Source: Gautieria morchelliformis (Eukaryota; Basidiomycota; Agaricomycetes; Gomphales; Gomphaceae). From it: DNA of 64,000 bases. This document shows, piece by piece, positions 1 through 64,000 of this stretch. How positions within the stretch are numbered: position 1 is the stretch's first letter; each line of letters starts with the position of its first letter. Where the stretch lies: NCBI GenBank assembly GCA_015179125.1, contig WHVA01000044.1, forward strand, positions 186,001 to 250,000, given 5' to 3'. The notes below the pieces were generated by a model. It was given only the letters and a program-made list of their open reading frames with translations, searched no databases and was not told the origin of the DNA. Made by a program: the position numbers and the translations under genes.

Positions 1-330
1 AGACTAATTTACTTGCCTCTCTCAGTGAATTTAGTTGTCACTGAGAGAAGGGGAAATCTGTCTCACTGTGCATGTACTACTACCCGGCCCTTTAGCGCCC
101 AAGAGCTCGCGCGTCGAAGTCATTTCAGACTCCGCTGGGTGCAGCCGCTTGTGAAAGTAGAAATAACAAAATGAAATGGAGAGGTAGGGAGTGACTGGAA
201 AATTTCGAAAATAATCAGAGAAATGGATGCATGGTACAAGAACAATGTGAGAAGAGGTTGGAAACCATACAATAAATCGAATATATTATGCTTGATTTTG
301 GTGCAGGAGCATAAATGCACCCAACACTTC
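1..330 (+). repeat. About 330-bp module duplicated inverted at 16905-17232
   Basis: From the first base to about 330 this matches, with scattered substitutions, the reverse complement of 16905-17232. Both copies contain a small inverted repeat (CTCTCAGTGAATTTAGTTGTC / CACTGAGAG), a long identical stretch around the word CCCGGCCCTTTAGCGCCC, and an intron-like end (TTGATTTTGGTGCAG) followed by codons for E-H-x-C-T-Q-H. Here that is joined to gypsy gag; in the other copy it is joined to a Helitron helicase. Since E-H-Q-C-T-Q-H runs smoothly into helicase sequence there, this copy is more likely a displaced Helitron 5' piece. The repeat may extend beyond the window. Confidence 0.85.
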
Positions 331-1110
331 GAACCTGCCCTCATGGATCCGTTTGCTTTCACCGACTGGGCCGACAATTACCACAACTTTGTTTCCGAAC
401 TCCACAGCAACTTCAGACCATTTGATATGGAAGCCGACCCGGAAAATGAACTCGATAAGCTTCGTATGAAAGACACTCATAAGATAGCTAAATATATCGT
501 CACATTCCAGCAGCTCGCTCCTCGAGTCCAATGGGGAGAAGCCGCACTCCGATGCCAGTTTTACATGGGCTTGCCATCCCAGATCAAGGATGAAATTGCC
601 CGTGTCGGAAAACCTGCCACCCTTACCGACCTTCACAATTTAGCCCAATCCATCGATTCGCGCTACTGGGAAAGACACTCCGAGATTGCTCGCAAAACTT
701 CCGCCCAGAGCAAGAGCGACAAGTCTTCTGACAAGAAGTCTGACAAATACAAGAAGAAGACTAATTCCGGAAACAACAACTCCAGAAACAACAACAACAA
801 CAGTTCCGGATCCAACTCCAGCAACCGGAACAACAACTCCACCCCTCGCAATAACCAGGCCTCTGGTTCCAACACCAACGTCCGGAAGAGCACTCCGGAC
901 CTTTCCGACAAACTTGGGAAGGACGGAAAACTAACCCCTGTAGAACGCCAGTGTCGCATGGACAACAACCTTTGCCTTTTCTGCGGCAAAGGTGGTCACG
1001 TCGCTCGCGATTACACTCGAGCTTCCGCCTCTGCTGCTAAGGCCAAGGGCCGTGTGGTGAAGATGGAAGAGAAATCCGAAGCGACTCCCGCTACGGATGC
1101 AAAAAAATAG
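331..1110 (+). pseudogene. Gag of chromovirus A (N-terminally truncated, damaged zinc knuckle)
   Basis: Retrotransposon capsid/nucleocapsid precursor. The frame is open from 223 but its first 36 codons come from the duplicated module, so real gag begins near 331. A gag core with FTDWADNYHNFVSEL and DKLRMKDTHKIAKY is followed by a low-complexity Asn/Ser linker (about residues 175-215 of the open frame) and a CCHC knuckle CLFCGKGGHVARDYTR in which the last Cys is Tyr (expected C-x2-C-x4-H-x4-C). The frame ends at TAG 1108-1110; the protease follows in another frame. Truncation plus loss of a zinc ligand points to a dead copy. Gag family assignment is from the motif and context. Confidence 0.85.
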
Positions 1111-1185
1111 TCAGCAGTCCTCCAGCCTCCGCACGAGCAGAGGGCTGTGTTGACCCCATCCGTGCGACAAATGAGGTTAAACTCA

Positions 1186-2045
1186 ACGCATCCGCTCTTT
1201 CGTCCTCCGACTCCCTCTCTGTTCCGCTCACTTCCGACACCATTTCCGCACCCCCGTTTACAGCATTGATCAACTCCAGTTCTACTCATTGTTGGCTTGA
1301 TTCCGACTTTGTTCTGAAACATAAACTTCCGACCCACAACATTCCAACAATTCCGCTCCGCCTTTTCGATGGGTCTTCCAACACGGCAATTTCCCAAGTC
1401 GTGGACCTGTCTATCCGTTTCGCTACTGGGGACAACCATGAAGTTACGTTTTACGTTACTCCGCTAGATGCTAGCTGTTCCATTGTACTAGGACACAATT
1501 GGCTCACCCGCTATAATCCACCGATTAACTGGGCATTGGGTCAAATACAGTTCCGTACCCCAGATCATCTTCTGTCTATTCCGACGTCGTCCGCAAAGAT
1601 GGCTCAGGCCTCTTCTGCAACTCTGCGCGTGGATTCAGTTCCTCACTCCGGTCCCGCTTTAGCACCTCCGTCCCTCGAAGCTCCTCGAATTGCGCTCGTT
1701 TCTGCCACCGCTTTCCGCGTATTGCAACGGCAAGAAGATACGACCGTTTTCCAGCTTCACCTTTCTGACTCGGATTCAGTCAAGGCTCATTCCGCCTCGA
1801 CTTCCGCTCCGGTCGACATGAGCTCAGTTCCAGAAGAATATCGTGACTTTCCGGATGTGTTCAATAAGGCCAAAGCCAATAAACCTGCTGAACATTGACC
1901 TTACGATCTGAAGATAGATTTGGAAGAAGGAGCATCTCCGCCCCTTGGACTGATCTACTCTCTTTCGCAAAGTGAACTCCAAACTCTCTGCAAGTTCGTC
2001 GATGAACATCTCAACATGGGCTTCATCCGCCCTTCGCTGTCTCTG
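1186..2045 (+). pseudogene. Protease and N-terminal RT of chromovirus A pol
   Basis: The aspartic protease frame runs from about 1186. The active-site triad expected as D-[ST]-G reads N-S-S (ALINSSSTHCW), so both the catalytic Asp and the Gly are changed; GAC to AAC and GGT to AGT are each one G-to-A step. The rest of the fold is recognisable (VLGHNWLTRYNP). At 1896-1898 an in-frame TGA interrupts EH-stop-PYDLKIDLEEG, where other gypsy pols usually have Arg, so CGA to TGA is likely. The entry to RT follows (SQSELQTLCKFVDEHLNMGF, IRPS) and is lost at about 2045, where unrelated DNA begins. Confidence 0.85.
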
Positions 2046-2862
2046 CTCGCAGCTACGGGAGTCTTCTTGACATCCTCATCGACAAAGAGTTTCACGTAGT
2101 ATTTGCCAGGACGTTTGTCGAACCAAAATGAATGCAAGGAAACCAAACTTGCAATATGTCCTACACCCAATCAATAATCATTTACGCCTCATTAGCAGAA
2201 CAGCAATCGAAGAGGACTTACGTGCTGCAGACCAAGTAGCAAGAACCCGAGGAGAGGGACTTGGCCAAGGGCCAAGGGCATACGTCAGTGGTGGGGGAAA
2301 GAGACTGGATAGCTTGTGTGAGGCTCACAAAGCGACTCTCCGATATCCGTTATATCTGCCATGATCATAGTCGCATTCGAATCTGGGTTTGTATCAAACA
2401 GGCCAAACCACGTCACGAGAATGCTTAGAGAAATATCACCGCGCAGTCAGTCCTATTCTTCGAGATATCCAAAGAAAAACATACACGGCGAAAAGGAGTC
2501 GAAACGAACAGAACACGGAGAGGCGCACAAGCAGAGAGAGGTTAGTGACAAAGCCCTTGCTATATATCAGGCAGCATGTATCACAGTTGATGTAAATCAC
2601 CCACTTCCTGCATGTAATATACACGGTGATGCCACCAACCACACGACGAGGTAACTGATGTCATTTTATGCAACGATGAGAAATGTCGCAAGGAATGTTT
2701 GGCATAACCATAGCCACAGCATGTCCGAGTCTGGGATAAGTAAACTGTCCCATACTACATGTATCAGCGATTGTCCTGCACATCGCGCAATGATTCCGGG
2801 GTAGCCACACCTTAGTGAATGGGAAGGTCTTCGTCGAGAGCCGAATTCGACTCAGCTTGACT
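2046..2862. other. Foreign DNA replacing the RT catalytic core of element A
   Basis: Pol homology stops near 2045 (after F-I-R-P-S) and resumes near 2885 at Y-S-D-T-P-E-K. The RT palm, including the YxDD box, is absent, so roughly 120 residues were deleted and about 0.8 kb of unrelated sequence sits in the gap. No TIR, LTR or target duplication is visible at the edges. On the minus strand, 1990-2150 could encode FWFDKRPGKYYVKLFVDED with an intron-like TGGGTGTAG just upstream, reminiscent of the start of a C2-type beta sandwich; that resemblance is weak. Looks like filler DNA captured during break repair. Confidence 0.6.
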
Positions 2863-3691
2863 CCGAGTGGAGCGGGTCTGTTTTGCTTATTCCGACACAC
2901 CGGAAAAACATCGGGAACATGTCCGCGAAGTACTCCGCCGTCTACGCAAACATCATCTCTACGCAAAAGCAGAGAAATGCGAATGGCATCGCGACACGGT
3001 CGAATACCTAGGCTACATCCTCTCTCCTACGGGTCTTACCATGGCAGAGGACAAGGTCAAGGCAATTCAAGAATGGCCGGAACCCCGAGGTGTTAAGGAT
3101 GTACAGTCTTTCCTTGGCTTCGCCAACTTTTACTGGCGTTTCATTTACAATTTTTCCGACATTACTGTTCCGCTCACGCGTCTCACCAGGAAGGGTGCCC
3201 CATGGAATTTTACTCCGGAATGCTGTTCCACATTTGAAGCTCTCAAATCGGCCTTCACTACGGCTCCCATACTTGGTTTCTGGATTCCTGATGCCCAACT
3301 TGTACTCGAAACCGACGCTTCCGACTACGTGCTAGCCGCCATTCGTTCCATCATTTCCCCCAACGACGGAGAAATTCATCCGATCGCCTTTCATTCCCGC
3401 ACCTTTTCCGCCCCGGAACTCAACTACGACGTCCACGATAAGGAACTACTTGAGATTTTCGAAGCCTTCAAAATCTGGAGACACTACCTCGAAGGTCCAA
3501 CTTATCCGATCGACGTTGTAACGGATCATAAGAACCTTGAGTATTTCGTGACTACTAAGATTTTGACTTGCCGTCAAGTCCGCTGGTCTGAATATCTCGC
3601 ACAGTTCAACATGGTGATCCGCTTCCGCCCCGGAAAGCTCAGAGCAAAACCCGACGCACTCACTAGATGTTGGGACGTCTACCCCAAATAG
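2863..3691 (+). pseudogene. RT connection and RNase H of chromovirus A pol
   Basis: Resumes with YSDTPEKHREHVREVL, then KAEKCEWHRDTVEYLGYILS and VQSFLGFANFYWRFI, the thumb region of Ty3/Gypsy RT. RNase H follows: Asp in LVLETDASDYV, Glu in HDKELLEIF and Asp in VTDHKNLEYF, so the acidic residues are kept. TAG at 3689-3691 interrupts the frame after DALTRCWDVYPK, but the same frame is open on both sides and continues into integrase, so this is one pol reading frame broken by a single nonsense codon. Confidence 0.88.
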
Positions 3692-5275
3692 GGAAGTAGC
3701 GACTATGCCAGTGTTAATCTGCACAACTTCCGCCCAGTATTCTCCACTGAGAAACTGGCATCGCCCCTGCATGCCACAGCATTGCAGTTTCCGCTACTCC
3801 GTGCCTCAATCATTATGGACACCGAGTCTCTCCATTCTGACATCCGTTCCGACCCCATCTCCGCAGCCCACCTCGATGACCCCACCAGTCCTGGATGGTC
3901 CCTCGATTCCAACGGATTTCTCCGGTACAAGTCCTGGATTTACGTTCTGGATACCAATGATCTACGACTTCACGTACTCCAGCAAAGCCACGATCATCCG
4001 CTCTCAGGACACCAAGGCCAGAACAAGACCCTCGACATCATTCGACGTACCTACACTTGGCCCCTCCTCCACATGATGGTCCAAGACTACTGCAAGTCGT
4101 GCACCACCTGTATGCGAGCCAAGCCTCAACGTCACAAACCCTACGGCCTCCTGAAGCAACTTCCAATCCCGGAACAACCGTGGAATTCGATATCCATGGA
4201 TTTCATTGAGAAACTTCCTAAGTCATCTGGCTATGATACCATTCTAGTGATTGTTGACCACCTCACAAAGCAGTCCATCTTTATTCCGACATACGACACC
4301 ATCACTTCCGCCCAGCTCACACAACTCTTCGTGCTCCACGTCTTTTCCAAGCACGGAATTCCTTCCCATGTGACTTCCGACCGTGGATCAGAATTCATGT
4401 CCTCCTTTTTCTGCACGCTCGGCAAGGCTCTCGACATGAAACTCCACTTCACTTCCGGTTATCATCCCGAAGGAGACGGACAAACGGAACGTACTAATCA
4501 GACCCTTGAGCAGTATCTCCGCATCTATTGCAACTACCAACACAGCAACTGGTCCAACCTCCTTCCCCTTGCGGAATTTGCCTACAACAATGCGCCTTCC
4601 GCTACCACCGGAATTTCCCCCTTCTATGCCAACAAGGGCTACCACCCAAATCTCGCCATCCACCCTGAACGCGACCTCGCCTCTGCAAGAGCCCAAGATT
4701 TCGTTGTGGAACTCGACGACCTTCACCAACACCTCCGAGAGAACATCTCCGCTGCACAAAAGAGATACCAAACTTCCACCGATCGGAAACGACTTCCGCA
4801 ACCGGCATTCGAGATAGGCGACAAAGTCTTTGTCAAAGCTGAAAACTTCCGCACCACTCGCCCCTCAAAGAAGCTCTCTGAAAAATACCTTGGCCCTTAC
4901 GAGATCATCACTAAGGCCGGCAGTCGTTCTTTCACTCTCAGACTTCCTGACAATATGCGCGCAGTACATCCGGTATTCTATGTCTCCATGCTTGAGCCAG
5001 CAGTTCCGAATACAATTCCGAATCGAGAACAACCTCCGCCTCCGCCAGTCATCATCGACGGAGAACCGGAATATGAGATCTCAGAAATTCTCAGCTCCAA
5101 GCTCGACAGACGATACCGCTGCCAACTCCAGTACCTGGTCAAGTGGGCAGGCTATGAAAACACCAACGAAGAGACGTCCTGGATTTCCGCCACAGAACTA
5201 GATCACGCCTCTGACCTCGTCTCTGATTTCCACAAGTCTTATCCTGATAAGCCTGGCCCCATTTCCGCGCCCTAG
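3692..5275 (+). CDS. Integrase with chromodomain of chromovirus A pol
   Basis: C-terminal half of pol, in the same frame as RNase H after TAG 3689. Zinc-binding region with HDHPLSGH and CKSCTTC (HHCC type); catalytic core with Asp in SMDFIEKLP, Asp in TSDRGSEF and Glu in GDGQTERTNQTLEQ; a GPY/F-like segment (EKYLGPYEI); then a C-terminal chromodomain (YEISEILSSKL, LQYLVKWAGYE, TSWI). Integrases insert the cDNA into the chromosome, and chromodomains in this clade can direct integration to marked chromatin. This half of pol is open to its natural stop at 5273-5275, but without RT it is not functional in cis. A downstream ATG at 3782 falls in the linker. Confidence 0.9.
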   Translation, partial: GSSDYASVNLHNFRPVFSTEKLASPLHATALQFPLLRASIIMDTESLHSDIRSDPISAAHLDDPTSPGWSLDSNGFLRYKSWIYVLDTNDLRLHVLQQSHDHPLSGHQGQNKTLDIIRRTYTWPLLHMMVQDYCKSCTTCMRAKPQRHKPYGLLKQLPIPEQPWNSISMDFIEKLPKSSGYDTILVIVDHLTKQSIFIPTYDTITSAQLTQLFVLHVFSKHGIPSHVTSDRGSEFMSSFFCTLGKALDMKLHFTSGYHPEGDGQTERTNQTLEQYLRIYCNYQHSNWSNLLPLAEFAYNNAPSATTGISPFYANKGYHPNLAIHPERDLASARAQDFVVELDDLHQHLRENISAAQKRYQTSTDRKRLPQPAFEIGDKVFVKAENFRTTRPSKKLSEKYLGPYEIITKAGSRSFTLRLPDNMRAVHPVFYVSMLEPAVPNTIPNREQPPPPPVIIDGEPEYEISEILSSKLDRRYRCQLQYLVKWAGYENTNEETSWISATELDHASDLVSDFHKSYPDKPGPISAP

Positions 5276-5406
5276 TCAATTCCGACCCAATTTCCGATAC
5301 CCCATTGAATCTTACAGTTCCCAAGTTACATGTCAAAATCCGATTAATTCTCCAATATGCTATTTTTCCGACACTTCAAGAAATTAATTACAAGACTCTT
5401 AGACAC

Positions 5407-6654
5407 CTACTCCTCCCTCATCGTTTCCCTCTCGCCCTCGTTCTCCGCTTCCAGACCTTCTTCTGCATGCCCTATCCTCACATTCACCAACTCAGTCCCC
5501 ACCCTCGCTTCCGCCCTTTGGCTCATACCCGCTTCTGCCTCGTTCTCCTGCTCCTGCATGCGCACCTCCATGCGATCCCGGAGCATGTCGTTCTGCCACT
5601 GGAACTCCCATTTAAATTGCTCCAAAACCGTCAACATGACAGTCATTTGGTTCTGGAACGACAGCAACTGCTGTTCCTGAACCACCGCCATCTCCGCAAG
5701 GAGGTTCCGGATCCCGCGTTGGGTTTTCTGGATGCCCCTCAACGAATCGGCGATGTCGAATAACGGCGACACCATGGAGAAGCGGTTGAGTACCGCTGTC
5801 TCCGAGTTCCTGGTCACTGGAAATCCTTCCGAGGCTTTTTTCCCGCTGGATCCCAGTTTCAACTTGGGGGTTTCAAGCCCCTCGGTATCGACCCTGCACC
5901 TTGTCCTTTCCACCCTCGTGGCGCAACCGTCCACAATGCAGCGCCTCTTCTTGTCTCGGCACTGTTCGCAGGAGGTCTCCCACGGATTTTTAGACCACAC
6001 GCAGTCCAGTCCCTTCGTTTCGCATGGGTCGCACGGGGATTTCTCTTCCTCATCATCGTCCCTCATTTTCCGCTTCTTCATCGCGGGATTCTCCAGCCCC
6101 AACTCCTGCAACTCCAGTATCTGGGCCATCTTCTCCTTCCGAGCCTGCTGGAACTCGTCCGCCCTCCGTTTCCGCTCCGCAACGACCTTCAGCATGGGAG
6201 CAACTCCCTTTGCTTCCCCTTGGTCTCCGGAGGTGGTGTGCTTTCCGCAGTGTTTTCCGCTTCCGACTCACCCTCGGATTCTACGACCCTCTGGCAGTTC
6301 TTTCCGTGAGCTTCAGAAACACCTCACATGACATTTCTGACTCACCCGGGATTTCCCTGCTTTTTCCGCCACGGCCTTGTCCTCCGCAGCTTTTTTGGCC
6401 GCGTCCCGTTTCCGCTGTTCCTCGTGGAGGCGCGACTCCTCCTTGCAGCGTTTACAGTCCCGTTCCTCCTTCTGCTTCTGCTCCTGGTCCCGACGCTCCT
6501 GTTCCCTGCGCTCCTCCTCCAGCTGTTCCTTCTCTTTCCTTGCAGCTTCCTCGGCCGCTTGCTTTTCCGCCAGCTTCTTCTGTGCAAGAAGATCGTCGAA
6601 ATATTTCTGCTTTTTGGCACTGGACATCTTTGAGAGATCAGGTTGGGAGTTCAT
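5407..6654 (-). CDS. Antisense gene between pol and 3' LTR of A: coiled-coil protein with Zn2Cys6-like cluster
   Basis: Lies wholly inside element A but on the opposite strand. Exon 1 (6654-6346, 103 codons) begins MNSQPDLSKMSSAKKQKYFD and is almost entirely charged Ala/Glu/Lys/Arg coiled coil with a CKRC pair; it stops at a perfect GTGAGT donor at 6345. Exon 2 reads from about 6240 (an AAAG acceptor would keep the frame, 105-nt intron; the better looking GCCAG at 6291 would not) to TAG at 5407. It carries KRRADEFQQARKEK, then six Cys spaced C-x2-C-x6-C-x10-C-x2-C-x6-C (5938-6033, with RDKKRR before the last Cys), which is the spacing of fungal Zn2Cys6 DNA-binding clusters, then a second coiled coil. 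I do not recognise the family. DNA or RNA binding is inferred from the cluster only. It could be a captured host gene or a regular accessory gene of this element. Confidence 0.65.
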
Positions 6655-6760
6655 GGTGGCTAGGATAAAGACGCGTTTGCTTCCCGCCTATCTTTCGAAC
6701 TCCGACGCGTTTGTTCACAGGTCACGTGATCCGATCTGTGGTCTCGCGGGGCTCGACCTT

Positions 6761-6770
6761 AGAAGGGAGA
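6761..6770 (+). other. Polypurine tract of element A
   Basis: AGAAGGGAGA lies 3 nt upstream of the 3' LTR start, the usual place for the plus-strand primer of reverse transcription. Confidence 0.7.
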
Positions 6771-6773
6771 TAC

Positions 6774-7426
6774 TGTTATGACCGTTCATTTCCGACTTCC
6801 GACCTTCAGTTCTGCAACACTGTCTGCCCCTCCGATATTTCCGACATTCCGCCCATTGTTCTATTCCCTTGTTCTTTCGACTCGATTACTCGGACCCACC
6901 GGACCCGCTTCATCGTTCATTAAAACCATATGTCCGGCCCTCCTTGTGTTTCATTGTCAGATATGTTTTCCTGACCCCTTGTTCTTTGCCATTGTTTTAC
7001 CTTACCCTGAACCCCCCTTGTAGTCCCATTGTTCCCAATTAGTTAGTTCCCACGCATTGTCTACTCGACTTCCACTTCCCCCGGAATTTGCTTAGTACTA
7101 CCCCATTACCTGTTGTCTCAGCTCTTTGTATAAAAGCCTGTCATGTATGTCTGTTATTCTGCAATCAGATAAACACCTTCGATACTTGATTTCCTCTGCT
7201 CCATCTCCTGTTCTTAGCACAGCAAGTCTAGCAAAACCTCAGTCTCTCCGCCTTCCGTGTCCGCCTCAATTCCGCCCCAAGTTCCAACCAGTCTTCAGTT
7301 CAGTACATTCCGCCTTCCGACCCATTTCCGCAATACCTAGGACAATAGTTCATTGGGGGCACAACCTACAAGTTGAAGCCGCTGTCCTTTCCAGTTCCGA
7401 CTTGGCGGAAATCTCGATACGTAACA
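6774..7426 (+). repeat. 3' LTR of chromovirus A
   Basis: Begins TGTTATGACC and ends ACGTAACA, a TG...CA terminus, 653 bp. A TATA box (TATAAAA) sits at 7129-7135, so transcription of a complete element would start about 30 bp further on. The right border abuts element B pol at the word AGGGT, presumably one half of a target duplication whose other half is outside the window or lost. No matching 5' LTR is visible. Confidence 0.82.
7129..7135 (+). promoter_or_regulatory. TATA box in the A LTR
   Basis: TATAAAA within the LTR, in the sequence GTATAAAAGCC. Confidence 0.6.
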
Positions 7427-10400
7427 AGGGTGTGTGGTACGGATGTCACTTGCATCTAGATACACCTTGTCTCCAACTTGGTACTCTGGGGCAGGAACCC
7501 GGCGTTGGTTGTAGTACCTTGTCATGTCATCCTTGGCCTTCGCAAGGGCCAACTTGGCTTCTGAAAGGGTGGAGTCCATGCCGTCTCGGAACTCATTGAC
7601 CGTCTCGAGTCGGGACTCTGCCTGGCGGGGTTCGAAGCCCATCCGCGGGTGTCGTCCGGAGTCAAGCATGAAGGGAGTCTGTTGTGTGGCGGAATGTACA
7701 TGGTTGTTGTATTGGAATTCCGCCAATGGAAGTAACTCATCCCAGTCATCCTGCCTCTCATTGACAAAGAGGCGGAGATATTGCTCCAACTCCTGATTGA
7801 CCCGTTCCGTCTGTCCGTCACCCTGCGGATGGTACACTGTGGTGGTAGCCAGCTTTATGCTGAGCAGGCAGTAGAGCTCCCGAGTCAGTTCCGCGACAAA
7901 CTGCGGACCTCGGTCGCAAACAATTTGCTTTGGGAGCCCATGCAACTTCCAGACATGTGCAAGGAACAGGCGGGCCGCTCCGAGGGCTGTGATCATCGTG
8001 TGCATCGGAATGAAGTGGGACACCTTGCTTACCGAATCCACGACGTTCATGATCGCGTCGTAGCCATGAGACTCTGGGAGTTCAACAATGAAGTCGACAC
8101 TGATGGTGTCCCAGCGGGATTCGGGAATCGGGAGCGGAACAAGTTCTCCAACGGGCAGATGTCATTGCGCTTTGGTTTGGAGACAAAGGTCACATGTCTT
8201 CACGTACTGTCCAATGTAGCGGGACATCTGAGGCCACCAGTAATTCCGAGCCACTAACTCCAGCGTCTTCCACCTGCCAGCATGCCCAGCGACCCGTGTG
8301 TCATGGTGCTGGGACACGATGCGGCTGCGGAGGTCCACCCCACCTGGAACATAGACCTTGCCTCTGAAGTGGAGCAGTCCATCACGTTCCGACCATTCCG
8401 CTACCCGTACAGACCATGAGTGCCCTTTCCGAAGTTCCTCCACCGCCTTCACCACCGACTCCTCCTTCTCTCCATTCCGGTACTGTCTCCGGATGTCCCG
8501 GAGCATTTCCGCTTCCGCCCCAACTGCAGTCACTCCCTCTAGGGCGCAGATTGCAAAGAGACTAGGGCGGAGCAGTGTCATATCCGTGTTGTCTCCACTT
8601 CTGCTTCCATGATCTGCACGGCGGGATAGGGCATCGGGCTTGCCCATGGTGCAGCTGGGGCGGTGGTGGAGCATGAAGTCAAATCGGGACAGGTGTAGGG
8701 ACCACCGTGCTTGTCGTCGGTTCAACTTCTTAGACGTGCGGAAATACTCGAGGTTCTTGTGGTCTGTCCAGATCTCAAATGGGCATAGAGCACCCTCGAG
8801 GAAGTGTCGCCACTCCTCCAGCGCTCGGATGATTGCCAGCATCTCCTTGTCATGGATCTCATAGTTCCGCTCGACCGGACTAAGGCTTTTAGAGAAGAAG
8901 GCAATTGGATACCATCCCCCATCATCTTCTGATGACTGTTGTGACAAGACCGCTCCGGTAGCTGTGTCGGAAGAATCTGCCTCAACTCGATAAGGGCGAG
9001 AGTCATCAGGAAAGATCAGGACTGGGGCGGAAGTGATCAGCTCTTTGAGTTTGTCAAAGGAGGCCTGTTCCGGCTCTCCCCACTGCCATCCAACCTCCTT
9101 CTTGTTGAGGTCAAAGAGGGCACGAGCGTGGCAGGAGAAGTCCTTGATGAACCGCCGGTAGAAATTGACAAACCCAATGAAGGACTGGACCTCTTTCTTG
9201 TTCCGCGGCACAGGCCAATCCGATACACCGGAAACCTTGACTGGGTCCATTTCCACCTTTCCTTCCGACACAATCACCCCAAGATACTCTATCCGCGTCC
9301 GCTCAAATTCGCACTTTTCCAGCTTGAGACACAGGTTGTATTCCCAGAGCCGTTCCAGCACTCTCTGCACGACTTCCCGATGTTCCGACATTGTTTTTGT
9401 GAAGATGAGGATGTCATCGAGGTAGACGCAGACAACCCCTTCTGATATCATGTCACGGAAAATGTCATTCATCATCGTGTGGAATGTGGCGGGACTGTTG
9501 GTGAGGCCAAAGAACATGACCTGTGGCTCAACGAGTCCTCGGTTGGTGCGGAATGCGGCCTTCCACTCGTCTCCCTCTCAGATCCAAACATTATTGAAGC
9601 CCTAGCGGACATCCAGCTTAGTGAAGTACCTTGCCACGGGGAGTTGTGTGATCAGTTCAGAAATGAGTGGAATGGGGACCGGTTCTTGATCGTGATCGCA
9701 TTCAAGGCCCGGTAATCCTGCACAAGTCTGAGCAAGCCATCCTTCTTCTTGATGAAGAACACCGGAGACGCCATGGGTGACTTGGAAGGGCAGATCCTCC
9801 CTGTACGGAGGTTTTCCGCAAGGAATACATCGAGCTCTACCTGCTCCTTGGGTGACAGCGGGTAGACCTTGCAGTTGGTGGGCTTTGACCCAGGCTCCAA
9901 CTCGATGGCATGGTCCCACAGCTTTCGTGGAGGCAGGGCATCAAATGACTCCTTGGCAAAGACATCCTCGAACTCCCGCAGGTACTCTGGAATTTCCACC
10001 TCCACTTTATCATGCTTCTTGGAGGCTTCAGCAAGGCATTGTGAAATGTTTCCGGTGGCGCCCATGTGTTCCACTTCCGGTGGAAGGTTTACGTACAGCA
10101 AGCGCTCCCCCTCTGCCAGAGTCTCTTCCGGGCTGAGTCGGATGACGTCTGAGTCGGAATCGGAATCGGAATTGGCAGTGGGATCCGGTTCAAATTCTGC
10201 TTCCGAGTCTTCTTCTGCAAGCAGTGGATGGGGGCCAGAACGACATGTCTGTATGAGCTGTTCGGTCTTCCGCTCCTCCTGGCGCTCCTTCCGCACTTCC
10301 GACCGGCACATGTGACACTTGGCTGGGCATCTACTCATCAGTACCTTCCGAGTCTGCCAATTGATCTCCGGGTTGTGCTCCTGAAGCCAGGTAAACCCGA

Positions 10401-10893
10401 GGATGATGTCTTGCTTCCCCAGGCTGGTGACTGCAAAGGAAGTGCGTTCTGTGTGTCCGTCGTAGCGGAGAATTGTGTCTACTATTTCCGTCATGGACCC
10501 TGACTCATTGGGGCTTCCATCCACATTGAACACCGGGATTGCACGTTGCAACTTCCGCATAGTCAGTCGGTTGGTTCCGTTCCACATAGTCCCGGTCCAT
10601 GAACTGACCAGTGGCCCCGCAATCAACAAGGGCGGGTCCAGATTTGACTTCCGCCGTATCTGTTGTCTGGATCTCCACCTTAATGACTAGTGACTTGGGG
10701 CCAGGGGTGGCAGCAACAACATAGCGCTTCGGAAGGCGTCTCTCCAAGGGCGGATGCGGGATGGATGGGGTGTTGGATTTGGTTTTTGTGTGACTTTATC
10801 CGGTGGGTCGGCAAGAAGTGAAGGGAGTGGGGGCTTTTCATTCTCTACTTCAAGACATGCAAACTGGTTATGTACAGGCAGCAGGGGAACACA
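7427..10893 (-). pseudogene. Pol of chromovirus B (frameshifted, 3' truncated)
   Basis: Collinear with the intact pol of C. Protease around 10640-10590 ([19 protein letters not shown]); RT with VCVYLDDILIF near 9430; RNase H with WTDHKNLEYF near 8760; integrase to DIRTTHP at about 7430. Compared with C it has a 4-bp insertion at about 10570 (GGTTGGTTCCG against GGTTCCG), a 1-bp deletion near 9679 (GGGGACC against GGGGTACC), a TGA replacing CGG near 9580 and a TGA replacing CGA at 8162-8164. These breaks give three main open blocks, 10629-9652, 9517-8162 and 8050-7337. The last 30 codons of the final block read into the A LTR and are not pol. Confidence 0.9.
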
Positions 10894-10895
10894 TC

Positions 10896-12071
10896 TCACC
10901 CGCTGCGTGTCACAAAATCCGACGCATCTTCCACTTCCAGTGGACCATGTTCCGCATTTCTGGAAATTTCTTCTGCAGTGGGCACTCCGCTTACGTCCGC
11001 AAGTGCGAGGAACTCTGGAAGGAGCTCGAGTTTCTCCTCTGTGGTCATAAGCCGGATATCAAAGGCTTGGGGGCACTCGCGAGCATAGTGGCCCGGTTGT
11101 CGGCATCGGAAGCAGGTGATAGTTCCGTGGCCTTTTCCGCGCATGCGGTCAACATCCATCGGGGAAGGGCCACTCTTCGAGGGGGGAGGGCTATGGTTCC
11201 TAATAGGAGCAGGTGGAGCAAGCATCGGAAATATTTTCCGTGTGGGAATGAATGCGCTTCCGGGTTTTGGCACAGGTGGAGTAGGATGAGTGGAACTGCG
11301 TGTCATCTTCCGGCTCGTCTCCACAAAGGCCTCATTTGCCTCCCTGTTCCGAGACACCTTCTGCACAGCTTGGTACCACCCTTCCGGGTCATCAAAATCC
11401 GGAGCTCCATCCCCAAGCAGCGCAACTTGGTTCTGGAGTGTCGGATCAAGTCCTCGTCGGAATTTGATGACGATCGTCTTGTCGTCGTCATATTCCGCAA
11501 GGTCGATGAGCTCCTGGAAGCGATCAATGTAGTCATCAACGGGATCCTTGGCCTGGTACCACCTGGTCCCCTCGAGCTTCGTAAGGGCTGTGAGCTGCTC
11601 ATTTTTCGGGCAGAACTGGTCGGAAAATGTTTTCTTGAAGGCGTCCCAGTCCCGGAAGTAGTTCCCCTTGCCCTTTGCTTCATGTCGGATCACCTTGTTT
11701 GCAAAACGGGCTGCACGGTCCGACTTGAAAAAGGAAAATGCCCAGTGAATCCGAGCCTGGTCGTTCGGAAAGAGGTCTTCGACAATTGCAAAGTAGATGC
11801 TGCATGTGTTGAAGAATGCGCGTCCCTTCTCCCAATCTCCGTCAAAGTCCACCGGAGTTGCGGGTTTGACCTTTGCCAACTTCGCAGACATCCTCTCTTC
11901 GGCTAGTTCCGCTTTTCCGAAATCCGGCTCATCCAGCATTGCATTTGCACCACTTTGTGGAATATCTAACTTAGCCAAAATCGTTTGTAAGGCTGCTTCA
12001 ATCGCGTTGGTCTTCATCCGGTTCCGTGTCAATTCCTCCTCCATATTCCGAAGACGATCATCCGGATCCAT
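10896..12071 (-). CDS. Gag of chromovirus B
   Basis: 391 codons from ATG at 12071 (MDPDDRLRNMEEELTRNRMK) to TGA at 10896, the same length as gag of C and D. Contains the Ty3/Gypsy gag core (WDAFKKTFSDQFCPKNEQ, DPVDDYIDRFQELIDLAEYD) and one CCHC zinc knuckle, CFRCRQPGHYAREC. The frame stays open upstream to the end of the 5' LTR, but the Met before DPDDR is shared by all three copies and is the best start. Gag assembles the particle and its knuckle binds the element RNA. The frame is complete although the neighbouring pol is broken, so it could in principle still be made. Confidence 0.88.
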   Translation of the reverse strand: MDPDDRLRNMEEELTRNRMKTNAIEAALQTILAKLDIPQSGANAMLDEPDFGKAELAEERMSAKLAKVKPATPVDFDGDWEKGRAFFNTCSIYFAIVEDLFPNDQARIHWAFSFFKSDRAARFANKVIRHEAKGKGNYFRDWDAFKKTFSDQFCPKNEQLTALTKLEGTRWYQAKDPVDDYIDRFQELIDLAEYDDDKTIVIKFRRGLDPTLQNQVALLGDGAPDFDDPEGWYQAVQKVSRNREANEAFVETSRKMTRSSTHPTPPVPKPGSAFIPTRKIFPMLAPPAPIRNHSPPPSKSGPSPMDVDRMRGKGHGTITCFRCRQPGHYARECPQAFDIRLMTTEEKLELLPEFLALADVSGVPTAEEISRNAEHGPLEVEDASDFVTRSG

Positions 12072-12232
12072 GTCAGAAGGAGAAATATGGGATGGGATTT
12101 CCGGGGTTGGGAGCTCGACATAAGAAGAGGGACTGTCGTGTGCCGTGTGCGTGGAAGAGGTCGCTGTCTCCGATTCCGAACGCACCTATGGCGAATGCAA
12201 CGCACAGTACGACCGCCAGTCCTCTAGGGAAG

Positions 12233-12242
12233 AGACTTTTCT
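12233..12242 (-). promoter_or_regulatory. Self-priming-type primer binding site of B
   Basis: AGAAAAGTCT on the minus strand, 2 nt inside the 5' LTR border. It is the exact complement of AGACTTTTCT inside the LTR, about 33 nt after the TATA-like box. Same arrangement as in C and D. Confidence 0.65.
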
Positions 12243-12244
12243 GC

Positions 12245-12724
12245 TGTAAGGGCAACCCTGGCTAGTTGTGGAGATCACACTACCACACAACTGACAAGGG
12301 GAAATCCAAAGTATGTATAAATGAACCGAGTATACAAGAGAGGGGATTCTCACCTGACAAGGGGAAATCCAAAGAGAAAAGTCTAAGGACCCCCAATGTC
12401 AGCGAGCCCGTATTATACTGCGCTGCGCAGCCAGGGACAACACTTGGCACCCGCCATCAACCCTGCATCCCCCTGACCTCCCTGACCCTTGATCGACCCT
12501 TGATGCCACCCATTACGCAAGTCGCTTGATTTCCGACACTGTTCCGAGAGTGGAAGTTGGAAATTGGAGTGGAACTGGCAAAGCGAACAGAACTGGTGGA
12601 AGTTCTCCCAGAAGTGGAATCATTTCAGGAAGCGGAGGCGGAGATGGAATCGGGCTGGAAGCGGAGTCGGAAATGGTGGGTGTGGTGTTGGAACTGGAAA
12701 TGGAAAACAGGGTGTCCCCTGACA
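12245..12724 (-). repeat. 5' LTR of chromovirus B
   Basis: Reads TGTCAGGGGACACC...CCCTTACA on the minus strand, 480 bp, about 90 percent like the C and D LTRs by eye. The right border is directly followed by pol fragment F. Confidence 0.88.
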
Positions 12725-13835
12725 GCCACTGGTCAGTTTATAGGCCGGGACTATGTGGAACGGAACCGACTGACCACGCGGAAGTTGCAACGTGCAATCC
12801 CGGTGTTCAATGTGGATGGAAGCCCCAATGAGTCAGGGTCCATCATGGAGATAGTAGACACAATTCTCCGCTACGATGGACACACAGAACGCACTTCCTT
12901 TGCAGTCACTAGCCTGGGGAAGCAAGACATCATCCTCGGGTTTACCTGGCTGCAGGAGCACAACCCAGAGATCAACTGGCAGACCCGGAAGGTGCTGATG
13001 GGTCGATGCCCAGGCAAGTGTCACATGTGCCGGTCGGAAGTGCGGAAGGAGCGCCAGGAGGAGCGGAAGACCGAACAGCTCATACAGACATGTCGTTCTG
13101 GCCCCCATCCACTGCTTGCAGAAGAAGACTCAGAAGCAGAATTTGAACCGGATCCCACTGCCAATTCCGATTCCGATTCCGACTCAGACATCATCCGACT
13201 CAGCCTGGAAGAGACTCTGGCGGAGGGGGAGCGCTTGCTGTACATAAACCTTCCACCGGAAGCGGAACACATCCAGGCCACCAGAAATATTTCGCAATGC
13301 CTTGCTGAGGCCTCCAGGAAGAATGATAAGGTGGAGGCAGAAATTCCGGAGTACCTGCGGGAGTTCAAGGACATCTTTTCCAAGGAGTCATTTGATGCCC
13401 TGCCTCCACGCAAGCTGTGGGACCATGCCATCGAGTTGGAGCCTGGGTCAAAGCCCACCAACTGCAAGGTCTACCCACTGTCACCCAAGGAGCAGGTAGC
13501 GCTCGATGTATTCCTTGTGGAAAACCTCCATACAGGGAGGATCCCCCCCTCCAAGTCACCCATGGCATCTCCAGTGTTCTTCATCAAGAAGAAGGATGGC
13601 TCGCTCAGACTTGTACAGGATTACCGGGCCTTGAATGTGATCACGATCAAGAACCGGTACCCCATTCCACTCATTTCTGAACTGATCACACAACTCCACG
13701 GGGCTAGGTACTTCACTAAGTTGGATGTCCGCTGGGGCTTCAATATTGTCCGGATCCGGGAGGGAGATGAGTGGAAGGCCGCATTCCGCACCAACCAAGG
13801 ACTCTTTGAGCCACAGGTCATGTTCTTTGGCCTCA
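12725..13835 (+). pseudogene. Pol fragment F (protease to mid RT) of the B/C/D family
   Basis: Plus-strand pol piece starting inside the protease at ATGQF (the D-C-G is already lost) and continuing with [12 protein letters not shown], then [16 protein letters not shown] and [19 protein letters not shown], and on to RT at FEPQVMFFGL. There it is cut by repeat G at 13836, just before the T-N-S-P-A-T-F region and well before the YLDD box. The frame is open across the fragment and runs back through the neighbouring LTR, giving a fortuitous 438-codon open frame from 12557. Most like B in detail (SDSDSDSD stretch). Confidence 0.9.
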
Positions 13836-15057
13836 TGTTTTGGAACCCTTCAAGACTTTGGTGTTATTGCTAACGCCTCAGTCTATCAGAACGTGTCGTT
13901 TACACGACTAGTAGAATACCGGTTCAATGCAGCAGCACAACTCCGGAAATAATTTAATATTTGTACCTTGGTTGCAATCCGTGTAATAACTAGTCCAAGT
14001 TATTACAGCTAGAAGGCAATGCATTTTTTAGCTGCACTGAACAATAAACTAAAAGAGTGTGTAGGTTCAAGGACACTATCGGGGTCCAAGAGTATCCCTT
14101 TTAATAAAGAGGGAATAGGCTCCGCAGGAGAGTTTGTGAGTCGATTGGGTCGACCAACGTCAATGCACTGCAATAACGAGAGAGTAATGTGAAGTGGCTT
14201 TCGCACACAACTTGACTTGACTTGTGAAAGTCACTGAACAGGAAAATCAACTGAACAGCTCATCTCGGGTATTGGAGTGCTAATTGACAAGAAAATCGAT
14301 TGTCAACCTCACTCTGTAGAGTTTCACCCAGCGTGTTAGGCTAAGTGGCTAAGCAGTAAAGCAACTACTTAACTAAGAATAGTTACTCTAAGCAAGAGTA
14401 GTATTCTAGTTCCGGTTAGGAACTTAGGTAAGATGTGCAAGTCACACAAGCTGTGTAGGATAGTGTCAGGGGACACCCTGTTTTCCTTTTCCAGTTCCAA
14501 CACCACACCCAGTTCCGACTCCATTTCCGACTCCGCTTCCGGTTCCGATTCCATCTCCGCCTCCGCTTTCGGAAATTATTCCGCTTCTCGGAGAACTTCC
14601 ACCAGTTCTGTTCGCCTTGCCAGTTCCACTCCAATTTCCGACTTCCACTCTTGGAACAGTGTCGGAAATCAAGCGACTCGCGGAATAGGTGACATCAAGG
14701 GTCGATCAAGGGTCAGGGAGGTCAGGAGGGTGCAGGGTTGATGGCGGGCGCCAAGTGTTGTCCCTGGCTGCGCAGCGTAGTATAATACAGGCTCGCTGAC
14801 ATTGGGGGTCCTTAGACTTTTCTCTTTGGATTTCCCCTTGTCAGGTGAGAATCCCCTCCCTTGTATGCTCTGTTCATTTATACATACTTTGGATTTCCCC
14901 TTGTCAGTTGTGTGGTAGTGTGATCTCCACAACTAGTCAGGGTTGCCCTTACAGATAGAAGATGGGTAGATTGATTACTCAAAAGACAGGCAAAGGGCCT
15001 CCTTTTATATTGTAATGTACAGGAGCTTAGTAAGCAGGTAGAACCTTCTATCTATTA
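13836..15057. repeat. Repeat G copy 1 (LTR-like), with nested solo LTR
   Basis: Starts TGTTTTGGAACC and matches 58396-59129 along its whole length once the nested solo LTR (14464-14953) and its duplication are removed (about 730 bp). Shared landmarks are GGTTCAAGGACACTATCGGGG, two copies of a 'caactga' rich block and GGCCTCCTTTTATATTGTAA near the end. Size and TG start suggest an LTR, perhaps Copia-like, but I cannot define the 3' terminus or a target duplication. It truncates fragment F on the left and ends 6 bp from the Helitron terminus on the right. Confidence 0.7.
14464..14953 (+). repeat. Solo LTR of the B/C/D family
   Basis: TGTCAGGGGACACC...TTGCCCTTACA, 490 bp, flanked by the perfect 5-bp duplication GATAG (14459-14463 and 14954-14958). 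No internal sequence, so it formed by LTR-LTR recombination. It interrupts repeat G. Confidence 0.93.
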
Positions 15058-15063
15058 ATGGAA

Positions 15064-15091
15064 CTAGGTGGGTACCCACGCTTCGCGCGGG
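15064..15091 (-). other. Helitron 3' end: hairpin plus CTAG
   Basis: Minus-strand stem CCCGCGC (15091-15085), loop GAA, stem GCGTGGG (15081-15075), then TACCCAC and CTAG. The same bases also form the perfect palindrome GTGGGTACCCAC (15068-15079). Confidence 0.8.
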
Positions 15092-15264
15092 GGTGTAGGT
15101 CAAGCGCCTCCGTAAGGTCAAAGGCATCAGTAAGTCTAACACATTGGTAAGTCTAACATATCAGTAAGGTCAAGTACATTGGGGAAAACCAAAGTAATCA
15201 ATTTGCATCAAGTAAAATGAAGTCAAACACATAAACCATATCAAGAGAAGTGGATATAAAAAAA

Positions 15265-16956
15265 TCAAGGAGCTCTAAGTAATACATCTTTATATACAAT
15301 GTTGGTTGTGTCCAAACCCTCCTCAAGCAAGACCTTCACTCTGTTCCAGTTGGTCCCTCTTGATACACCAACATACAACTGACCATGTCCAAACACTGGA
15401 TATCTCAGGTCCAGCCCAACCGTACCCAAAGACTGTCCCTGAGACTTGTTGATAGTCATTGCAAATGCCAAACGCACTGGAAACTGCCTCCTTTGCAGCA
15501 CAAATGGCAACTCTCCCTCTGATGGCTTAATGATGATCCTGGGGATGAAAGCAATATTTCCTGCACATGGACCTGAGATGATCCTGACCTCCAACACTCT
15601 AATGCTTATCCTCACCAACCGCAACCTTGTCCCATTGCATAGTCCTTGCTTCTGATCCAAATTGCACAACAGCATCAGAGGCACTCCAGGCTTGACTTCC
15701 AAGCGAGCAGGAGGAAGACAGCCCATCTCTATGGAATTCAGATACTCCACAGGATACCGATCTACATCGTCGGATTCTTCAATGGAATTTGCACAGTGCA
15801 AGACCTGAGCATCACCTGGAAACTCCCTAAACACCATGGAATTGATCTCATTGACCTCAGTGTTTCTGGCACAGAGGATGGCACGCTCCAAAAAGTAATT
15901 GTCCTGGGCAGGGACTTGATTGCCAATGCCAGGGTATATTTCCTGGATCAGATCTTCAATTCCAGGGCCACAAACCATGTGAGGAGGGAGTGAGAACGTA
16001 TGATCTAGTGGGAGATCCTTTCCCTGGCCCACATTCTGCAGCCATTCTGCAAACCTGGCTCTGTCAGGGTCATTTCTCACCCGCATGTTCTCTGTCAGAT
16101 GGATGACCTTGATCTTTGGCCACAGATATGACTTCTGAAGGGTAGCTCCCACGATATCCTCCTTGGAGCCTTTAGGGACAATTGGGAGAGTCTGCTGAAA
16201 GTCACCTCCAAAGGCGACTGTGATGCCACCAAAGGGTCTGTCAGGCTGGTCAAGGAAATCCCTCAGTGTCCTGTCAATGGCCTCTATGGCATGGCGATGC
16301 TGCATTGCAGCCTCATCCCAGATGAGGAGACTGGCCTGTCTCAGCATGTCAGCCTTTTCAGAGTTCTTTTTGATGGAGGAGAAAGAGCGCTCATGGACAG
16401 GAATGGGAATTCCAAGCATGCTATGAGAGGTTGTACCCTTAGTGAGGATAAGGGCAGCCATTGCAGATGAGGCTACTGCAATCACAATGAGGCTCTCCGC
16501 TCTACAGGAGTGGATTAGAGTGTTCCATGTGAATGATTTCCCAGAGCCACCTGAGCCAGTGACAAAAAACATTTGTCCATCAGGTTTCCCATGAGCATCT
16601 CTGGTCAGTGCCGACCGTAATATCTGATCATGCGCAGACCTTTGCCCCTCATTCAGCTTGGGAACCTCCTCATCAGCTATGTCCCTCTCTTCAACAGGGT
16701 CATAGTCCCTCTGCTCAGCTATGAACCTGTTTCCAATGAGGGCCTCCCACTCGCCTGCCACCCGAGGCATATCATCAAAGCTGCTCAAGGACATTCCACC
16801 CTGCTGGAGGATTTTTTCCAAGAGAAAGAGGCCAAAATCATAAACCTGATCGTCCTGTGGATCCTGCATACCATGTCTGATTTGGAGCTGATGTCTGAGA
16901 TCGTCATGTTGGGTGCATTGATGCTCCTGCACCAAAATCAAGCATAATATATCCAA
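15265..16956 (-). CDS. Helitron Pif1-like helicase (C-terminal part of RepHel)
   Basis: About 550 residues of superfamily 1B DNA helicase: Walker A in VTGSGGSGKSFTWN, motif II in LLIWDEAAM, motif III in VAFGGDFQQTLPIV, and the C-terminal motifs MTINKSQGQSL and YVGVSRG. In Helitrons this domain is fused behind a HUH Rep nuclease and unwinds DNA during rolling-circle transposition. Rep is absent here. The open frame begins inside an apparent intron (TTGATTTTGGTGCAG acceptor at about 16925), so the coding exon probably starts at E-H-Q-C-T-Q-H near 16922; the ATG at 16956 is likely not used. The frame itself has no internal stop and ends at TAA 15265. Confidence 0.9.
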   Translation of the reverse strand: MDILCLILVQEHQCTQHDDLRHQLQIRHGMQDPQDDQVYDFGLFLLEKILQQGGMSLSSFDDMPRVAGEWEALIGNRFIAEQRDYDPVEERDIADEEVPKLNEGQRSAHDQILRSALTRDAHGKPDGQMFFVTGSGGSGKSFTWNTLIHSCRAESLIVIAVASSAMAALILTKGTTSHSMLGIPIPVHERSFSSIKKNSEKADMLRQASLLIWDEAAMQHRHAIEAIDRTLRDFLDQPDRPFGGITVAFGGDFQQTLPIVPKGSKEDIVGATLQKSYLWPKIKVIHLTENMRVRNDPDRARFAEWLQNVGQGKDLPLDHTFSLPPHMVCGPGIEDLIQEIYPGIGNQVPAQDNYFLERAILCARNTEVNEINSMVFREFPGDAQVLHCANSIEESDDVDRYPVEYLNSIEMGCLPPARLEVKPGVPLMLLCNLDQKQGLCNGTRLRLVRISIRVLEVRIISGPCAGNIAFIPRIIIKPSEGELPFVLQRRQFPVRLAFAMTINKSQGQSLGTVGLDLRYPVFGHGQLYVGVSRGTNWNRVKVLLEEGLDTTNIVYKDVLLRAP

Positions 16957-17232
16957 TTTGTTGTGTGCTTTCTCAATTTCTTCTCATGTTGTTCTTGTAT
17001 CATGCATCCATTTCTCTGGTTATTTTCGAAATTTTCCACTCACTCCCTGTCTCTCTATTTCATTTTGTTATTCCTACTTTCGCAAGCGGCTGCACCCAGC
17101 GGAGTCTGAAATGACTTCGACGCGCGAGCTCTTGGGCGCTAAAGGGCCGGGTAGTAGTACATGCGCAGTGAAACAGTTTCCCCCTCTCTCAGTGACAACT
17201 AAATTCACTGAGAGAGGCAAGTAAATTAGTCT
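16905..17232 (-). repeat. About 330-bp module, inverted partner of 1-330
   Basis: Reverse complement matches 1-330 up to the codons E-H-x-C-T-Q-H. Upstream in the Helitron, so it should hold its 5' region and promoter. Confidence 0.85.
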
Positions 17233-17346
17233 AGCATTCTTTCGATTTATTAACCTAGAAATCCTCTGTAGTGAATTGTTTTCTAGGTAGTGTATAATAT
17301 ATTTAGAGTGACAACTAAATTCACTGAGAGAGTGAATTGTTTTCTA
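17194..17346. repeat. Interleaved short direct repeats
   Basis: GTGACAACTAAATTCACTGA with GAGAG occurs at 17194-17218 and 17312-17336, and GTGAATTGTTTTCTAG at 17271-17286 and 17331-17346. They lie at the outer edge of the Helitron module and may mark nested insertion or slippage there. Confidence 0.75.
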
Positions 17347-17398
17347 GTCTATTCTTTTGAGCAACAAGTCCATACCTACTGCCTATAATTCCTGTCCT

Positions 17399-18886
17399 CT
17401 ACAATGGGCCCGTGATTGAGAGCCGCAGGGTGGTGCTCTGAGGCGTCAGCACTTCCCTGGCGTCAACGAGGCTCGGCCATTGGTCCGTCGAGCCGAAGAG
17501 GTCGAGTAGCCTCGCCCTGAGCGGTGATGCGACCCCTTTGACCTGGGGTGCAAGGGCCTTCAACCACATCCAGACGTCCATGTCATCTAGGTTGAAGATG
17601 CCATCCACGTTGTCACGGATGGCGGAGGGGATTCCTTCAGGGTTGTGTATCCAACCCTTTAGAATGGCCGCGATGTCATGCGGGGTACCGCCTGCTATCA
17701 CGAGACAATCCCTCTTGGGATTGCGAGCGCGTTGTTCGCACTCGATGCGTTTGAATACACCGATCATTTCGCGTGTACGCACGATCTGCGGCGTTTCTTT
17801 TGTGCGCGCTATGAGTTCGACGAAGCGGGGTTCGTCGAGCGGGCAGACGTCGTACCATTGGGTACGACGTTGTTGGGCCTTTCCTACCGGTCGTGGTAGG
17901 AGGCCCGTCTCGGAGATTGGTGGATCTCCGAGTGGGATGAGCCTTCCCTCCCCCGGGTAGGGAGGATGAACCGACTCAACTGTCCCCGCCGGCGGAGGTA
18001 GGGCCACGCCAGGCCCGATGTACTGGGCCTCGACCTGTGCTACCCGCCGCTGAAGGGCGGGGTCGTTGATGGTGTGCGACGATGACGCCGCTAGGTAAGC
18101 GCTGATTGCGCTTTCCTTCGCAACGGCTAGCCCATTGACGGTGTGGAGGGAGCTGCGCAATTTCTTGTGCTTTTTCTTTGGCTGCTCTGCCAGCCACTGT
18201 GCCCGTTCGGGGTCATACGTCTTCCAGACGGACGAGTTGGACTCCCATCCATCTGGGACGCCGTACGCAGAGTCGGAAGGTGCGCTCTGCCCTTCCATTG
18301 TTGTTGTGGTCGGAGTTGGCACCGACAATCGGGATGCGAGCCCCGATGTTGCGTGCGTCGGCAACGGCGCCGTCGCACGAGGTGAAGATGGCCCGGCCAC
18401 TGGGTCTGTGGCCGGGTCATGTCGCGGCCTTTTTGAGGCAGCGTGGACCAGGGTAACCTGGAGCTGGGCTGCACTCAGCTGATGCTCCAGTTCCTTGATC
18501 CTGGCGCGCTCGGTTACGAGCGCGTCGTCACGGTCCTCGACCGCGCGTTCTAGCTCCTTGACCTCTTTTTTGAGGTCGTGGACGTCCCGGAGGGGCTCGT
18601 CTCGCGCGTCACGCGCGATGCCCCTTGGGAGCCATCCCCAAGCTGCATAGACAGCGTCGCCGATGTCTTCATCCCGCAACTTGACCTTGCGGGTGCCGGT
18701 CGCGGCCCTAAGGTGCACGGCGTAGTCCGCGCATGTTGCGCAATCATCCGGGTGGACGATGGTGAGGGCGTCCTCCCATCCCACGATCGTCCAGTGCTCC
18801 TGGTCTATCGGAGCACGGAGAATGTCTGCGGCCCCTTGTCTCGGGGCCGTTGTTTGCGTTGTGGACGTTGACGGGTCAACGTCCAT
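17399..18886 (-). CDS. Additional ORF downstream of integrase in element E, unknown function
   Basis: 495-codon open frame on the same strand as gag-pol, starting MDVDPSTSTTQTTAPRQG 144 bp after the chromodomain frame ends. It has a Cys pair in HPDDCATCADYAVHL (about residues 45-60), a heptad-like coiled coil (DLKKEVKELERAVEDRDD, about 105-148), a Pro/Ser/Thr-rich middle with a basic KKKHKKLR patch, and a more globular C-terminus (IAGGTPHDIAAILKGWIHN). It is intact although gag-pol around it is broken. I do not recognise the family. Its position suggests an accessory gene of the element, comparable to extra ORFs known in some plant LTR elements; a separate gene next to the element is the alternative. 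Confidence 0.7.
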   Translation of the reverse strand: MDVDPSTSTTQTTAPRQGAADILRAPIDQEHWTIVGWEDALTIVHPDDCATCADYAVHLRAATGTRKVKLRDEDIGDAVYAAWGWLPRGIARDARDEPLRDVHDLKKEVKELERAVEDRDDALVTERARIKELEHQLSAAQLQVTLVHAASKRPRHDPATDPVAGPSSPRATAPLPTHATSGLASRLSVPTPTTTTMEGQSAPSDSAYGVPDGWESNSSVWKTYDPERAQWLAEQPKKKHKKLRSSLHTVNGLAVAKESAISAYLAASSSHTINDPALQRRVAQVEAQYIGPGVALPPPAGTVESVHPPYPGEGRLIPLGDPPISETGLLPRPVGKAQQRRTQWYDVCPLDEPRFVELIARTKETPQIVRTREMIGVFKRIECEQRARNPKRDCLVIAGGTPHDIAAILKGWIHNPEGIPSAIRDNVDGIFNLDDMDVWMWLKALAPQVKGVASPLRARLLDLFGSTDQWPSLVDAREVLTPQSTTLRLSITGPL

Positions 18887-19029
18887 CCCATCTTTGGGGG
18901 CATCATCTTCGTGGGTAGATGATGGTGGTGGTTGCTTCCAAGAAGCGATGCGCCCTCGGAAAGATCCGAGGTGAAAATTTAACCGCGCCGTGGCTGGTGC
19001 ATCACGTGGCCTGCACGTGACAGACGCGT

Positions 19030-19296
19030 CTAGCGGCGTCTGGGGAGGTCGCGTGGCTTGCCCACCCCCCGAAGCTCTAGGTAGCTATCCAGGGCTTCAA
19101 GGTCCTTGCAGGACAACATGGGTTCCCATGTCACGTCGCCTAGGGTCCAACGGACCTGGAATTCCAGATCCGTTGAGTGTATCCATCGATGTGCGATAAT
19201 CTCGTCGACAAGCCACTCCTCGTCGTCATTTGCTCCGAAGTCATAAAATGACTTGGCCTCACGACGAGGGAACAATTCGTCGTTGTTAGCCTCGTA
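19030..19296 (-). pseudogene. Chromodomain of element E
   Basis: EWLVDEIIAHRWI, LEFQVRWTLGDVTWEPML and LEALDSYLELRG form a chromodomain at the end of pol. A TGA at 19297-19299 separates it from integrase in the same frame (LVW-stop-YEANNDELF), so it was probably fused before a CGA to TGA change. Confidence 0.82.
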
Positions 19297-20404
19297 TCAC
19301 CATACGAGGCTGGAATGGAAGACCGGTGAAATGCGACGGCTTTTCAGTTCGTCGGGAAGATCAAGGGTCACCGTCGAGGCGTCGTTGTGAGCCTCGACGA
19401 CCGGTACGGTCCAATGTACCGCGGGACTAGTTTTCTGGCTCTTCCTTTCGGGAGAGTTAGGTTTTGTGTCGAAAGGTAGACGGGTCGTTGGCCCGTACCT
19501 GTCGCTCACCATACGTTTCTTATTTGCGTGAAACGTTTGCGTCACTCGATGCTCTATGATTGCATCGTGTGCCGCCATCAGGTTCCATTTTGCCTGATGT
19601 GCAACTGGGCCACCCCTTGAATGGGGTGTCCGTGGCTATGGGGAGGTCTATCCGCGGCATATAGCCATGGATCAGCTCGAAAGGTGCGAACCCTGTGGTC
19701 GCACTGACATTGCTGTTGAGGGCGACCTCAACCATTGGGCATTTCACTGCCCAATCCTTCTGATCGTCTCTGACGACCGCGCGCAATATCTGGCCGATCG
19801 AGCGGTTTGCCTGCTCGGTTGCTCCATCCGTTTGTGGATGGAAGGCAGTTGACATGAGGAGCTTAGTCCCCATGAGTCGCTGGAGTTCACGCCAGAAGAT
19901 GACATGAACTTTGAGTCTCTGTCCGAGACGATGGAGTCGGGAACTCCGTGCAGTCGGATGACCTCTTTCAGAAACAGCCAGGCTACTCCCTTGGCTGACA
20001 CGCTCGTCGTGGTTGGCACGAGGTGTATGAGCGACGTTAGTCGGTCGATGACTACCATCAGGTAGTCGCAGTCGTTGGATTTGGGCAGGGGCCCCATGAA
20101 GTGATGCCAATCGACTGCCACGGCCTATCCGGAATGGGTAGGCTGTGTAGTAGGCCTTTGGGCCGTTGTGGCCCGGTTTTCGTCATCTGGCACCTCGCGC
20201 ACGATGTGCAGAATGCTTCTATGTCTGGGTTCATGCCCGGCCACCAATATGCTCTTCGAACGTAGTTCGAAGTCTTCAGATGGCCGTAGTGGCCGACTAT
20301 CTGATGTGCCCGATCGATGATAATTTCGATCAGCCTCCTTCCCCCTTGAAGAACAGAGCGGGGGACGGCAATGACGTCTCTCTTGAGCTGATTCTTAGTC
20401 CAGA
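19297..20404 (-). pseudogene. Integrase of element E (frameshifted)
   Basis: HHCC finger (RAHQIVGHYGH, CTSCARCQ) at about 20310-20200; core with VSDRDSKFMSS (second Asp) and HPQTDGATEQANRSIG (catalytic Glu) in two different frames; GPY/F-like tail to LVW. At about 20101 the sequence reads SIG-I-T-S-W-G-P where S-I-G-I-D-F-M-G-P would be expected, a one-base loss in the codon of the first catalytic Asp. At least two more frame changes follow. Confidence 0.85.
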
Positions 20405-20646
20405 TCAGCCCTTCCCGGATCCCGAATTCAGGTGCGCGTCCGGGTGCGCCATGATCTTTGTGAACATGGTGTCCCTATGGTACGCGTCTCGTAGGACCTT
20501 AGACAGGTCTACGCCTTGCTCAACGATCCGGCGCAGGGGTGCGCCGTCATTCCCTGCGGCGATGGCTCTGACATCATCGTCGTCGTCGCTGGACGCGGCG
20601 ACGTTCGCGGGCTCTGGTGAGCCCTCGTTTAATGCGGTGGCTTCCA

Positions 20647-21234
20647 TTACTCTCGCCTCTGTCTTCTCAGCGAGGCGTTAGAGCGTCTTGTCGCCGCTGT
20701 TCGCAGCTCGACATACCGGTCGGTGGGCAATAACTCACCGTCCGGATCTAAACGTGCATCCGCGTTCACGAAGACGTTGTCATCACTCGTGTCGCTCTCG
20801 TAGTAGCGCGACAGGCAGTCCGCTACCTTGTTCTCTACACCGTCAACATGAACGGTGTTGAAATTGAACCAGGAGAGAAACTCCCACCATCTGACCTGTC
20901 GGTCAGATAGGCTCTTTTGGGTCTTGAAGTACTCAAGTCCCTTGTGGTCTGTGACGAGGGTGAACCTTCGCCCCAGCATTTTGTCCTCCCATTTCATGAG
21001 AGCCTCGAGCACCGCGATAGTCTCGTGCTCGTGAGTCCGGTAGTGTTGCTGAGCAATGCCGAACTTCTTTGACAAGAAGCCCGCTGGTCGACAAGTTTGC
21101 CAGTCAGGACCTTGGCCATAGACCGCACCGACGCCGGCTTTTGACCCGTCAGTGATCACCCAGATCGGCTCTGGGCACCTTGCGTCTACTGGACGCAGGA
21201 TCGGGGACTTACAGGCCAACGCCTTAATGCTTTG
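20647..21234 (-). pseudogene. RNase H of element E
   Basis: Asp in IWVITDGSKAGVGAVYGQG, Glu in HEHETIAVLEALMKW and Asp in TLVTDHKGLEYFKTQ are kept. The last Asp region NKVADCLSRYYES is also visible. A TAG (DKC-stop-QSIK, near 21235) separates it from RT in the same frame. Confidence 0.87.
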
Positions 21235-22285
21235 CTAGCATTTGTCGGGCAGTGGCGTCCATTCGAATGGACGGTTATTACGCCCACAGCCCGATAGCGG
21301 GGTGGTATATGCGCTAACATCCGGCATGTAGTGTGCCAGATACTGTACGAGCCCAAGGAAACGCTGGACGTTGTTGAACATCCATGGCCTGCACCACTCG
21401 CGGATGCGTTGCATCTTATCCTCGTCAGCATGTACCCCTTGGCCATCGATCATATGGCCGAGGCACTCCATTCAGATGGAGTAGAGGTCCACCTTTTTCT
21501 TGCTCAGAAAGAGGTGGTTCTTCCTTAGTCTGTCAAAGACGATGTAGAGGTGTTCTTCATGCTCTTGTATTGAGAGCGAGAATATGAAGATGTCGTCCAT
21601 GTATACATGGACGAAGCGACCTATGCAGTCGCGGAAAATGGCTGTCATCAGCCGTTGGAATGTTGATGGGGCGTTACAGTCCCCCATCTGTATCACCTGA
21701 AAGTGCCAAGATCGTGGCAAAGGCTGTCTTTGCTACGTGATCCGGATGGATCCGGATCTGCTCGTATGCTTCTGACATATCGAGTTTAGTTCGATATCGG
21801 CAGCGAGCCATGTCACTGCGTATGATATCCTGATCTGGGAAGGGCGTGACGTCCTTCACCGTGTTTTCGTTCTGCTGGCGCAGATCGAAGACGGTTCTCA
21901 ACGTACTGTTCTTCTTCGGCACACACAGCATGGGCACTGCCTGCTGTGCTACTGCCGGAATCCACCACTTTGCCATGGTGTATCGTTCTATCTTTGCCGA
22001 CAGTTCCTCTCGGAAGTGTTCGGGGCATTTCGGTAGTCGATACCGCATGTGCTTGTTGGGATCGATGAGGTTGATCTCATGGTTTATCTCCCGCAGTGGC
22101 GGGAGTTCTAATGGAATTCCACTGACTAGGTCAGTGATTCTTTCCATCCATTCCTCGCGGAGGCGAGGAAGGTCATCATCCGTGAGGATGATGGTAGTGG
22201 TTGGCTTAGAAGCCATTAGGCGCTGTTGGCGTCTATTAGGTCCCGCGGCGCACGGGCCTGCTTTCCGCTTTCCCATCGCTTTCAC
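21235..22285 (-). pseudogene. Reverse transcriptase of element E
   Basis: RT fingers and palm in MRYRLPKCPEHFREEL, VPKKNSTLRTVFDLRQQN and KLDMSEAYEQIRIHP; after a frameshift near 21710 the palm continues with GDCNAPSTFQRLMT and the catalytic YMDD in HVYMDDIFIFS; thumb with MECLGHMIDGQGVHADE and FLGLVQYLAHYMPD. The catalytic Asp pair is intact, but frame changes near 21710 and 21471 break the protein. Confidence 0.9.
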
Positions 22286-22363
22286 CGTTAGGTGAGAGCG
22301 TCTCTCCCTACGACTGTAGGGTGAGTTCGAGGATGAGTCGTCCCGCGACTCGTCCTCCTGGCT

Positions 22364-22801
22364 TCAATGAGCCAGGTTCGGCGTCGGCGCTTGGGTGATC
22401 CTGCTCACCCGTGGCCCTTTGTCCTCGTTCTTCGATTTGTCGTCGTCGAATGAGACCTTGCCCGTGGGGATCACTTCGTTTCCCTTGCGGATCGTCCCTG
22501 GGCTCGAGAAGTCCAGGGTTATGCCGAATCTCCTTAGGAACGGTGTCCCTAAGATCGCGTCATAATATTCAACGTTTGCTACGTCGAAGTATTCGTCGTA
22601 TGTCCCGCGACCAAACTTGATGGTCGTGTTCGTTCCATAGTTGATCGTGGAACGGCTGCCTATGCAGGCTAGCTGCAGCACGATTGGTTGCTCCAGGGAG
22701 AATGTCTTCATCCCTGTAGCTCGCGTGAATTCGGGGGACAGCAGTACCCCTTCGCTGCCGCTATCTAGCAGGCAGTGTGCTTTTACGCTGTTTATTTCCC
22801 A
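22364..22801 (-). pseudogene. Aspartic protease of element E
   Basis: LLDSGSEGVLLSPEF has the canonical D-S-G; the second hydrophobic-Gly signature is AILGTPFLRRFG. It is in the same frame as gag and separated from it by one TAA (22804-22802). Confidence 0.85.
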
Positions 22802-23850
22802 TTACCCTGATAGGGTACGGTTCTCACTACGCGGACGCGTTGGCCGCGTTCTGTGTTTGCTTCGGTGGTGATACACCGGCTCGGCCGCCTTGTCTGGCGT
22901 GACCGATGTGTGTGCCGCCATGACTTTCGTGGCAGTTTCATCTTCCAGCGCGAATCTGATCGTGCTGGACCTGTAGGTGGTGTCCTCCACCTCTTCGTCC
23001 CATTCATAGTATTGGGACGGCTCAGGGTCCCATTCTTCAGCGGGCGTGTCTCCATTATCCGGAGTGTCATTTGGTTGGGGATCACCCTCCCCCTCTTCAT
23101 CAATCTGTTGAAGAGAGTTTTGATCGGGATCCGTCTCTGGATCATCGGCTTCACCGTCGTGCCTCACGGCCGCTGTCCTTATACCGGACCTAAGTTGGGG
23201 GCATTCTGCCTTCTTGTGGCCAGGTTGGCTGCATTCAAAGCATGTGGTGTTGCTTTGGCTGCCGCTGGGCCTGTCGTTGGGCCGGCCAGACGTTTTCGTC
23301 GGTGGGGCAGGTCGCAGGGACGATCCTGACGCTTGAGGCTGTTTAGCTTCAGGCGGGCGTCCAGCTTGTGCTGGGTGTGAGGGCAGTAGCCGTTGACTTG
23401 TTCCGCTTCTTGCGAACAGGCTGGGCCTGGTCAGGCCCGTTTGTGTCAACGCCTTGTTCCCTGTGAGCCGGGCGGCGCTTGCCGTTGCTGCTGCACTTTC
23501 TGCGCGGCGCATCCCCATGTTGTATCGGGATGCCTCCTCGATCATTCCGGCCGTCTCGAAGAGTTGCTCTATTGAGCTGCTCTCGGCATTATAGCCCTTT
23601 TTGAGGACTTCGTTGCGCAGCGTTTCATGTAGTGCCAATACGAACTGTCTCTGGAACATGTACTCGTCTGGTGGCTGTATCATACGTGCCGCGTATTTCT
23701 TGAGCTCGTTCAGCATCTCCTGAACGGTTTTCATGCCTTGCATGACCACGTCGAATTTATTCAATGCGTGATGGTATGTCAGTGTGTGCAGGAACCTCTT
23801 TGAAGGCCTTGCATCACTGATTCCAGCGTCCAGCTGCGGACCTGGCGATC
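22802..23850 (-). pseudogene. Gag of element E, 3' part, after the R1 insertion
   Basis: Begins at F-D-R-Q-V-R-S-W-T-L-E-S-V, directly continuing E-R-F on the other side of R1 once the GAAGC duplication is removed. A one-base indel at about 23790 shifts the frame (LQR/RFLHT). Then gag core (FQRQFVLALHETLRNEVL), CCHC knuckle CFECSQPGHKKAEC, acidic tail, TAA at 22802. Confidence 0.88.
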
Positions 23851-23855
23851 GAAGC

Positions 23856-25873
23856 TGTCAAGATTGGATTTTGGGCGTTAATATCGCATGTTAGTGGCGA
23901 ATGCCCGAATAGCGTGTGTGATCTAGCGAATCTCCCAGCGAACAGTACCAAAGAGGTAAGGGTTAAGAAGTAAGAGGGTGTCAGGGGACACCCTGTTTTC
24001 CATTTCCAGTTCCGACACCACACCCAGTTCCGACTCCATTTCCGACTCCGCTTCCGGTTCCGATTCCATCTCCGCCTCCGCCTTCGGAAATGATTCCGCT
24101 TCTGGGAGAACTTCCACCAGTTCTGTTCGCCTTGCCAGTTCCACTCCAATTTCCGACTTCCACTCTCGGAACAGTGTCGGAAATCAAGCGACTCGCGTAA
24201 TAGGTGGCATCAAGGGTCGATCAAGGGTCAGGGAGATGCAGGGTTGATGGCGGGTGCCAAGTGTTGTCCCTGGCTGCGCAGCGTAGTATAATATGGGCTC
24301 ACTGACATTGGGGGTCCTTAGACTTTTCTCTTTGGATTTCCCCTTGTCAGGTGAGAAGCCCCCCTCTTGTATACTCTGTCCATTTATATAGACTTTGGAT
24401 TTCCCCTTGTCAGTTGTGTGGTAGTGTGATCTCCACAACCGGCCAGGGTTGCCCTTACAGAGGGTTACTCGAAAGGAATTCGCCCTGATCTACAGTCATA
24501 GCGAAATAGCCCGTGGCACTTGACGATGTAACGTGCAAGGTGTCACGGAAGGGTTGTCTAAGTAGCGACAATCCCTTCGCCGGCAAAGGTGCTCCTTCAG
24601 AGCCCTTTTCCAACAGCACAGAAAATAACTCGAAGGCTAAGGTAACAAAGATGAAGTATGAGAACTCACCAGTGATGCCTAAGTCCTCTTCTGGTCGAAG
24701 GTAGAAATCTACAGGAGAAGGCTCAAGACGATGATCACAGCGAGGTCAAGTTTGCACAAGATGGACGTATGATAATTAAACTGGAGAATATACATGCGAA
24801 TGTAGACTACTTATACCGAATGCTCATATGGTGCTAGCGAATAGGAACGAGGCCATCTGGAGTCAGGGTTGGATAGGGGTGTGCGGTCAGGATACATAAT
24901 AGATGAAATAGACATACAATAGAATGGAAGAGGGGTGCGAACATGAAACAACGGAGAGGAAAGAGGGCGAAGGCCCCTATGTACGAAAACACGCCTTGGG
25001 ACCTGCATATACACCACCCTGCACGGACTCTTCATCTGCTGGGTTGGTCCCACATGACCTATGGGTAGGATGCCCCGCGAATGCATTCTGGACATAGGAA
25101 CACCCAAAGGGGGTTGAATTGAGAAGATGATGGGACCAGTGATGAACCATCAACCCGGGTAAAGGATGTTGATTGTGTTTTGATGGCATGCCTGCTGGCG
25201 AATGATGCAAGTAGCGAATGGTCATATGGCAAATGTGGCGACTAGCGAATGGAGCGAGGAGTGAATGGAGCGAAGACACGCGAACATGGAAGAGTGGTGA
25301 AAGGGACAACAGGGATAGCTGGGTGCAAGAAATAAATGAGTCATGACAGCCTGCACGTCCTTGCAATTCATGATAGGACCAGTGATGAACCAACAATCCA
25401 GGTAAAGGATGTCGATCGTGTTCGATGGCATGGCTACTGGCAAATGATGCAAGTAGCGAATGGCCAGTTGGCGAATGTGGCGAATAGTGAATCGAGCAAG
25501 GAGTGAATGGAGCGAAGCCGAGCGAACATGGAAGAGTGGTGAAAGGGAAAACAGGGATAGCTTGATACAAGAAATGAATGTGTCATGACAACTGTGTAGT
25601 GAAAACTTCAGCGAAGCTAATTCATCCTGCACTGCAGTGGTGCGAGTCCCATTGAGTCCAACCTGCATGGAGGCTGCAACTGACACTATCCGAATGCATC
25701 CTGAGCATGTGGGTCTGGCGTGCTGGCAGGAATGATGCAAATAGCGAAAGCGAAAGCAGTATGGCGACGAATATTTTGGCAAGATATTCGCTGGTTCAGG
25801 AAGTCGTTCGCTGGTTCAGGAAGTCATTCGCCTTGTGCTGAGGGATGATTCGCAGGATAAACGAATCATGACA
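23856..25873 (-). mobile_element. R1 copy i, inserted in gag of E (contains a solo LTR)
   Basis: Reads TGTCAAGATTGG...ATCATGACA on the plus strand and is flanked by GAAGC (23851-23855 and 25874-25878). Without the nested solo LTR and its duplication it is about 1532 bp. It has three successive ends in TCATGACA (25348, 25590, 25873), that is two extra terminal units of 242 and 283 bp. Orientation is given relative to copies starting TGTCATGAC. Confidence 0.9.
23979..24459 (+). repeat. Solo LTR of the B/C/D family inside R1
   Basis: TGTCAGGGGACACC...CCCTTACA, 481 bp, with perfect 5-bp duplication GAGGG (23974-23978 and 24460-24464). Confidence 0.93.
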
Positions 25874-25878
25874 GAAGC

Positions 25879-26985
25879 GTTCAACGTTTCGAAGGAACCA
25901 CTCCTGGGCTTCGCCGGTGAGGCGAGTGCCCACATAGCCGACCTGCATGTCAATGCTGGTTGGCCCTAGGAGGCAATTCATTTTTAGCCATCGTAGGATG
26001 GCTGCCACGAAGCCTTCAAACTCTTCGAGGTCCGATCCCCCTGCATATGGCTCGGGGTGGGCCAATTTTACGCCGGCCTTCGCTAGCACAGACTTCTCCG
26101 GGTCTGTGTCCGCGGCGTCTGACAACGCCATGCGGATCATCCGTGTGATCCCGTCGTACGGCTCCATTGGTACGATGTCGGCCTGGTCAGGGATTCCCTG
26201 GCCTTCCGTTGGGGCCATGGATCGCTCACGCGGTTGTGACGCCGCACGGGGCAGGCTGTTATATACCCTGACGGGCCCCGGGCCCAGGTTGGGCTCGGGA
26301 TTGGGAGCATTTTGTGCTCTCGGTTCTGGGGGCGTTTTGTGCCTGGTGTCCCCGGTCAGTCCCGCGTTGCGGATCCGTAGCCTGCTGTTGTAGGCTGCGC
26401 GCGCTTGCCGTGCGTCTTGTACGGCTTGCATGAGCTGCTCGTCGGGTAGCTGAGCGGTGTGGCTGTGGGCCACCGTTTCTTCAGCGTTCTTCGCTATTAG
26501 CTCGAGTGCCCATGTGTGGCGGCGCGCGGCTGCGGCTTCTTTACGCTGCCAGTGTGCGACTTCGAGCTCTAAGCTCTCAGTCGTCGTTTCAGAGTCAGGC
26601 TCTGAGGCGACCTGATCCCTAACGATCTGTTGGATTGTTTTACAGCTGTCCATTGGGGCAGCCGGTTGTTCCTGAGGCTCGTTCCCGAACCTTACGTCCT
26701 GTTCGACCGGGACGGCTGGCGGCGGCATTCGCTGCTTGTCTCGCTCCTTTCGGCGCACGTCGCGACTGCGTTCGTTAGCTGCGGACTGTCACAAGCTCAG
26801 ACGAGTTACGTCGCGTTCCCCGCGTGGGCGGAGTGCTTTCTGGACGTCCTCCAGCGTGGCTGCGTCTTGCAGCCTGACCTCCTCCGCCTGGTGGAGTTCC
26901 TTGCCGATTGCCATTAGGGCGGCGGCGGCGTTGTCAAGCTGCGATGCCAGCTGATCGTGCTTGTGGCGCGTCAGTCATTTGGTGG
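25879..26985 (-). pseudogene. Gag of element E, 5' part, before the R1 insertion
   Basis: N-terminal coiled-coil region (QLDNAAAALMAIGKEL; LELEVAHWQRKEAAAARR) and the start of the gag core, VKLAHPEPYAGGSDLEEFEG through GEAQEWFLRNVERF, where R1 begins. A TGA near 26790 splits the coiled-coil part, so the annotated continuous frame starts at 26758. The true start codon is not identified. Confidence 0.75.
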
Positions 26986-27340
26986 CCACAATGAACATCA
27001 GTACCACTAACATTCTTTCTGTGTCTGTAGGGGAATGGGTGTTCAACCAGACCTAGTTCTTTTCTAAATGTCTTGACAAACATGTAAAACACCTCTGAAG
27101 AGTTAACAGTCCTTGTATGCTGTTGATAAAACTGGGGAGAAGCTATTCAAACATTCCTCTAGTTATCTTCTATTTTTCCTTATTTTTCCGAAGCTTCTGT
27201 GGCTCAAACTACAATTTTTCTGTCACTACAGAGTTGTGGATCCCCTAGCACCCACAACTCTGTTCCAGACATTATATTTCGAACTCCACTGGGCATCTTG
27301 GCAGTAGCCACATTTTCAGACTTATGGTTACTCAAGCACC
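26986..27340. other. No gene seen; contains a strong hairpin
   Basis: Unclassified sequence right of element E. The only structure is an 11-bp perfect stem CAGAGTTGTGG/CCACAACTCTG (27229-27239 and 27252-27262, 12-nt loop) that recurs at 59639-59672. Confidence 0.6.
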
Positions 27341-27713
27341 TGTCATGACTCATTTATTTCTTGTATCCAGTAACTCCATTTTCCCTTTTGTCACACCACT
27401 TCTATGTTCACTCTGTTCGCTTTGCCGAATTTGCTGAACAGTTATTTGCTACTCGCATCATTCACCAGTAGGCACGCCATCAAATGCAATCGACATCCTT
27501 AAATGCAATCGACATCCTTTACCCAGGCTTGATGGTTCATCACTGGTCCCACCATCTTCTCGACTCAACCCCCTGTGGGTGTTCCTATGGCCGGAATGCA
27601 TTTGCAGGACATCTTACCCATAGATCATATGGGATCAACCCAGCAGACAAAGAGTCCGTGCAGGGTAACGTGTATGAAGGTCTCAAGATGTGTTTTCATA
27701 CATAGGTACCTTC
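27341..27713 (+). repeat. R1 fragment, truncated
   Basis: Starts TGTCATGACTCATTTATTTC and follows other R1 copies for about 370 bp, then is cut by an R1 copy in the other orientation at 27714. Confidence 0.8.
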
Positions 27714-29783
27714 TGTAAAGATTGGTTTTTAGGCGTTAATATCATGTATTAGTGAACACAGCGAATGCCCGAATAACTTGTGCGAATAAGTATGCCATTC
27801 GGCGAATCAGTGAACCAATGAATGTTCACAAGATAAGAGGGTTGCCCGAACGGGGCTCGCCCTATCTACAGTCGTAGCGAAATAGCCCGTGGCACTTGAC
27901 GATGTAATGTGCAAGGTGTCATGGAAGGGCTGTCTAAGTAGCGACAATCCCTTCGCCGGCGAAGGTGCTCCTTCGGAGCCCTTTGCCAACAGCACAGAAA
28001 ATAGTTCGAAGGCTAAGGTAACGAAGATGAAGTATGAGAACTCACCAGTGATGCCTAAGTCCTCTTCTGGTCGAAGATAGAAATCTCCAGGAGAAGGCTC
28101 AAGAGGATGATCACAGCGAGGTCAAGTTTGCACAAGATGGACGACGTACGATAATTGAACTGGGGAATATACATGCGAATGTAAACTACTTAAATCAAAT
28201 GCTCATACGGTATCAGCGAATAGGAAAGAGGCCGTCGTGAGTCAGGGTTGGATAGGGGTGCGCAGTCATGATACTAAGTAGATGGAATAAACATACAATA
28301 GAGTTGTCATGACTGGTTTATTTCTCCTACCGCGCTACCTCCATGTTCCCCCTCGTCACTCCCTAGCATCTTCGTCAGAGTTCGCCGCACCTACCGACCA
28401 CTCCTCCTCTACGTCTACTCTACTCGCTGTTCGCCCCATCCTCCGAACCGCTATTCGCTACTCGCGCATTTCGCCAGCAGGCACGCCATCAAATATGATC
28501 GATACCAATCACCCGGCATGATGGTTCATCATTAGCCCCATCACCTTCTTAATCCAACCCCATTGGGTGTTCGTATGGCCAATGCGTGTTCGCAGGGCGT
28601 CCCTTCCATAGGTCCTGCGGGATCAACCCAGTAGACCAAGAGTCCGTGCAGGGTAGCATGTACGCGGGTCCCAAGACATGGTTTTGTCCATATGTGCCTT
28701 CGCCCCCTTTTTCCCTCCGTCGTTTCATGTTCGCATTCTTCCCTCACTCTATTGTATGTTTATTCCATCTCCTTAGTATCATGACTGCGCACCCCTATCC
28801 AACCCTGACTCGTGACGGCCTCTTTCCTATTCGCTGATACCATACGAGTATTCGATATAAGTAGTTTACATTCGCATGTATATTCCCCAGTTCAATTATC
28901 ATACGTTGTCCATCTTGTGCAAACTTGACCTCGCTGTGATCATCGTCATTGAGCCTCCCTTTGAAGATTTCTATCTTCAACCGGCCAAGGACTTAGGCAT
29001 CACTGGTGAGTTCTCATACTTCATCTTCGTTACCTTAGCCTTCGAACCATTTTCTGTGCTGTTGGCGAAGGGCTCCGAAGGAGCACCTTCGCCAGCAAAG
29101 GGATTGTCGAGACTTAGACAGCCCTTCCGTGAGACCTTTCACGTTACATCGTCAAGAGTCACGGGCTATTCCGCTACGACTGTAGATAGGACGAGCCCCG
29201 TTTAGGCAAACCCTCTTACCTTGTGAACATTCATTGGTTCACCTATTCGCCGAACGGCATACTTATTCGCACAAGTTATTCGGGCATTCGCTGTGTTCAC
29301 TAATACACGATATTAATGCTTGAAAACCAATCTTGACAAGAGTGAGGGAAGAGTGCGAACATGAAACAACGGAGAGTAAAGGTGGCAAAGGCACTTATGT
29401 ATGAAACCATGTCTTGGGACCCGCATACATGCCACCCTGCACGGGCTCTTCGTCCACTGGGTTGATCCCACACGACCTACGGAAGGGACGTCCTGCGAAC
29501 ACACTTTGGCCATATGAACACCCAAAGGGGTTGGATTAAGAAGATGATGGGGTTAGTGATAAACCATCACACCGGGTAAATGGTATCGATCATATTTGAT
29601 GGCATGCCTGCTGGCAAAATGTGCGAGCAGCGAATAGCGGTTCGGAGAATGGGGCGAACAGTGAATAGAGTGGACGTAGAGGAGGAGTGGTCGGAGGGTG
29701 AGGCAAACTCTGGCGAAGATGCTAGGGAGTGACGAGGGGGTACGTAGAGGCAGCGGGGTAAGAGAAATAGACAGGTCATGACA
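27714..29783 (-). repeat. R1 copy split by a nested R1
   Basis: Left part 27714-28314, right part 29344-29783, ending AGGTCATGACA; interrupted by copy ii at an AGAGT site. No matching duplication at its own borders (CCTTC left, GATAT right), so it has recombined or lost a flank. Confidence 0.8.
28315..29338 (+). mobile_element. R1 copy ii, full length, nested in another R1
   Basis: TGTCATGACTGG...CCAATCTTGACA, 1024 bp, with target duplication AGAGT (28310-28314 and 29339-29343). No extra terminal unit. Confidence 0.92.
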
Positions 29784-29924
29784 GATATCTGGAGTTCTTG
29801 GTGTGGCGTTCTCCTTGAATGCATTTTGGGTCGATGCATGTACGGTGGGGAGGGAAAAAGTCATGAAATGCTGTAAAGTGGAACATATGAAATAGAGATG
29901 GTTAGAACATGGTGGACACTCACC

Positions 29925-30323
29925 GACACCGTTGGTAGGGCCGAACTTCAAGAAAAGCAGCAGTAGATGATCGGCTCTGTGGTCATTTCGACAGTTTTGG
30001 GTGTCTGTGACCTCCCAAGCGATCCACATGAGGGCCTTCCAGAGCAGTTCAACTGTATCATGGTCCTGGTCAGTAGCATCACGCAAGAAATTCTGGATAT
30101 TCAATGGTAGGGTGGCGGGAGGATTGATTGCATCATGGGGTTGAGTCCAAGAGATACGCGCCTGGAGGTGTCTAACGAGTGTGATGAAGGTAGAAATAAT
30201 GTCGAAGGGGACATCCGCTAGCATTGGGTATGTATTGAGCACTTGTAGCAAAGACCCGTGCTGAGACATGGGTGAAACTAAGGAGAGAGAACTTGAGGAA
30301 GACTTGGCGTATATGTATTGCAC
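29925..30323 (-). pseudogene. First exon resembling CxC5-type proteins associated with KDZ transposases
   Basis: Minus-strand frame with MSQHGSLLQVLNTYPML, TLPLNIQNFLRDATD and LLLLFLKFGPTNGVG, followed at once by a GTGAGT donor (about 29925). This is the pattern I associate with the N-terminus of fungal proteins carrying cysteine clusters next to KDZ transposases (established from memory, not searched). The Cys cluster and transposase that should follow are not present; R1 sequence begins about 140 bp downstream. So a fragment, probably of a lost KDZ element. Confidence 0.5.
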
Positions 30324-30799
30324 GGGGTGTCAAACGTTGAGGGCACGAGGGTACAGGTGTTTCTTGAGGTAACGAAATACGCAGCGTACAAAGTTGTTCC
30401 CAAATGTAAATATTAAAATGCGTCTTTGTAGATCTCTGTGGGTTCTCCTACCCACAGCGAACCACGCTTATTACTAGGCTGGTCCGTGGACCGGTGCATG
30501 GACTATCTCCCAACGGCCGCTTTGCTCTCCTGGGCCGTGTCCGCTAGGCCGTGTCCGCTACTTCCCTCGTGACTGGGCTTGGGACAATAGAGGCGTTCGC
30601 TGCCTGCGGGCCGCGGGTTCGAGAAGTCACTCTACCCAATAAGGGAATAAGTGCAACCGGTGACAGCGAGCGCATCGGGTTATGACGGTCTCGGAGGTTA
30701 CCCATTGAATCCGGCTTGTCTTTCCAAAACCGGTGGATGACCCAGGCAAGCGTGGCACCCAGACCTGACGATCATCATCATTATTAGCCCGAACTCCAA
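30324..30799. repeat. No gene seen; 14-bp tandem pair
   Basis: GGCCGTGTCCGCTA is repeated twice head to tail at 30533-30560. GGTTCGA near 30618 resembles a Pol III B box, but no tRNA fold is evident. Otherwise unclassified. Confidence 0.5.
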
Positions 30800-33515
30800 G
30801 TGTCTTGTGGTGATTCGAATGTGGACGCACTAAATGCTATAGCACTGATGACCGCTTGCGAGATCTTGCTTACACCAGATTTAAAGACGAAGAGCAGAAT
30901 TGCCGCGATATATGTCACCATCGCCCACATGAGGCATGCGTATGAGAGGCTGTACACTATTGCGAGTGGTCCCAGCCCCAGCCTAACGTGCGCTTCCTTA
31001 TGGAGATATTTAGCCTAGGAGAGGAAGGGGAAATACGGTGCAGTTAAGCACATATAGCAGTAGCACTCCTAATCAAAACGCTCACGCCATCCTCGGTTTG
31101 TCTGTCCGCCAATGGCCCCGACTGTAACATAATCGGTCAGGTCGGAAACTAGTACTTGCAACTAAACAAGCCAAGACACGGACTCGATGTTTCTAAACAA
31201 ATGTGTGGTGTTACTCAAAAGGAGAATAAAGACTTTAAGCAACATCATCACTCACCCGGAAAAGTAGCATGCCAATCACAATTGAAACGGTACTTGAAAG
31301 GGTGGACACTAGGCTACATGTAACTGCTTGGTTTTCCTGGATAACCTGATCGGTGGAATTGAAAATGGCAAGAAAGCTCATGTTGGCTAGCAAGAAATCA
31401 GGTAATCTGATACCATTCTTATGAAATACTTACCAGCGAGTAGGACTGTCGCCTGTGAATCTATGAGTGTGTTGGCTTTCCGCAGAATGGTTTGAAACAC
31501 CTACCCAAAGAATCATATTATGCCAGTCGTTGCATAAAGCCTCCATGTACTTCTGCCACCCATCAGCGTGAATGACATTATCCGGATATAATTCGCGTAG
31601 ACCCCTGAGATGTGTGGAGGGAGCGTCGAAGAGCAGGAGGTAAAATAATTTCATGTAGATTGGTGAAGACGCCTCTTTTATTTCTATCTGCGTTCGGTAA
31701 AGACGGGCCCCACGCTCGCCAAAATGATGGTTGGCTCGCGAAGAGACTGCGGGTATGGTCAACAAACAGGACAGGAACCCATATGGCCATAACCCACGTA
31801 TTAACTTCCATAGTCGCGCTACAAGCATAATCAATAACTGGTTTGGATTCACTCGGAATGCTTACCAACGATCCAATTTTTCTGACCATGGTTCCCCTCA
31901 AAGTCTAGAAGAGAAATTTTCAGCAATCAAAATTTCGCTCGGTCCTGGCGCGCACTTGTTAAATTGTTCGTGAACCCAAGGATGGATTCTAATTTGGGAC
32001 CATCGAACGGGGATGTTGACGTGTTAGAGGTCATAACGCCTAAGGCAATGCCCAAGTATTAGTAGAAATCTTATTGACGGAAAGACTGTGAAATTCTAAC
32101 CTATGCCGTTTTGAGCCAATGTTGCGAATAACTCGTGTTCATCTTTCTCTGACACATTCCGATGACAAGGAAAGTTTTCTTGATGTAACCAATACTCTTC
32201 TTGAATGCGTGTCCCTTAAATAAATGCGTGGTATAAATCGCCGTAATGCAGTAGTCTAAACAGCTCACGGAGTTGACCAATGCTAGAAACCCGAGGAATA
32301 TTGAGATCATCGGCTGTGAATGCATCAAGCCAGAATACAACATAATTTTTATGGTAAATGAAGTAGTAAGATGAGGCAGCTGGGTCATCGACATCAACAT
32401 CGACCATTAATTCAACATGAGCTGGGTCTAAGGTCCGGAAATGGGAGGCGAAGCGGACCAATATTTTGTCAGCGAAGTCAGAGGCCGCATTTAGAATTTT
32501 TGAGTCGTACGCATAGGCGTCTGTGATGACATTGATATGGGGCTCACTTTCCCAAGCACGGACGAAGTAAATTTGGCCTTCAGGATGTATGTACTCCTGC
32601 CAGTTTGGTGGGAGCACACATTCTCTTGATGAAGATAAACATCGTGTAACGCTATTGAACAGCGAATGAATTAACTTCGCACCTTCCGCAACTGACAGAC
32701 AGTGGCCCGGAAGGCATCGGATTAGAATACATGTAAGTGTGACTGTGCAGGAGAAGTCAACCGGTCGCAGTGAAACGAGTGTGTTTGACTCACGACGGAC
32801 GTAGATCGTAACGGCGGCTTTGAGCGGGTGTAGTGGGCCTGGGTTTAAACTCGTCCGGGCCGGATTTATCTTTACAGCTTGGTAGAGGTTGTGATCCACG
32901 AGGAGAAACAGTGAGGGGTGAAGAAACAAAAGTTGTGCCGGACATGGAGAGTGTTGCAGAAGTGGACTGCGGCAGGGGTGTTTCTCCGATGTCATGTTCC
33001 GGAAGCCGGGGAGTCCGTCTTGTTGAGGCATGCGACGAGGACGAGGACGACGACGGCCCCTGCGTTGACGATGACCCCTGAACAAAAGTTGTTCCGGACG
33101 CGGCGAATGCTGGAGAAGTCGACTGCCGCCGGGGTGTTTCTCTGATGTGACGTTGCGGAAGGGTAGTCTGTCTTGTTGAGGCATGCGACGACGACGCCGC
33201 CGCCGCCTGCGTCGACGATGAACCCTGTAGCGATGTACCGTTCGACGGCGGTTGCTCCTCAAGAGTGTATAATTCCGGTATGCGACTAGCTACAGTTAAT
33301 TCCATGTGTGTTGGGCGTGGTTCTGGTTTTTCCGGGGTGTATGCCTGTTGGTTTGACGAGAAATAAAGTCGAATCCTCTGCGTGAACAGCCGCCATACGT
33401 GTAGTATGGTCCGCAGGCACCAATGACCACTGGCTCGGAGCACCGAAAGCGCTTTTCGCAATAACGCGCACAACTGTCTCATGCCAGCAGGTGGTATAGA
33501 GGACTTAGTCGACAC
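30800..33515 (-). pseudogene. Multi-exon membrane protein gene with WW-like segment
   Basis: Minus-strand exons in order: MSTKSSIPPAGMRQLCALLR with a hydrophobic/basic N-terminus and Ser/Thr-rich repeats to YDLRPS (33515-32795); then CVLPPNWQEYIHPEGQIYF (WW-like), FADKILVRFASHF and WLDAFTADDLNIP to YHAFI (about 32700-32216); EEYWLHQENFPCH and EKDEHELFATLAQNG (about 32200-32100); MKLFYLLLFDAPSTHLRGL and WHNMILWVG (about 31690-31490); then membrane segments SFLAIFNST, STVSIVIGMLLF (about 31390-31270) and LAIVYSLSYACLMWAMVTY (about 30960-30900). The domain order resembles a lineage-expanded agaricomycete family of unknown function (memory-based). A TAA after YHAFI (about 32214) lies in otherwise continuous coding sequence, so it is either within a missed short intron or a disabling mutation. 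Best candidate for a resident gene here. Confidence 0.5.
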
Positions 33516-35166
33516 TACCCACGATCTCTCGTATATGGCTGTCCGTTTGCGCTAACCTGTGCTCCTCGACCATCGATTTTCCCAAGGTAGTCTTCCCAAA
33601 CGCCCGAGGCGTCAAATTGACCCAAGCGCGTTACAATATTCTGACCGGGAACTTGCAGGGGTTGTCTTCATTGCACCGCCCCGGACACGTTGGGACACAG
33701 CATCCAGAACTGAGATAGATTGCAAGAGATAAAGAAATTTAAGAAGGAAAGCTGTGGAAACCCCAAGGGTCGGCCATCGACCCTACGTGTCTACCTCACG
33801 CCTAGTGAAGTAACTTGAAATGATTTACGCCACGCACTCAAACGATTTGAAATGTCCACCCCAATGTTCGAAGCGTGGCCCCAGACAGTCACCCACATAC
33901 ACATACCACATCACTTTCTGACCATCCGCTTCCTGGTCCGCTTCCTGGTGTTGCTTCTGGTGAGGTGGAATTCGAGGCATTCAAAACGAATGCGAGTGCG
34001 AGTCAGCCCAGCATCTTCGTACGAGCCACACATCGACGCAAATGGCCGGCAAAAGTGAGCGGCAAAGCACCTACACTGGTGAGAGACTCCGACTCAGCTT
34101 TAGTAGAATGTAGGACGGGGTTCTGGGGACAAAAGCGGGACGAAAGCCATTGTAGTGAAGAGGTGGGACGATTCGTTACACTGGCAAAGGGGGTTTCAGG
34201 AGAAATATACCCGGTGTAATTGAGGCATGTCTTGTATTTCCAGTTTGTTAGTCGATGATGGGAGCCAGCAGGGTCGTGTGTACCGTAAGAGGTATTATTA
34301 TATAAAGCGGATGGGAAGAGTGTTCGACAGTACTGCCGAGCGATATAACTTCAGAACAGTAGCGTCGAATATACAAGAGTGCGTACTGGGAACCGAGCAC
34401 GTGTGTGAAACTGAATGCATGGACGAAAGCATTGATGAGTATGGTGATACGTATGCTAGTTGGATCATGGGATATGAGAGGAAACGCACCGATGCATGCT
34501 GCGCCAACGCCCCGTTGATGAATCAAACACTATCCTGAAGCAGGGCTATTCGACCCAAGATCCGGCATCACCTCAAACGTTGACGGAGGGACTACTGCAG
34601 GCGTGCCTAAGACGACTAGACTCCTCTGAGCGTCTAGCTTCAAACTTCGAGGCGCGACGTGGTCGTTCGACGACATTGCGGCGCGCGCATGCAGCAAGGA
34701 AGGTGCTATAAACGTAATCTAGACATGAATGTGAAGAGCAGCGAGGAAAAGCAAGTACGCAGACCAGCGAACAGATAAGGTCGATCCAGACCCGCTAACC
34801 GAAACCCAGGCATACCAACACAAGTCGACCAGATCATTATCAGGAAGCACAAGTTATCGACCCACTACCCAGAGCTGGGATCTCCTCATGCGTGTGCCGC
34901 AGGCATGTCTAAGACGATTGGACTCCTCGGAGCTTCGAACGTGATCTCTGCAAGGCGTGCCTGTTCCACAGTTACATCATATAACCTGGTGACAGGAAAC
35001 GTCGAGAGTCTAGAGGAGGTGTGGAGTGCTGCACTGTACTGTAAGTTTGTATTCAAAATCAGATTGAGGGCGGCGCGGGAGATAAAAGCCTATATACAGT
35101 AGTCGGCCAATCGGGTGCCGGCCCAGCTTGAGCAGATTAAGAAAGCCGAGCGCCGGTTCGCCACGC
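33516..35166. other. No recognisable gene
   Basis: About 1.65 kb with only short open frames (up to about 110 codons) and no motif I can support. The first part is upstream of the membrane-protein gene and could hold its promoter. GCCTAAGACGACTAGACTCCT near 34600 has a diverged echo near 34905. Confidence 0.5.
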
Positions 35167-36074
35167 TAAGATAGAAGTCATCTTAAACTGGCACCATTAT
35201 GTAAGCGGGCGCTTAGGTCACGTGATGCGCCAAATCCTGATTTTTTTTTTTTTTTCCCCCTTTCAGAAGGCACCTTGGTGCAATGACATGTTCTATAATA
35301 TAATTAGTGACATTGAATCATATTACATGAATTCCTTGTCCAACTCAGACATAATGTTTGGAGGTAAAGTACGATGGGCATGGTATTTACGGTTTGCCCA
35401 GACAGCTTGTGCCCCATTCAACCCTTTTTTGTAGGCATCTATAAATCGGGCCAAGCTATTAGCATACCTGTTGAGGAGTTAGCATCTGCTGATAGGAAAC
35501 AATTCTCACACACCTCTGAATATTTACCAAGGGGACATCATCTAGACAGCCGGGACCCCTGAGGCCTGAATGTGTGAACGGGGTCAAGCACAACCTGCCG
35601 GGCGGTCAAAGTGACAACTAAGCAAGCGGCCTGCAGTGGAACTCACCTAGTGTAAGGTTGTACCTACCTAAACCCCGATTTAAGCAGTAGAAATGTGTAG
35701 CAAGGGCCCCAGAGCGGTTTGAAGCTTTTTTCGTGCGTCGTCCAAAGGTTCGAAAGGCTGACAAATAGGTCACGTGACCTATCACGTGACCGCCAAATTC
35801 CATCGGTCCAAAAACCGAAATTGCAGGAAATCATTCTAGGACATCGGAAAAATAATTTGGTATTTTTTCTATGTCACAGTTTGGATGCTATATATCTCCT
35901 CAATAAATATAGATACATCCTAAGTCTCTCCTAAGGATTGTAGGTAGACATGTCCCAAAGAGACTCTAGGAAGCCATTTGGCAAAAAGTGTTTGCCTTCG
36001 AGTGTTACTGAGCTCGCCGTTGGACTGTGCTCAGCTTACGTAAGGGGTGCCAGTTTAAGATGACTTCTATCTTA
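35167..36074. mobile_element. MITE1: 908-bp element with perfect 29-bp TIRs
   Basis: TIR starting TAAGATAGAAGTCATCTTAA at 35167-35195 is repeated exactly, inverted, at 36046-36074. The TA at each outer end fits a Tc1/mariner-type TA target. No transposase. The outer bases TAAGATAG are shared with the mariner-like element at 36541, so that element or a relative may mobilise it. A diverged partial copy lies at 60378-62150. Confidence 0.85.
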
Positions 36075-36075
36075 G

Positions 36076-36518
36076 TAAGATAGGGGACACCAGGAACCAG
36101 CACCCTTTACGTAAGCGAGCAGGCCTTCTGACATCCTCAATTCCACCCACATGAATTAAGTTCTGACTTATTTGAGTCCTAAGAGTTTCTCTCAATATGT
36201 CTAGTTTGAATTTGTAGGAAAGGGTTTAGCTAAATAATGCAGGGCAGCTGAGTTGTATACTCTTGAAGTGCAGACTAAGAAAATTTTTCCAAATACTTTA
36301 TTTTGTGTTTTGGAACCGTTTGGGACACATTTTGTATTTTCCAACCGCAACATTTGGCGCATCACGTGACATGCTTTGTCAGCTTTGTCAGCACTTGGAC
36401 GTTGGCGCTCAGTAGACTCGAAGTTCAAACCAGTCTCTATAATTGTTTTACTTCTTATAGAGACTGGAGGAACTTATGACGCGCGTCGCGGAGTACTATC
36501 TCCGCTTGATAGGATGGA
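36076..36518. repeat. MITE2-like repeat, copy 1
   Basis: Starts TAAGATAGGGGACACCAGGA and ends GGAACTTATG...ATCTCCGCTTGA; both ends match 45199-45588, the middle is diverged. Directly abuts MITE1 on the left. Confidence 0.65.
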
Positions 36519-36540
36519 CAATTGAAGATTGTCCAGGGTC

Positions 36541-38487
36541 TAAGATAGAGGACGCCCTAATAGGGCACCCTTACGTAATCTAGTTTAGCACAATATTTTG
36601 AGCTCAAATAGACGTTCACATGGTCAATTTTTCGCAACTTTGCATCCTACAATCCATGCAAATAACCTCTAGAAATGATTCCTAGGAAACAGAATATTAT
36701 TTGAATAAAAATTGAGCTATATATAGACTAAAAAACTTGAATTTTACAAAAGTGCAGGAAATCACTTCTATGATGCGAGGACATGCTCAGAAAATTTTGA
36801 GCAGGGACGATGAAGAAATTTGGCCGCTTATGTAAGCGATCACGTGACATAAGTGGAGCGCGAAAATTGAAGAAAAGCTCGCTGAACCAACCGCATCTCT
36901 GTACCTTGTGCATCCAGCATGGGCTGGAACTCTAAAGCGCGATTAGCATGCCTCAAAAACCTGAGAAAGGGTGCCTCCAATGACCATGGTGTAACTGTAG
37001 AGGATGATGCCGCAAACTGGGAGGATGAGTCTGATGATGTGGATTACAACCAGACCACCTTGGGAACAATGCAGGAGAGCTCAAACATGGAGCGAGAGGG
37101 CTCAGAAGCTGATGTTGAAAAAATCCATGGCCAATTAGCTTTTGTGGAGGATGACCTGTCTGATGATGAATCAGACTTGGACTCTGAAGATGGGGACTGG
37201 GAGCTGGATGATGAAGAGGAAGCAGAGATCAATGATGAAGCAGCACTGCTCACCTTTTCTGAGGTGCTTTGGACAGGCCAAGAGCTTGCAACAGCTGCTG
37301 AAAAGCTGAAATGGGGTCAAAAGAAGCGCCCCCGGCAATACATGAAAAATTCTGCACGGACACTCAGGCGACGAAAAGGTCTTCGGGAAAAGCTCGCAGC
37401 TATGGGACAGCCCTCAATATCAGCCTGGATGCAATCAGTGAAGGAGACTGCTAAAAACAACAGGGAGGACTCAGAGACTGTTTGTGATTCTGTGGAAATG
37501 CAAGATGGACCTGCATCTCCGAAGATGGTAAGCGTTTGAGATAACAATGACAGCGTTGCTTACAAGGTCTCCAGCACCAATACCATGACTTCCAAGAGGA
37601 AGAAGAGGAAGAATCCTCAGAGGACTCTGCCACTGATGATGTGAATTCTAAGAGTATATTGGCAGACCGTCAAATGCGTGTTAACAAACTCTTGGAGGAG
37701 ATGCGAAAGGGCCGCATACCAATCGATGATCAAAATGAAGAAGAAACGACTGCAGATGGAGCATTGAACATCTTGAATTACAAGAATTTCCCAGAACTGC
37801 GTCGAGCAAGAGCAAAACTGAGTGTCAAAGCGTGTGATCCAAAACTTGCTGTTATCTTTCGTTCACGAATTACTGCAATGGTTGGGACACTCAACTTGTA
37901 CATGGACACAGAGCTGTCATATTCATGGAGAGAGGCCTCTCTGGTTGTTGCTAAATCACTGGGGCTTGGAGTTCAGAGTGGATCAAAATGAGCGCGCAAC
38001 ATACGCACCTGGATTCATCAATTCCTTGCCTCTGGCAAACTACCCACTCATCGTCGAGGTCAGAACCATTCATCCATCTTGGACCATGAAGATTTTGCAC
38101 AAGAGATCCAGCTTCATCTGATGGAAAAGGCCAAGGGTGGCTATGTTCGAGCGCAGGATATTGTAGACTTTGTTGCCACACCTGAGATGCAAGCGAAGTT
38201 AGGATCAAAAGCACGGAATATCTCAGTGAGGACTGCCCGACGATGGCTGAAGAAGTTGGATTGGCAATATGGTCGAAAGAAGAATGGCATGTACATTGAT
38301 GGTCATGAACGAGAAGATGTTGTTCAATACCGAAAGGAGTTCCTTACACGATGGAAAGAGTATGAAAAACGCATGTTTACCTATGACAATGATGGGAACA
38401 TTGATAACACCCTGAGAGGCTTCCCAGTTCCTCAAAAGGGCCGATTTCGACTCATTATAGTCACCCATGATGAATCCACATTCTATG
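36541..38487 (+). mobile_element. Mariner-like transposon, left part (right part at 50757-52028)
   Basis: Left terminal repeat 36541-36580 (TAAGATAGAGGACGCCCTAA...). Interrupted after 38487 by element C. The other terminal repeat, at 50757-50796, has the same orientation, which is impossible for one element unless the segment between C and D is inverted. The left flank GTCCAGGGTC-TA and the right flank TA-TGAGGTGACGC, put together, match an unoccupied site at 49275-49320. Confidence 0.85.
36919..38487 (+). pseudogene. IS630/Tc1-mariner-like transposase, 5' exons
   Basis: Exon 1 36919-37527 (MGWNSKARLACLKNLRKGAS; long acidic stretch), intron 37528-37574 (GTAAGC...CTCCAG, 47 nt), exon 2 37575-38487. 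The N-terminal DNA-binding part includes ARRWLKKLDWQYGRKKNGMY and IDGHEREDVVQYRKEF, typical of large fungal IS630-like proteins. The first catalytic Asp is in VTHDESTFY, six codons before the break. One in-frame TGA at 37989-37991 (SGSK-stop-ARNIR), probably from CGA. The gene continues at 52023 on the minus strand: total 830 codons over five exons, consistent in frame. DDE transposases cut and rejoin transposon ends; this copy is disabled. Confidence 0.85.
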
Positions 38488-38955
38488 TGTAAGGGCAACC
38501 CTGGCTAGTCGTGGAGATCACACTACCACACAACTGACAAGGGGAAATCCAAAGTATGTATAAATGAACAGAGCATACAAGAGAGGGGGTTCTCACCTGA
38601 CAAGGGGAAATCCAAAGAGAAAAGTCTAAGGACCCCCAATGTCAGCGAGCCCGTATTATACTACGCTGCGCAACCAGGGACAACGCTTGGCACCCGCCAT
38701 CAACCCTGCATCCCCCTGACCCTTGATCGACCCTTGATGCCACCTATTATGCGAGTCGCTTGATTTCCGACACTGTTCCGGGGCGGAAGTCGGAAATCGG
38801 AGTGGAACTGGCAAGGCGAACGGAACTGGTGGAAGTTCTCCCAGAAGCGGAATCGTTCCCGAAAGCGGATGCGGAGATGGAATCGGAACCGGAAGCGGAG
38901 TCGGAACTGGGTGTGGTGTCGGAACTGGAAATGGAAAACAGGGTGTCCCCTGACA
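38488..38955 (-). repeat. 3' LTR of C
   Basis: TG...CA on the minus strand. Differs from the 5' LTR at one site seen: GGGGCGGAAG here, GGGGCAGAAG in the 5' LTR (44470). The end of pol reads into it. Confidence 0.95.
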
Positions 38956-41900
38956 TCACCCCCCCTCTAGCGTGCTGCGTCCTCGAAGCGCGGGACACAA
39001 GGGATTGAAATGCCAGCGAGCAGATTCGGCGAGGGGCACCTGGATGTGTCCTGTAGAACTCCCGGAGTTTGTCAGGAGCGGAAACATCTTGCTCTGGGAC
39101 CCACGAATTCTCCTCGTACCCATACCCTTCCCATTTCACGAGGAATTGGAGTCGTCCTCGCACAAACCGGCTGTCCAGGATCCGTTCTACCACGTAGTGC
39201 TCTTCCCCATCTACAATTTCTGGCGGAGGTGGCGGATGAGCCTTCCGACGTGGAATTGGGTCCTCAAGCATAGGGAGTAACTTCACCACGTTGAAGACGG
39301 GGTGGAGGCGGGACATGGACATCGGAAGTCGGAGGCGGTATGCATTCCGTCCAACCCTCCGCGTCACTGTGAAGGGCCCAAGGTAGCGGTGGGCAAGCTT
39401 CTGCGAAGGGCGTGTGGTGCGGATGTCGCTTGCATCTAGGTACACCTTGTCTCCAACTTGGTACTCTGGGGCAGGAACCCGGCGTCGGTTGTAGTACCTT
39501 GCCATGTCATCCTTGGCCTTCGCAAGGGCCGACTTGGCTTCCGAAAGGGTGGAGTCCATGCGGTCTCGGAACTCATTGACCGTCTTGAGTCGGGAGTCAG
39601 CCTGGCGTGGTTCGAAGCCCATCCGCGGGTGTCGTCCGGAGTCAAGCATGAAGGGAGTCTGTTGCGTGGCGGAATGGACATGGTTGTTGTATTGGAATTC
39701 CGCCAGCGGAAGTAACTCATCCCAGTCATCCTGCCTCTCATTGACAAAGAGGCGGAGATATTGCTCCAACTCCTGATTGACCCGTTCCGTCTGTCCGTCA
39801 CCCTGCGGATGGTACGCTGTGGTGGTAGCCAGCTTTATGCCGAGCAGGCGGTAGAGCTCCCGAGTCAGTTCCGCGACAAACTGCGGACCTCGGTCGGAAA
39901 CGACTTGCTTCGGGAGCCCATGCAACTTCCAGACATGTGCAAGGAACAGGCGGGCCGCTCCGAGGGCTGTGATCGTCGTGTGCGTCGGAATGAAGTGGGA
40001 CACCTTGCTCACCGAATCCACGACGTTCATGATCGCATCGTAGCCATGAGACTCTGGGAGTTCAACGATGAAGTCGACACTGATGGTGTCCCAGCGGGAT
40101 TCGGGAATCGGGAGCGGAACAAGTTCTCCGACGGGCGGACGTCGTTGCGCTTTGGTTCGGAGACAAAGGTCACACGTCTTCACATACTGTCCGATGTAGC
40201 GGGACATCTGAGGCCACCAGTAATTCCGAGCCACTAACTCCAGCGTCTTCCACCTGCCAGCATGCCCAGCGACCCGTGTGTCATGGTGCTGGGACACGAT
40301 GCGACGGCGGAGGTCCGCCCCACCCGGAACATAGACCTTGCCTCTGAAGTGGAGCAGTCCATCACGTTCCGACCATTCCGCTGCCCGTACAGACCGTGAG
40401 TGCCCCTTCCGGAGTTCCTCCACTGCCTTCACCACCGACTCCTCCTTCTCTCCATTCCGGTACTGCCTCCGGATATCCCGGAGCATTTCCGCTTCCGCCC
40501 CAACTGCAGTTACTCCTTCTAGGGCACGGATTGCAAAGAGACTTGGGCGGAGCAGTGTCATATCCGCGTTGTCTCCACTTCCGCTTCCGTGATCCGCGCG
40601 GCGGGATAGGGCATCGGGCTTGCCCATGGTGCGGCCGGGGCGGTGGTGGAGCATGAAGTCAAACCGGGACAGGTGTAGGGACCACCGTGCTTGTCGTCGG
40701 TTCAGCTTCTTAGCCATGCGGAAATACTCGAGGTTCTTGTGGTCTGTCCAGATCTCAAAAGGGCATAGAGCACCCTCGAGGAAGTGTCGCCACTCCTCCA
40801 GCGCTCGGATGATTGCCAGCATCTCCTTGTCATGGATCTCATAGTTCCGCTCGACCGGACTAAGGCTCTTAGAGAAGAAGGCAATCGGATGCCACCCCCC
40901 ACCATCTTCCGATGACTGCTGTGACAAGACCGCTCCGGTAGCTGCGTCGGAAGAATCCGCCTCGACTCGATAAGGGCGAGAGTCGTCGGGAAAGATCAGG
41001 ACCGGGGCGGAAGTGATCAGCTCCTTGAGTTTGTCAAAGGAAGTCTGTTCCGGCTCTCCCCACCGCCATCCAACCTCCTTCTTGGTGAGGTCGAAGAGGG
41101 CACGGGCGTGGCAGGAGAAGTCCTTGATGAACCGCCGGTAGAAATTGACAAACCCAATGAAGGACTGGACCTCCTTCTTGTTTCGCGGCGCGGGCCAATC
41201 CGATACACCGGAAACTTTGACTGGGTCCATTTCCACCTTTCCTTCCGACACAATCACCCCAAGATACTCTATCCGCGTCCGCTCAAATTCGCACTTTTCC
41301 GGCTTGAGACACAGGTTGTACTCCCGGAGCCGTTCCAGCACTCTCCGCATGACTTCCTGATGTTCGGACATTGTTTTCGTGAAAATGAGGATGTCATCGA
41401 GGTAGACGCAGACAACCCCTTCTGCTATCATGTCACGGAAAATGTCATTCATCATCGTCTGGAATGTGGCGGGACTGTTGGTGAGGCCAAAGAACATGAC
41501 CTGTGGCTCAAAGAGTCCTCGATTGGTGCGGAATGCGGCCTTCCACTCGTCTCCCTCCCGGATCCGGACATTGTTGAAGCCCCAGCGGACATCCAGCTTA
41601 GTGAAGTACCTTGCCCCGCGGAGTTGTGTGATCAGTTCGGAAATGAGTGGAATGGGGTACCGGTTCTTGATCATGATCGCATTCAAGGTCCGGTAGTCCT
41701 GCACAAGTCTGAGCGAGCCATCCTTCTTCTTGATGAAGAACACCGGAGATGCCATGGGTGACTTGGAGGGGCGGATCCTCCCTGTACGGAGGTTTTCCGC
41801 AAGGAACGCATCGAGCTCTACCTGCCCCTTGGGTGACAGCGGGTAGACCTTGCAGTTGGTGGGCTTTGACCCAGGCTCCAACTCGATGGCGTGGTCCCAC

Positions 41901-42871
41901 AGCTTCCGTGGAGGCAGGGTATCAAACGACTCCTTGGAAAAGACGTCCTCGAACTCTCGCAGGTACTCCGGAATTTCCGCCTCTACTCTATCATGCCTCT
42001 TGGAGGCTTCAGCAAGGCGTTGCGAAATATTTCCGGTGGCGCGGATGTGTTCCGCTTCCGGCGGAAGGTTTACGTACAGCAAGCGCTCCCCTTCCGCCAG
42101 AATGTCTTCCGGGCCGAGTCGGATGACGTCGGAATCAGAATCGGAATCGGAAGTGGGATCCGGTTCAAATTCCGCTTCCGAGTCTTCTTCTGCAAGCAGT
42201 GGATGGGGGCCAGAACGACATGTCTGTATGAGCCGTTCAGTCTTCCGCTGCTCCTGGCGCTCCTTCCGCAGTTCCGACCTGCACATGTGACACTTGGCTG
42301 GACATCGACTCATCAGTACCTTCCGAGTCTGCCAATTGATCTCCGGGTTGTGCTCCTGAAGCCAGGTAAACCCGAGGATGATGTCCTGCTTCCCCAGGCT
42401 GGTGACTGCAAAGGAAGTGCGTTCTGAGTGTCCATCGTAGCGGAGAATTGTGTCTACTATCTCCGTGATGGACCCTGCCTCATTGGGGCTTCCATCCACA
42501 TTGAACACCGGGATTGCACGTTGCAACTTCCGCGTGGTCAGTCGGTTCCGTTCCACATAGTCCCGGTCCATAAACTGACCAGTGGCCCCGCAATCGACAA
42601 GGGCGGGTCCGGATTTGACTTCCGCCGTATCTGTCGTCTGGATCTCCACCTTAATGACTAGTGACTTGGGGCCAGGGGTGGCAGCAACAACATAGCGCTT
42701 CGGAAGGCGTCTCTCCCAAGGGCGGATGCGGGATGGATGGGGTGTCAGATTTGGTTTTTGTGTGACTTTATCCGGTGGGTCTGTACGAAGTGAGGGGAGT
42801 GGGGGCTTTTCATTCTCTACTTCAAGACAGGCAAACCGGTTATGTACAGGCAGCAGGGGCACACATCTCAC
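38747..42871 (-). CDS. Pol polyprotein of chromovirus C
   Basis: 1374 codons without a stop. Protease with [13 protein letters not shown] (D-C-G in place of D-[ST]-G); RT with [15 protein letters not shown] and catalytic VCVYLDDILIF; RNase H (EADSSDAATGAVL, HDKEMLAIIRALEEW, WTDHKNLEYF); integrase HHCC (HHDTRVAGHAGR, CDLCLRTKA) and DDE residues in SVDFIVELP, VSDRGPQFVAEL and GDGQTERVNQELEQ; GPY/F (HRYLGPFTVTRRVG); chromodomain (HYVVERILDSRF, LQFLVKWEGYG, NSWVPEQDV). The frame lies in -1 relative to gag and overlaps its end, being open for at least 16 codons before the gag stop, so a frameshift or reinitiation is needed. The last 70 or so codons run through the polypurine tract into U3 and encode a Ser-rich tail. 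Confidence 0.95.
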   Translation of the reverse strand: MRCVPLLPVHNRFACLEVENEKPPLPSLRTDPPDKVTQKPNLTPHPSRIRPWERRLPKRYVVAATPGPKSLVIKVEIQTTDTAEVKSGPALVDCGATGQFMDRDYVERNRLTTRKLQRAIPVFNVDGSPNEAGSITEIVDTILRYDGHSERTSFAVTSLGKQDIILGFTWLQEHNPEINWQTRKVLMSRCPAKCHMCRSELRKERQEQRKTERLIQTCRSGPHPLLAEEDSEAEFEPDPTSDSDSDSDVIRLGPEDILAEGERLLYVNLPPEAEHIRATGNISQRLAEASKRHDRVEAEIPEYLREFEDVFSKESFDTLPPRKLWDHAIELEPGSKPTNCKVYPLSPKGQVELDAFLAENLRTGRIRPSKSPMASPVFFIKKKDGSLRLVQDYRTLNAIMIKNRYPIPLISELITQLRGARYFTKLDVRWGFNNVRIREGDEWKAAFRTNRGLFEPQVMFFGLTNSPATFQTMMNDIFRDMIAEGVVCVYLDDILIFTKTMSEHQEVMRRVLERLREYNLCLKPEKCEFERTRIEYLGVIVSEGKVEMDPVKVSGVSDWPAPRNKKEVQSFIGFVNFYRRFIKDFSCHARALFDLTKKEVGWRWGEPEQTSFDKLKELITSAPVLIFPDDSRPYRVEADSSDAATGAVLSQQSSEDGGGWHPIAFFSKSLSPVERNYEIHDKEMLAIIRALEEWRHFLEGALCPFEIWTDHKNLEYFRMAKKLNRRQARWSLHLSRFDFMLHHRPGRTMGKPDALSRRADHGSGSGDNADMTLLRPSLFAIRALEGVTAVGAEAEMLRDIRRQYRNGEKEESVVKAVEELRKGHSRSVRAAEWSERDGLLHFRGKVYVPGGADLRRRIVSQHHDTRVAGHAGRWKTLELVARNYWWPQMSRYIGQYVKTCDLCLRTKAQRRPPVGELVPLPIPESRWDTISVDFIVELPESHGYDAIMNVVDSVSKVSHFIPTHTTITALGAARLFLAHVWKLHGLPKQVVSDRGPQFVAELTRELYRLLGIKLATTTAYHPQGDGQTERVNQELEQYLRLFVNERQDDWDELLPLAEFQYNNHVHSATQQTPFMLDSGRHPRMGFEPRQADSRLKTVNEFRDRMDSTLSEAKSALAKAKDDMARYYNRRRVPAPEYQVGDKVYLDASDIRTTRPSQKLAHRYLGPFTVTRRVGRNAYRLRLPMSMSRLHPVFNVVKLLPMLEDPIPRRKAHPPPPPEIVDGEEHYVVERILDSRFVRGRLQFLVKWEGYGYEENSWVPEQDVSAPDKLREFYRTHPGAPRRICSLAFQSLVSRASRTQHARGGVMSGDTLFSISSSDTTPSSDSASGSDSISASAFGNDSASGRTSTSSVRLASSTPISDFRPGTVSEIKRLA
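38956..38970 (-). other. Polypurine tract of C
   Basis: Minus strand CTAGAGGGGGGGTGA directly before the 3' LTR. Confidence 0.75.
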
Positions 42872-44043
42872 CCGCTGCGTGTCACAAAATCCGATGCATC
42901 TTCCGCTTCCGGTAGACCATGTTCCGCATTTTCGGAAAGCTCTTCCGCAGTGGGCACTCCGTTTATGTCTGCAAGCGCGAGGAACTCTGGAAGGATCTCG
43001 AGTTTCTCCTCTGTGGTCATAAGCCGGATATCAAAGGCTTGGGGGCACTCGCGAGCGTAGTGGCCTGGTTGTCGGCAGCAGAAGCAGGTGATAGTTCCGT
43101 GGCCTTTTCCGCGCATGCGGTCAACATCCATCGGGGCAGGGCCACTCTTCGAGGGAGGAGGGCTATGGTTCCTAATAGGAGCAGGCGGAGCAAGCATCGG
43201 AAATAATTTCCGTGTGGGAATGAATGCGCTTCCGGGTTTGGGCACAGGTTGAGTAGGACGAGCGGAACTGCATGTCGTGTTCCGACTCGTCTCCACGAAG
43301 GCCTCATTTGCCTCCCTGTTCCGAGAACCCTTCTGCGCAGCTTGGTACCACCCTTCCGGGTCATCAAAATCCGGAGCTCCATCCCCAAGCAGCGCAACTT
43401 GGTTCTGGAGCGTCGGATCAAGTCCTCGTCGGAATTTGATGACGATCGTCTTGTCGTCGTCATATTCCGCAAGGTCGATGAGCTCCTGGAAGCGATCGAT
43501 GTAGTCATCGACCGGATCTTTGGCCTGGTACCAGCTCGTCCCCTCGAGCTTTGTAAGGGCTGTGAGCTGCTCGTTTTTCGGGCAGAACTGGTCGGAAAAT
43601 GTTTTCTCGAACGCGTCCCAGTCCCGGAAGTAGTTCCCCTTGCCCTTTGCTTCATGTCGGATCACCTTGTTTGCAAAACGGGCTGCGCGGTCCGATTTGA
43701 AAAAGGACAACGTCCAGTGAATCCGAGCCTGGTCGTTCGGAAAGAGGTCTCCGACAATTGCGAAGTAGATGCTGCATGTGTTGAAGAATGCGCGTCCCTT
43801 CTCCCGATCTCCGTCAAAGTCCGCCGGAGTTGCGGGTTTGACCTTTGCTAACTTCGCGGACATCCTCTTTTCCGCTAGTTCCGCTTTTCCGAAATCCGGA
43901 TCATCCAGCATTTCATTTCCACCACCTTGTGGAATATCTAACTTAGCCAAAATCACTTGTAAGGCTGTTTCAATCGCGTCGGTCTTCATCCGGTTCCGCG
44001 TCAATTCCTCCTCCATATTCCGAAGACGATCGTCCGGATCCAT
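42868..44043 (-). CDS. Gag of chromovirus C
   Basis: 391 codons from ATG 44043 (MDPDDRLRNMEEELTRNRMK) to TGA 42868, identical in length to B and D. Heptad-like N-terminus, Ty3/Gypsy gag core (IHWTLSFFKSDRAARFANKV; WDAFEKTFSDQFCPKNEQ), one CCHC knuckle in TCFCCRQPGHYAREC. One residue seen to differ from D (Val for Ala in TALQVILAKLD). An upstream open extension to the LTR exists, but only from a non-ATG codon. Confidence 0.93.
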   Translation of the reverse strand: MDPDDRLRNMEEELTRNRMKTDAIETALQVILAKLDIPQGGGNEMLDDPDFGKAELAEKRMSAKLAKVKPATPADFDGDREKGRAFFNTCSIYFAIVGDLFPNDQARIHWTLSFFKSDRAARFANKVIRHEAKGKGNYFRDWDAFEKTFSDQFCPKNEQLTALTKLEGTSWYQAKDPVDDYIDRFQELIDLAEYDDDKTIVIKFRRGLDPTLQNQVALLGDGAPDFDDPEGWYQAAQKGSRNREANEAFVETSRNTTCSSARPTQPVPKPGSAFIPTRKLFPMLAPPAPIRNHSPPPSKSGPAPMDVDRMRGKGHGTITCFCCRQPGHYARECPQAFDIRLMTTEEKLEILPEFLALADINGVPTAEELSENAEHGLPEAEDASDFVTRSG

Positions 44044-44161
44044 GTTGGAAGGAGAAATATGGGACGGGATTTCTGGGGTTGGGAGCTCGACGTAAGAAGA
44101 GGGGCTGTCGTACGCTATGGCGAATGCAACGCACAGTACGACCGCCGGTCCTCTAGGGGAG

Positions 44162-44171
44162 AGACTTTTCT
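44162..44171 (-). promoter_or_regulatory. Self-priming-type primer binding site of C
   Basis: AGAAAAGTCT on the minus strand, 2 nt inside the 5' LTR. Exact complement of AGACTTTTCT in the LTR, placed about 33 nt after TATAATA. Confidence 0.7.
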
Positions 44172-44173
44172 GC

Positions 44174-44641
44174 TGTAAGGGCAACCCTGGCTAGTCGTGG
44201 AGATCACACTACCACACAACTGACAAGGGGAAATCCAAAGTATGTATAAATGAACAGAGCATACAAGAGAGGGGGTTCTCACCTGACAAGGGGAAATCCA
44301 AAGAGAAAAGTCTAAGGACCCCCAATGTCAGCGAGCCCGTATTATACTACGCTGCGCAACCAGGGACAACGCTTGGCACCCGCCATCAACCCTGCATCCC
44401 CCTGACCCTTGATCGACCCTTGATGCCACCTATTATGCGAGTCGCTTGATTTCCGACACTGTTCCGGGGCAGAAGTCGGAAATCGGAGTGGAACTGGCAA
44501 GGCGAACGGAACTGGTGGAAGTTCTCCCAGAAGCGGAATCGTTCCCGAAAGCGGATGCGGAGATGGAATCGGAACCGGAAGCGGAGTCGGAACTGGGTGT
44601 GGTGTCGGAACTGGAAATGGAAAACAGGGTGTCCCCTGACA
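44174..44641 (-). repeat. 5' LTR of C
   Basis: 468 bp, TG...CA. Contains the TATAATA promoter element and the predicted transcript start used in the self-priming model. Confidence 0.95.
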
Positions 44642-44646
44642 GTGTC

Positions 44647-45198
44647 ACCACAGGCATCAATTCCGGATGCTGTTCTCCTGTTCATTTATGCTGTGCTGGC
44701 CATCTGCTTTACTGTAGCCACACGACCAATGGCTCAACAATATTTTGTATGACACAGAACTTCCACCTGGACAATGGCTCAAGGGTCCACATGATGTGTG
44801 ACACAACCCAATATGGCTCAGACCTTGCCTTGCTTAGACATGTATAAATTTTTATACAGCGTCATTTTTTTCTACAGTACTTATGTCCGGAACCCTTGGA
44901 AAAAGAAAACAAGAAGTCACGGAGCATGAAGAGAGCATAAATAACTTGGCAAAAAAAGTGGGGAAAGGAGAGCAGACCGAGCCCAAGATGGACCGAGAGG
45001 CAGGGGAATGCACAAAAAAGCACCTAATCAGCTCTACAAAAGTTTGTTCTGGATGGAGCATTAAAATGTAGAGCAGCTATTAAGTACACCTTACAGTATA
45101 AGTATTTATATCTTACTGTGATGCAACCAACTGGATGAAGGCTCAGAAGCCACCCACTGTGATGCATTACAAGCACCCAAAATGGCTCGGCTCACAGT
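44647..45198. other. No recognisable gene
   Basis: About 550 bp with only a 62-codon open frame (44883-45071) and several ATGGCTC words (for example CAATGGCTCAA at 44730 and 44772). Nothing else supported. Confidence 0.45.
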
Positions 45199-45588
45199 AA
45201 GATAGGGGACACCAGGAACCACCACCCCTGACATAAGTGAGTGTTTAGATCATGTGATGTGCCAAATTGAAAGACTTGGATCTCAATTTTTTCAAAAAGT
45301 GTGCCAGAAAATTCAATTTTGATATAGAGAAGTGCAAATTTTGTATCTAATTACTATACCTTCAATTGACTTGCTATATGTTACTGGGCAAGGGACTCTG
45401 CCCATGTTTGACCAATTTGCTGTGTCACATGGCACATGACCTCCCCAAATGGTCATCCATCACTGAGCACCTAGACTTGAACCCAGTCTCACAATGATGA
45501 TGATTAGAAGATATTCATTCTAAAGGTTACCAGAGAGACTGGTGGAACTTATGAGGCACGTCGTGGAGTGCCATCTCTGCTTGAACTC
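45199..45588. repeat. MITE2-like repeat, copy 2
   Basis: TAAGATAGGGGACACCAGGA at the left and GGAACTTATGAGGCACGTCG...ATCTCTGCTTGA at the right match the ends of 36076-36518. Outer bases again resemble the mariner-like terminal repeat. Confidence 0.6.
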
Positions 45589-45744
45589 TTTTATGGGGAC
45601 TTAGAATTTTCAGGCGTGTCCCACTGCCACGCTCGCTGTACTGCCTTCCAATCTGGCTTTGGCCCCTCAGACCCTTCACCAAACCTCTGTATTTAGCTAA
45701 ATACTGTACCCTGGTGTACTTGGTTTCATCATATCTGCCTGATC

Positions 45745-48585
45745 TTGTACTGGGCTGCTGTGCCCGCTATCATACTGGGCGCAATGTGTCCTCTGCACAC
45801 AGTGCCTGATATTCCTGATGGGTTCTCATCTGAACCTGAAGACACGGAGATGCAGACATCAACCGGTTTTGTAAGTGTTCCAACCAGGGGTTCTTCCACA
45901 CCTCTGGTTTCCCAACACGCACCTTCTTCCCCACTTAGCATCCTCGGCTCTCCTCTTAAGCGGAAATGTGGCAGACCTGCAGGGACTCGAAAGCTACAAA
46001 AGCAGGCTGAGAAGTCCATGAACACAGAGGAGGTGAAGGAATTCTGGCAGTCAGAAATGGAACAGCGTGAGCGTCGCCAGAGTGAAGTTTGGAAGGAGGT
46101 ACTGGTCAGACAGCAGCAGCAGCAGCAGGAAGAAGACAAAATATTGAGGGTTATGCAGCCATTCACGCGTTGAAATCAGACCATGGCTTCGCTTCAGTTT
46201 GGGATTTCTGGGACACGTTCTTTCACTCATCTGATCAGCAAGTTACGGCACATGCTTCGTGCTTAGTTAAAGCCCATGGGTCAGACCTGCTACATTATCT
46301 CTATCAATGTGATGCTGACGGGACGACAGGGTCTGCACTGGAGCTCCTGACCTCCAAGATAAAGAGAGAGGCGGAAGTGCTAGTAACCATGCTATCATGT
46401 CAGGAGCAGGCTTCTCTAACCAGCATTCTCGAGTCCTTTTCAATGGACACTTTACTCAACGAGTTGGAAACTTGTGCGCCGACGATCATGGCTCTTCTTC
46501 GCAAGGTTGTCCTTACCCAGAGAAAGAAGGGGCAGCTGGAGTTTGGGAAGTCATCTCGGCATAATCATGACCTGGTGTGTACTTGGAGTACTATGAGTGG
46601 GGAATGCTGATTGTAGGATGGACAGGTGTTAACGACAACTTGCTGTATGCTGGCATTTACTTGGAATGAGAAATCCAGCAACTTTCAGCCCAGTAACTTT
46701 CAGCTGGTTCTTGGTTTGTTCCTGCTGGGTTCAGGGGGCCAAAAAGGGTCTGATTGAGGTTCTCACACATGCGGGCCTCACGCTTTCCTACACCAGTATT
46801 GTTAACAAAGTGAAGCAGCTCTCAAAAGAGGGAGCAGCACACTTTGTTCGCATGATTCATGAAAAGATGTGCATGGTGGTGTGGGATACATCAACATCAC
46901 TTTTCGGGTGGCCAAACAGCAGGTGGACTCAAAGGATCATTTCGACAATGGAACGACAGCGACCCTCATTCCATGGTTCAATCCACAAACAGGTGGCTCA
47001 GTTGAACATGGATATCTGCCGCTGGACCTGAAACCACCCCGGTTGTCATGTCGCACAATGATGGAGACTCCGGCAAAGCTGCTCCTCCAAACGGGCATGC
47101 AGGAATTAGAACTGCAGCAGTCTCTTCTGTGGCAGCTAAAACGTCTTGCAATTGAACATGTGTGTCAAGATTGGTTTTCAGGCGTTAATATCGTGTATTA
47201 GTGAACACAGCGAATGCCGAATGACTTGTGCGAATAAGTATGCCGTTCGGCGAATAGGTGAACCAATGAATGTTCACAAGGTAAGAGGGTTTGCCTAAAC
47301 GGGGCTCACCCTATCTACAGTCGTAGCGAAATAGCCCGTGACTCTTGACAATGTAACGTGCAAGGTGTCACAGAAGGGCTGTCTAAGTCTCGACAATCCC
47401 TTCGCTGGCGAAGGTGCTCCTTTGGAGCCCTTCGCCAACAGCACAGAAAATGGTTCGAAGGCTAAGGTAACGAAGATGAAGTATGAGAACTCACCAGTGA
47501 TGCCTAAGTCCTCTGCTAGTCTAAGATGGAAATCTTCAAGAGAAGGCTTAAGACGATGACTACAGCGAGGTCAAAGCTGCACAAGATGAACGACGTATGA
47601 TAATCGAACTGGGGAATATACATGTGAATGTAAACTACTTATATCGAATGTTCGTAAGGTATCAGCAAATAAGAAAGAGGCCGTCACCAGTCAGGGTTGG
47701 ATAGGGGTGCGCAGTCATGATACAACATAGATGAAATAAACATACAATAGAATGTGAGAAGAGGGAGAACATGAAACGATGGAGAGTAAAGGTGGCGAAG
47801 GCATTTATGGACAAAACCATGTCTTGGGACCCGCATACATGCTACCCTGCACGGACTCTTGGTCTACTGGGTTGATCCCGCACGACCTATGGAAGGGATG
47901 TCCTGCGAACACACTTTGACCATACGAACGCCCAATGGGGTTGGATTAAGAAGACGATGGGGTTAATTATGAACCATCATGCCGGGTGAATGGTATCGAT
48001 TGTATTTGATGGTGTGCCTGCTGGCGAATGATGCGAGCAGCGAATAGCCGTTCGGCGAAATGCAAGGGAGGGCGAACAGAGGTGACATAGGGGAGGAGAG
48101 GTCGAGGTGGGGGGCGAAGCCGAGCGAACACTGAGGAGGAGTAGCGAAAGGGAAAATGGGGATGCCAAGGTGCAGGAAATACACAGGTCATGACAATCCA
48201 ACTATCAGAACACCATCGGAAGAGGGTCGAGCAGAGGAGGTGGTAGACCCAGTGATGACTGCCAAGTCAGTCCAAAGCCGTCGATCGTGCGTTTGACGGC
48301 GTGACGATGGTAATTGGCGCGAATCAGCGAGCATCGGTTGCCGAACATGACAATGGCGATCAGAATGAACACGGAAATGGGGTGAGAAATGGCAGGACAG
48401 AGCACCTGAGTATGAGGAATAAACACGTCATGACAATGTGCCAGGACTGGGACATCTGCAGGATAGCATCAGCAATGCCACAGTTATCATGGCGATTCCA
48501 CTTCACAAGCCAGAGCAGTTCCCATTACCCGCAATGAACATCGATGAGTCATCTATTGAGGGAACAATAGAGGTTCTCAATAATT
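45745..48585 (+). pseudogene. DUF6589-like gene, frameshifted and split by R1
   Basis: Blocks in three frames: SPLKRKCGRPAGTRKLQKQ with a CAG-coded Gln run (45745-46160); VWDFWDTFFHSSDQQVTAH and SILESFSMDTLLNELETCAP (46150-46600); EVLTHAGLTLSYTSIVNKV (46760-46850); INITFRVAKQQVDSKDHFDN with GTTATLIPWF (46880-46990); LWQLKRLAIEHV to 47162. After R1 it continues PGLGHLQDSISNATVIMA, LHKPEQFPLPAMNIDESS (48441-48585). The D-N-I-N-x-x-F-R and D-H-F-D-N-G-T-T-A-T motifs are those of the DUF6589 family common in agaricomycetes (from memory). A one-base loss in the D-N-I-N codons (near 46887) is one of the frame breaks. The 3' half is missing, cut by a RecQ-like fragment in the opposite direction. Confidence 0.65.
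47163..48435 (-). mobile_element. R1 copy iii in the DUF6589-like gene
   Basis: TGTCAAGATTGG...GTCATGACA, 1273 bp, target duplication ATGTG (47158-47162 and 48436-48440). Removing it and one ATGTG restores the reading E-H-V-P-G-L-G. One extra terminal unit of 240 bp (inner end at 48195). Confidence 0.93.
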
Positions 48586-48908
48586 TTCTGATGTGTGGGG
48601 TCAACGTCTCCAAGCTCCCAGTGCACAAAGAGAGGCAGATAAAAAGCAAGTGTTTTCCCCCCTCCAGTAGGTATAGACAGCATACAATCTTTGCCCTCCA
48701 AGATGGCGTCGCAGACTTCATACTGCCAGTCATAGATCTCTCGAATGCCATAGATTGTGGCCACCCGATGCGCGATTTGCTTGCGCATGGAATGTCTGAA
48801 CTCACCGAGGTCTGTATTGGTAGTCATGGCCAACCACTGTGCTACAAGTTTTGACAAAGTGGTGTCTGGACAGAAGCCATGGCACGGACAGGTGCCCATA
48901 GCAAGCAT
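48549..48908 (-). pseudogene. RecQ-like DEAD/DEAH helicase fragment
   Basis: YDWQYEVCDAILEGKDCMLS followed by IPTGGGKTLAFYLPL is the Q/Walker A region of RecQ-type helicases (motor I, G-G-G-K-T). Upstream part IAHRVATIYGI fits the same family. Only about 100 residues remain; homology ends near 48590 where the DUF6589-like gene, running the other way, ends. RecQ-like genes are common in fungal subtelomeres and in some mobile elements; which one this came from cannot be told. Confidence 0.7.
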
Positions 48909-48991
48909 AGTGAGACATTGACAAATTGAGGTACTAAGACTCTAATTTAGGTGGACCAACACATGAAAATTCTAAGTCCCCATGAAAGAAT

Positions 48992-49081
48992 TCTATGCTG
49001 CTCCTGGTGTTGGGCGAAAGCAAAACACTAGATTGCTTGTCGAAGCTGCTCTCTTGCACGCCTTTGGGGACGGGCTCGAGC
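48992..49081 (+). repeat. Module a, copy 1
   Basis: 90-bp block starting TCTATGCTGCTCCTGGTGTT, repeated almost exactly at 49324-49413. Both copies keep an open frame reading YAAPGVGRKQNTRLLVEAAL, so it may be a gene exon fragment. Family unknown. Confidence 0.8.
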
Positions 49082-49160
49082 TGGCAGTAACGAGAGACAA
49101 ACTAACTAACAACACAAGAAAATTAACTAACAACAAAATAGGGAAGTGGTGGGTGGGTGA

Positions 49161-49320
49161 GAAAAAAAGAAAAGACTGCGACTACCGTCGCTGAAGGATG
49201 AAAGAAGGCCACTCCAAGTGTTGGACTGTGGCGGTCAGAAGGAAAGACAATGGCAGTATGTATGCTTGTGGATCACACTGCGTCGCCTCATAGACCCTGG
49301 ACAATCTTCAATTGTCCATC
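49161..49320 (+). repeat. Module b, copy 1, including the unoccupied mariner site
   Basis: GAAAAGACTGCGACTACCGT...CACTGCGTCGCCTCATA matches 50625-50758 with few differences. It runs on through TAGACCCTGGACAATCTTCA to the start of module a copy 2. That run-on is the sequence found left of the mariner-like element at 36518-36542, so this copy represents the site before transposon insertion. Confidence 0.85.
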
Positions 49321-49323
49321 CTA

Positions 49324-49413
49324 TCTATGCTGCTCCTGGTGTTGGGCGAAAGCAAAACACTAGATTGCTTGTCGAAGCTGCTCTCTTGCACGCCTTTGGG
49401 GATGGGCTCGAGC
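49324..49413 (+). repeat. Module a, copy 2
   Basis: Near-identical to 48992-49081; one substitution in the last part (GGGGATGGG against GGGGACGGG). Confidence 0.8.
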
Positions 49414-49499
49414 CAACACGAGCGAAAGTGGAGAGCCAGCGGCTCGGGAAGCTGAGCGCCGGAACGTGCCCAAAGGAGCAGGGGTTGAAGATGTTGGGA

Positions 49500-49925
49500 C
49501 ACGAGGTAGAGTAAGGACATAAGGTCAAGTGGCGACGTAAAGTCGGGACGTGGGGTCCAATGGGGACACAAGGTTGATGGGGACGCAAAGTCAGGACTGG
49601 AGCCAAGCACCAGTCAAAAAGGGGGTGAGTCGAGACCGCAGTCAAGTGAGGACAGAAGATCAAGTAGCGACATGAAGTCGGAACGCAAAGTCGATGAGGA
49701 CACAAAGTCGATGGGGACACAAAGTCAATGGGACACAAAGTCAATGGGGACACAAAGTCAATGGGGACACAAAGTCAATGGGGACACAAAGTCAATGTGA
49801 CACAAAGTCAATGGGGACACAAAGTCGATGGGGACATGAAGTCGATGGGGACATAAAGTTGGGACCACAGTCAAGTGAGGACATAAGGTCAAGTGGTGAC
49901 GTGGAGTCAGGACATGGGGTCGAGT
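49500..49925. repeat. Minisatellite, unit about 17 bp
   Basis: Tandem units of the type GGGGACACAAAGTCAAT. The best part, 49690-49860, has about ten near-perfect units; outside it the units decay (GGGGACGTAAAGTCG and similar). No spacers, so not a CRISPR array. Confidence 0.9.
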
Positions 49926-50029
49926 GGGGTTGTAACGTTTCAATAGGATCGAGTAACGAGGCCCTTCGGCCTAAGCGGCGTGACTCAGATAGACCACCAG
50001 TAGAATCTTCGCCATCATGCTACTGTGCA

Positions 50030-50600
50030 AATGATGATACACCAATGAGTGCGCGACACATTCCCAGGTGGTGCATCTCCAGAAAGGGCTACACGTTTGT
50101 ACGTCTTTTCTCGACGATGTCGAATGAATCCTTCAATCAGATATCCGGCTATGAACGCTGCAGATGCTAGACCATATGCCAGGATAAGGATAAAAGAAAG
50201 ACAAGATATGGACCCTATTTGGCATGCAGGCTCTGTGCCTGGGGGCGACGTTTGGGGAGCAAGTGAAAGAACAGAAGAATGAGTGGAAGTCGTTGTGGCA
50301 TGCTGGGCAAGGGGATATGATGCTCTCCGCCTGCGACAAACTTATTTGAAGTGTCTGGACCTGCTCAGACATGCAACAAACGGGTCCATCCGCATAAGAT
50401 GTGCCACAGACAGAGACCAAGAGAGACCGGAACTTGTCGGTTTCGGGCTCTACTGCCGGACCATCATACTGACAAGGGAGTTGTTGGCCGAACCAGCTCT
50501 TTGTCCCACATGCACCATGCATGGCATAATGGCCATGCGAGTCTGCAGAATGAGACATCGCCTGCTTGACCATGACACGTGGTGCAAGAGAGGTGCACTG
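50030..50600 (-). pseudogene. NPC1-like sterol transporter fragment (captured exons)
   Basis: Minus strand: MHGACGTKSWFGQQLPCQYD, FRSLLVSVCG, CCMSEQVQTLQISLSQAESI and CPACHNDFHSFFCSFTCSPN match the Cys-rich N-terminal sterol-binding domain of Niemann-Pick C1 proteins (vacuolar/lysosomal membrane, sterol export). After an intron-like step a second piece reads SCLSFILILAYGLASAAFIA then YLIEGFIRHRREKTYKRVA, a membrane segment that suits the region after that domain. The intervening part is absent and there is no downstream gene, so this is an incomplete copy. It lies between the two copies of module b. Confidence 0.75.
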
Positions 50601-50624
50601 CAGTGGCAGACTGGCCTCTAGTAG

Positions 50625-50758
50625 AGAGAAAAAAGAAAAGACTGCGACTACCGTCGCTGAAGGATGAAAGAAGGCCACTCCAAGTGTTGGACTGTGGCAG
50701 TCAGAAGGAAAGACAATGGCAGTATGTACGCTTGTGGATCACACTGCGTCACCTCATA
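50625..50758 (+). repeat. Module b, copy 2, ending at the mariner terminal repeat
   Basis: Matches 49161-49290 and stops exactly at TCA-TA, where the mariner-like TIR begins. Confidence 0.85.
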
Positions 50759-50797
50759 AGATAGAGGACGCCCTAATAGGGCACCCTTATGTAATCT

Positions 50798-50813
50798 CTA
50801 ACCCTAACCCTAA
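50798..50813. repeat. Two and a half telomere-like units
   Basis: CTAACCCTAACCCTAA just inside the right terminal repeat of the mariner-like element. Too short to be a chromosome end. Confidence 0.6.
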
Positions 50814-50941
50814 AAGTGGCCAAAATCCTGAAGTTGAGTAAAAAAAAAAAATACTCATTAGATTTCAGATCAAGGATGCCTCCCCACCCATAGTCTATGT
50901 ACTCATAGTCTATGTATTGTAATGTATTAAGTACCAAAGTG

Positions 50942-52023
50942 CTATGCATAGGCAGCCTTTGCTTTCTCAGCCATCCAAGGGGGTAAAGTCCGGTGTCCAT
51001 GATACCTTCGGTTTGCCCAGGCAGCCATTGAGCCAGAAAGGCCTTGTGAGTATGCTGAAATGAATCTGGCAGATCTATTTGCATAGCTACTCCAAAAAAA
51101 AAAAAAACAATGAGTAATCCATATTCAGATGATGTGGAAACCACTGACCGCCGAATTTGGATCAATGGGATATCATCAAGGCATGCAATCACATTGCGCT
51201 CCATGGCATCCATATCTGTTGTTTGTGCACTTGACCTGTATCGGAACTTGACTGCACCCCAGTATTGCTCAATAAAGTTGAGCTCACAATGAAATTTTGG
51301 ATAAAATTCACAAATGTGGCCACGGGAGGTGATGTACTCCTCAAGCTGTGATTTCTGTGAACAAAAGTCGGGCTGACAAAATAAAAGACGCCGGCAGCAG
51401 CAGGCTGTCTTCCCTGTCTCACATTTGAAGCCTGGACACTGGGCATTCAAGGTTCCAGTTTGTGGCCAAAGACCCCGCTCACGAATAATAGTCTCCATGC
51501 CTTTAAACCATCCAGGCATTGTCGGATGGTCATCTGGGTAATAAAAATCTTTTGATTGCTGATTAGCACCAGTCCCAAAAGAACCATTTCGCATCCTTGG
51601 TGTGTCTTTATTTGGCACCCAATCCTTGCTTGCACCCTTGGGCATTTTTCGTGCAGAAAGGGCATCAGCAGCTCGCTTTTGGTGGCTAGGGGCATTGTCA
51701 AATGCAAAGAGGCCAGTGGCAAATCCATTGACCTTAGATTCAAAGATGTCAATTGCTTTTTCTACCTGTCGAATCAAGTCATCACAGGAGAAGTATCCAT
51801 CACGGTCCTTCCCAGCTTTGAAAATGATGCGTGCCTCACTAAATTCAGCAAACCGGTCAGTGATTGTTACTGGGTTGGAAAGGTACGCACTCATTGCCAT
51901 CAGTAAGCCGTCCCCATTCTGAGGTGACAAAGTCAGAAATCATCAAGGAGGCACCTTCACCTTTGCGCTGTGGGGTTGCCTTGTCACTTGAATGAGACCA
52001 TTGAGTCTTTTGGCGATCATATG
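50942..52023 (-). pseudogene. IS630/Tc1-mariner-like transposase, 3' exons
   Basis: Continues the gene at 36919-38487. Exon to 51891 (YDRQKTQWSHSSDK; GEGASLMISDFVTSEWGRL), intron 51890-51839 (GTGCGT...TTTAG), exon 51838-51149 (ARIIFKAGKDRDGYF; second Asp in LFAFDNAPSHQKRA; a Cys-rich insert CPGFKCETGKTACCC; Glu in HCELNFIEQYWGAVK), intron 51148-51087 (GTCAGT...GAGTAG, with a T tract), last exon 51086-50942 (YANRSARFISAYSQGLSG, AAWANRRYHGHRTLPP). The D, D and E residues form the catalytic triad. The Cys insert between the second Asp and the Glu could bind zinc (inference). Confidence 0.87.
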
Positions 52024-52028
52024 CATAG

Positions 52029-52496
52029 TGTCAGGGGACACCCTGTTTTCCATTTCCAGTTCCGACACCACACCCAGTTCCGACTCCGCTTCCGGTTCCG
52101 ATTCCATCTCCGCATCCGCTTTCGGGAACGATTCCGCTTCTGGGAGAACTTCCACCAGTTCCGTTCGCCTTGCCAGTTCCACTCCGATTTCCGACTTCTG
52201 CCCCGGAACAGTGTCGGAAATCAAGCGACTCGCATAATAGGTGGCATCAAGGGTCGATCAAGGGTCAGGGGGATGCAGGGTTGATGGCGGGTGCCAAGCG
52301 TTGTCCCTGGTTGCGCAGCGTAGTATAATACGGGCTCGCTGACATTGGGGGTCCTTAGACTTTTCTCTTTGGATTTCCCCTTGTCAGGTGAGAACCCCCT
52401 CTCTTGTATGCTCTGTTCATTTATACATACTTTGGATTTCCCCTTGTCAGTTGTGTGGTAGTGTGATCTCCACGACTAGCCAGGGTTGCCCTTACA
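52029..52496 (+). repeat. 5' LTR of D
   Basis: TGTCAGGGGACACC...CCCTTACA. Carries the CTTCTGCCCC variant, as does the 5' LTR of C; the 3' LTRs of both have CTTCCGCCCC. Confidence 0.95.
52324..52366 (+). promoter_or_regulatory. LTR promoter: TATA-like box and predicted start
   Basis: TATAATA at 52324-52330; AGACTTTTCT at 52357-52366, 33 nt downstream, is the predicted RNA 5' end and complements the primer site at 52499-52508. Confidence 0.6.
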
Positions 52497-52498
52497 GC

Positions 52499-52508
52499 AG
52501 AAAAGTCT
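52499..52508 (+). promoter_or_regulatory. Self-priming-type primer binding site of D
   Basis: AGAAAAGTCT, 2 nt after the 5' LTR. No tRNA-type TGG start. Perfect 10-nt complement of the LTR word AGACTTTTCT. The same pairing is kept in B and C. Confidence 0.7.
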
Positions 52509-52626
52509 CTCCCCTAGAGGACCGGCGGTCGTACTGTGCGTTGCATTCGCCATAGCGTACGACAGCCCCTCTTCTTACGTCGAGCTCCCAACCCCAGAAA
52601 TCCCGTCCCATATTTCTCCTTCCAAC

Positions 52627-53802
52627 ATGGATCCGGACGATCGTCTTCGGAATATGGAGGAGGAATTGACGCGGAACCGGATGAAGACCGACGCGATTGA
52701 AACAGCCTTACAAGCGATTTTGGCTAAGTTAGATATTCCACAAGGTGGTGGAAATGAAATGCTGGATGATCCGGATTTCGGAAAAGCGGAACTAGCGGAA
52801 AAGAGGATGTCCGCGAAGTTAGCAAAGGTCAAACCCGCAACTCCGGCGGACTTTGACGGAGATCGGGAGAAGGGACGCGCATTCTTCAACACATGCAGCA
52901 TCTACTTCGCAATTGTCGGAGACCTCTTTCCGAACGACCAGGCTCGGATTCACTGGACGTTGTCCTTTTTCAAATCGGACCGCGCAGCCCGTTTTGCAAA
53001 CAAGGTGATCCGACATGAAGCAAAGGGCAAGGGGAACTACTTCCGGGACTGGGACGCGTTCGAGAAAACATTTTCCGACCAGTTCTGCCCGAAAAACGAG
53101 CAGCTCACAGCCCTTACAAAGCTCGAGGGGACGAGCTGGTACCAGGCCAAAGATCCGGTCGATGACTACATCGATCGCTTCCAGGAGCTCATCGACCTTG
53201 CGGAATATGACGACGACAAGACGATCGTCATCAAATTCCGACGAGGACTTGATCCGACGCTCCAGAACCAAGTTGCGCTGCTTGGGGATGGAGCTCCGGA
53301 TTTTGATGACCCGGAAGGGTGGTACCAAGCTGCGCAGAAGGGTTCTCGGAACAGGGAGGCAAATGAGGCCTTCGTGGAGACGAGTCGGAACACGACATGC
53401 AGTTCCGCTCGTCCTACTCAACCTGTGCCCAAACCCGGAAGCGCATTCATTCCCACACGGAAATTATTTCCGATGCTTGCTCCGCCTGCTCCTATTAGGA
53501 ACCATAGCCCTCCTCCCTCGAAGAGTGGCCCTGCCCCGATGGATGTTGACCGCATGCGCGGAAAAGGCCACGGAACTATCACCTGCTTCTGCTGCCGACA
53601 ACCAGGCCACTACGCTCGCGAGTGCCCCCAAGCCTTTGATATCCGGCTTATGACCACAGAGGAGAAACTCGAGATCCTTCCAGAGTTCCTCGCGCTTGCA
53701 GACATAAACGGAGTGCCCACTGCGGAAGAGCTTTCCGAAAATGCGGAACATGGTCTACCGGAAGCGGAAGATGCATCGGATTTTGTGACACGCAGCGGGT
53801 GA
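52627..53802 (+). CDS. Gag of chromovirus D
   Basis: 391 codons, ATG 52627 to TGA 53800-53802; one amino-acid difference from C was seen. Same core and CCHC knuckle (TCFCCRQPGHYAREC). Pol overlaps its end in the -1 frame. Confidence 0.93.
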   Translation: MDPDDRLRNMEEELTRNRMKTDAIETALQAILAKLDIPQGGGNEMLDDPDFGKAELAEKRMSAKLAKVKPATPADFDGDREKGRAFFNTCSIYFAIVGDLFPNDQARIHWTLSFFKSDRAARFANKVIRHEAKGKGNYFRDWDAFEKTFSDQFCPKNEQLTALTKLEGTSWYQAKDPVDDYIDRFQELIDLAEYDDDKTIVIKFRRGLDPTLQNQVALLGDGAPDFDDPEGWYQAAQKGSRNREANEAFVETSRNTTCSSARPTQPVPKPGSAFIPTRKLFPMLAPPAPIRNHSPPPSKSGPAPMDVDRMRGKGHGTITCFCCRQPGHYARECPQAFDIRLMTTEEKLEILPEFLALADINGVPTAEELSENAEHGLPEAEDASDFVTRSG

Positions 53803-56800
53803 GATGTGTGCCCCTGCTGCCTGTACATAACCGGTTTGCCTGTCTTGAAGTAGAGAATGAAAAGCCCCCACTCCCCTCACTTCGTACAGACCCACCGGAT
53901 AAAGTCACACAAAAACCAAATCTGACACCCCATCCATCCCGCATCCGCCCTTGGGAGAGACGCCTTCCGAAGCGCTATGTTGTTGCTGCCACCCCTGGCC
54001 CCAAGTCACTAGTCATTAAGGTGGAGATCCAGACGACAGATACGGCGGAAGTCAAATCCGGACCCGCCCTTGTCGATTGCGGGGCCACTGGTCAGTTTAT
54101 GGACCGGGACTATGTGGAACGGAACCGACTGACCACGCGGAAGTTGCAACGTGCAATCCCGGTGTTCAATGTGGATGGAAGCCCCAATGAGGCAGGGTCC
54201 ATCACGGAGATAGTAGACACAATTCTCCGCTACGATGGACACTCAGAACGCACTTCCTTTGCAGTCACCAGCCTGGGGAAGCAGGACATCATCCTCGGGT
54301 TTACCTGGCTTCAGGAGCACAACCCGGAGATCAATTGGCAGACTCGGAAGGTACTGATGAGTCGATGTCCAGCCAAGTGTCACATGTGCAGGTCGGAACT
54401 GCGGAAGGAGCGCCAGGAGCAGCGGAAGACTGAACGGCTCATACAGACATGTCGTTCTGGCCCCCATCCACTGCTTGCAGAAGAAGACTCGGAAGCGGAA
54501 TTTGAACCGGATCCCACTTCCGATTCCGATTCTGATTCCGACGTCATCCGACTCGGCCCGGAAGACATTCTGGCGGAAGGGGAGCGCTTGCTGTACGTAA
54601 ACCTTCCGCCGGAAGCGGAACACATCCGCGCCACCGGAAATATTTCGCAACGCCTTGCTGAAGCCTCCAAGAGGCATGATAGAGTAGAGGCGGAAATTCC
54701 GGAGTACCTGCGAGAGTTCGAGGACGTCTTTTCCAAGGAGTCGTTTGATACCCTGCCTCCACGGAAGCTGTGGGACCACGCCATCGAGTTGGAGCCTGGG
54801 TCAAAGCCCACCAACTGCAAGGTCTACCCGCTGTCACCCAAGGGCAGGTAGAGCTCGATGCGTTCCTTGCGGAAAACCTCCGTACAGGGAGGATCCGCCC
54901 CTCCAAGTCACCCATGGCATCTCCGGTGTTCTTCATCAAGAAGAAGGATGGCTCGCTCAGACTTGTGCAGGACTACCGGACCTTGAATGCGATCATGATC
55001 AAGAACCGGTACCCCATTCCACTCATTTCCGAACTGATCACACAACTCCGCGGGGCAGGTACTTCACTAAGCTGGATGTCCGCTGGGGCTTCAACAATGT
55101 CCGGATCCGGGAGGGAGACGAGTGGAAGGCCGCATTCCGCACCAATCGAGGACTCTTTGAGCCACAGGTCATGTTCTTTGGCCTCACCAACAGTCCCGCC
55201 ACATTCCAGACGATGATGAATGACATTTTCCGTGACATGATAGCAGAAGGGGTTGTCTGCGTCTACCTCGATGACATCCTCATTTTCACGAAAACAATGT
55301 CCGAACATCGGGAAGTCATGCGGAGAGTGCTGGAACGGCTCCGGGAGTACAACCTGTGTCTCAAGCCGGAAAAGTGCGAATTTGAGCGGACGCGGATAGA
55401 GTATCTTGGGGTGATTGTGTCGGAAGGAAAGGTGGAAATGGACCCAGTCAAAGTTTCCGGTGTATCGGATTGGCCCGTGCCGCGAAACAAGAAGGAGGTC
55501 CAGTCCTTCATTGGGTTTGTCAATTTCTACCGGCGGTTCATCAAGGACTTCTCCTGCCACGCCCGTGCCCTCTTCGACCTCACCAAGAAGGAGGTTGGAT
55601 GGCGGTGGGGAGAGCCGGAACAGACTTCCTTTGACAAACTCAAGGAGCTGATCACTTCCGCCCCGGTCCTGATCTTTCCCGACGACTCTCGCCCTTATCG
55701 AGTCGAGGCGGATTCTTCCGACGCAGCTACCGGAGCGGTCTTGTCACAGCAGTCATCGGAAGATGGTGGGGGGTGGCATCCGATTGCCTTCTTCTCTAAG
55801 AGCCTTAGTCCGGTCGAGCGGAACTATGAGATCCATGACAAGGAGATGCTGGCAATCATCCGAGCGCTGGAGGAGTGGCGACACTTCCTCGAGGGTGCTC
55901 TATGCCCTTTTGAGATCTGGACAGACCACAAGAACCTCGAGTATTTCCGCATGGCTAAGAAGCTGAACCGACGACAAGCACGGTGGTCCCTACACCTGTC
56001 CCGGTTTGACTTCATGCTCCACCACCGCCCCGGCCGCACCATGGGCAAGCCCGATGCCCTATCCCGCCGCGCGGATCACGGAAGCGGAAGTGGAGACAAC
56101 GCGGATATGACACTGCTCCGCCCAAGTCTCTTTGCAATCCGTGCCCTAGAAGGAGTAACTGCAGTTGGGGCGGAAGCGGAAATGCTCCGGGATATCCGGA
56201 GGCAGTACCGGAATGGAGAGAAGGAGGAGTCGGTGGTGAAGGCAGTGGAGGAACTCCGGAAGGGGCACTCACGGTCTGTACGGGCAGCGGAATGGTCGGA
56301 ACGTGATGGACTGCTCCACTTCAGAGGCAAGGTCTATGTTCCGGGTGGGGCGGACCTCCGCCGTCGCATCGTGTCCCAGCACCATGACACACGGGTCGCT
56401 GGGCATGCTGGCAGGTGGAAGACGCTGGAGTTAGTGGCTCGGAATTACTGGTGGCCTCAGATGTCCCGCTACATCGGACAGTACGTGAAGACGTGTGACC
56501 TTTGTCTCCGAACCAAAGCGCAACGACGTCCGCCCGTCGGAGAACTTGTTCCGCTCCCGATTCCCGAATCCCGCTGGGACACCATCAGTGTCGACTTCAT
56601 CGTTGAACTCCCAGAGTCTCATGGCTACGACGCGATCATGAACGTCGTGGATTCGGTGAGCAAGGTGTCCCACTTCATTCCGACGCACACGACGATCACA
56701 GCCCTCGGAGCGGCCCGCCTGTTCCTTGCACATGTCTGGAAGTTGCATGGGCTCCCGAAGCAAGTCGTTTCCGACCGAGGTCCGCAGTTTGTCGCGGAAC

Positions 56801-57921
56801 TGACTCGGGAGCTCTACCGCCTGCTCGGCATAAAGCTGGCTACCACCACAGCGTACCATCCGCAGGGTGACGGACAGACGGAACGGGTCAATCAGGAGTT
56901 GGAGCAATATCTCCGCCTCTTTGTCAATGAGAGGCAGGATGACTGGGATGAGTTACTTCCGCTGGCGGAATTCCAATACAACAACCATGTCCATTCCGCC
57001 ACGCAACAGACTCCCTTCATGCTTGACTCCGGACGACACCCGCGGATGGGCTTCGAACCACGCCAGGCTGACTCCCGACTCAAGACGGTCAATGAGTTCC
57101 GAGACCGCATGGACTCCACCCTTTCGGAAGCCAAGTCGGCCCTTGCGAAGGCCAAGGATGACATGGCAAGGTACTACAACCGACGCCGGGTTCCTGCCCC
57201 AGAGTACCAAGTTGGAGACAAGGTGTACCTAGATGCAAGCGACATCCGCACCACACGCCCTTCGCAGAAGCTTGCCCACCGCTACCTTGGGCCCTTCACA
57301 GTGACGCGGAGGGTTGGACGGAATGCATACCGCCTCCGACTTCCGATGTCCATGTCCCGCCTCCACCCCGTCTTCAACGTGGTGAAGTTACTCCCTATGC
57401 TTGAGGACCCAATTCCACGTCGGAAGGCTCATCCGCCACCTCCGCCAGAAATTGTAGATGGGGAAGAGCACTACGTGGTAGAACGGATCCTGGACAGCCG
57501 GTTTGTGCGAGGACGACTCCAATTCCTCGTGAAATGGGAAGGGTATGGGTACGAGGAGAATTCGTGGGTCCCAGAGCAAGATGTTTCCGCTCCTGACAAA
57601 CTCCGGGAGTTCTACAGGACACATCCAGGTGCCCCTCGCCGAATCTGCTCGCTGGCATTTCAATCCCTTGTGTCCCGCGCTTCGAGGACGCAGCACGCTA
57701 GAGGGGGGGTGATGTCAGGGGACACCCTGTTTTCCATTTCCAGTTCCGACACCACACCCAGTTCCGACTCCGCTTCCGGTTCCGATTCCATCTCCGCATC
57801 CGCTTTCGGGAACGATTCCGCTTCTGGGAGAACTTCCACCAGTTCCGTTCGCCTTGCCAGTTCCACTCCGATTTCCGACTTCCGCCCCGGAACAGTGTCG
57901 GAAATCAAGCGACTCGCATAA
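53799..57921 (+). pseudogene. Pol of chromovirus D (two 1-bp deletions)
   Basis: Same domain order as pol of C. Protease and spacer open from 53799 to 54851; a G is missing in the run at 54842-54844 (AAGGGCAGG against AAGGGGCAGG in C); the next block ends near 55057 where an A is missing (GGGGCAGGTAC against GGGGCAAGGTAC in C); the last block, from RT F-T-K-L-D-V-R-W through YLDD, RNase H, integrase and chromodomain, is open to 57921, again reading about 70 codons into the LTR. Both changes are in short homopolymers, so sequencing error is a real alternative to mutation. Confidence 0.92.
57699..57712 (+). other. Polypurine tract of D
   Basis: TAGAGGGGGGGTGA ends directly at the 3' LTR. Confidence 0.75.
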
Positions 57922-58180
57922 TAGGTGGCATCAAGGGTCGATCAAGGGTCAGGGGGATGCAGGGTTGATGGCGGGTGCCAAGCGTTGTCCCTGGTTGCGC
58001 AGCGTAGTATAATACGGGCTCGCTGACATTGGGGGTCCTTAGACTTTTCTCTTTGGATTTCCCCTTGTCAGGTGAGAACCCCCTCTCTTGTATGCTCTGT
58101 TCATTTATACATACTTTGGATTTCCCCTTGTCAGTTGTGTGGTAGTGTGATCTCCACGACTAGCCAGGGTTGCCCTTACA
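57713..58180 (+). repeat. 3' LTR of D
   Basis: 468 bp, followed by GACAC (58181-58185). Confidence 0.95.
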
Positions 58181-58185
58181 GACAC

Positions 58186-58395
58186 AGGGCAAACTTACCA
58201 GGTTGTAAGAACCTGGCCTTTGGCTGGTTACTTACCAGTACAACCCTTTTCCCAAGCCCGAGCCTTGTGATACTCGTGCCCGAGTCCTGTGATTCTAAAC
58301 CCGAGTCCGAGCTCATCTCCGAGCTTGATTCTATGCCCGAGTCCTCTTAGTTACCTATCCCGTTCCATCACACATCATTAGTATATTGACCTCGC
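58186..58395. other. No gene; CCCGAG(T/C)-type short repeats
   Basis: Between D and repeat G copy 2: scattered CCGAGTCC/CCGAGCTC words (58255-58345), nothing else. Confidence 0.4.
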
Positions 58396-59129
58396 TGTTT
58401 TGGAACCATTCAAGACTTTGGTGTTATTGCTAACACTTCAATCTATCAGAACATGTCGTTTACGAGACTCAAAGAATATTAAACAATGCTGCAGCACAAC
58501 TCCGGAAATAATTTAATATTTGTACCTTGGTTGCAATCCACGTAAAAACTAGTCCAAGTTAATACGGATGGAAGGCAATGTGTTTCTTAGCAGCACTGAA
58601 CAATAAACTAAAAGACTGTAGGTTCAAGGACACTATCGGGGTCCAAGCGTATTCCAAAATATAAAGGAATGTACTTAGCAGGTGAGTTTATAAATGGACT
58701 GCCCTGATAATCTACCAGCGCACAGCAATAAAACCAGAGGCAAAGAATAGAATCTAAAGCGGCTTTTACAAGTAACAGGAATTGACTTGTGAAAGATATT
58801 AACCAGGAAAATCAACTGATCAACTCTCTCGGGTATTGGAGTGCGAATGGCAAGACTATCAATTGACAGACTCACTCTGTAGAATTACACCCGGAGGATT
58901 AGTCTAGGTGGCTAAGCAGAAAAGTATCTACTTAACAAGGAATTAGACACTAAAGTAAGTGAATAACCCTAGCTGGGCTTATCAGCTTAGTAAGATGCAA
59001 GTCGCACGAGTCACGTGTAGGATAGAAGCAGTAGATTGCTAGATTGGATGATTCAAGGAGGTCAGAATGGCCTCCTTTTATATTGTAAAATACACAGGAT
59101 TATGTAAAATGGGGTTCTTCTATCTATTA
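58396..59129. repeat. Repeat G copy 2 (LTR-like)
   Basis: TGTTTTGGAACCATTC to CTTCTATCTATTA, about 734 bp, matches 13836-15057 without its nested LTR. Sequence may continue to GAAACA at about 59165, which would give TGTTT...AAACA ends, but the other copy is cut before that. Confidence 0.7.
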
Positions 59130-60377
59130 GGCGAGTGATGTCATAAGTAAATATTTGCACTGCTGAAACACACCCTCGTAACTATTGCGGCATGTTTGTG
59201 CAAAGAAATTGGAAATAGATAGCCAATCACCTTCCCTGGTTTGCACAGCCTTACACAGCCTTTCACAGCCTTGTACTGCCCTGCACAGCCCTACACAGCC
59301 GCTATGACATCAAGGGGCCTATTTGGTGTCGTAGCGTTGCGTTTGGAGGATCCATTCATCCAATAGGCTTTATCAAACCTGCACCCTAGTTTTGGCTTTG
59401 TACATCTTTGTGTGACTTTGTACGCAGCCTTGCACAGCCATGGTTGCTATGATGCAAGTCATGTGCCAGCTGGGTTTGAATTGCACAGGCTTGTGTAAGC
59501 GGTAGAGGACACATTCAGTCTCAGTGGCTGAGTTTGAGTGAGCCAAGGTACCGGAGTTGTAGGTGCTTGAGTGCCTGCAACTCCGAGTTTACGGGTCATG
59601 GGAAGCTCCGGTCGGAGTTTGAAACTGAGCGGCTGTGGCAGAGTTGTGGACGTGCATGGGTTCACAACTCTGCCTGACAGAATAAGGAGTTTTTGAGCCA
59701 GGGAAGCCAAGTTAAATGGCGAAAAAATAAGAGGAGATTCAAGGAATATTTGAATAGAGTTCTCCCAACGATAGCCACGTGTATTAGCTACTATCAGCTG
59801 GGAAAACAGGGCTTTAAAGCGATTTTAATCCTTTTTTCGCGAGGCTTTTCATTAGCAACGGTTCCCACACACTTGCCCTAATTCCCCCATATATGCTTGC
59901 CCCTGACCATTACTCTCACCTGTATATAAACCCCTTGTATGCATTCCTACTCTTCAGTCTGAAAATCAACTATCGTACCCTTTGATCCTTAGCTAGCTTC
60001 TAAGTCCTTGCCTCTTAAGCCAAACCTTGCCTCTTATTCGTTCACCTCCAAAGTTGGGACTCGTATGTAGGGCCGGCGCAGCACATAAGCTGAAGCCAAG
60101 TCCCACTCTGACCTCCCCATCCGAACCTCGCTCTGTAACCTCGGACCCTACCTTGGGTTTCACTCCTGAGCTCAGTCAGCCTTACGAAGGATCGTATCAT
60201 AACACAGGTCAACGATGAGCTATAGTGAAGAAGGCGTGACAGCGACATCACGTGCTGTGAAACGGGACACGGATGGGTGACTGTGACACCAATTAGAAAC
60301 TTTGATACATCTTTAGTCACCTATGTCCCCACTCATCAGACATGAGTCGAATGCTATTTAATTGGGTATGAAAGAAT
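59130..60377. other. No gene; CACAGCC repeats and two strong hairpins
   Basis: Interspersed CACAGCC(T) words at 59235-59300. Hairpin one: CGGAGTTGTAGG (59552-59563) with CCTGCAACTCCG (59574-59585). Hairpin two: CAGAGTTGTG (59639-59648) with CACAACTCTG (59663-59672). TGTATATAAACC near 59931 is a possible TATA box of an LTR-like piece reaching to about 60215. No coding sequence supported. Confidence 0.5.
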
Positions 60378-60434
60378 TGACTTTAAGATACAAATCATCT
60401 TAAACTGGCACCCCTTATGTAGTCCAAAGGCAAG

Positions 60435-61465
60435 TGTCATGACCTGTCTATTTCTCTTACCCCACTTCCTCTATGTTCCCCCTCGTCACTCCCTAGCACC
60501 TTTGCCAGAGTCTGCCTCACCCTTCGACCACTCGTCCTCTACATCCTCTCTATTTGCTGTTCGCCCCATTCTCCGAACCGCTATTCGCTGCTCGCACATT
60601 TCGCCAACAGGCACACCATCAAATACAATCGATACCATTTACCCGGCGTGATGGTTCATCACTAACCCCATCATCTTCTTAATCCAACCCCTTTGGGTTT
60701 TCGTATGGCCAAAGTATGTTCGCGGGGTGTTCCTTCCATTGGTCGTGTGGGATCAACCCAGTGGACGAAGAGTCCGTGCAGGGTGGCATGTATGCGGGTC
60801 CCAAGACATGGTTTCATATATAAGTGCTTTCGCCACCTTTACTCTCCGTTGTTTCATGTTCGCACTCTTCCCTCACTCTATTGTATGTTTATTCCATCTA
60901 CTTAGTATCATGACTGTGCACCCCTATCCAACCCTGACTCGTGACGGCCTCTTTCCTATTCGCTGATACCTTACGAGCATTCAATATAAGTAGTTTACAT
61001 TCGCATGTATATTCCCCAGTTCAATTATCATACGTCGTCCATCTTGTGCAAACTTGACCTCGCTGTGATCATCGTCTTAAGCCTTCTCCTGGAGATTTCT
61101 ATCTTCGACCAGAAGAGGACTTAGGCATCACTGGTGAGTTCTCATACTTCATCTTCGTTACCCTAGCCTTCGAACTATCTTCTGTGCTGTCGGCGAAGGG
61201 CTCCAAAGGAGCACCTTCGCTGGCGAAGGGATTGTCGATACTTAGACAGCCCTTCCGTGACACCTTGCACGTTACATCGTCAAGTGCCACGGGTGATTTC
61301 ACTATGACTGGAGATAGGGTGAGCCCCGTTCGGGCAACCCTCTTATCTTGAGAACATTCATTGGTTCACCTATTCACCGAACGGCACACTTATTCGCACA
61401 AGTTATTCGGGCATTCGCTGTGTTCACTAATACACGATATTAACGCCTAAAAACCAATCTTGACA
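60435..61465 (+). mobile_element. R1 copy iv, full length
   Basis: TGTCATGACCTG...CCAATCTTGACA, 1031 bp, target duplication GCAAG (60430-60434 and 61466-61470). The joined flank reads AAAGGCAAGCTCAATAACAC, as in MITE1. No extra terminal unit. Confidence 0.95.
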
Positions 61466-61741
61466 GCAAGCTCAATAACACTTGAAGGCAAACACTTTTT
61501 GCCAAATGGCTTCCTAGATTCTCTTTGGGACATGTCTACCTACAATCCTTAGGAGAGACTTAAGATATATGTCATCCAAAATGTGACATAGAAAAAATAC
61601 CAAATTATTTTTCTGATGTCCTAGAGTGATTTCCTGCAATTTGGGTTTTTGGACCAACAGAATTTGGCGGTCATGTGATTGATCACCTGGCTTATTTGTC
61701 AGCCTTTGGACTTTTGGACAATGCAGGAAAAAGGTTTCAGG

Positions 61742-62081
61742 CACTGGAGGCATATAAAAATTTTCTAGTATGAAAAACTGTTCAAAAAACTGTAAAGATA
61801 TTCCAATTTTTTTTAGTGTTTTTGATGTAAAAGAACTTTAACAAAATCTTGTGTTTTTGTTAGAATTTGTTGAGCAAGAAAATTGTAAAAAAGTTTAAAG
61901 TTTTTTGCAGGGTTTTTTATGTGTTTTTATAAGTTTCTTTGTGAAAACACAAAGAAACCCATAAAAAACACAAAATTTTATTATAGTTTTTTTTACATAA
62001 AAAACACTAAAAATATTTGGAAAATCTTTACAGTTTTTTCAACAGTTTTTCAGACAAGAAAATCTTTATATGCCTGCAGTG
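61742..62081. mobile_element. CACTA-like MITE, 340 bp, AT-rich, foldback
   Basis: Ends CACTGGAGGCATATAAA and TTTATATGCCTGCAGTG, continuing as long imperfect inverted arms (AAAAACTGTTNAAAAAACTG, TTTTTAGTGTTTTT). 3-bp duplication AGG at 61739-61741 and 62082-62084. Inner hairpin GTTTCTTTGTG/CACAAAGAAAC at 61933-61958. CACT(A/G) ends with 3-bp duplications fit the CMC/CACTA type. No coding sequence. Confidence 0.75.
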
Positions 62082-62150
62082 AGGCCGCTCTGGGGCCCTT
62101 GTTACCCCTTTCTATTGCTTAAATCAGTGTTTAATTTCCTTACTGAGTTC

Positions 62151-63421
62151 TGTCATGACATGTTTATTTCCCATACTCAGATGCTCTGTTCTCCCATTCC
62201 CCACTCCACCTCCGTGTTCGTTCCAATCGCCCTTGCCATGTTCGGCAACCGATCTTCGCTGTTCGCGCCATTTACCATATCCATGCCGTCAAAAGCACGA
62301 TCAACGTCTTTGGACCGACTTGGCAGTCATCACTGGGCCTATCACCTCCTCTGCTCAACCCTCTTTTGATGGTGTTCCTATGATCAGATTGTCATGACTT
62401 GTGTATTTCCTGCACCTTGGTATCCCCATTTCCCCTTTCGCCACTCCTCCCCCCTGTTCGCTCGGCTTCGCCCCCCACCTCGACCACTCCTCCCCTATGT
62501 CATCTCCGTTCACCCTTCCTCGCGTTTCACCAAACAACTATTCGCTGCTCGCATCATTTGCCAACAGGCACGCCATCAAAACACAATTGACGCCCCCTCC
62601 CTGGTATGATGGTTAGTCACCACTCCCATCAGCTTCTCGATCCAACCCCTTTGGGTGTTCATATGGCTAGGATGTGTGTGCGGGACGTCTCTTCCGTAGG
62701 TCGTGTGGGATCAACCCAGTAGACGAAGAGTCCGTGCAGGGTAGCATGTATGCGGGTCCCAAGACATGGTTTCGTACATAAGTGCCTTCGCCACCTTTAC
62801 TCTCCGTCGTTTCATGTTCGCACTCCTCCTTCACTCTATTGTATGTTTATTTCATCTATGTTGTATCATGGCTGCGCACCCCTATCCAACCTTGAGTCAC
62901 GACGGCCTCTCTCCTATTCGCTGATACCTTACAAGCATTCGATATAAGTAGTTTACATTCACATGTATATTCCTCAGTTCAATTATCATACGTCCATCTT
63001 GTGCAAACTTGACCTCGCTGTGATCATCGTCTTAAGCCTTCTCCTGTAGATTCCTATCTTTGACCAGAAGAAGACTTAGGCATCACTGGTGAGTTCTCAT
63101 ACTTCATCTTCGTTACCTTAGCCTTCGAACTATTTACTGTGCTGTCAGCGAAGGGCTCCGAAGGAGCACCTTTGCCAGCGAAGGGATTGTCGCTACTTAG
63201 ACAGCCCTTCCGTGACACCTTGCACATTACATCGTCAAGTGCCACGGGCTATTTCGCTACGACTGTAGATAGGGCGAGCTCCATTCGGGCTGCCCTCTTA
63301 TCTCCTGAACATTTATTGGTTCACCCTCTTCGCTGAACGGCATACTTATTCGCACAAGTTATTCAGGCATTCGCTGTGTTCAGTAATACACAGTATTAAC
63401 ACCTAAAAATCAATCATGACA
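62151..63421 (+). mobile_element. R1 copy v with one extra terminal unit
   Basis: TGTCATGACATG...CAATCATGACA, 1271 bp, target duplication AGTTC (62146-62150 and 63422-63426). A second start, TGTCATGACTTG, lies at 62390, giving an extra 239-bp unit at this end. Confidence 0.93.
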
Positions 63422-63426
63422 AGTTC

Positions 63427-64000
63427 TTGGGGTCATCATCACTGATGACCTCATGCATGTTCACCATTTGAGCACCCTGTTTCTCAACCTCGCCAGGTTG
63501 GGTTTTTTCATTCTTCTCTTTTGTACTCTACATCAGGTTGTTAAGAACGTAAGTCGTACTTAAGCCCAACCCAAGGTAAGGGCCAAGCCAAGGGTTCGGG
63601 ACAGAAGGGCTTGGCTTCAACTTTGTAGGTTGCACCCACTACAGTGTTCTGCCCTAGATTTTGGGAATCGTGTTCGGCTTCAAGCTGAGGTTTGGGAACA
63701 GAGATCAGACAGGGAGGTGATACGCGGATCTAAGTCGATATCAGAACTGAGGTTCTAGCATACATGACGGGGTTTATATATGAAAGGCAGATAATGCAAA
63801 GAGGGCCTCAATGCCCAGATCGAGCAGATAACAGACGATCATCAGGAATGGAGCAGGACTAACTAAGTAAGGAATGTCAGGGGTAGAAGCTGGAACCAGA
63901 GGAACCCGAGTTAAGCTGAAGGGTTCCTGAGCAAGTACTGAGGCCTCGGCCTCAGGACCGGACTCAGGAACGGGTCTTAACACGGGTGCATGTTGTCAAG
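63427..64000. other. No recognisable feature
   Basis: No open frame of note (longest 69 codons), no repeat shared with the rest of the window apart from short CCCAAG/AAGCC words. Confidence 0.45.

What the first reader, a model, noticed from the sequence alone, without database searches (positions are those of the whole stretch)
44642..52028. 7.4-kb segment inverted between two near-identical inverted retrotransposons
C has flanks CTATG and GTGTC; D has CATAG and GACAC. Each is wrong alone, but reversing the interval gives CTATG/CTATG and GACAC/GACAC. The same reversal rejoins a transposase gene at codon level (S-T-F-Y then A-Y-D-R, sharing one CTATG), with five exons adding up to exactly 2490 nt, and turns two same-direction terminal repeats (36541 and 50757) into proper inverted ones. 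Three independent signs agree. Either ectopic recombination between C and D or an assembly inversion.
Basis: seen in the sequence. Interest (0 to 1): 0.93.

Follow-up and report, generated by a model that had tools for sequence, protein, structure and literature searches.

The report
Probable assembly flip between twin retrotransposons
A 7.4-kb stretch really is drawn backwards between two almost identical mobile elements, but similar swapped ends occur at about half of the long copies of this element examined in this genome sequence, so it is most likely an assembly mistake rather than a biological inversion.

Summary
C (38488-44641) and D (52029-58180) are 99.9% identical inverted Ty3-type elements with flanks CTATG/GTGTC and CATAG/GACAC. 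Relative to the order before insertion, 44642-52028 is inverted. Paralogues support this: in 13 of 14 other copies of the split DNA transposon that reach the break (capped hit list), both halves lie together, sharing 5 bp. A copy of the transposon's empty site survives at 49159-49325.

The cause is most likely assembly. Of 35 full-length family copies whose flanks I read (C and D included), 17 mismatch, 16 match and 2 differ by one base. Orphan flanks pair up 10 times, 8 of them between contigs (1.5 expected in all). By position, six contigs end inside or at the edge of a copy. Short LTR copies match within one base in 28 of 31. Recombination in the cell stays possible (about one in four): C and D share a 5'-LTR base absent from the 28 other LTRs, a hint of gene conversion. 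Reads spanning C and D would decide. If real, this is ordinary transposon-mediated inversion.

The parts
36541..38487 (+). left half of a TA-flanked DNA transposon (41-nt terminal repeat at 36541-36581) with the 5' part of its putative transposase
   Evidence: weak HTH_32 match E 0.032, below Pfam's cut-off
38483..38487 (.). target-site copy CTATG, left of C
38488..44641 (-). retrotransposon C, Ty3/gypsy type with chromodomain; LTRs 38488-38955 (3') and 44174-44641 (5')
44642..44646 (.). GTGTC, right of C; reverse complement of D's right flank
44642..52028 (.). interval inverted relative to the pre-insertion order
49159..49325 (+). paralogous empty site of the DNA transposon: 49159-49292 resembles 50624-50758 (97%), and 49291-49325 is identical to the reverse complement of 36508-36542
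50757..52028 (-). right half of the same DNA transposon, now turned round (41-nt terminal repeat at 50757-50797)
   Evidence: weak DDE_3 match E 0.014, below Pfam's cut-off
52024..52028 (.). CATAG, left of D; reverse complement of C's left flank
52029..58180 (+). retrotransposon D; LTRs 52029-52496 (5') and 57713-58180 (3'); pol frame broken where D differs in length from C
58181..58185 (.). target-site copy GACAC, right of D

Best explanation
Two closely related Ty3/gypsy-type retrotransposons inserted in opposite directions, C into the putative transposase gene of a TA-flanked DNA transposon (target CTATG) and D 7.4 kb away (target GACAC). Each was originally flanked by its own 5-bp repeat. 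The inverted interval now shown is most likely an assembly flip: the assembler could not carry unique sequence through a 6.2-kb repeat whose two copies differ at 7 positions, and it joined the outer half of each copy to the inner half of the other. Shown here: the original order at C, and the fact that swapped flanks are common at the family copies examined in this assembly. Inferred: that the swap arose in assembly and not in the cell.
For: Flank swap. Uninterrupted transposon paralogues in 13 of 14 copies reaching the break (capped lists), with 11 of 11 aligned loci showing CTATG. In-window empty site. Flank survey: 17 of 35 full-length copies mismatched by two or more bases, or 15 of 33 without C and D. 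Orphan flanks match crosswise 10 times, 8 of these outside the C/D pair, against 1.5 expected in all; 0 of 20000 draws reached 10. They include a chain C546 (GCCTT/GCACC), C302 (GCACC/TCGTC), C367 (TCGTC/GTGTC). By position, assuming the usual copy length, four contigs end inside a copy (C753, C181, C530, C190) and two at a copy's very edge (C113, C148). C113 and C190 share a flank and an LTR variant, so they look like one element cut in two. The two LTRs of mismatched copies differ more than those of matched ones (P = 0.006 for 11 against 12 copies; 0.03 with C and D added). LTR copies of 0.47 and 1.48 kb match within one base in 28 of 31 (Fisher P = 0.001; with every doubtful or dropped row counted as a mismatch 27 of 33, P = 0.01). 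D's two 1-nt indels lie in short runs of one base, as unpolished long-read errors do (recalled).
Against: C and D share T at LTR position 171 in both 5' LTRs and in neither 3' LTR. The other 28 LTRs read (26 from other copies plus the 3' LTRs of C and D) have C. Retrotransposition should not transmit a difference between the two LTRs of one copy (recalled rule), so this hints at gene conversion between C and D in the cell, a process that can also make inversions. It is a C-to-T change at a CpG, and C296's 5' LTR has the neighbouring base of the same CpG changed, so recurrence is possible. 16 of 35 copies have matching flanks, so the assembly does resolve many. Recombination in the cell also favours long, near-identical copies, so the short-copy control does not separate the two causes cleanly; the same-family control alone is not significant (P = 0.08). 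A matched copy, C404, also has LTRs of unlike subtype, and the subtype contrast is not significant (5 of 11 against 1 of 12, P = 0.07).
Confidence: 0.72

Rival explanations
1. A real inversion in the sequenced strain: crossing-over between the inverted elements C and D after both had inserted, with gene conversion between them.
For: Perfect reciprocal flank swap; near identity over 6.15 kb; 5'-LTR base found only in C and D; six sites, that one included, at which C and D agree with each other and differ from the other copies compared. Inversion between homogenised inverted repeats is known in yeast (PMC9731477, abstract and section list read).
Against: Swapped flanks occur in 15 of 33 other full-length copies, and the partners found lie on other contigs, which seems too many for translocations in one strain; by position six contigs end inside or at the edge of copies. 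Internal variants shared by C and D may simply come from a common parent copy.
Confidence: 0.24
2. Two insertions next to pre-existing 5-mers, with flanks matching crosswise by chance, and no inversion.
For: None found.
Against: Chance of the double match about 1e-5; transposon halves are contiguous in 13 of 14 paralogues reaching the break; empty transposon site at 49159-49325.
Confidence: 0.01

Closest known systems
Retroelements with mismatched target-site duplications in the maize centromere 10 resequencing (PMC4806543, passages read)
   Same: complete elements whose 5-bp flanks disagree; [quoted passage not shown]
   Different: there retrotransposon-spanning PacBio reads decided; here no reads were at hand, and C and D swap with each other in inverted orientation
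Saccharomyces chromosome XIV flip/flop inversion (PMC9731477, abstract and section list read)
   Same: interval between near-identical inverted repeats of several kb, repeats homogenised, two orientations
   Different: 24-kb interval with 4-kb gene repeats, followed across strains and species; here retroelements, 7.4 kb, one assembly

Membership tests
Ty3/gypsy-type LTR retrotransposon (C and D) | TG...CA LTRs, 5-bp target duplication, gag, protease-RT-RNaseH-integrase order | tested here: met
   LTR 468 nt TG...CA; in C: gag, RVP_2, RVT_1, RNase H, integrase and chromodomain in that order (D not scanned, 99.9% identical); other copies with matching 5-bp flanks
Inversion by recombination between inverted retroelements | near-identical inverted copies with reciprocally swapped flanks | tested here: met
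Inversion by recombination between inverted retroelements | junctions present in DNA molecules (reads, PCR) | not testable with these tools
   no reads held
Repeat-induced misassembly | similar fault at other copies of the repeat, contigs ending inside copies, short repeats unaffected | tested here: met
   17 of 35 full-length copies; six contig ends by position; 28 of 31 short controls match
Repeat-induced misassembly | raw reads contradict the drawn joins | not testable with these tools
   no reads held
Tc1/mariner-like DNA transposon (the split element) | TA target, terminal inverted repeats, DDE transposase with HTH | tested here: inconclusive
   TA ends and 41-nt inverted termini; HTH_32 and DDE_3 matches only below Pfam's cut-offs

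The most novel reading that the evidence does not exclude
The swapped flanks are real: this young retroelement family recombines with itself so often that about half of its full-length copies have exchanged flanks between sites and chromosomes, and C and D are a local flip-flop pair kept alike by gene conversion.
Probability: 0.07. Interest if true: 0.7.

Novelty: not a real feature. Interest (0 to 1): 0.15.

Why it matters
As a finding it is mainly a warning. In this assembly, order and orientation across full-length copies of this 6.2-kb family should not be trusted without reads, and paired target-site duplications give a read-free way to find suspect joins and to propose the true partners. 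If reads showed the joins to be real, it would be an unusually recombinogenic retroelement family.

Tried and rejected
A possible contradiction was checked and dropped. 35720-36020 and 47163-48059 together resemble 61739-60569 reversed, which at first looked as if the present order were original. But 47163 is the end of a separate multi-copy repeat: other copies in the window have the same end at or next to 61465, 63421, 29338 and 27714, so the 61-kb case looks like a separate insertion.

An idea that C and D alone share a 57-bp deletion was dropped. The 12 other full-length 5' ends aligned have 57 extra bases there, but the hit lengths suggest that C247 (79.6 kb) and C202 (137-138 kb) lack them too.

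An allelic copy without C and D was looked for and not found: the inner and right flanks match fully only themselves (capped at 40 scored places each). No listed place spans the D site. Pfam gave no match above cut-off for the transposase pieces. Organism not identified. Papers: the search ('mismatched TSDs', LTR retrotransposon, assembly) gave one paper, PMC4806543; the listings were otherwise seen as listings only.

Controls and dropped rows: of 26 copies of the 1.48-kb repeat read, 2 were dropped (C981, C1003) because they share the same left flank and so are probably LTRs inside longer elements. C783 was counted as matching after allowing a shortened end. C219 was read by hand as one base off. 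Counting C981, C1003 and C783 as mismatches gives 21 of 26 within one base (one search uses this). Full-length copies were taken as two LTRs of the same direction about 6.2 kb apart; their interiors were mostly not read. Left out of the 35: C245 and C1003 at 182.9-189.1 kb (3' end not found where expected), C148, C530, C753, C181, C190 and C113 (contig ends), and 11 of the 40 5' ends, which were not read. A second LTR about 15 bases from C302's 5' LTR (L089) was fetched but not counted. The first LTR-difference test left out C and D; one search adds them. In one search, 5 of 9 loci scored low because they were read in the wrong direction; one search repeats the test both ways.

Full report
What is there. 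The window lies in a 369-kb contig (C493) of a 122-Mb, 1113-contig genome and holds no N. C (38488-44641, minus) and D (52029-58180, plus) are LTR retrotransposons with 468-nt LTRs; C was scanned and has gag and a protease-RT-RNaseH-integrase-chromodomain pol. They differ by five substitutions and two 1-nt indels. C has one long pol frame, and D's is broken.

The inversion. C's flanks are CTATG and GTGTC, D's CATAG and GACAC. Turning 44642-52028 round gives each element its own 5-bp repeat. Of 14 other places where the left half reaches the break, 13 have the right half next to it in the opposite direction, overlapping by exactly 5 bases. The exception is C204. In the 11 loci aligned, the alignment covers the whole 115 nt of the joined flanks (score 195-220 of 230), without a gap in 10 of 11, and the site reads CTATG in 11 of 11. 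A second line: 49159-49292 repeats the sequence beside the right terminus (97%), and 49291-49325 is identical over 35 nt to the reverse complement of 36508-36542, beside the left terminus. This is a copy of the transposon's empty TA site, so the flanks at 36540 and 50756 were once neighbours. For the D junction only the GACAC pair speaks, with a chance of about 0.0035.

Cause. I read both flanks of 35 full-length family copies, C and D included. They comprise 17 with LTRs close to C/D (7 exact matches, 10 mismatches) and 18 mostly of a related subfamily (9 exact, 2 one base off, 7 mismatches). Among 21 orphan 5' flanks and 20 orphan 3' flanks there are 10 cross matches, two of them C with D, against 1.5 expected; one or two may be chance. 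Some are backed by LTR variants: C543's 5' LTR and C296's 3' LTR share flank AAGAC and the variant C303T, which C543's own 3' LTR and C296's own 5' LTR lack. C302 joins a 5' LTR of one subtype to a 3' LTR of the other; 5 of 11 mismatched copies with LTR letters do so, against 1 of 12 matched copies (C404), which is suggestive only (P = 0.07). By position, six contigs end inside or at the very edge of a copy. Short copies behave differently: solo LTRs of the family are 5 exact, 1 one base off and 1 mismatch of 7; a 1.48-kb LTR-like repeat, older and less alike, is 17 exact, 5 one base off and 2 mismatches of 24. Together 28 of 31 match within one base, against 18 of 35 full-length (P = 0.001; against 18 of 33 without C and D, P = 0.002). 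The strictest count of the controls, 27 of 33, still gives P = 0.01. The same-family solo LTRs alone do not reach significance (P = 0.08). The simplest reading is that reads often failed to span 6.2-kb copies and the assembler joined wrong halves. A reciprocal translocation or inversion would give the same flanks, so sequence alone cannot exclude it, but so many in one strain is unlikely. C and D would be confused with each other rather than with other copies because they are each other's closest relatives among those compared: 1 difference in the first 1.9 kb and 2 in the last 2 kb, against 8-18 and 5-13 for C against other copies.

Hint for recombination in the cell. Both 5' LTRs of C and D have T at position 171 and both 3' LTRs have C. 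The 28 other LTRs have C. The site is a CpG, and one other LTR (C296, 5') has the neighbouring base of that CpG changed, so two independent mutations are possible; gene conversion between C and D seems the simpler reading to me. It would hold whether or not the interval is inverted in the living genome.

Literature. In maize centromere 10, five elements with mismatched target duplications are said to have been improperly assembled before, and three chimeric elements remained (PMC4806543, passages). In Saccharomyces a 24-kb interval flips between homogenised 4-kb inverted repeats (PMC9731477, abstract and section list). Both outcomes therefore have precedent.

Verdict. Observation confirmed; original order established by paralogues for the C junction and supported by its flank pair for D; assembly flip 0.72, real inversion 0.24.

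Noticed in passing
window 50133-50738: Minus-strand open frame with a Niemann-Pick C1 N-terminal domain fragment (Pfam E 7e-30), next to the split transposon.
   Followed up: no
window 50798-50813: Telomere-like CTAACCCTAACCCTAA directly inside the right terminal repeat of the DNA transposon.
   Followed up: no
window 49680-49880: Short tandem array of about 17-nt units (GGGGACACAAAGTCAAT) in the inner segment.
   Followed up: no
window 58396-59871: 1.48-kb LTR-like repeat (TG...CA) with flanks CTCGC/CTTGC and dozens of relatives in the genome; C349 holds a probable empty site.
   Followed up: partly
G000 contigs C113 and C190: Two contig ends inside or at the edge of one family copy share flank GGTTC and LTR variant A294G, suggesting that the contigs adjoin.
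   Followed up: partly
G000 contig C302, about 144.8-145.3 kb (L089): A second family LTR ends about 15 bases from C302's 5' LTR, so two copies lie almost back to back.
   Followed up: no
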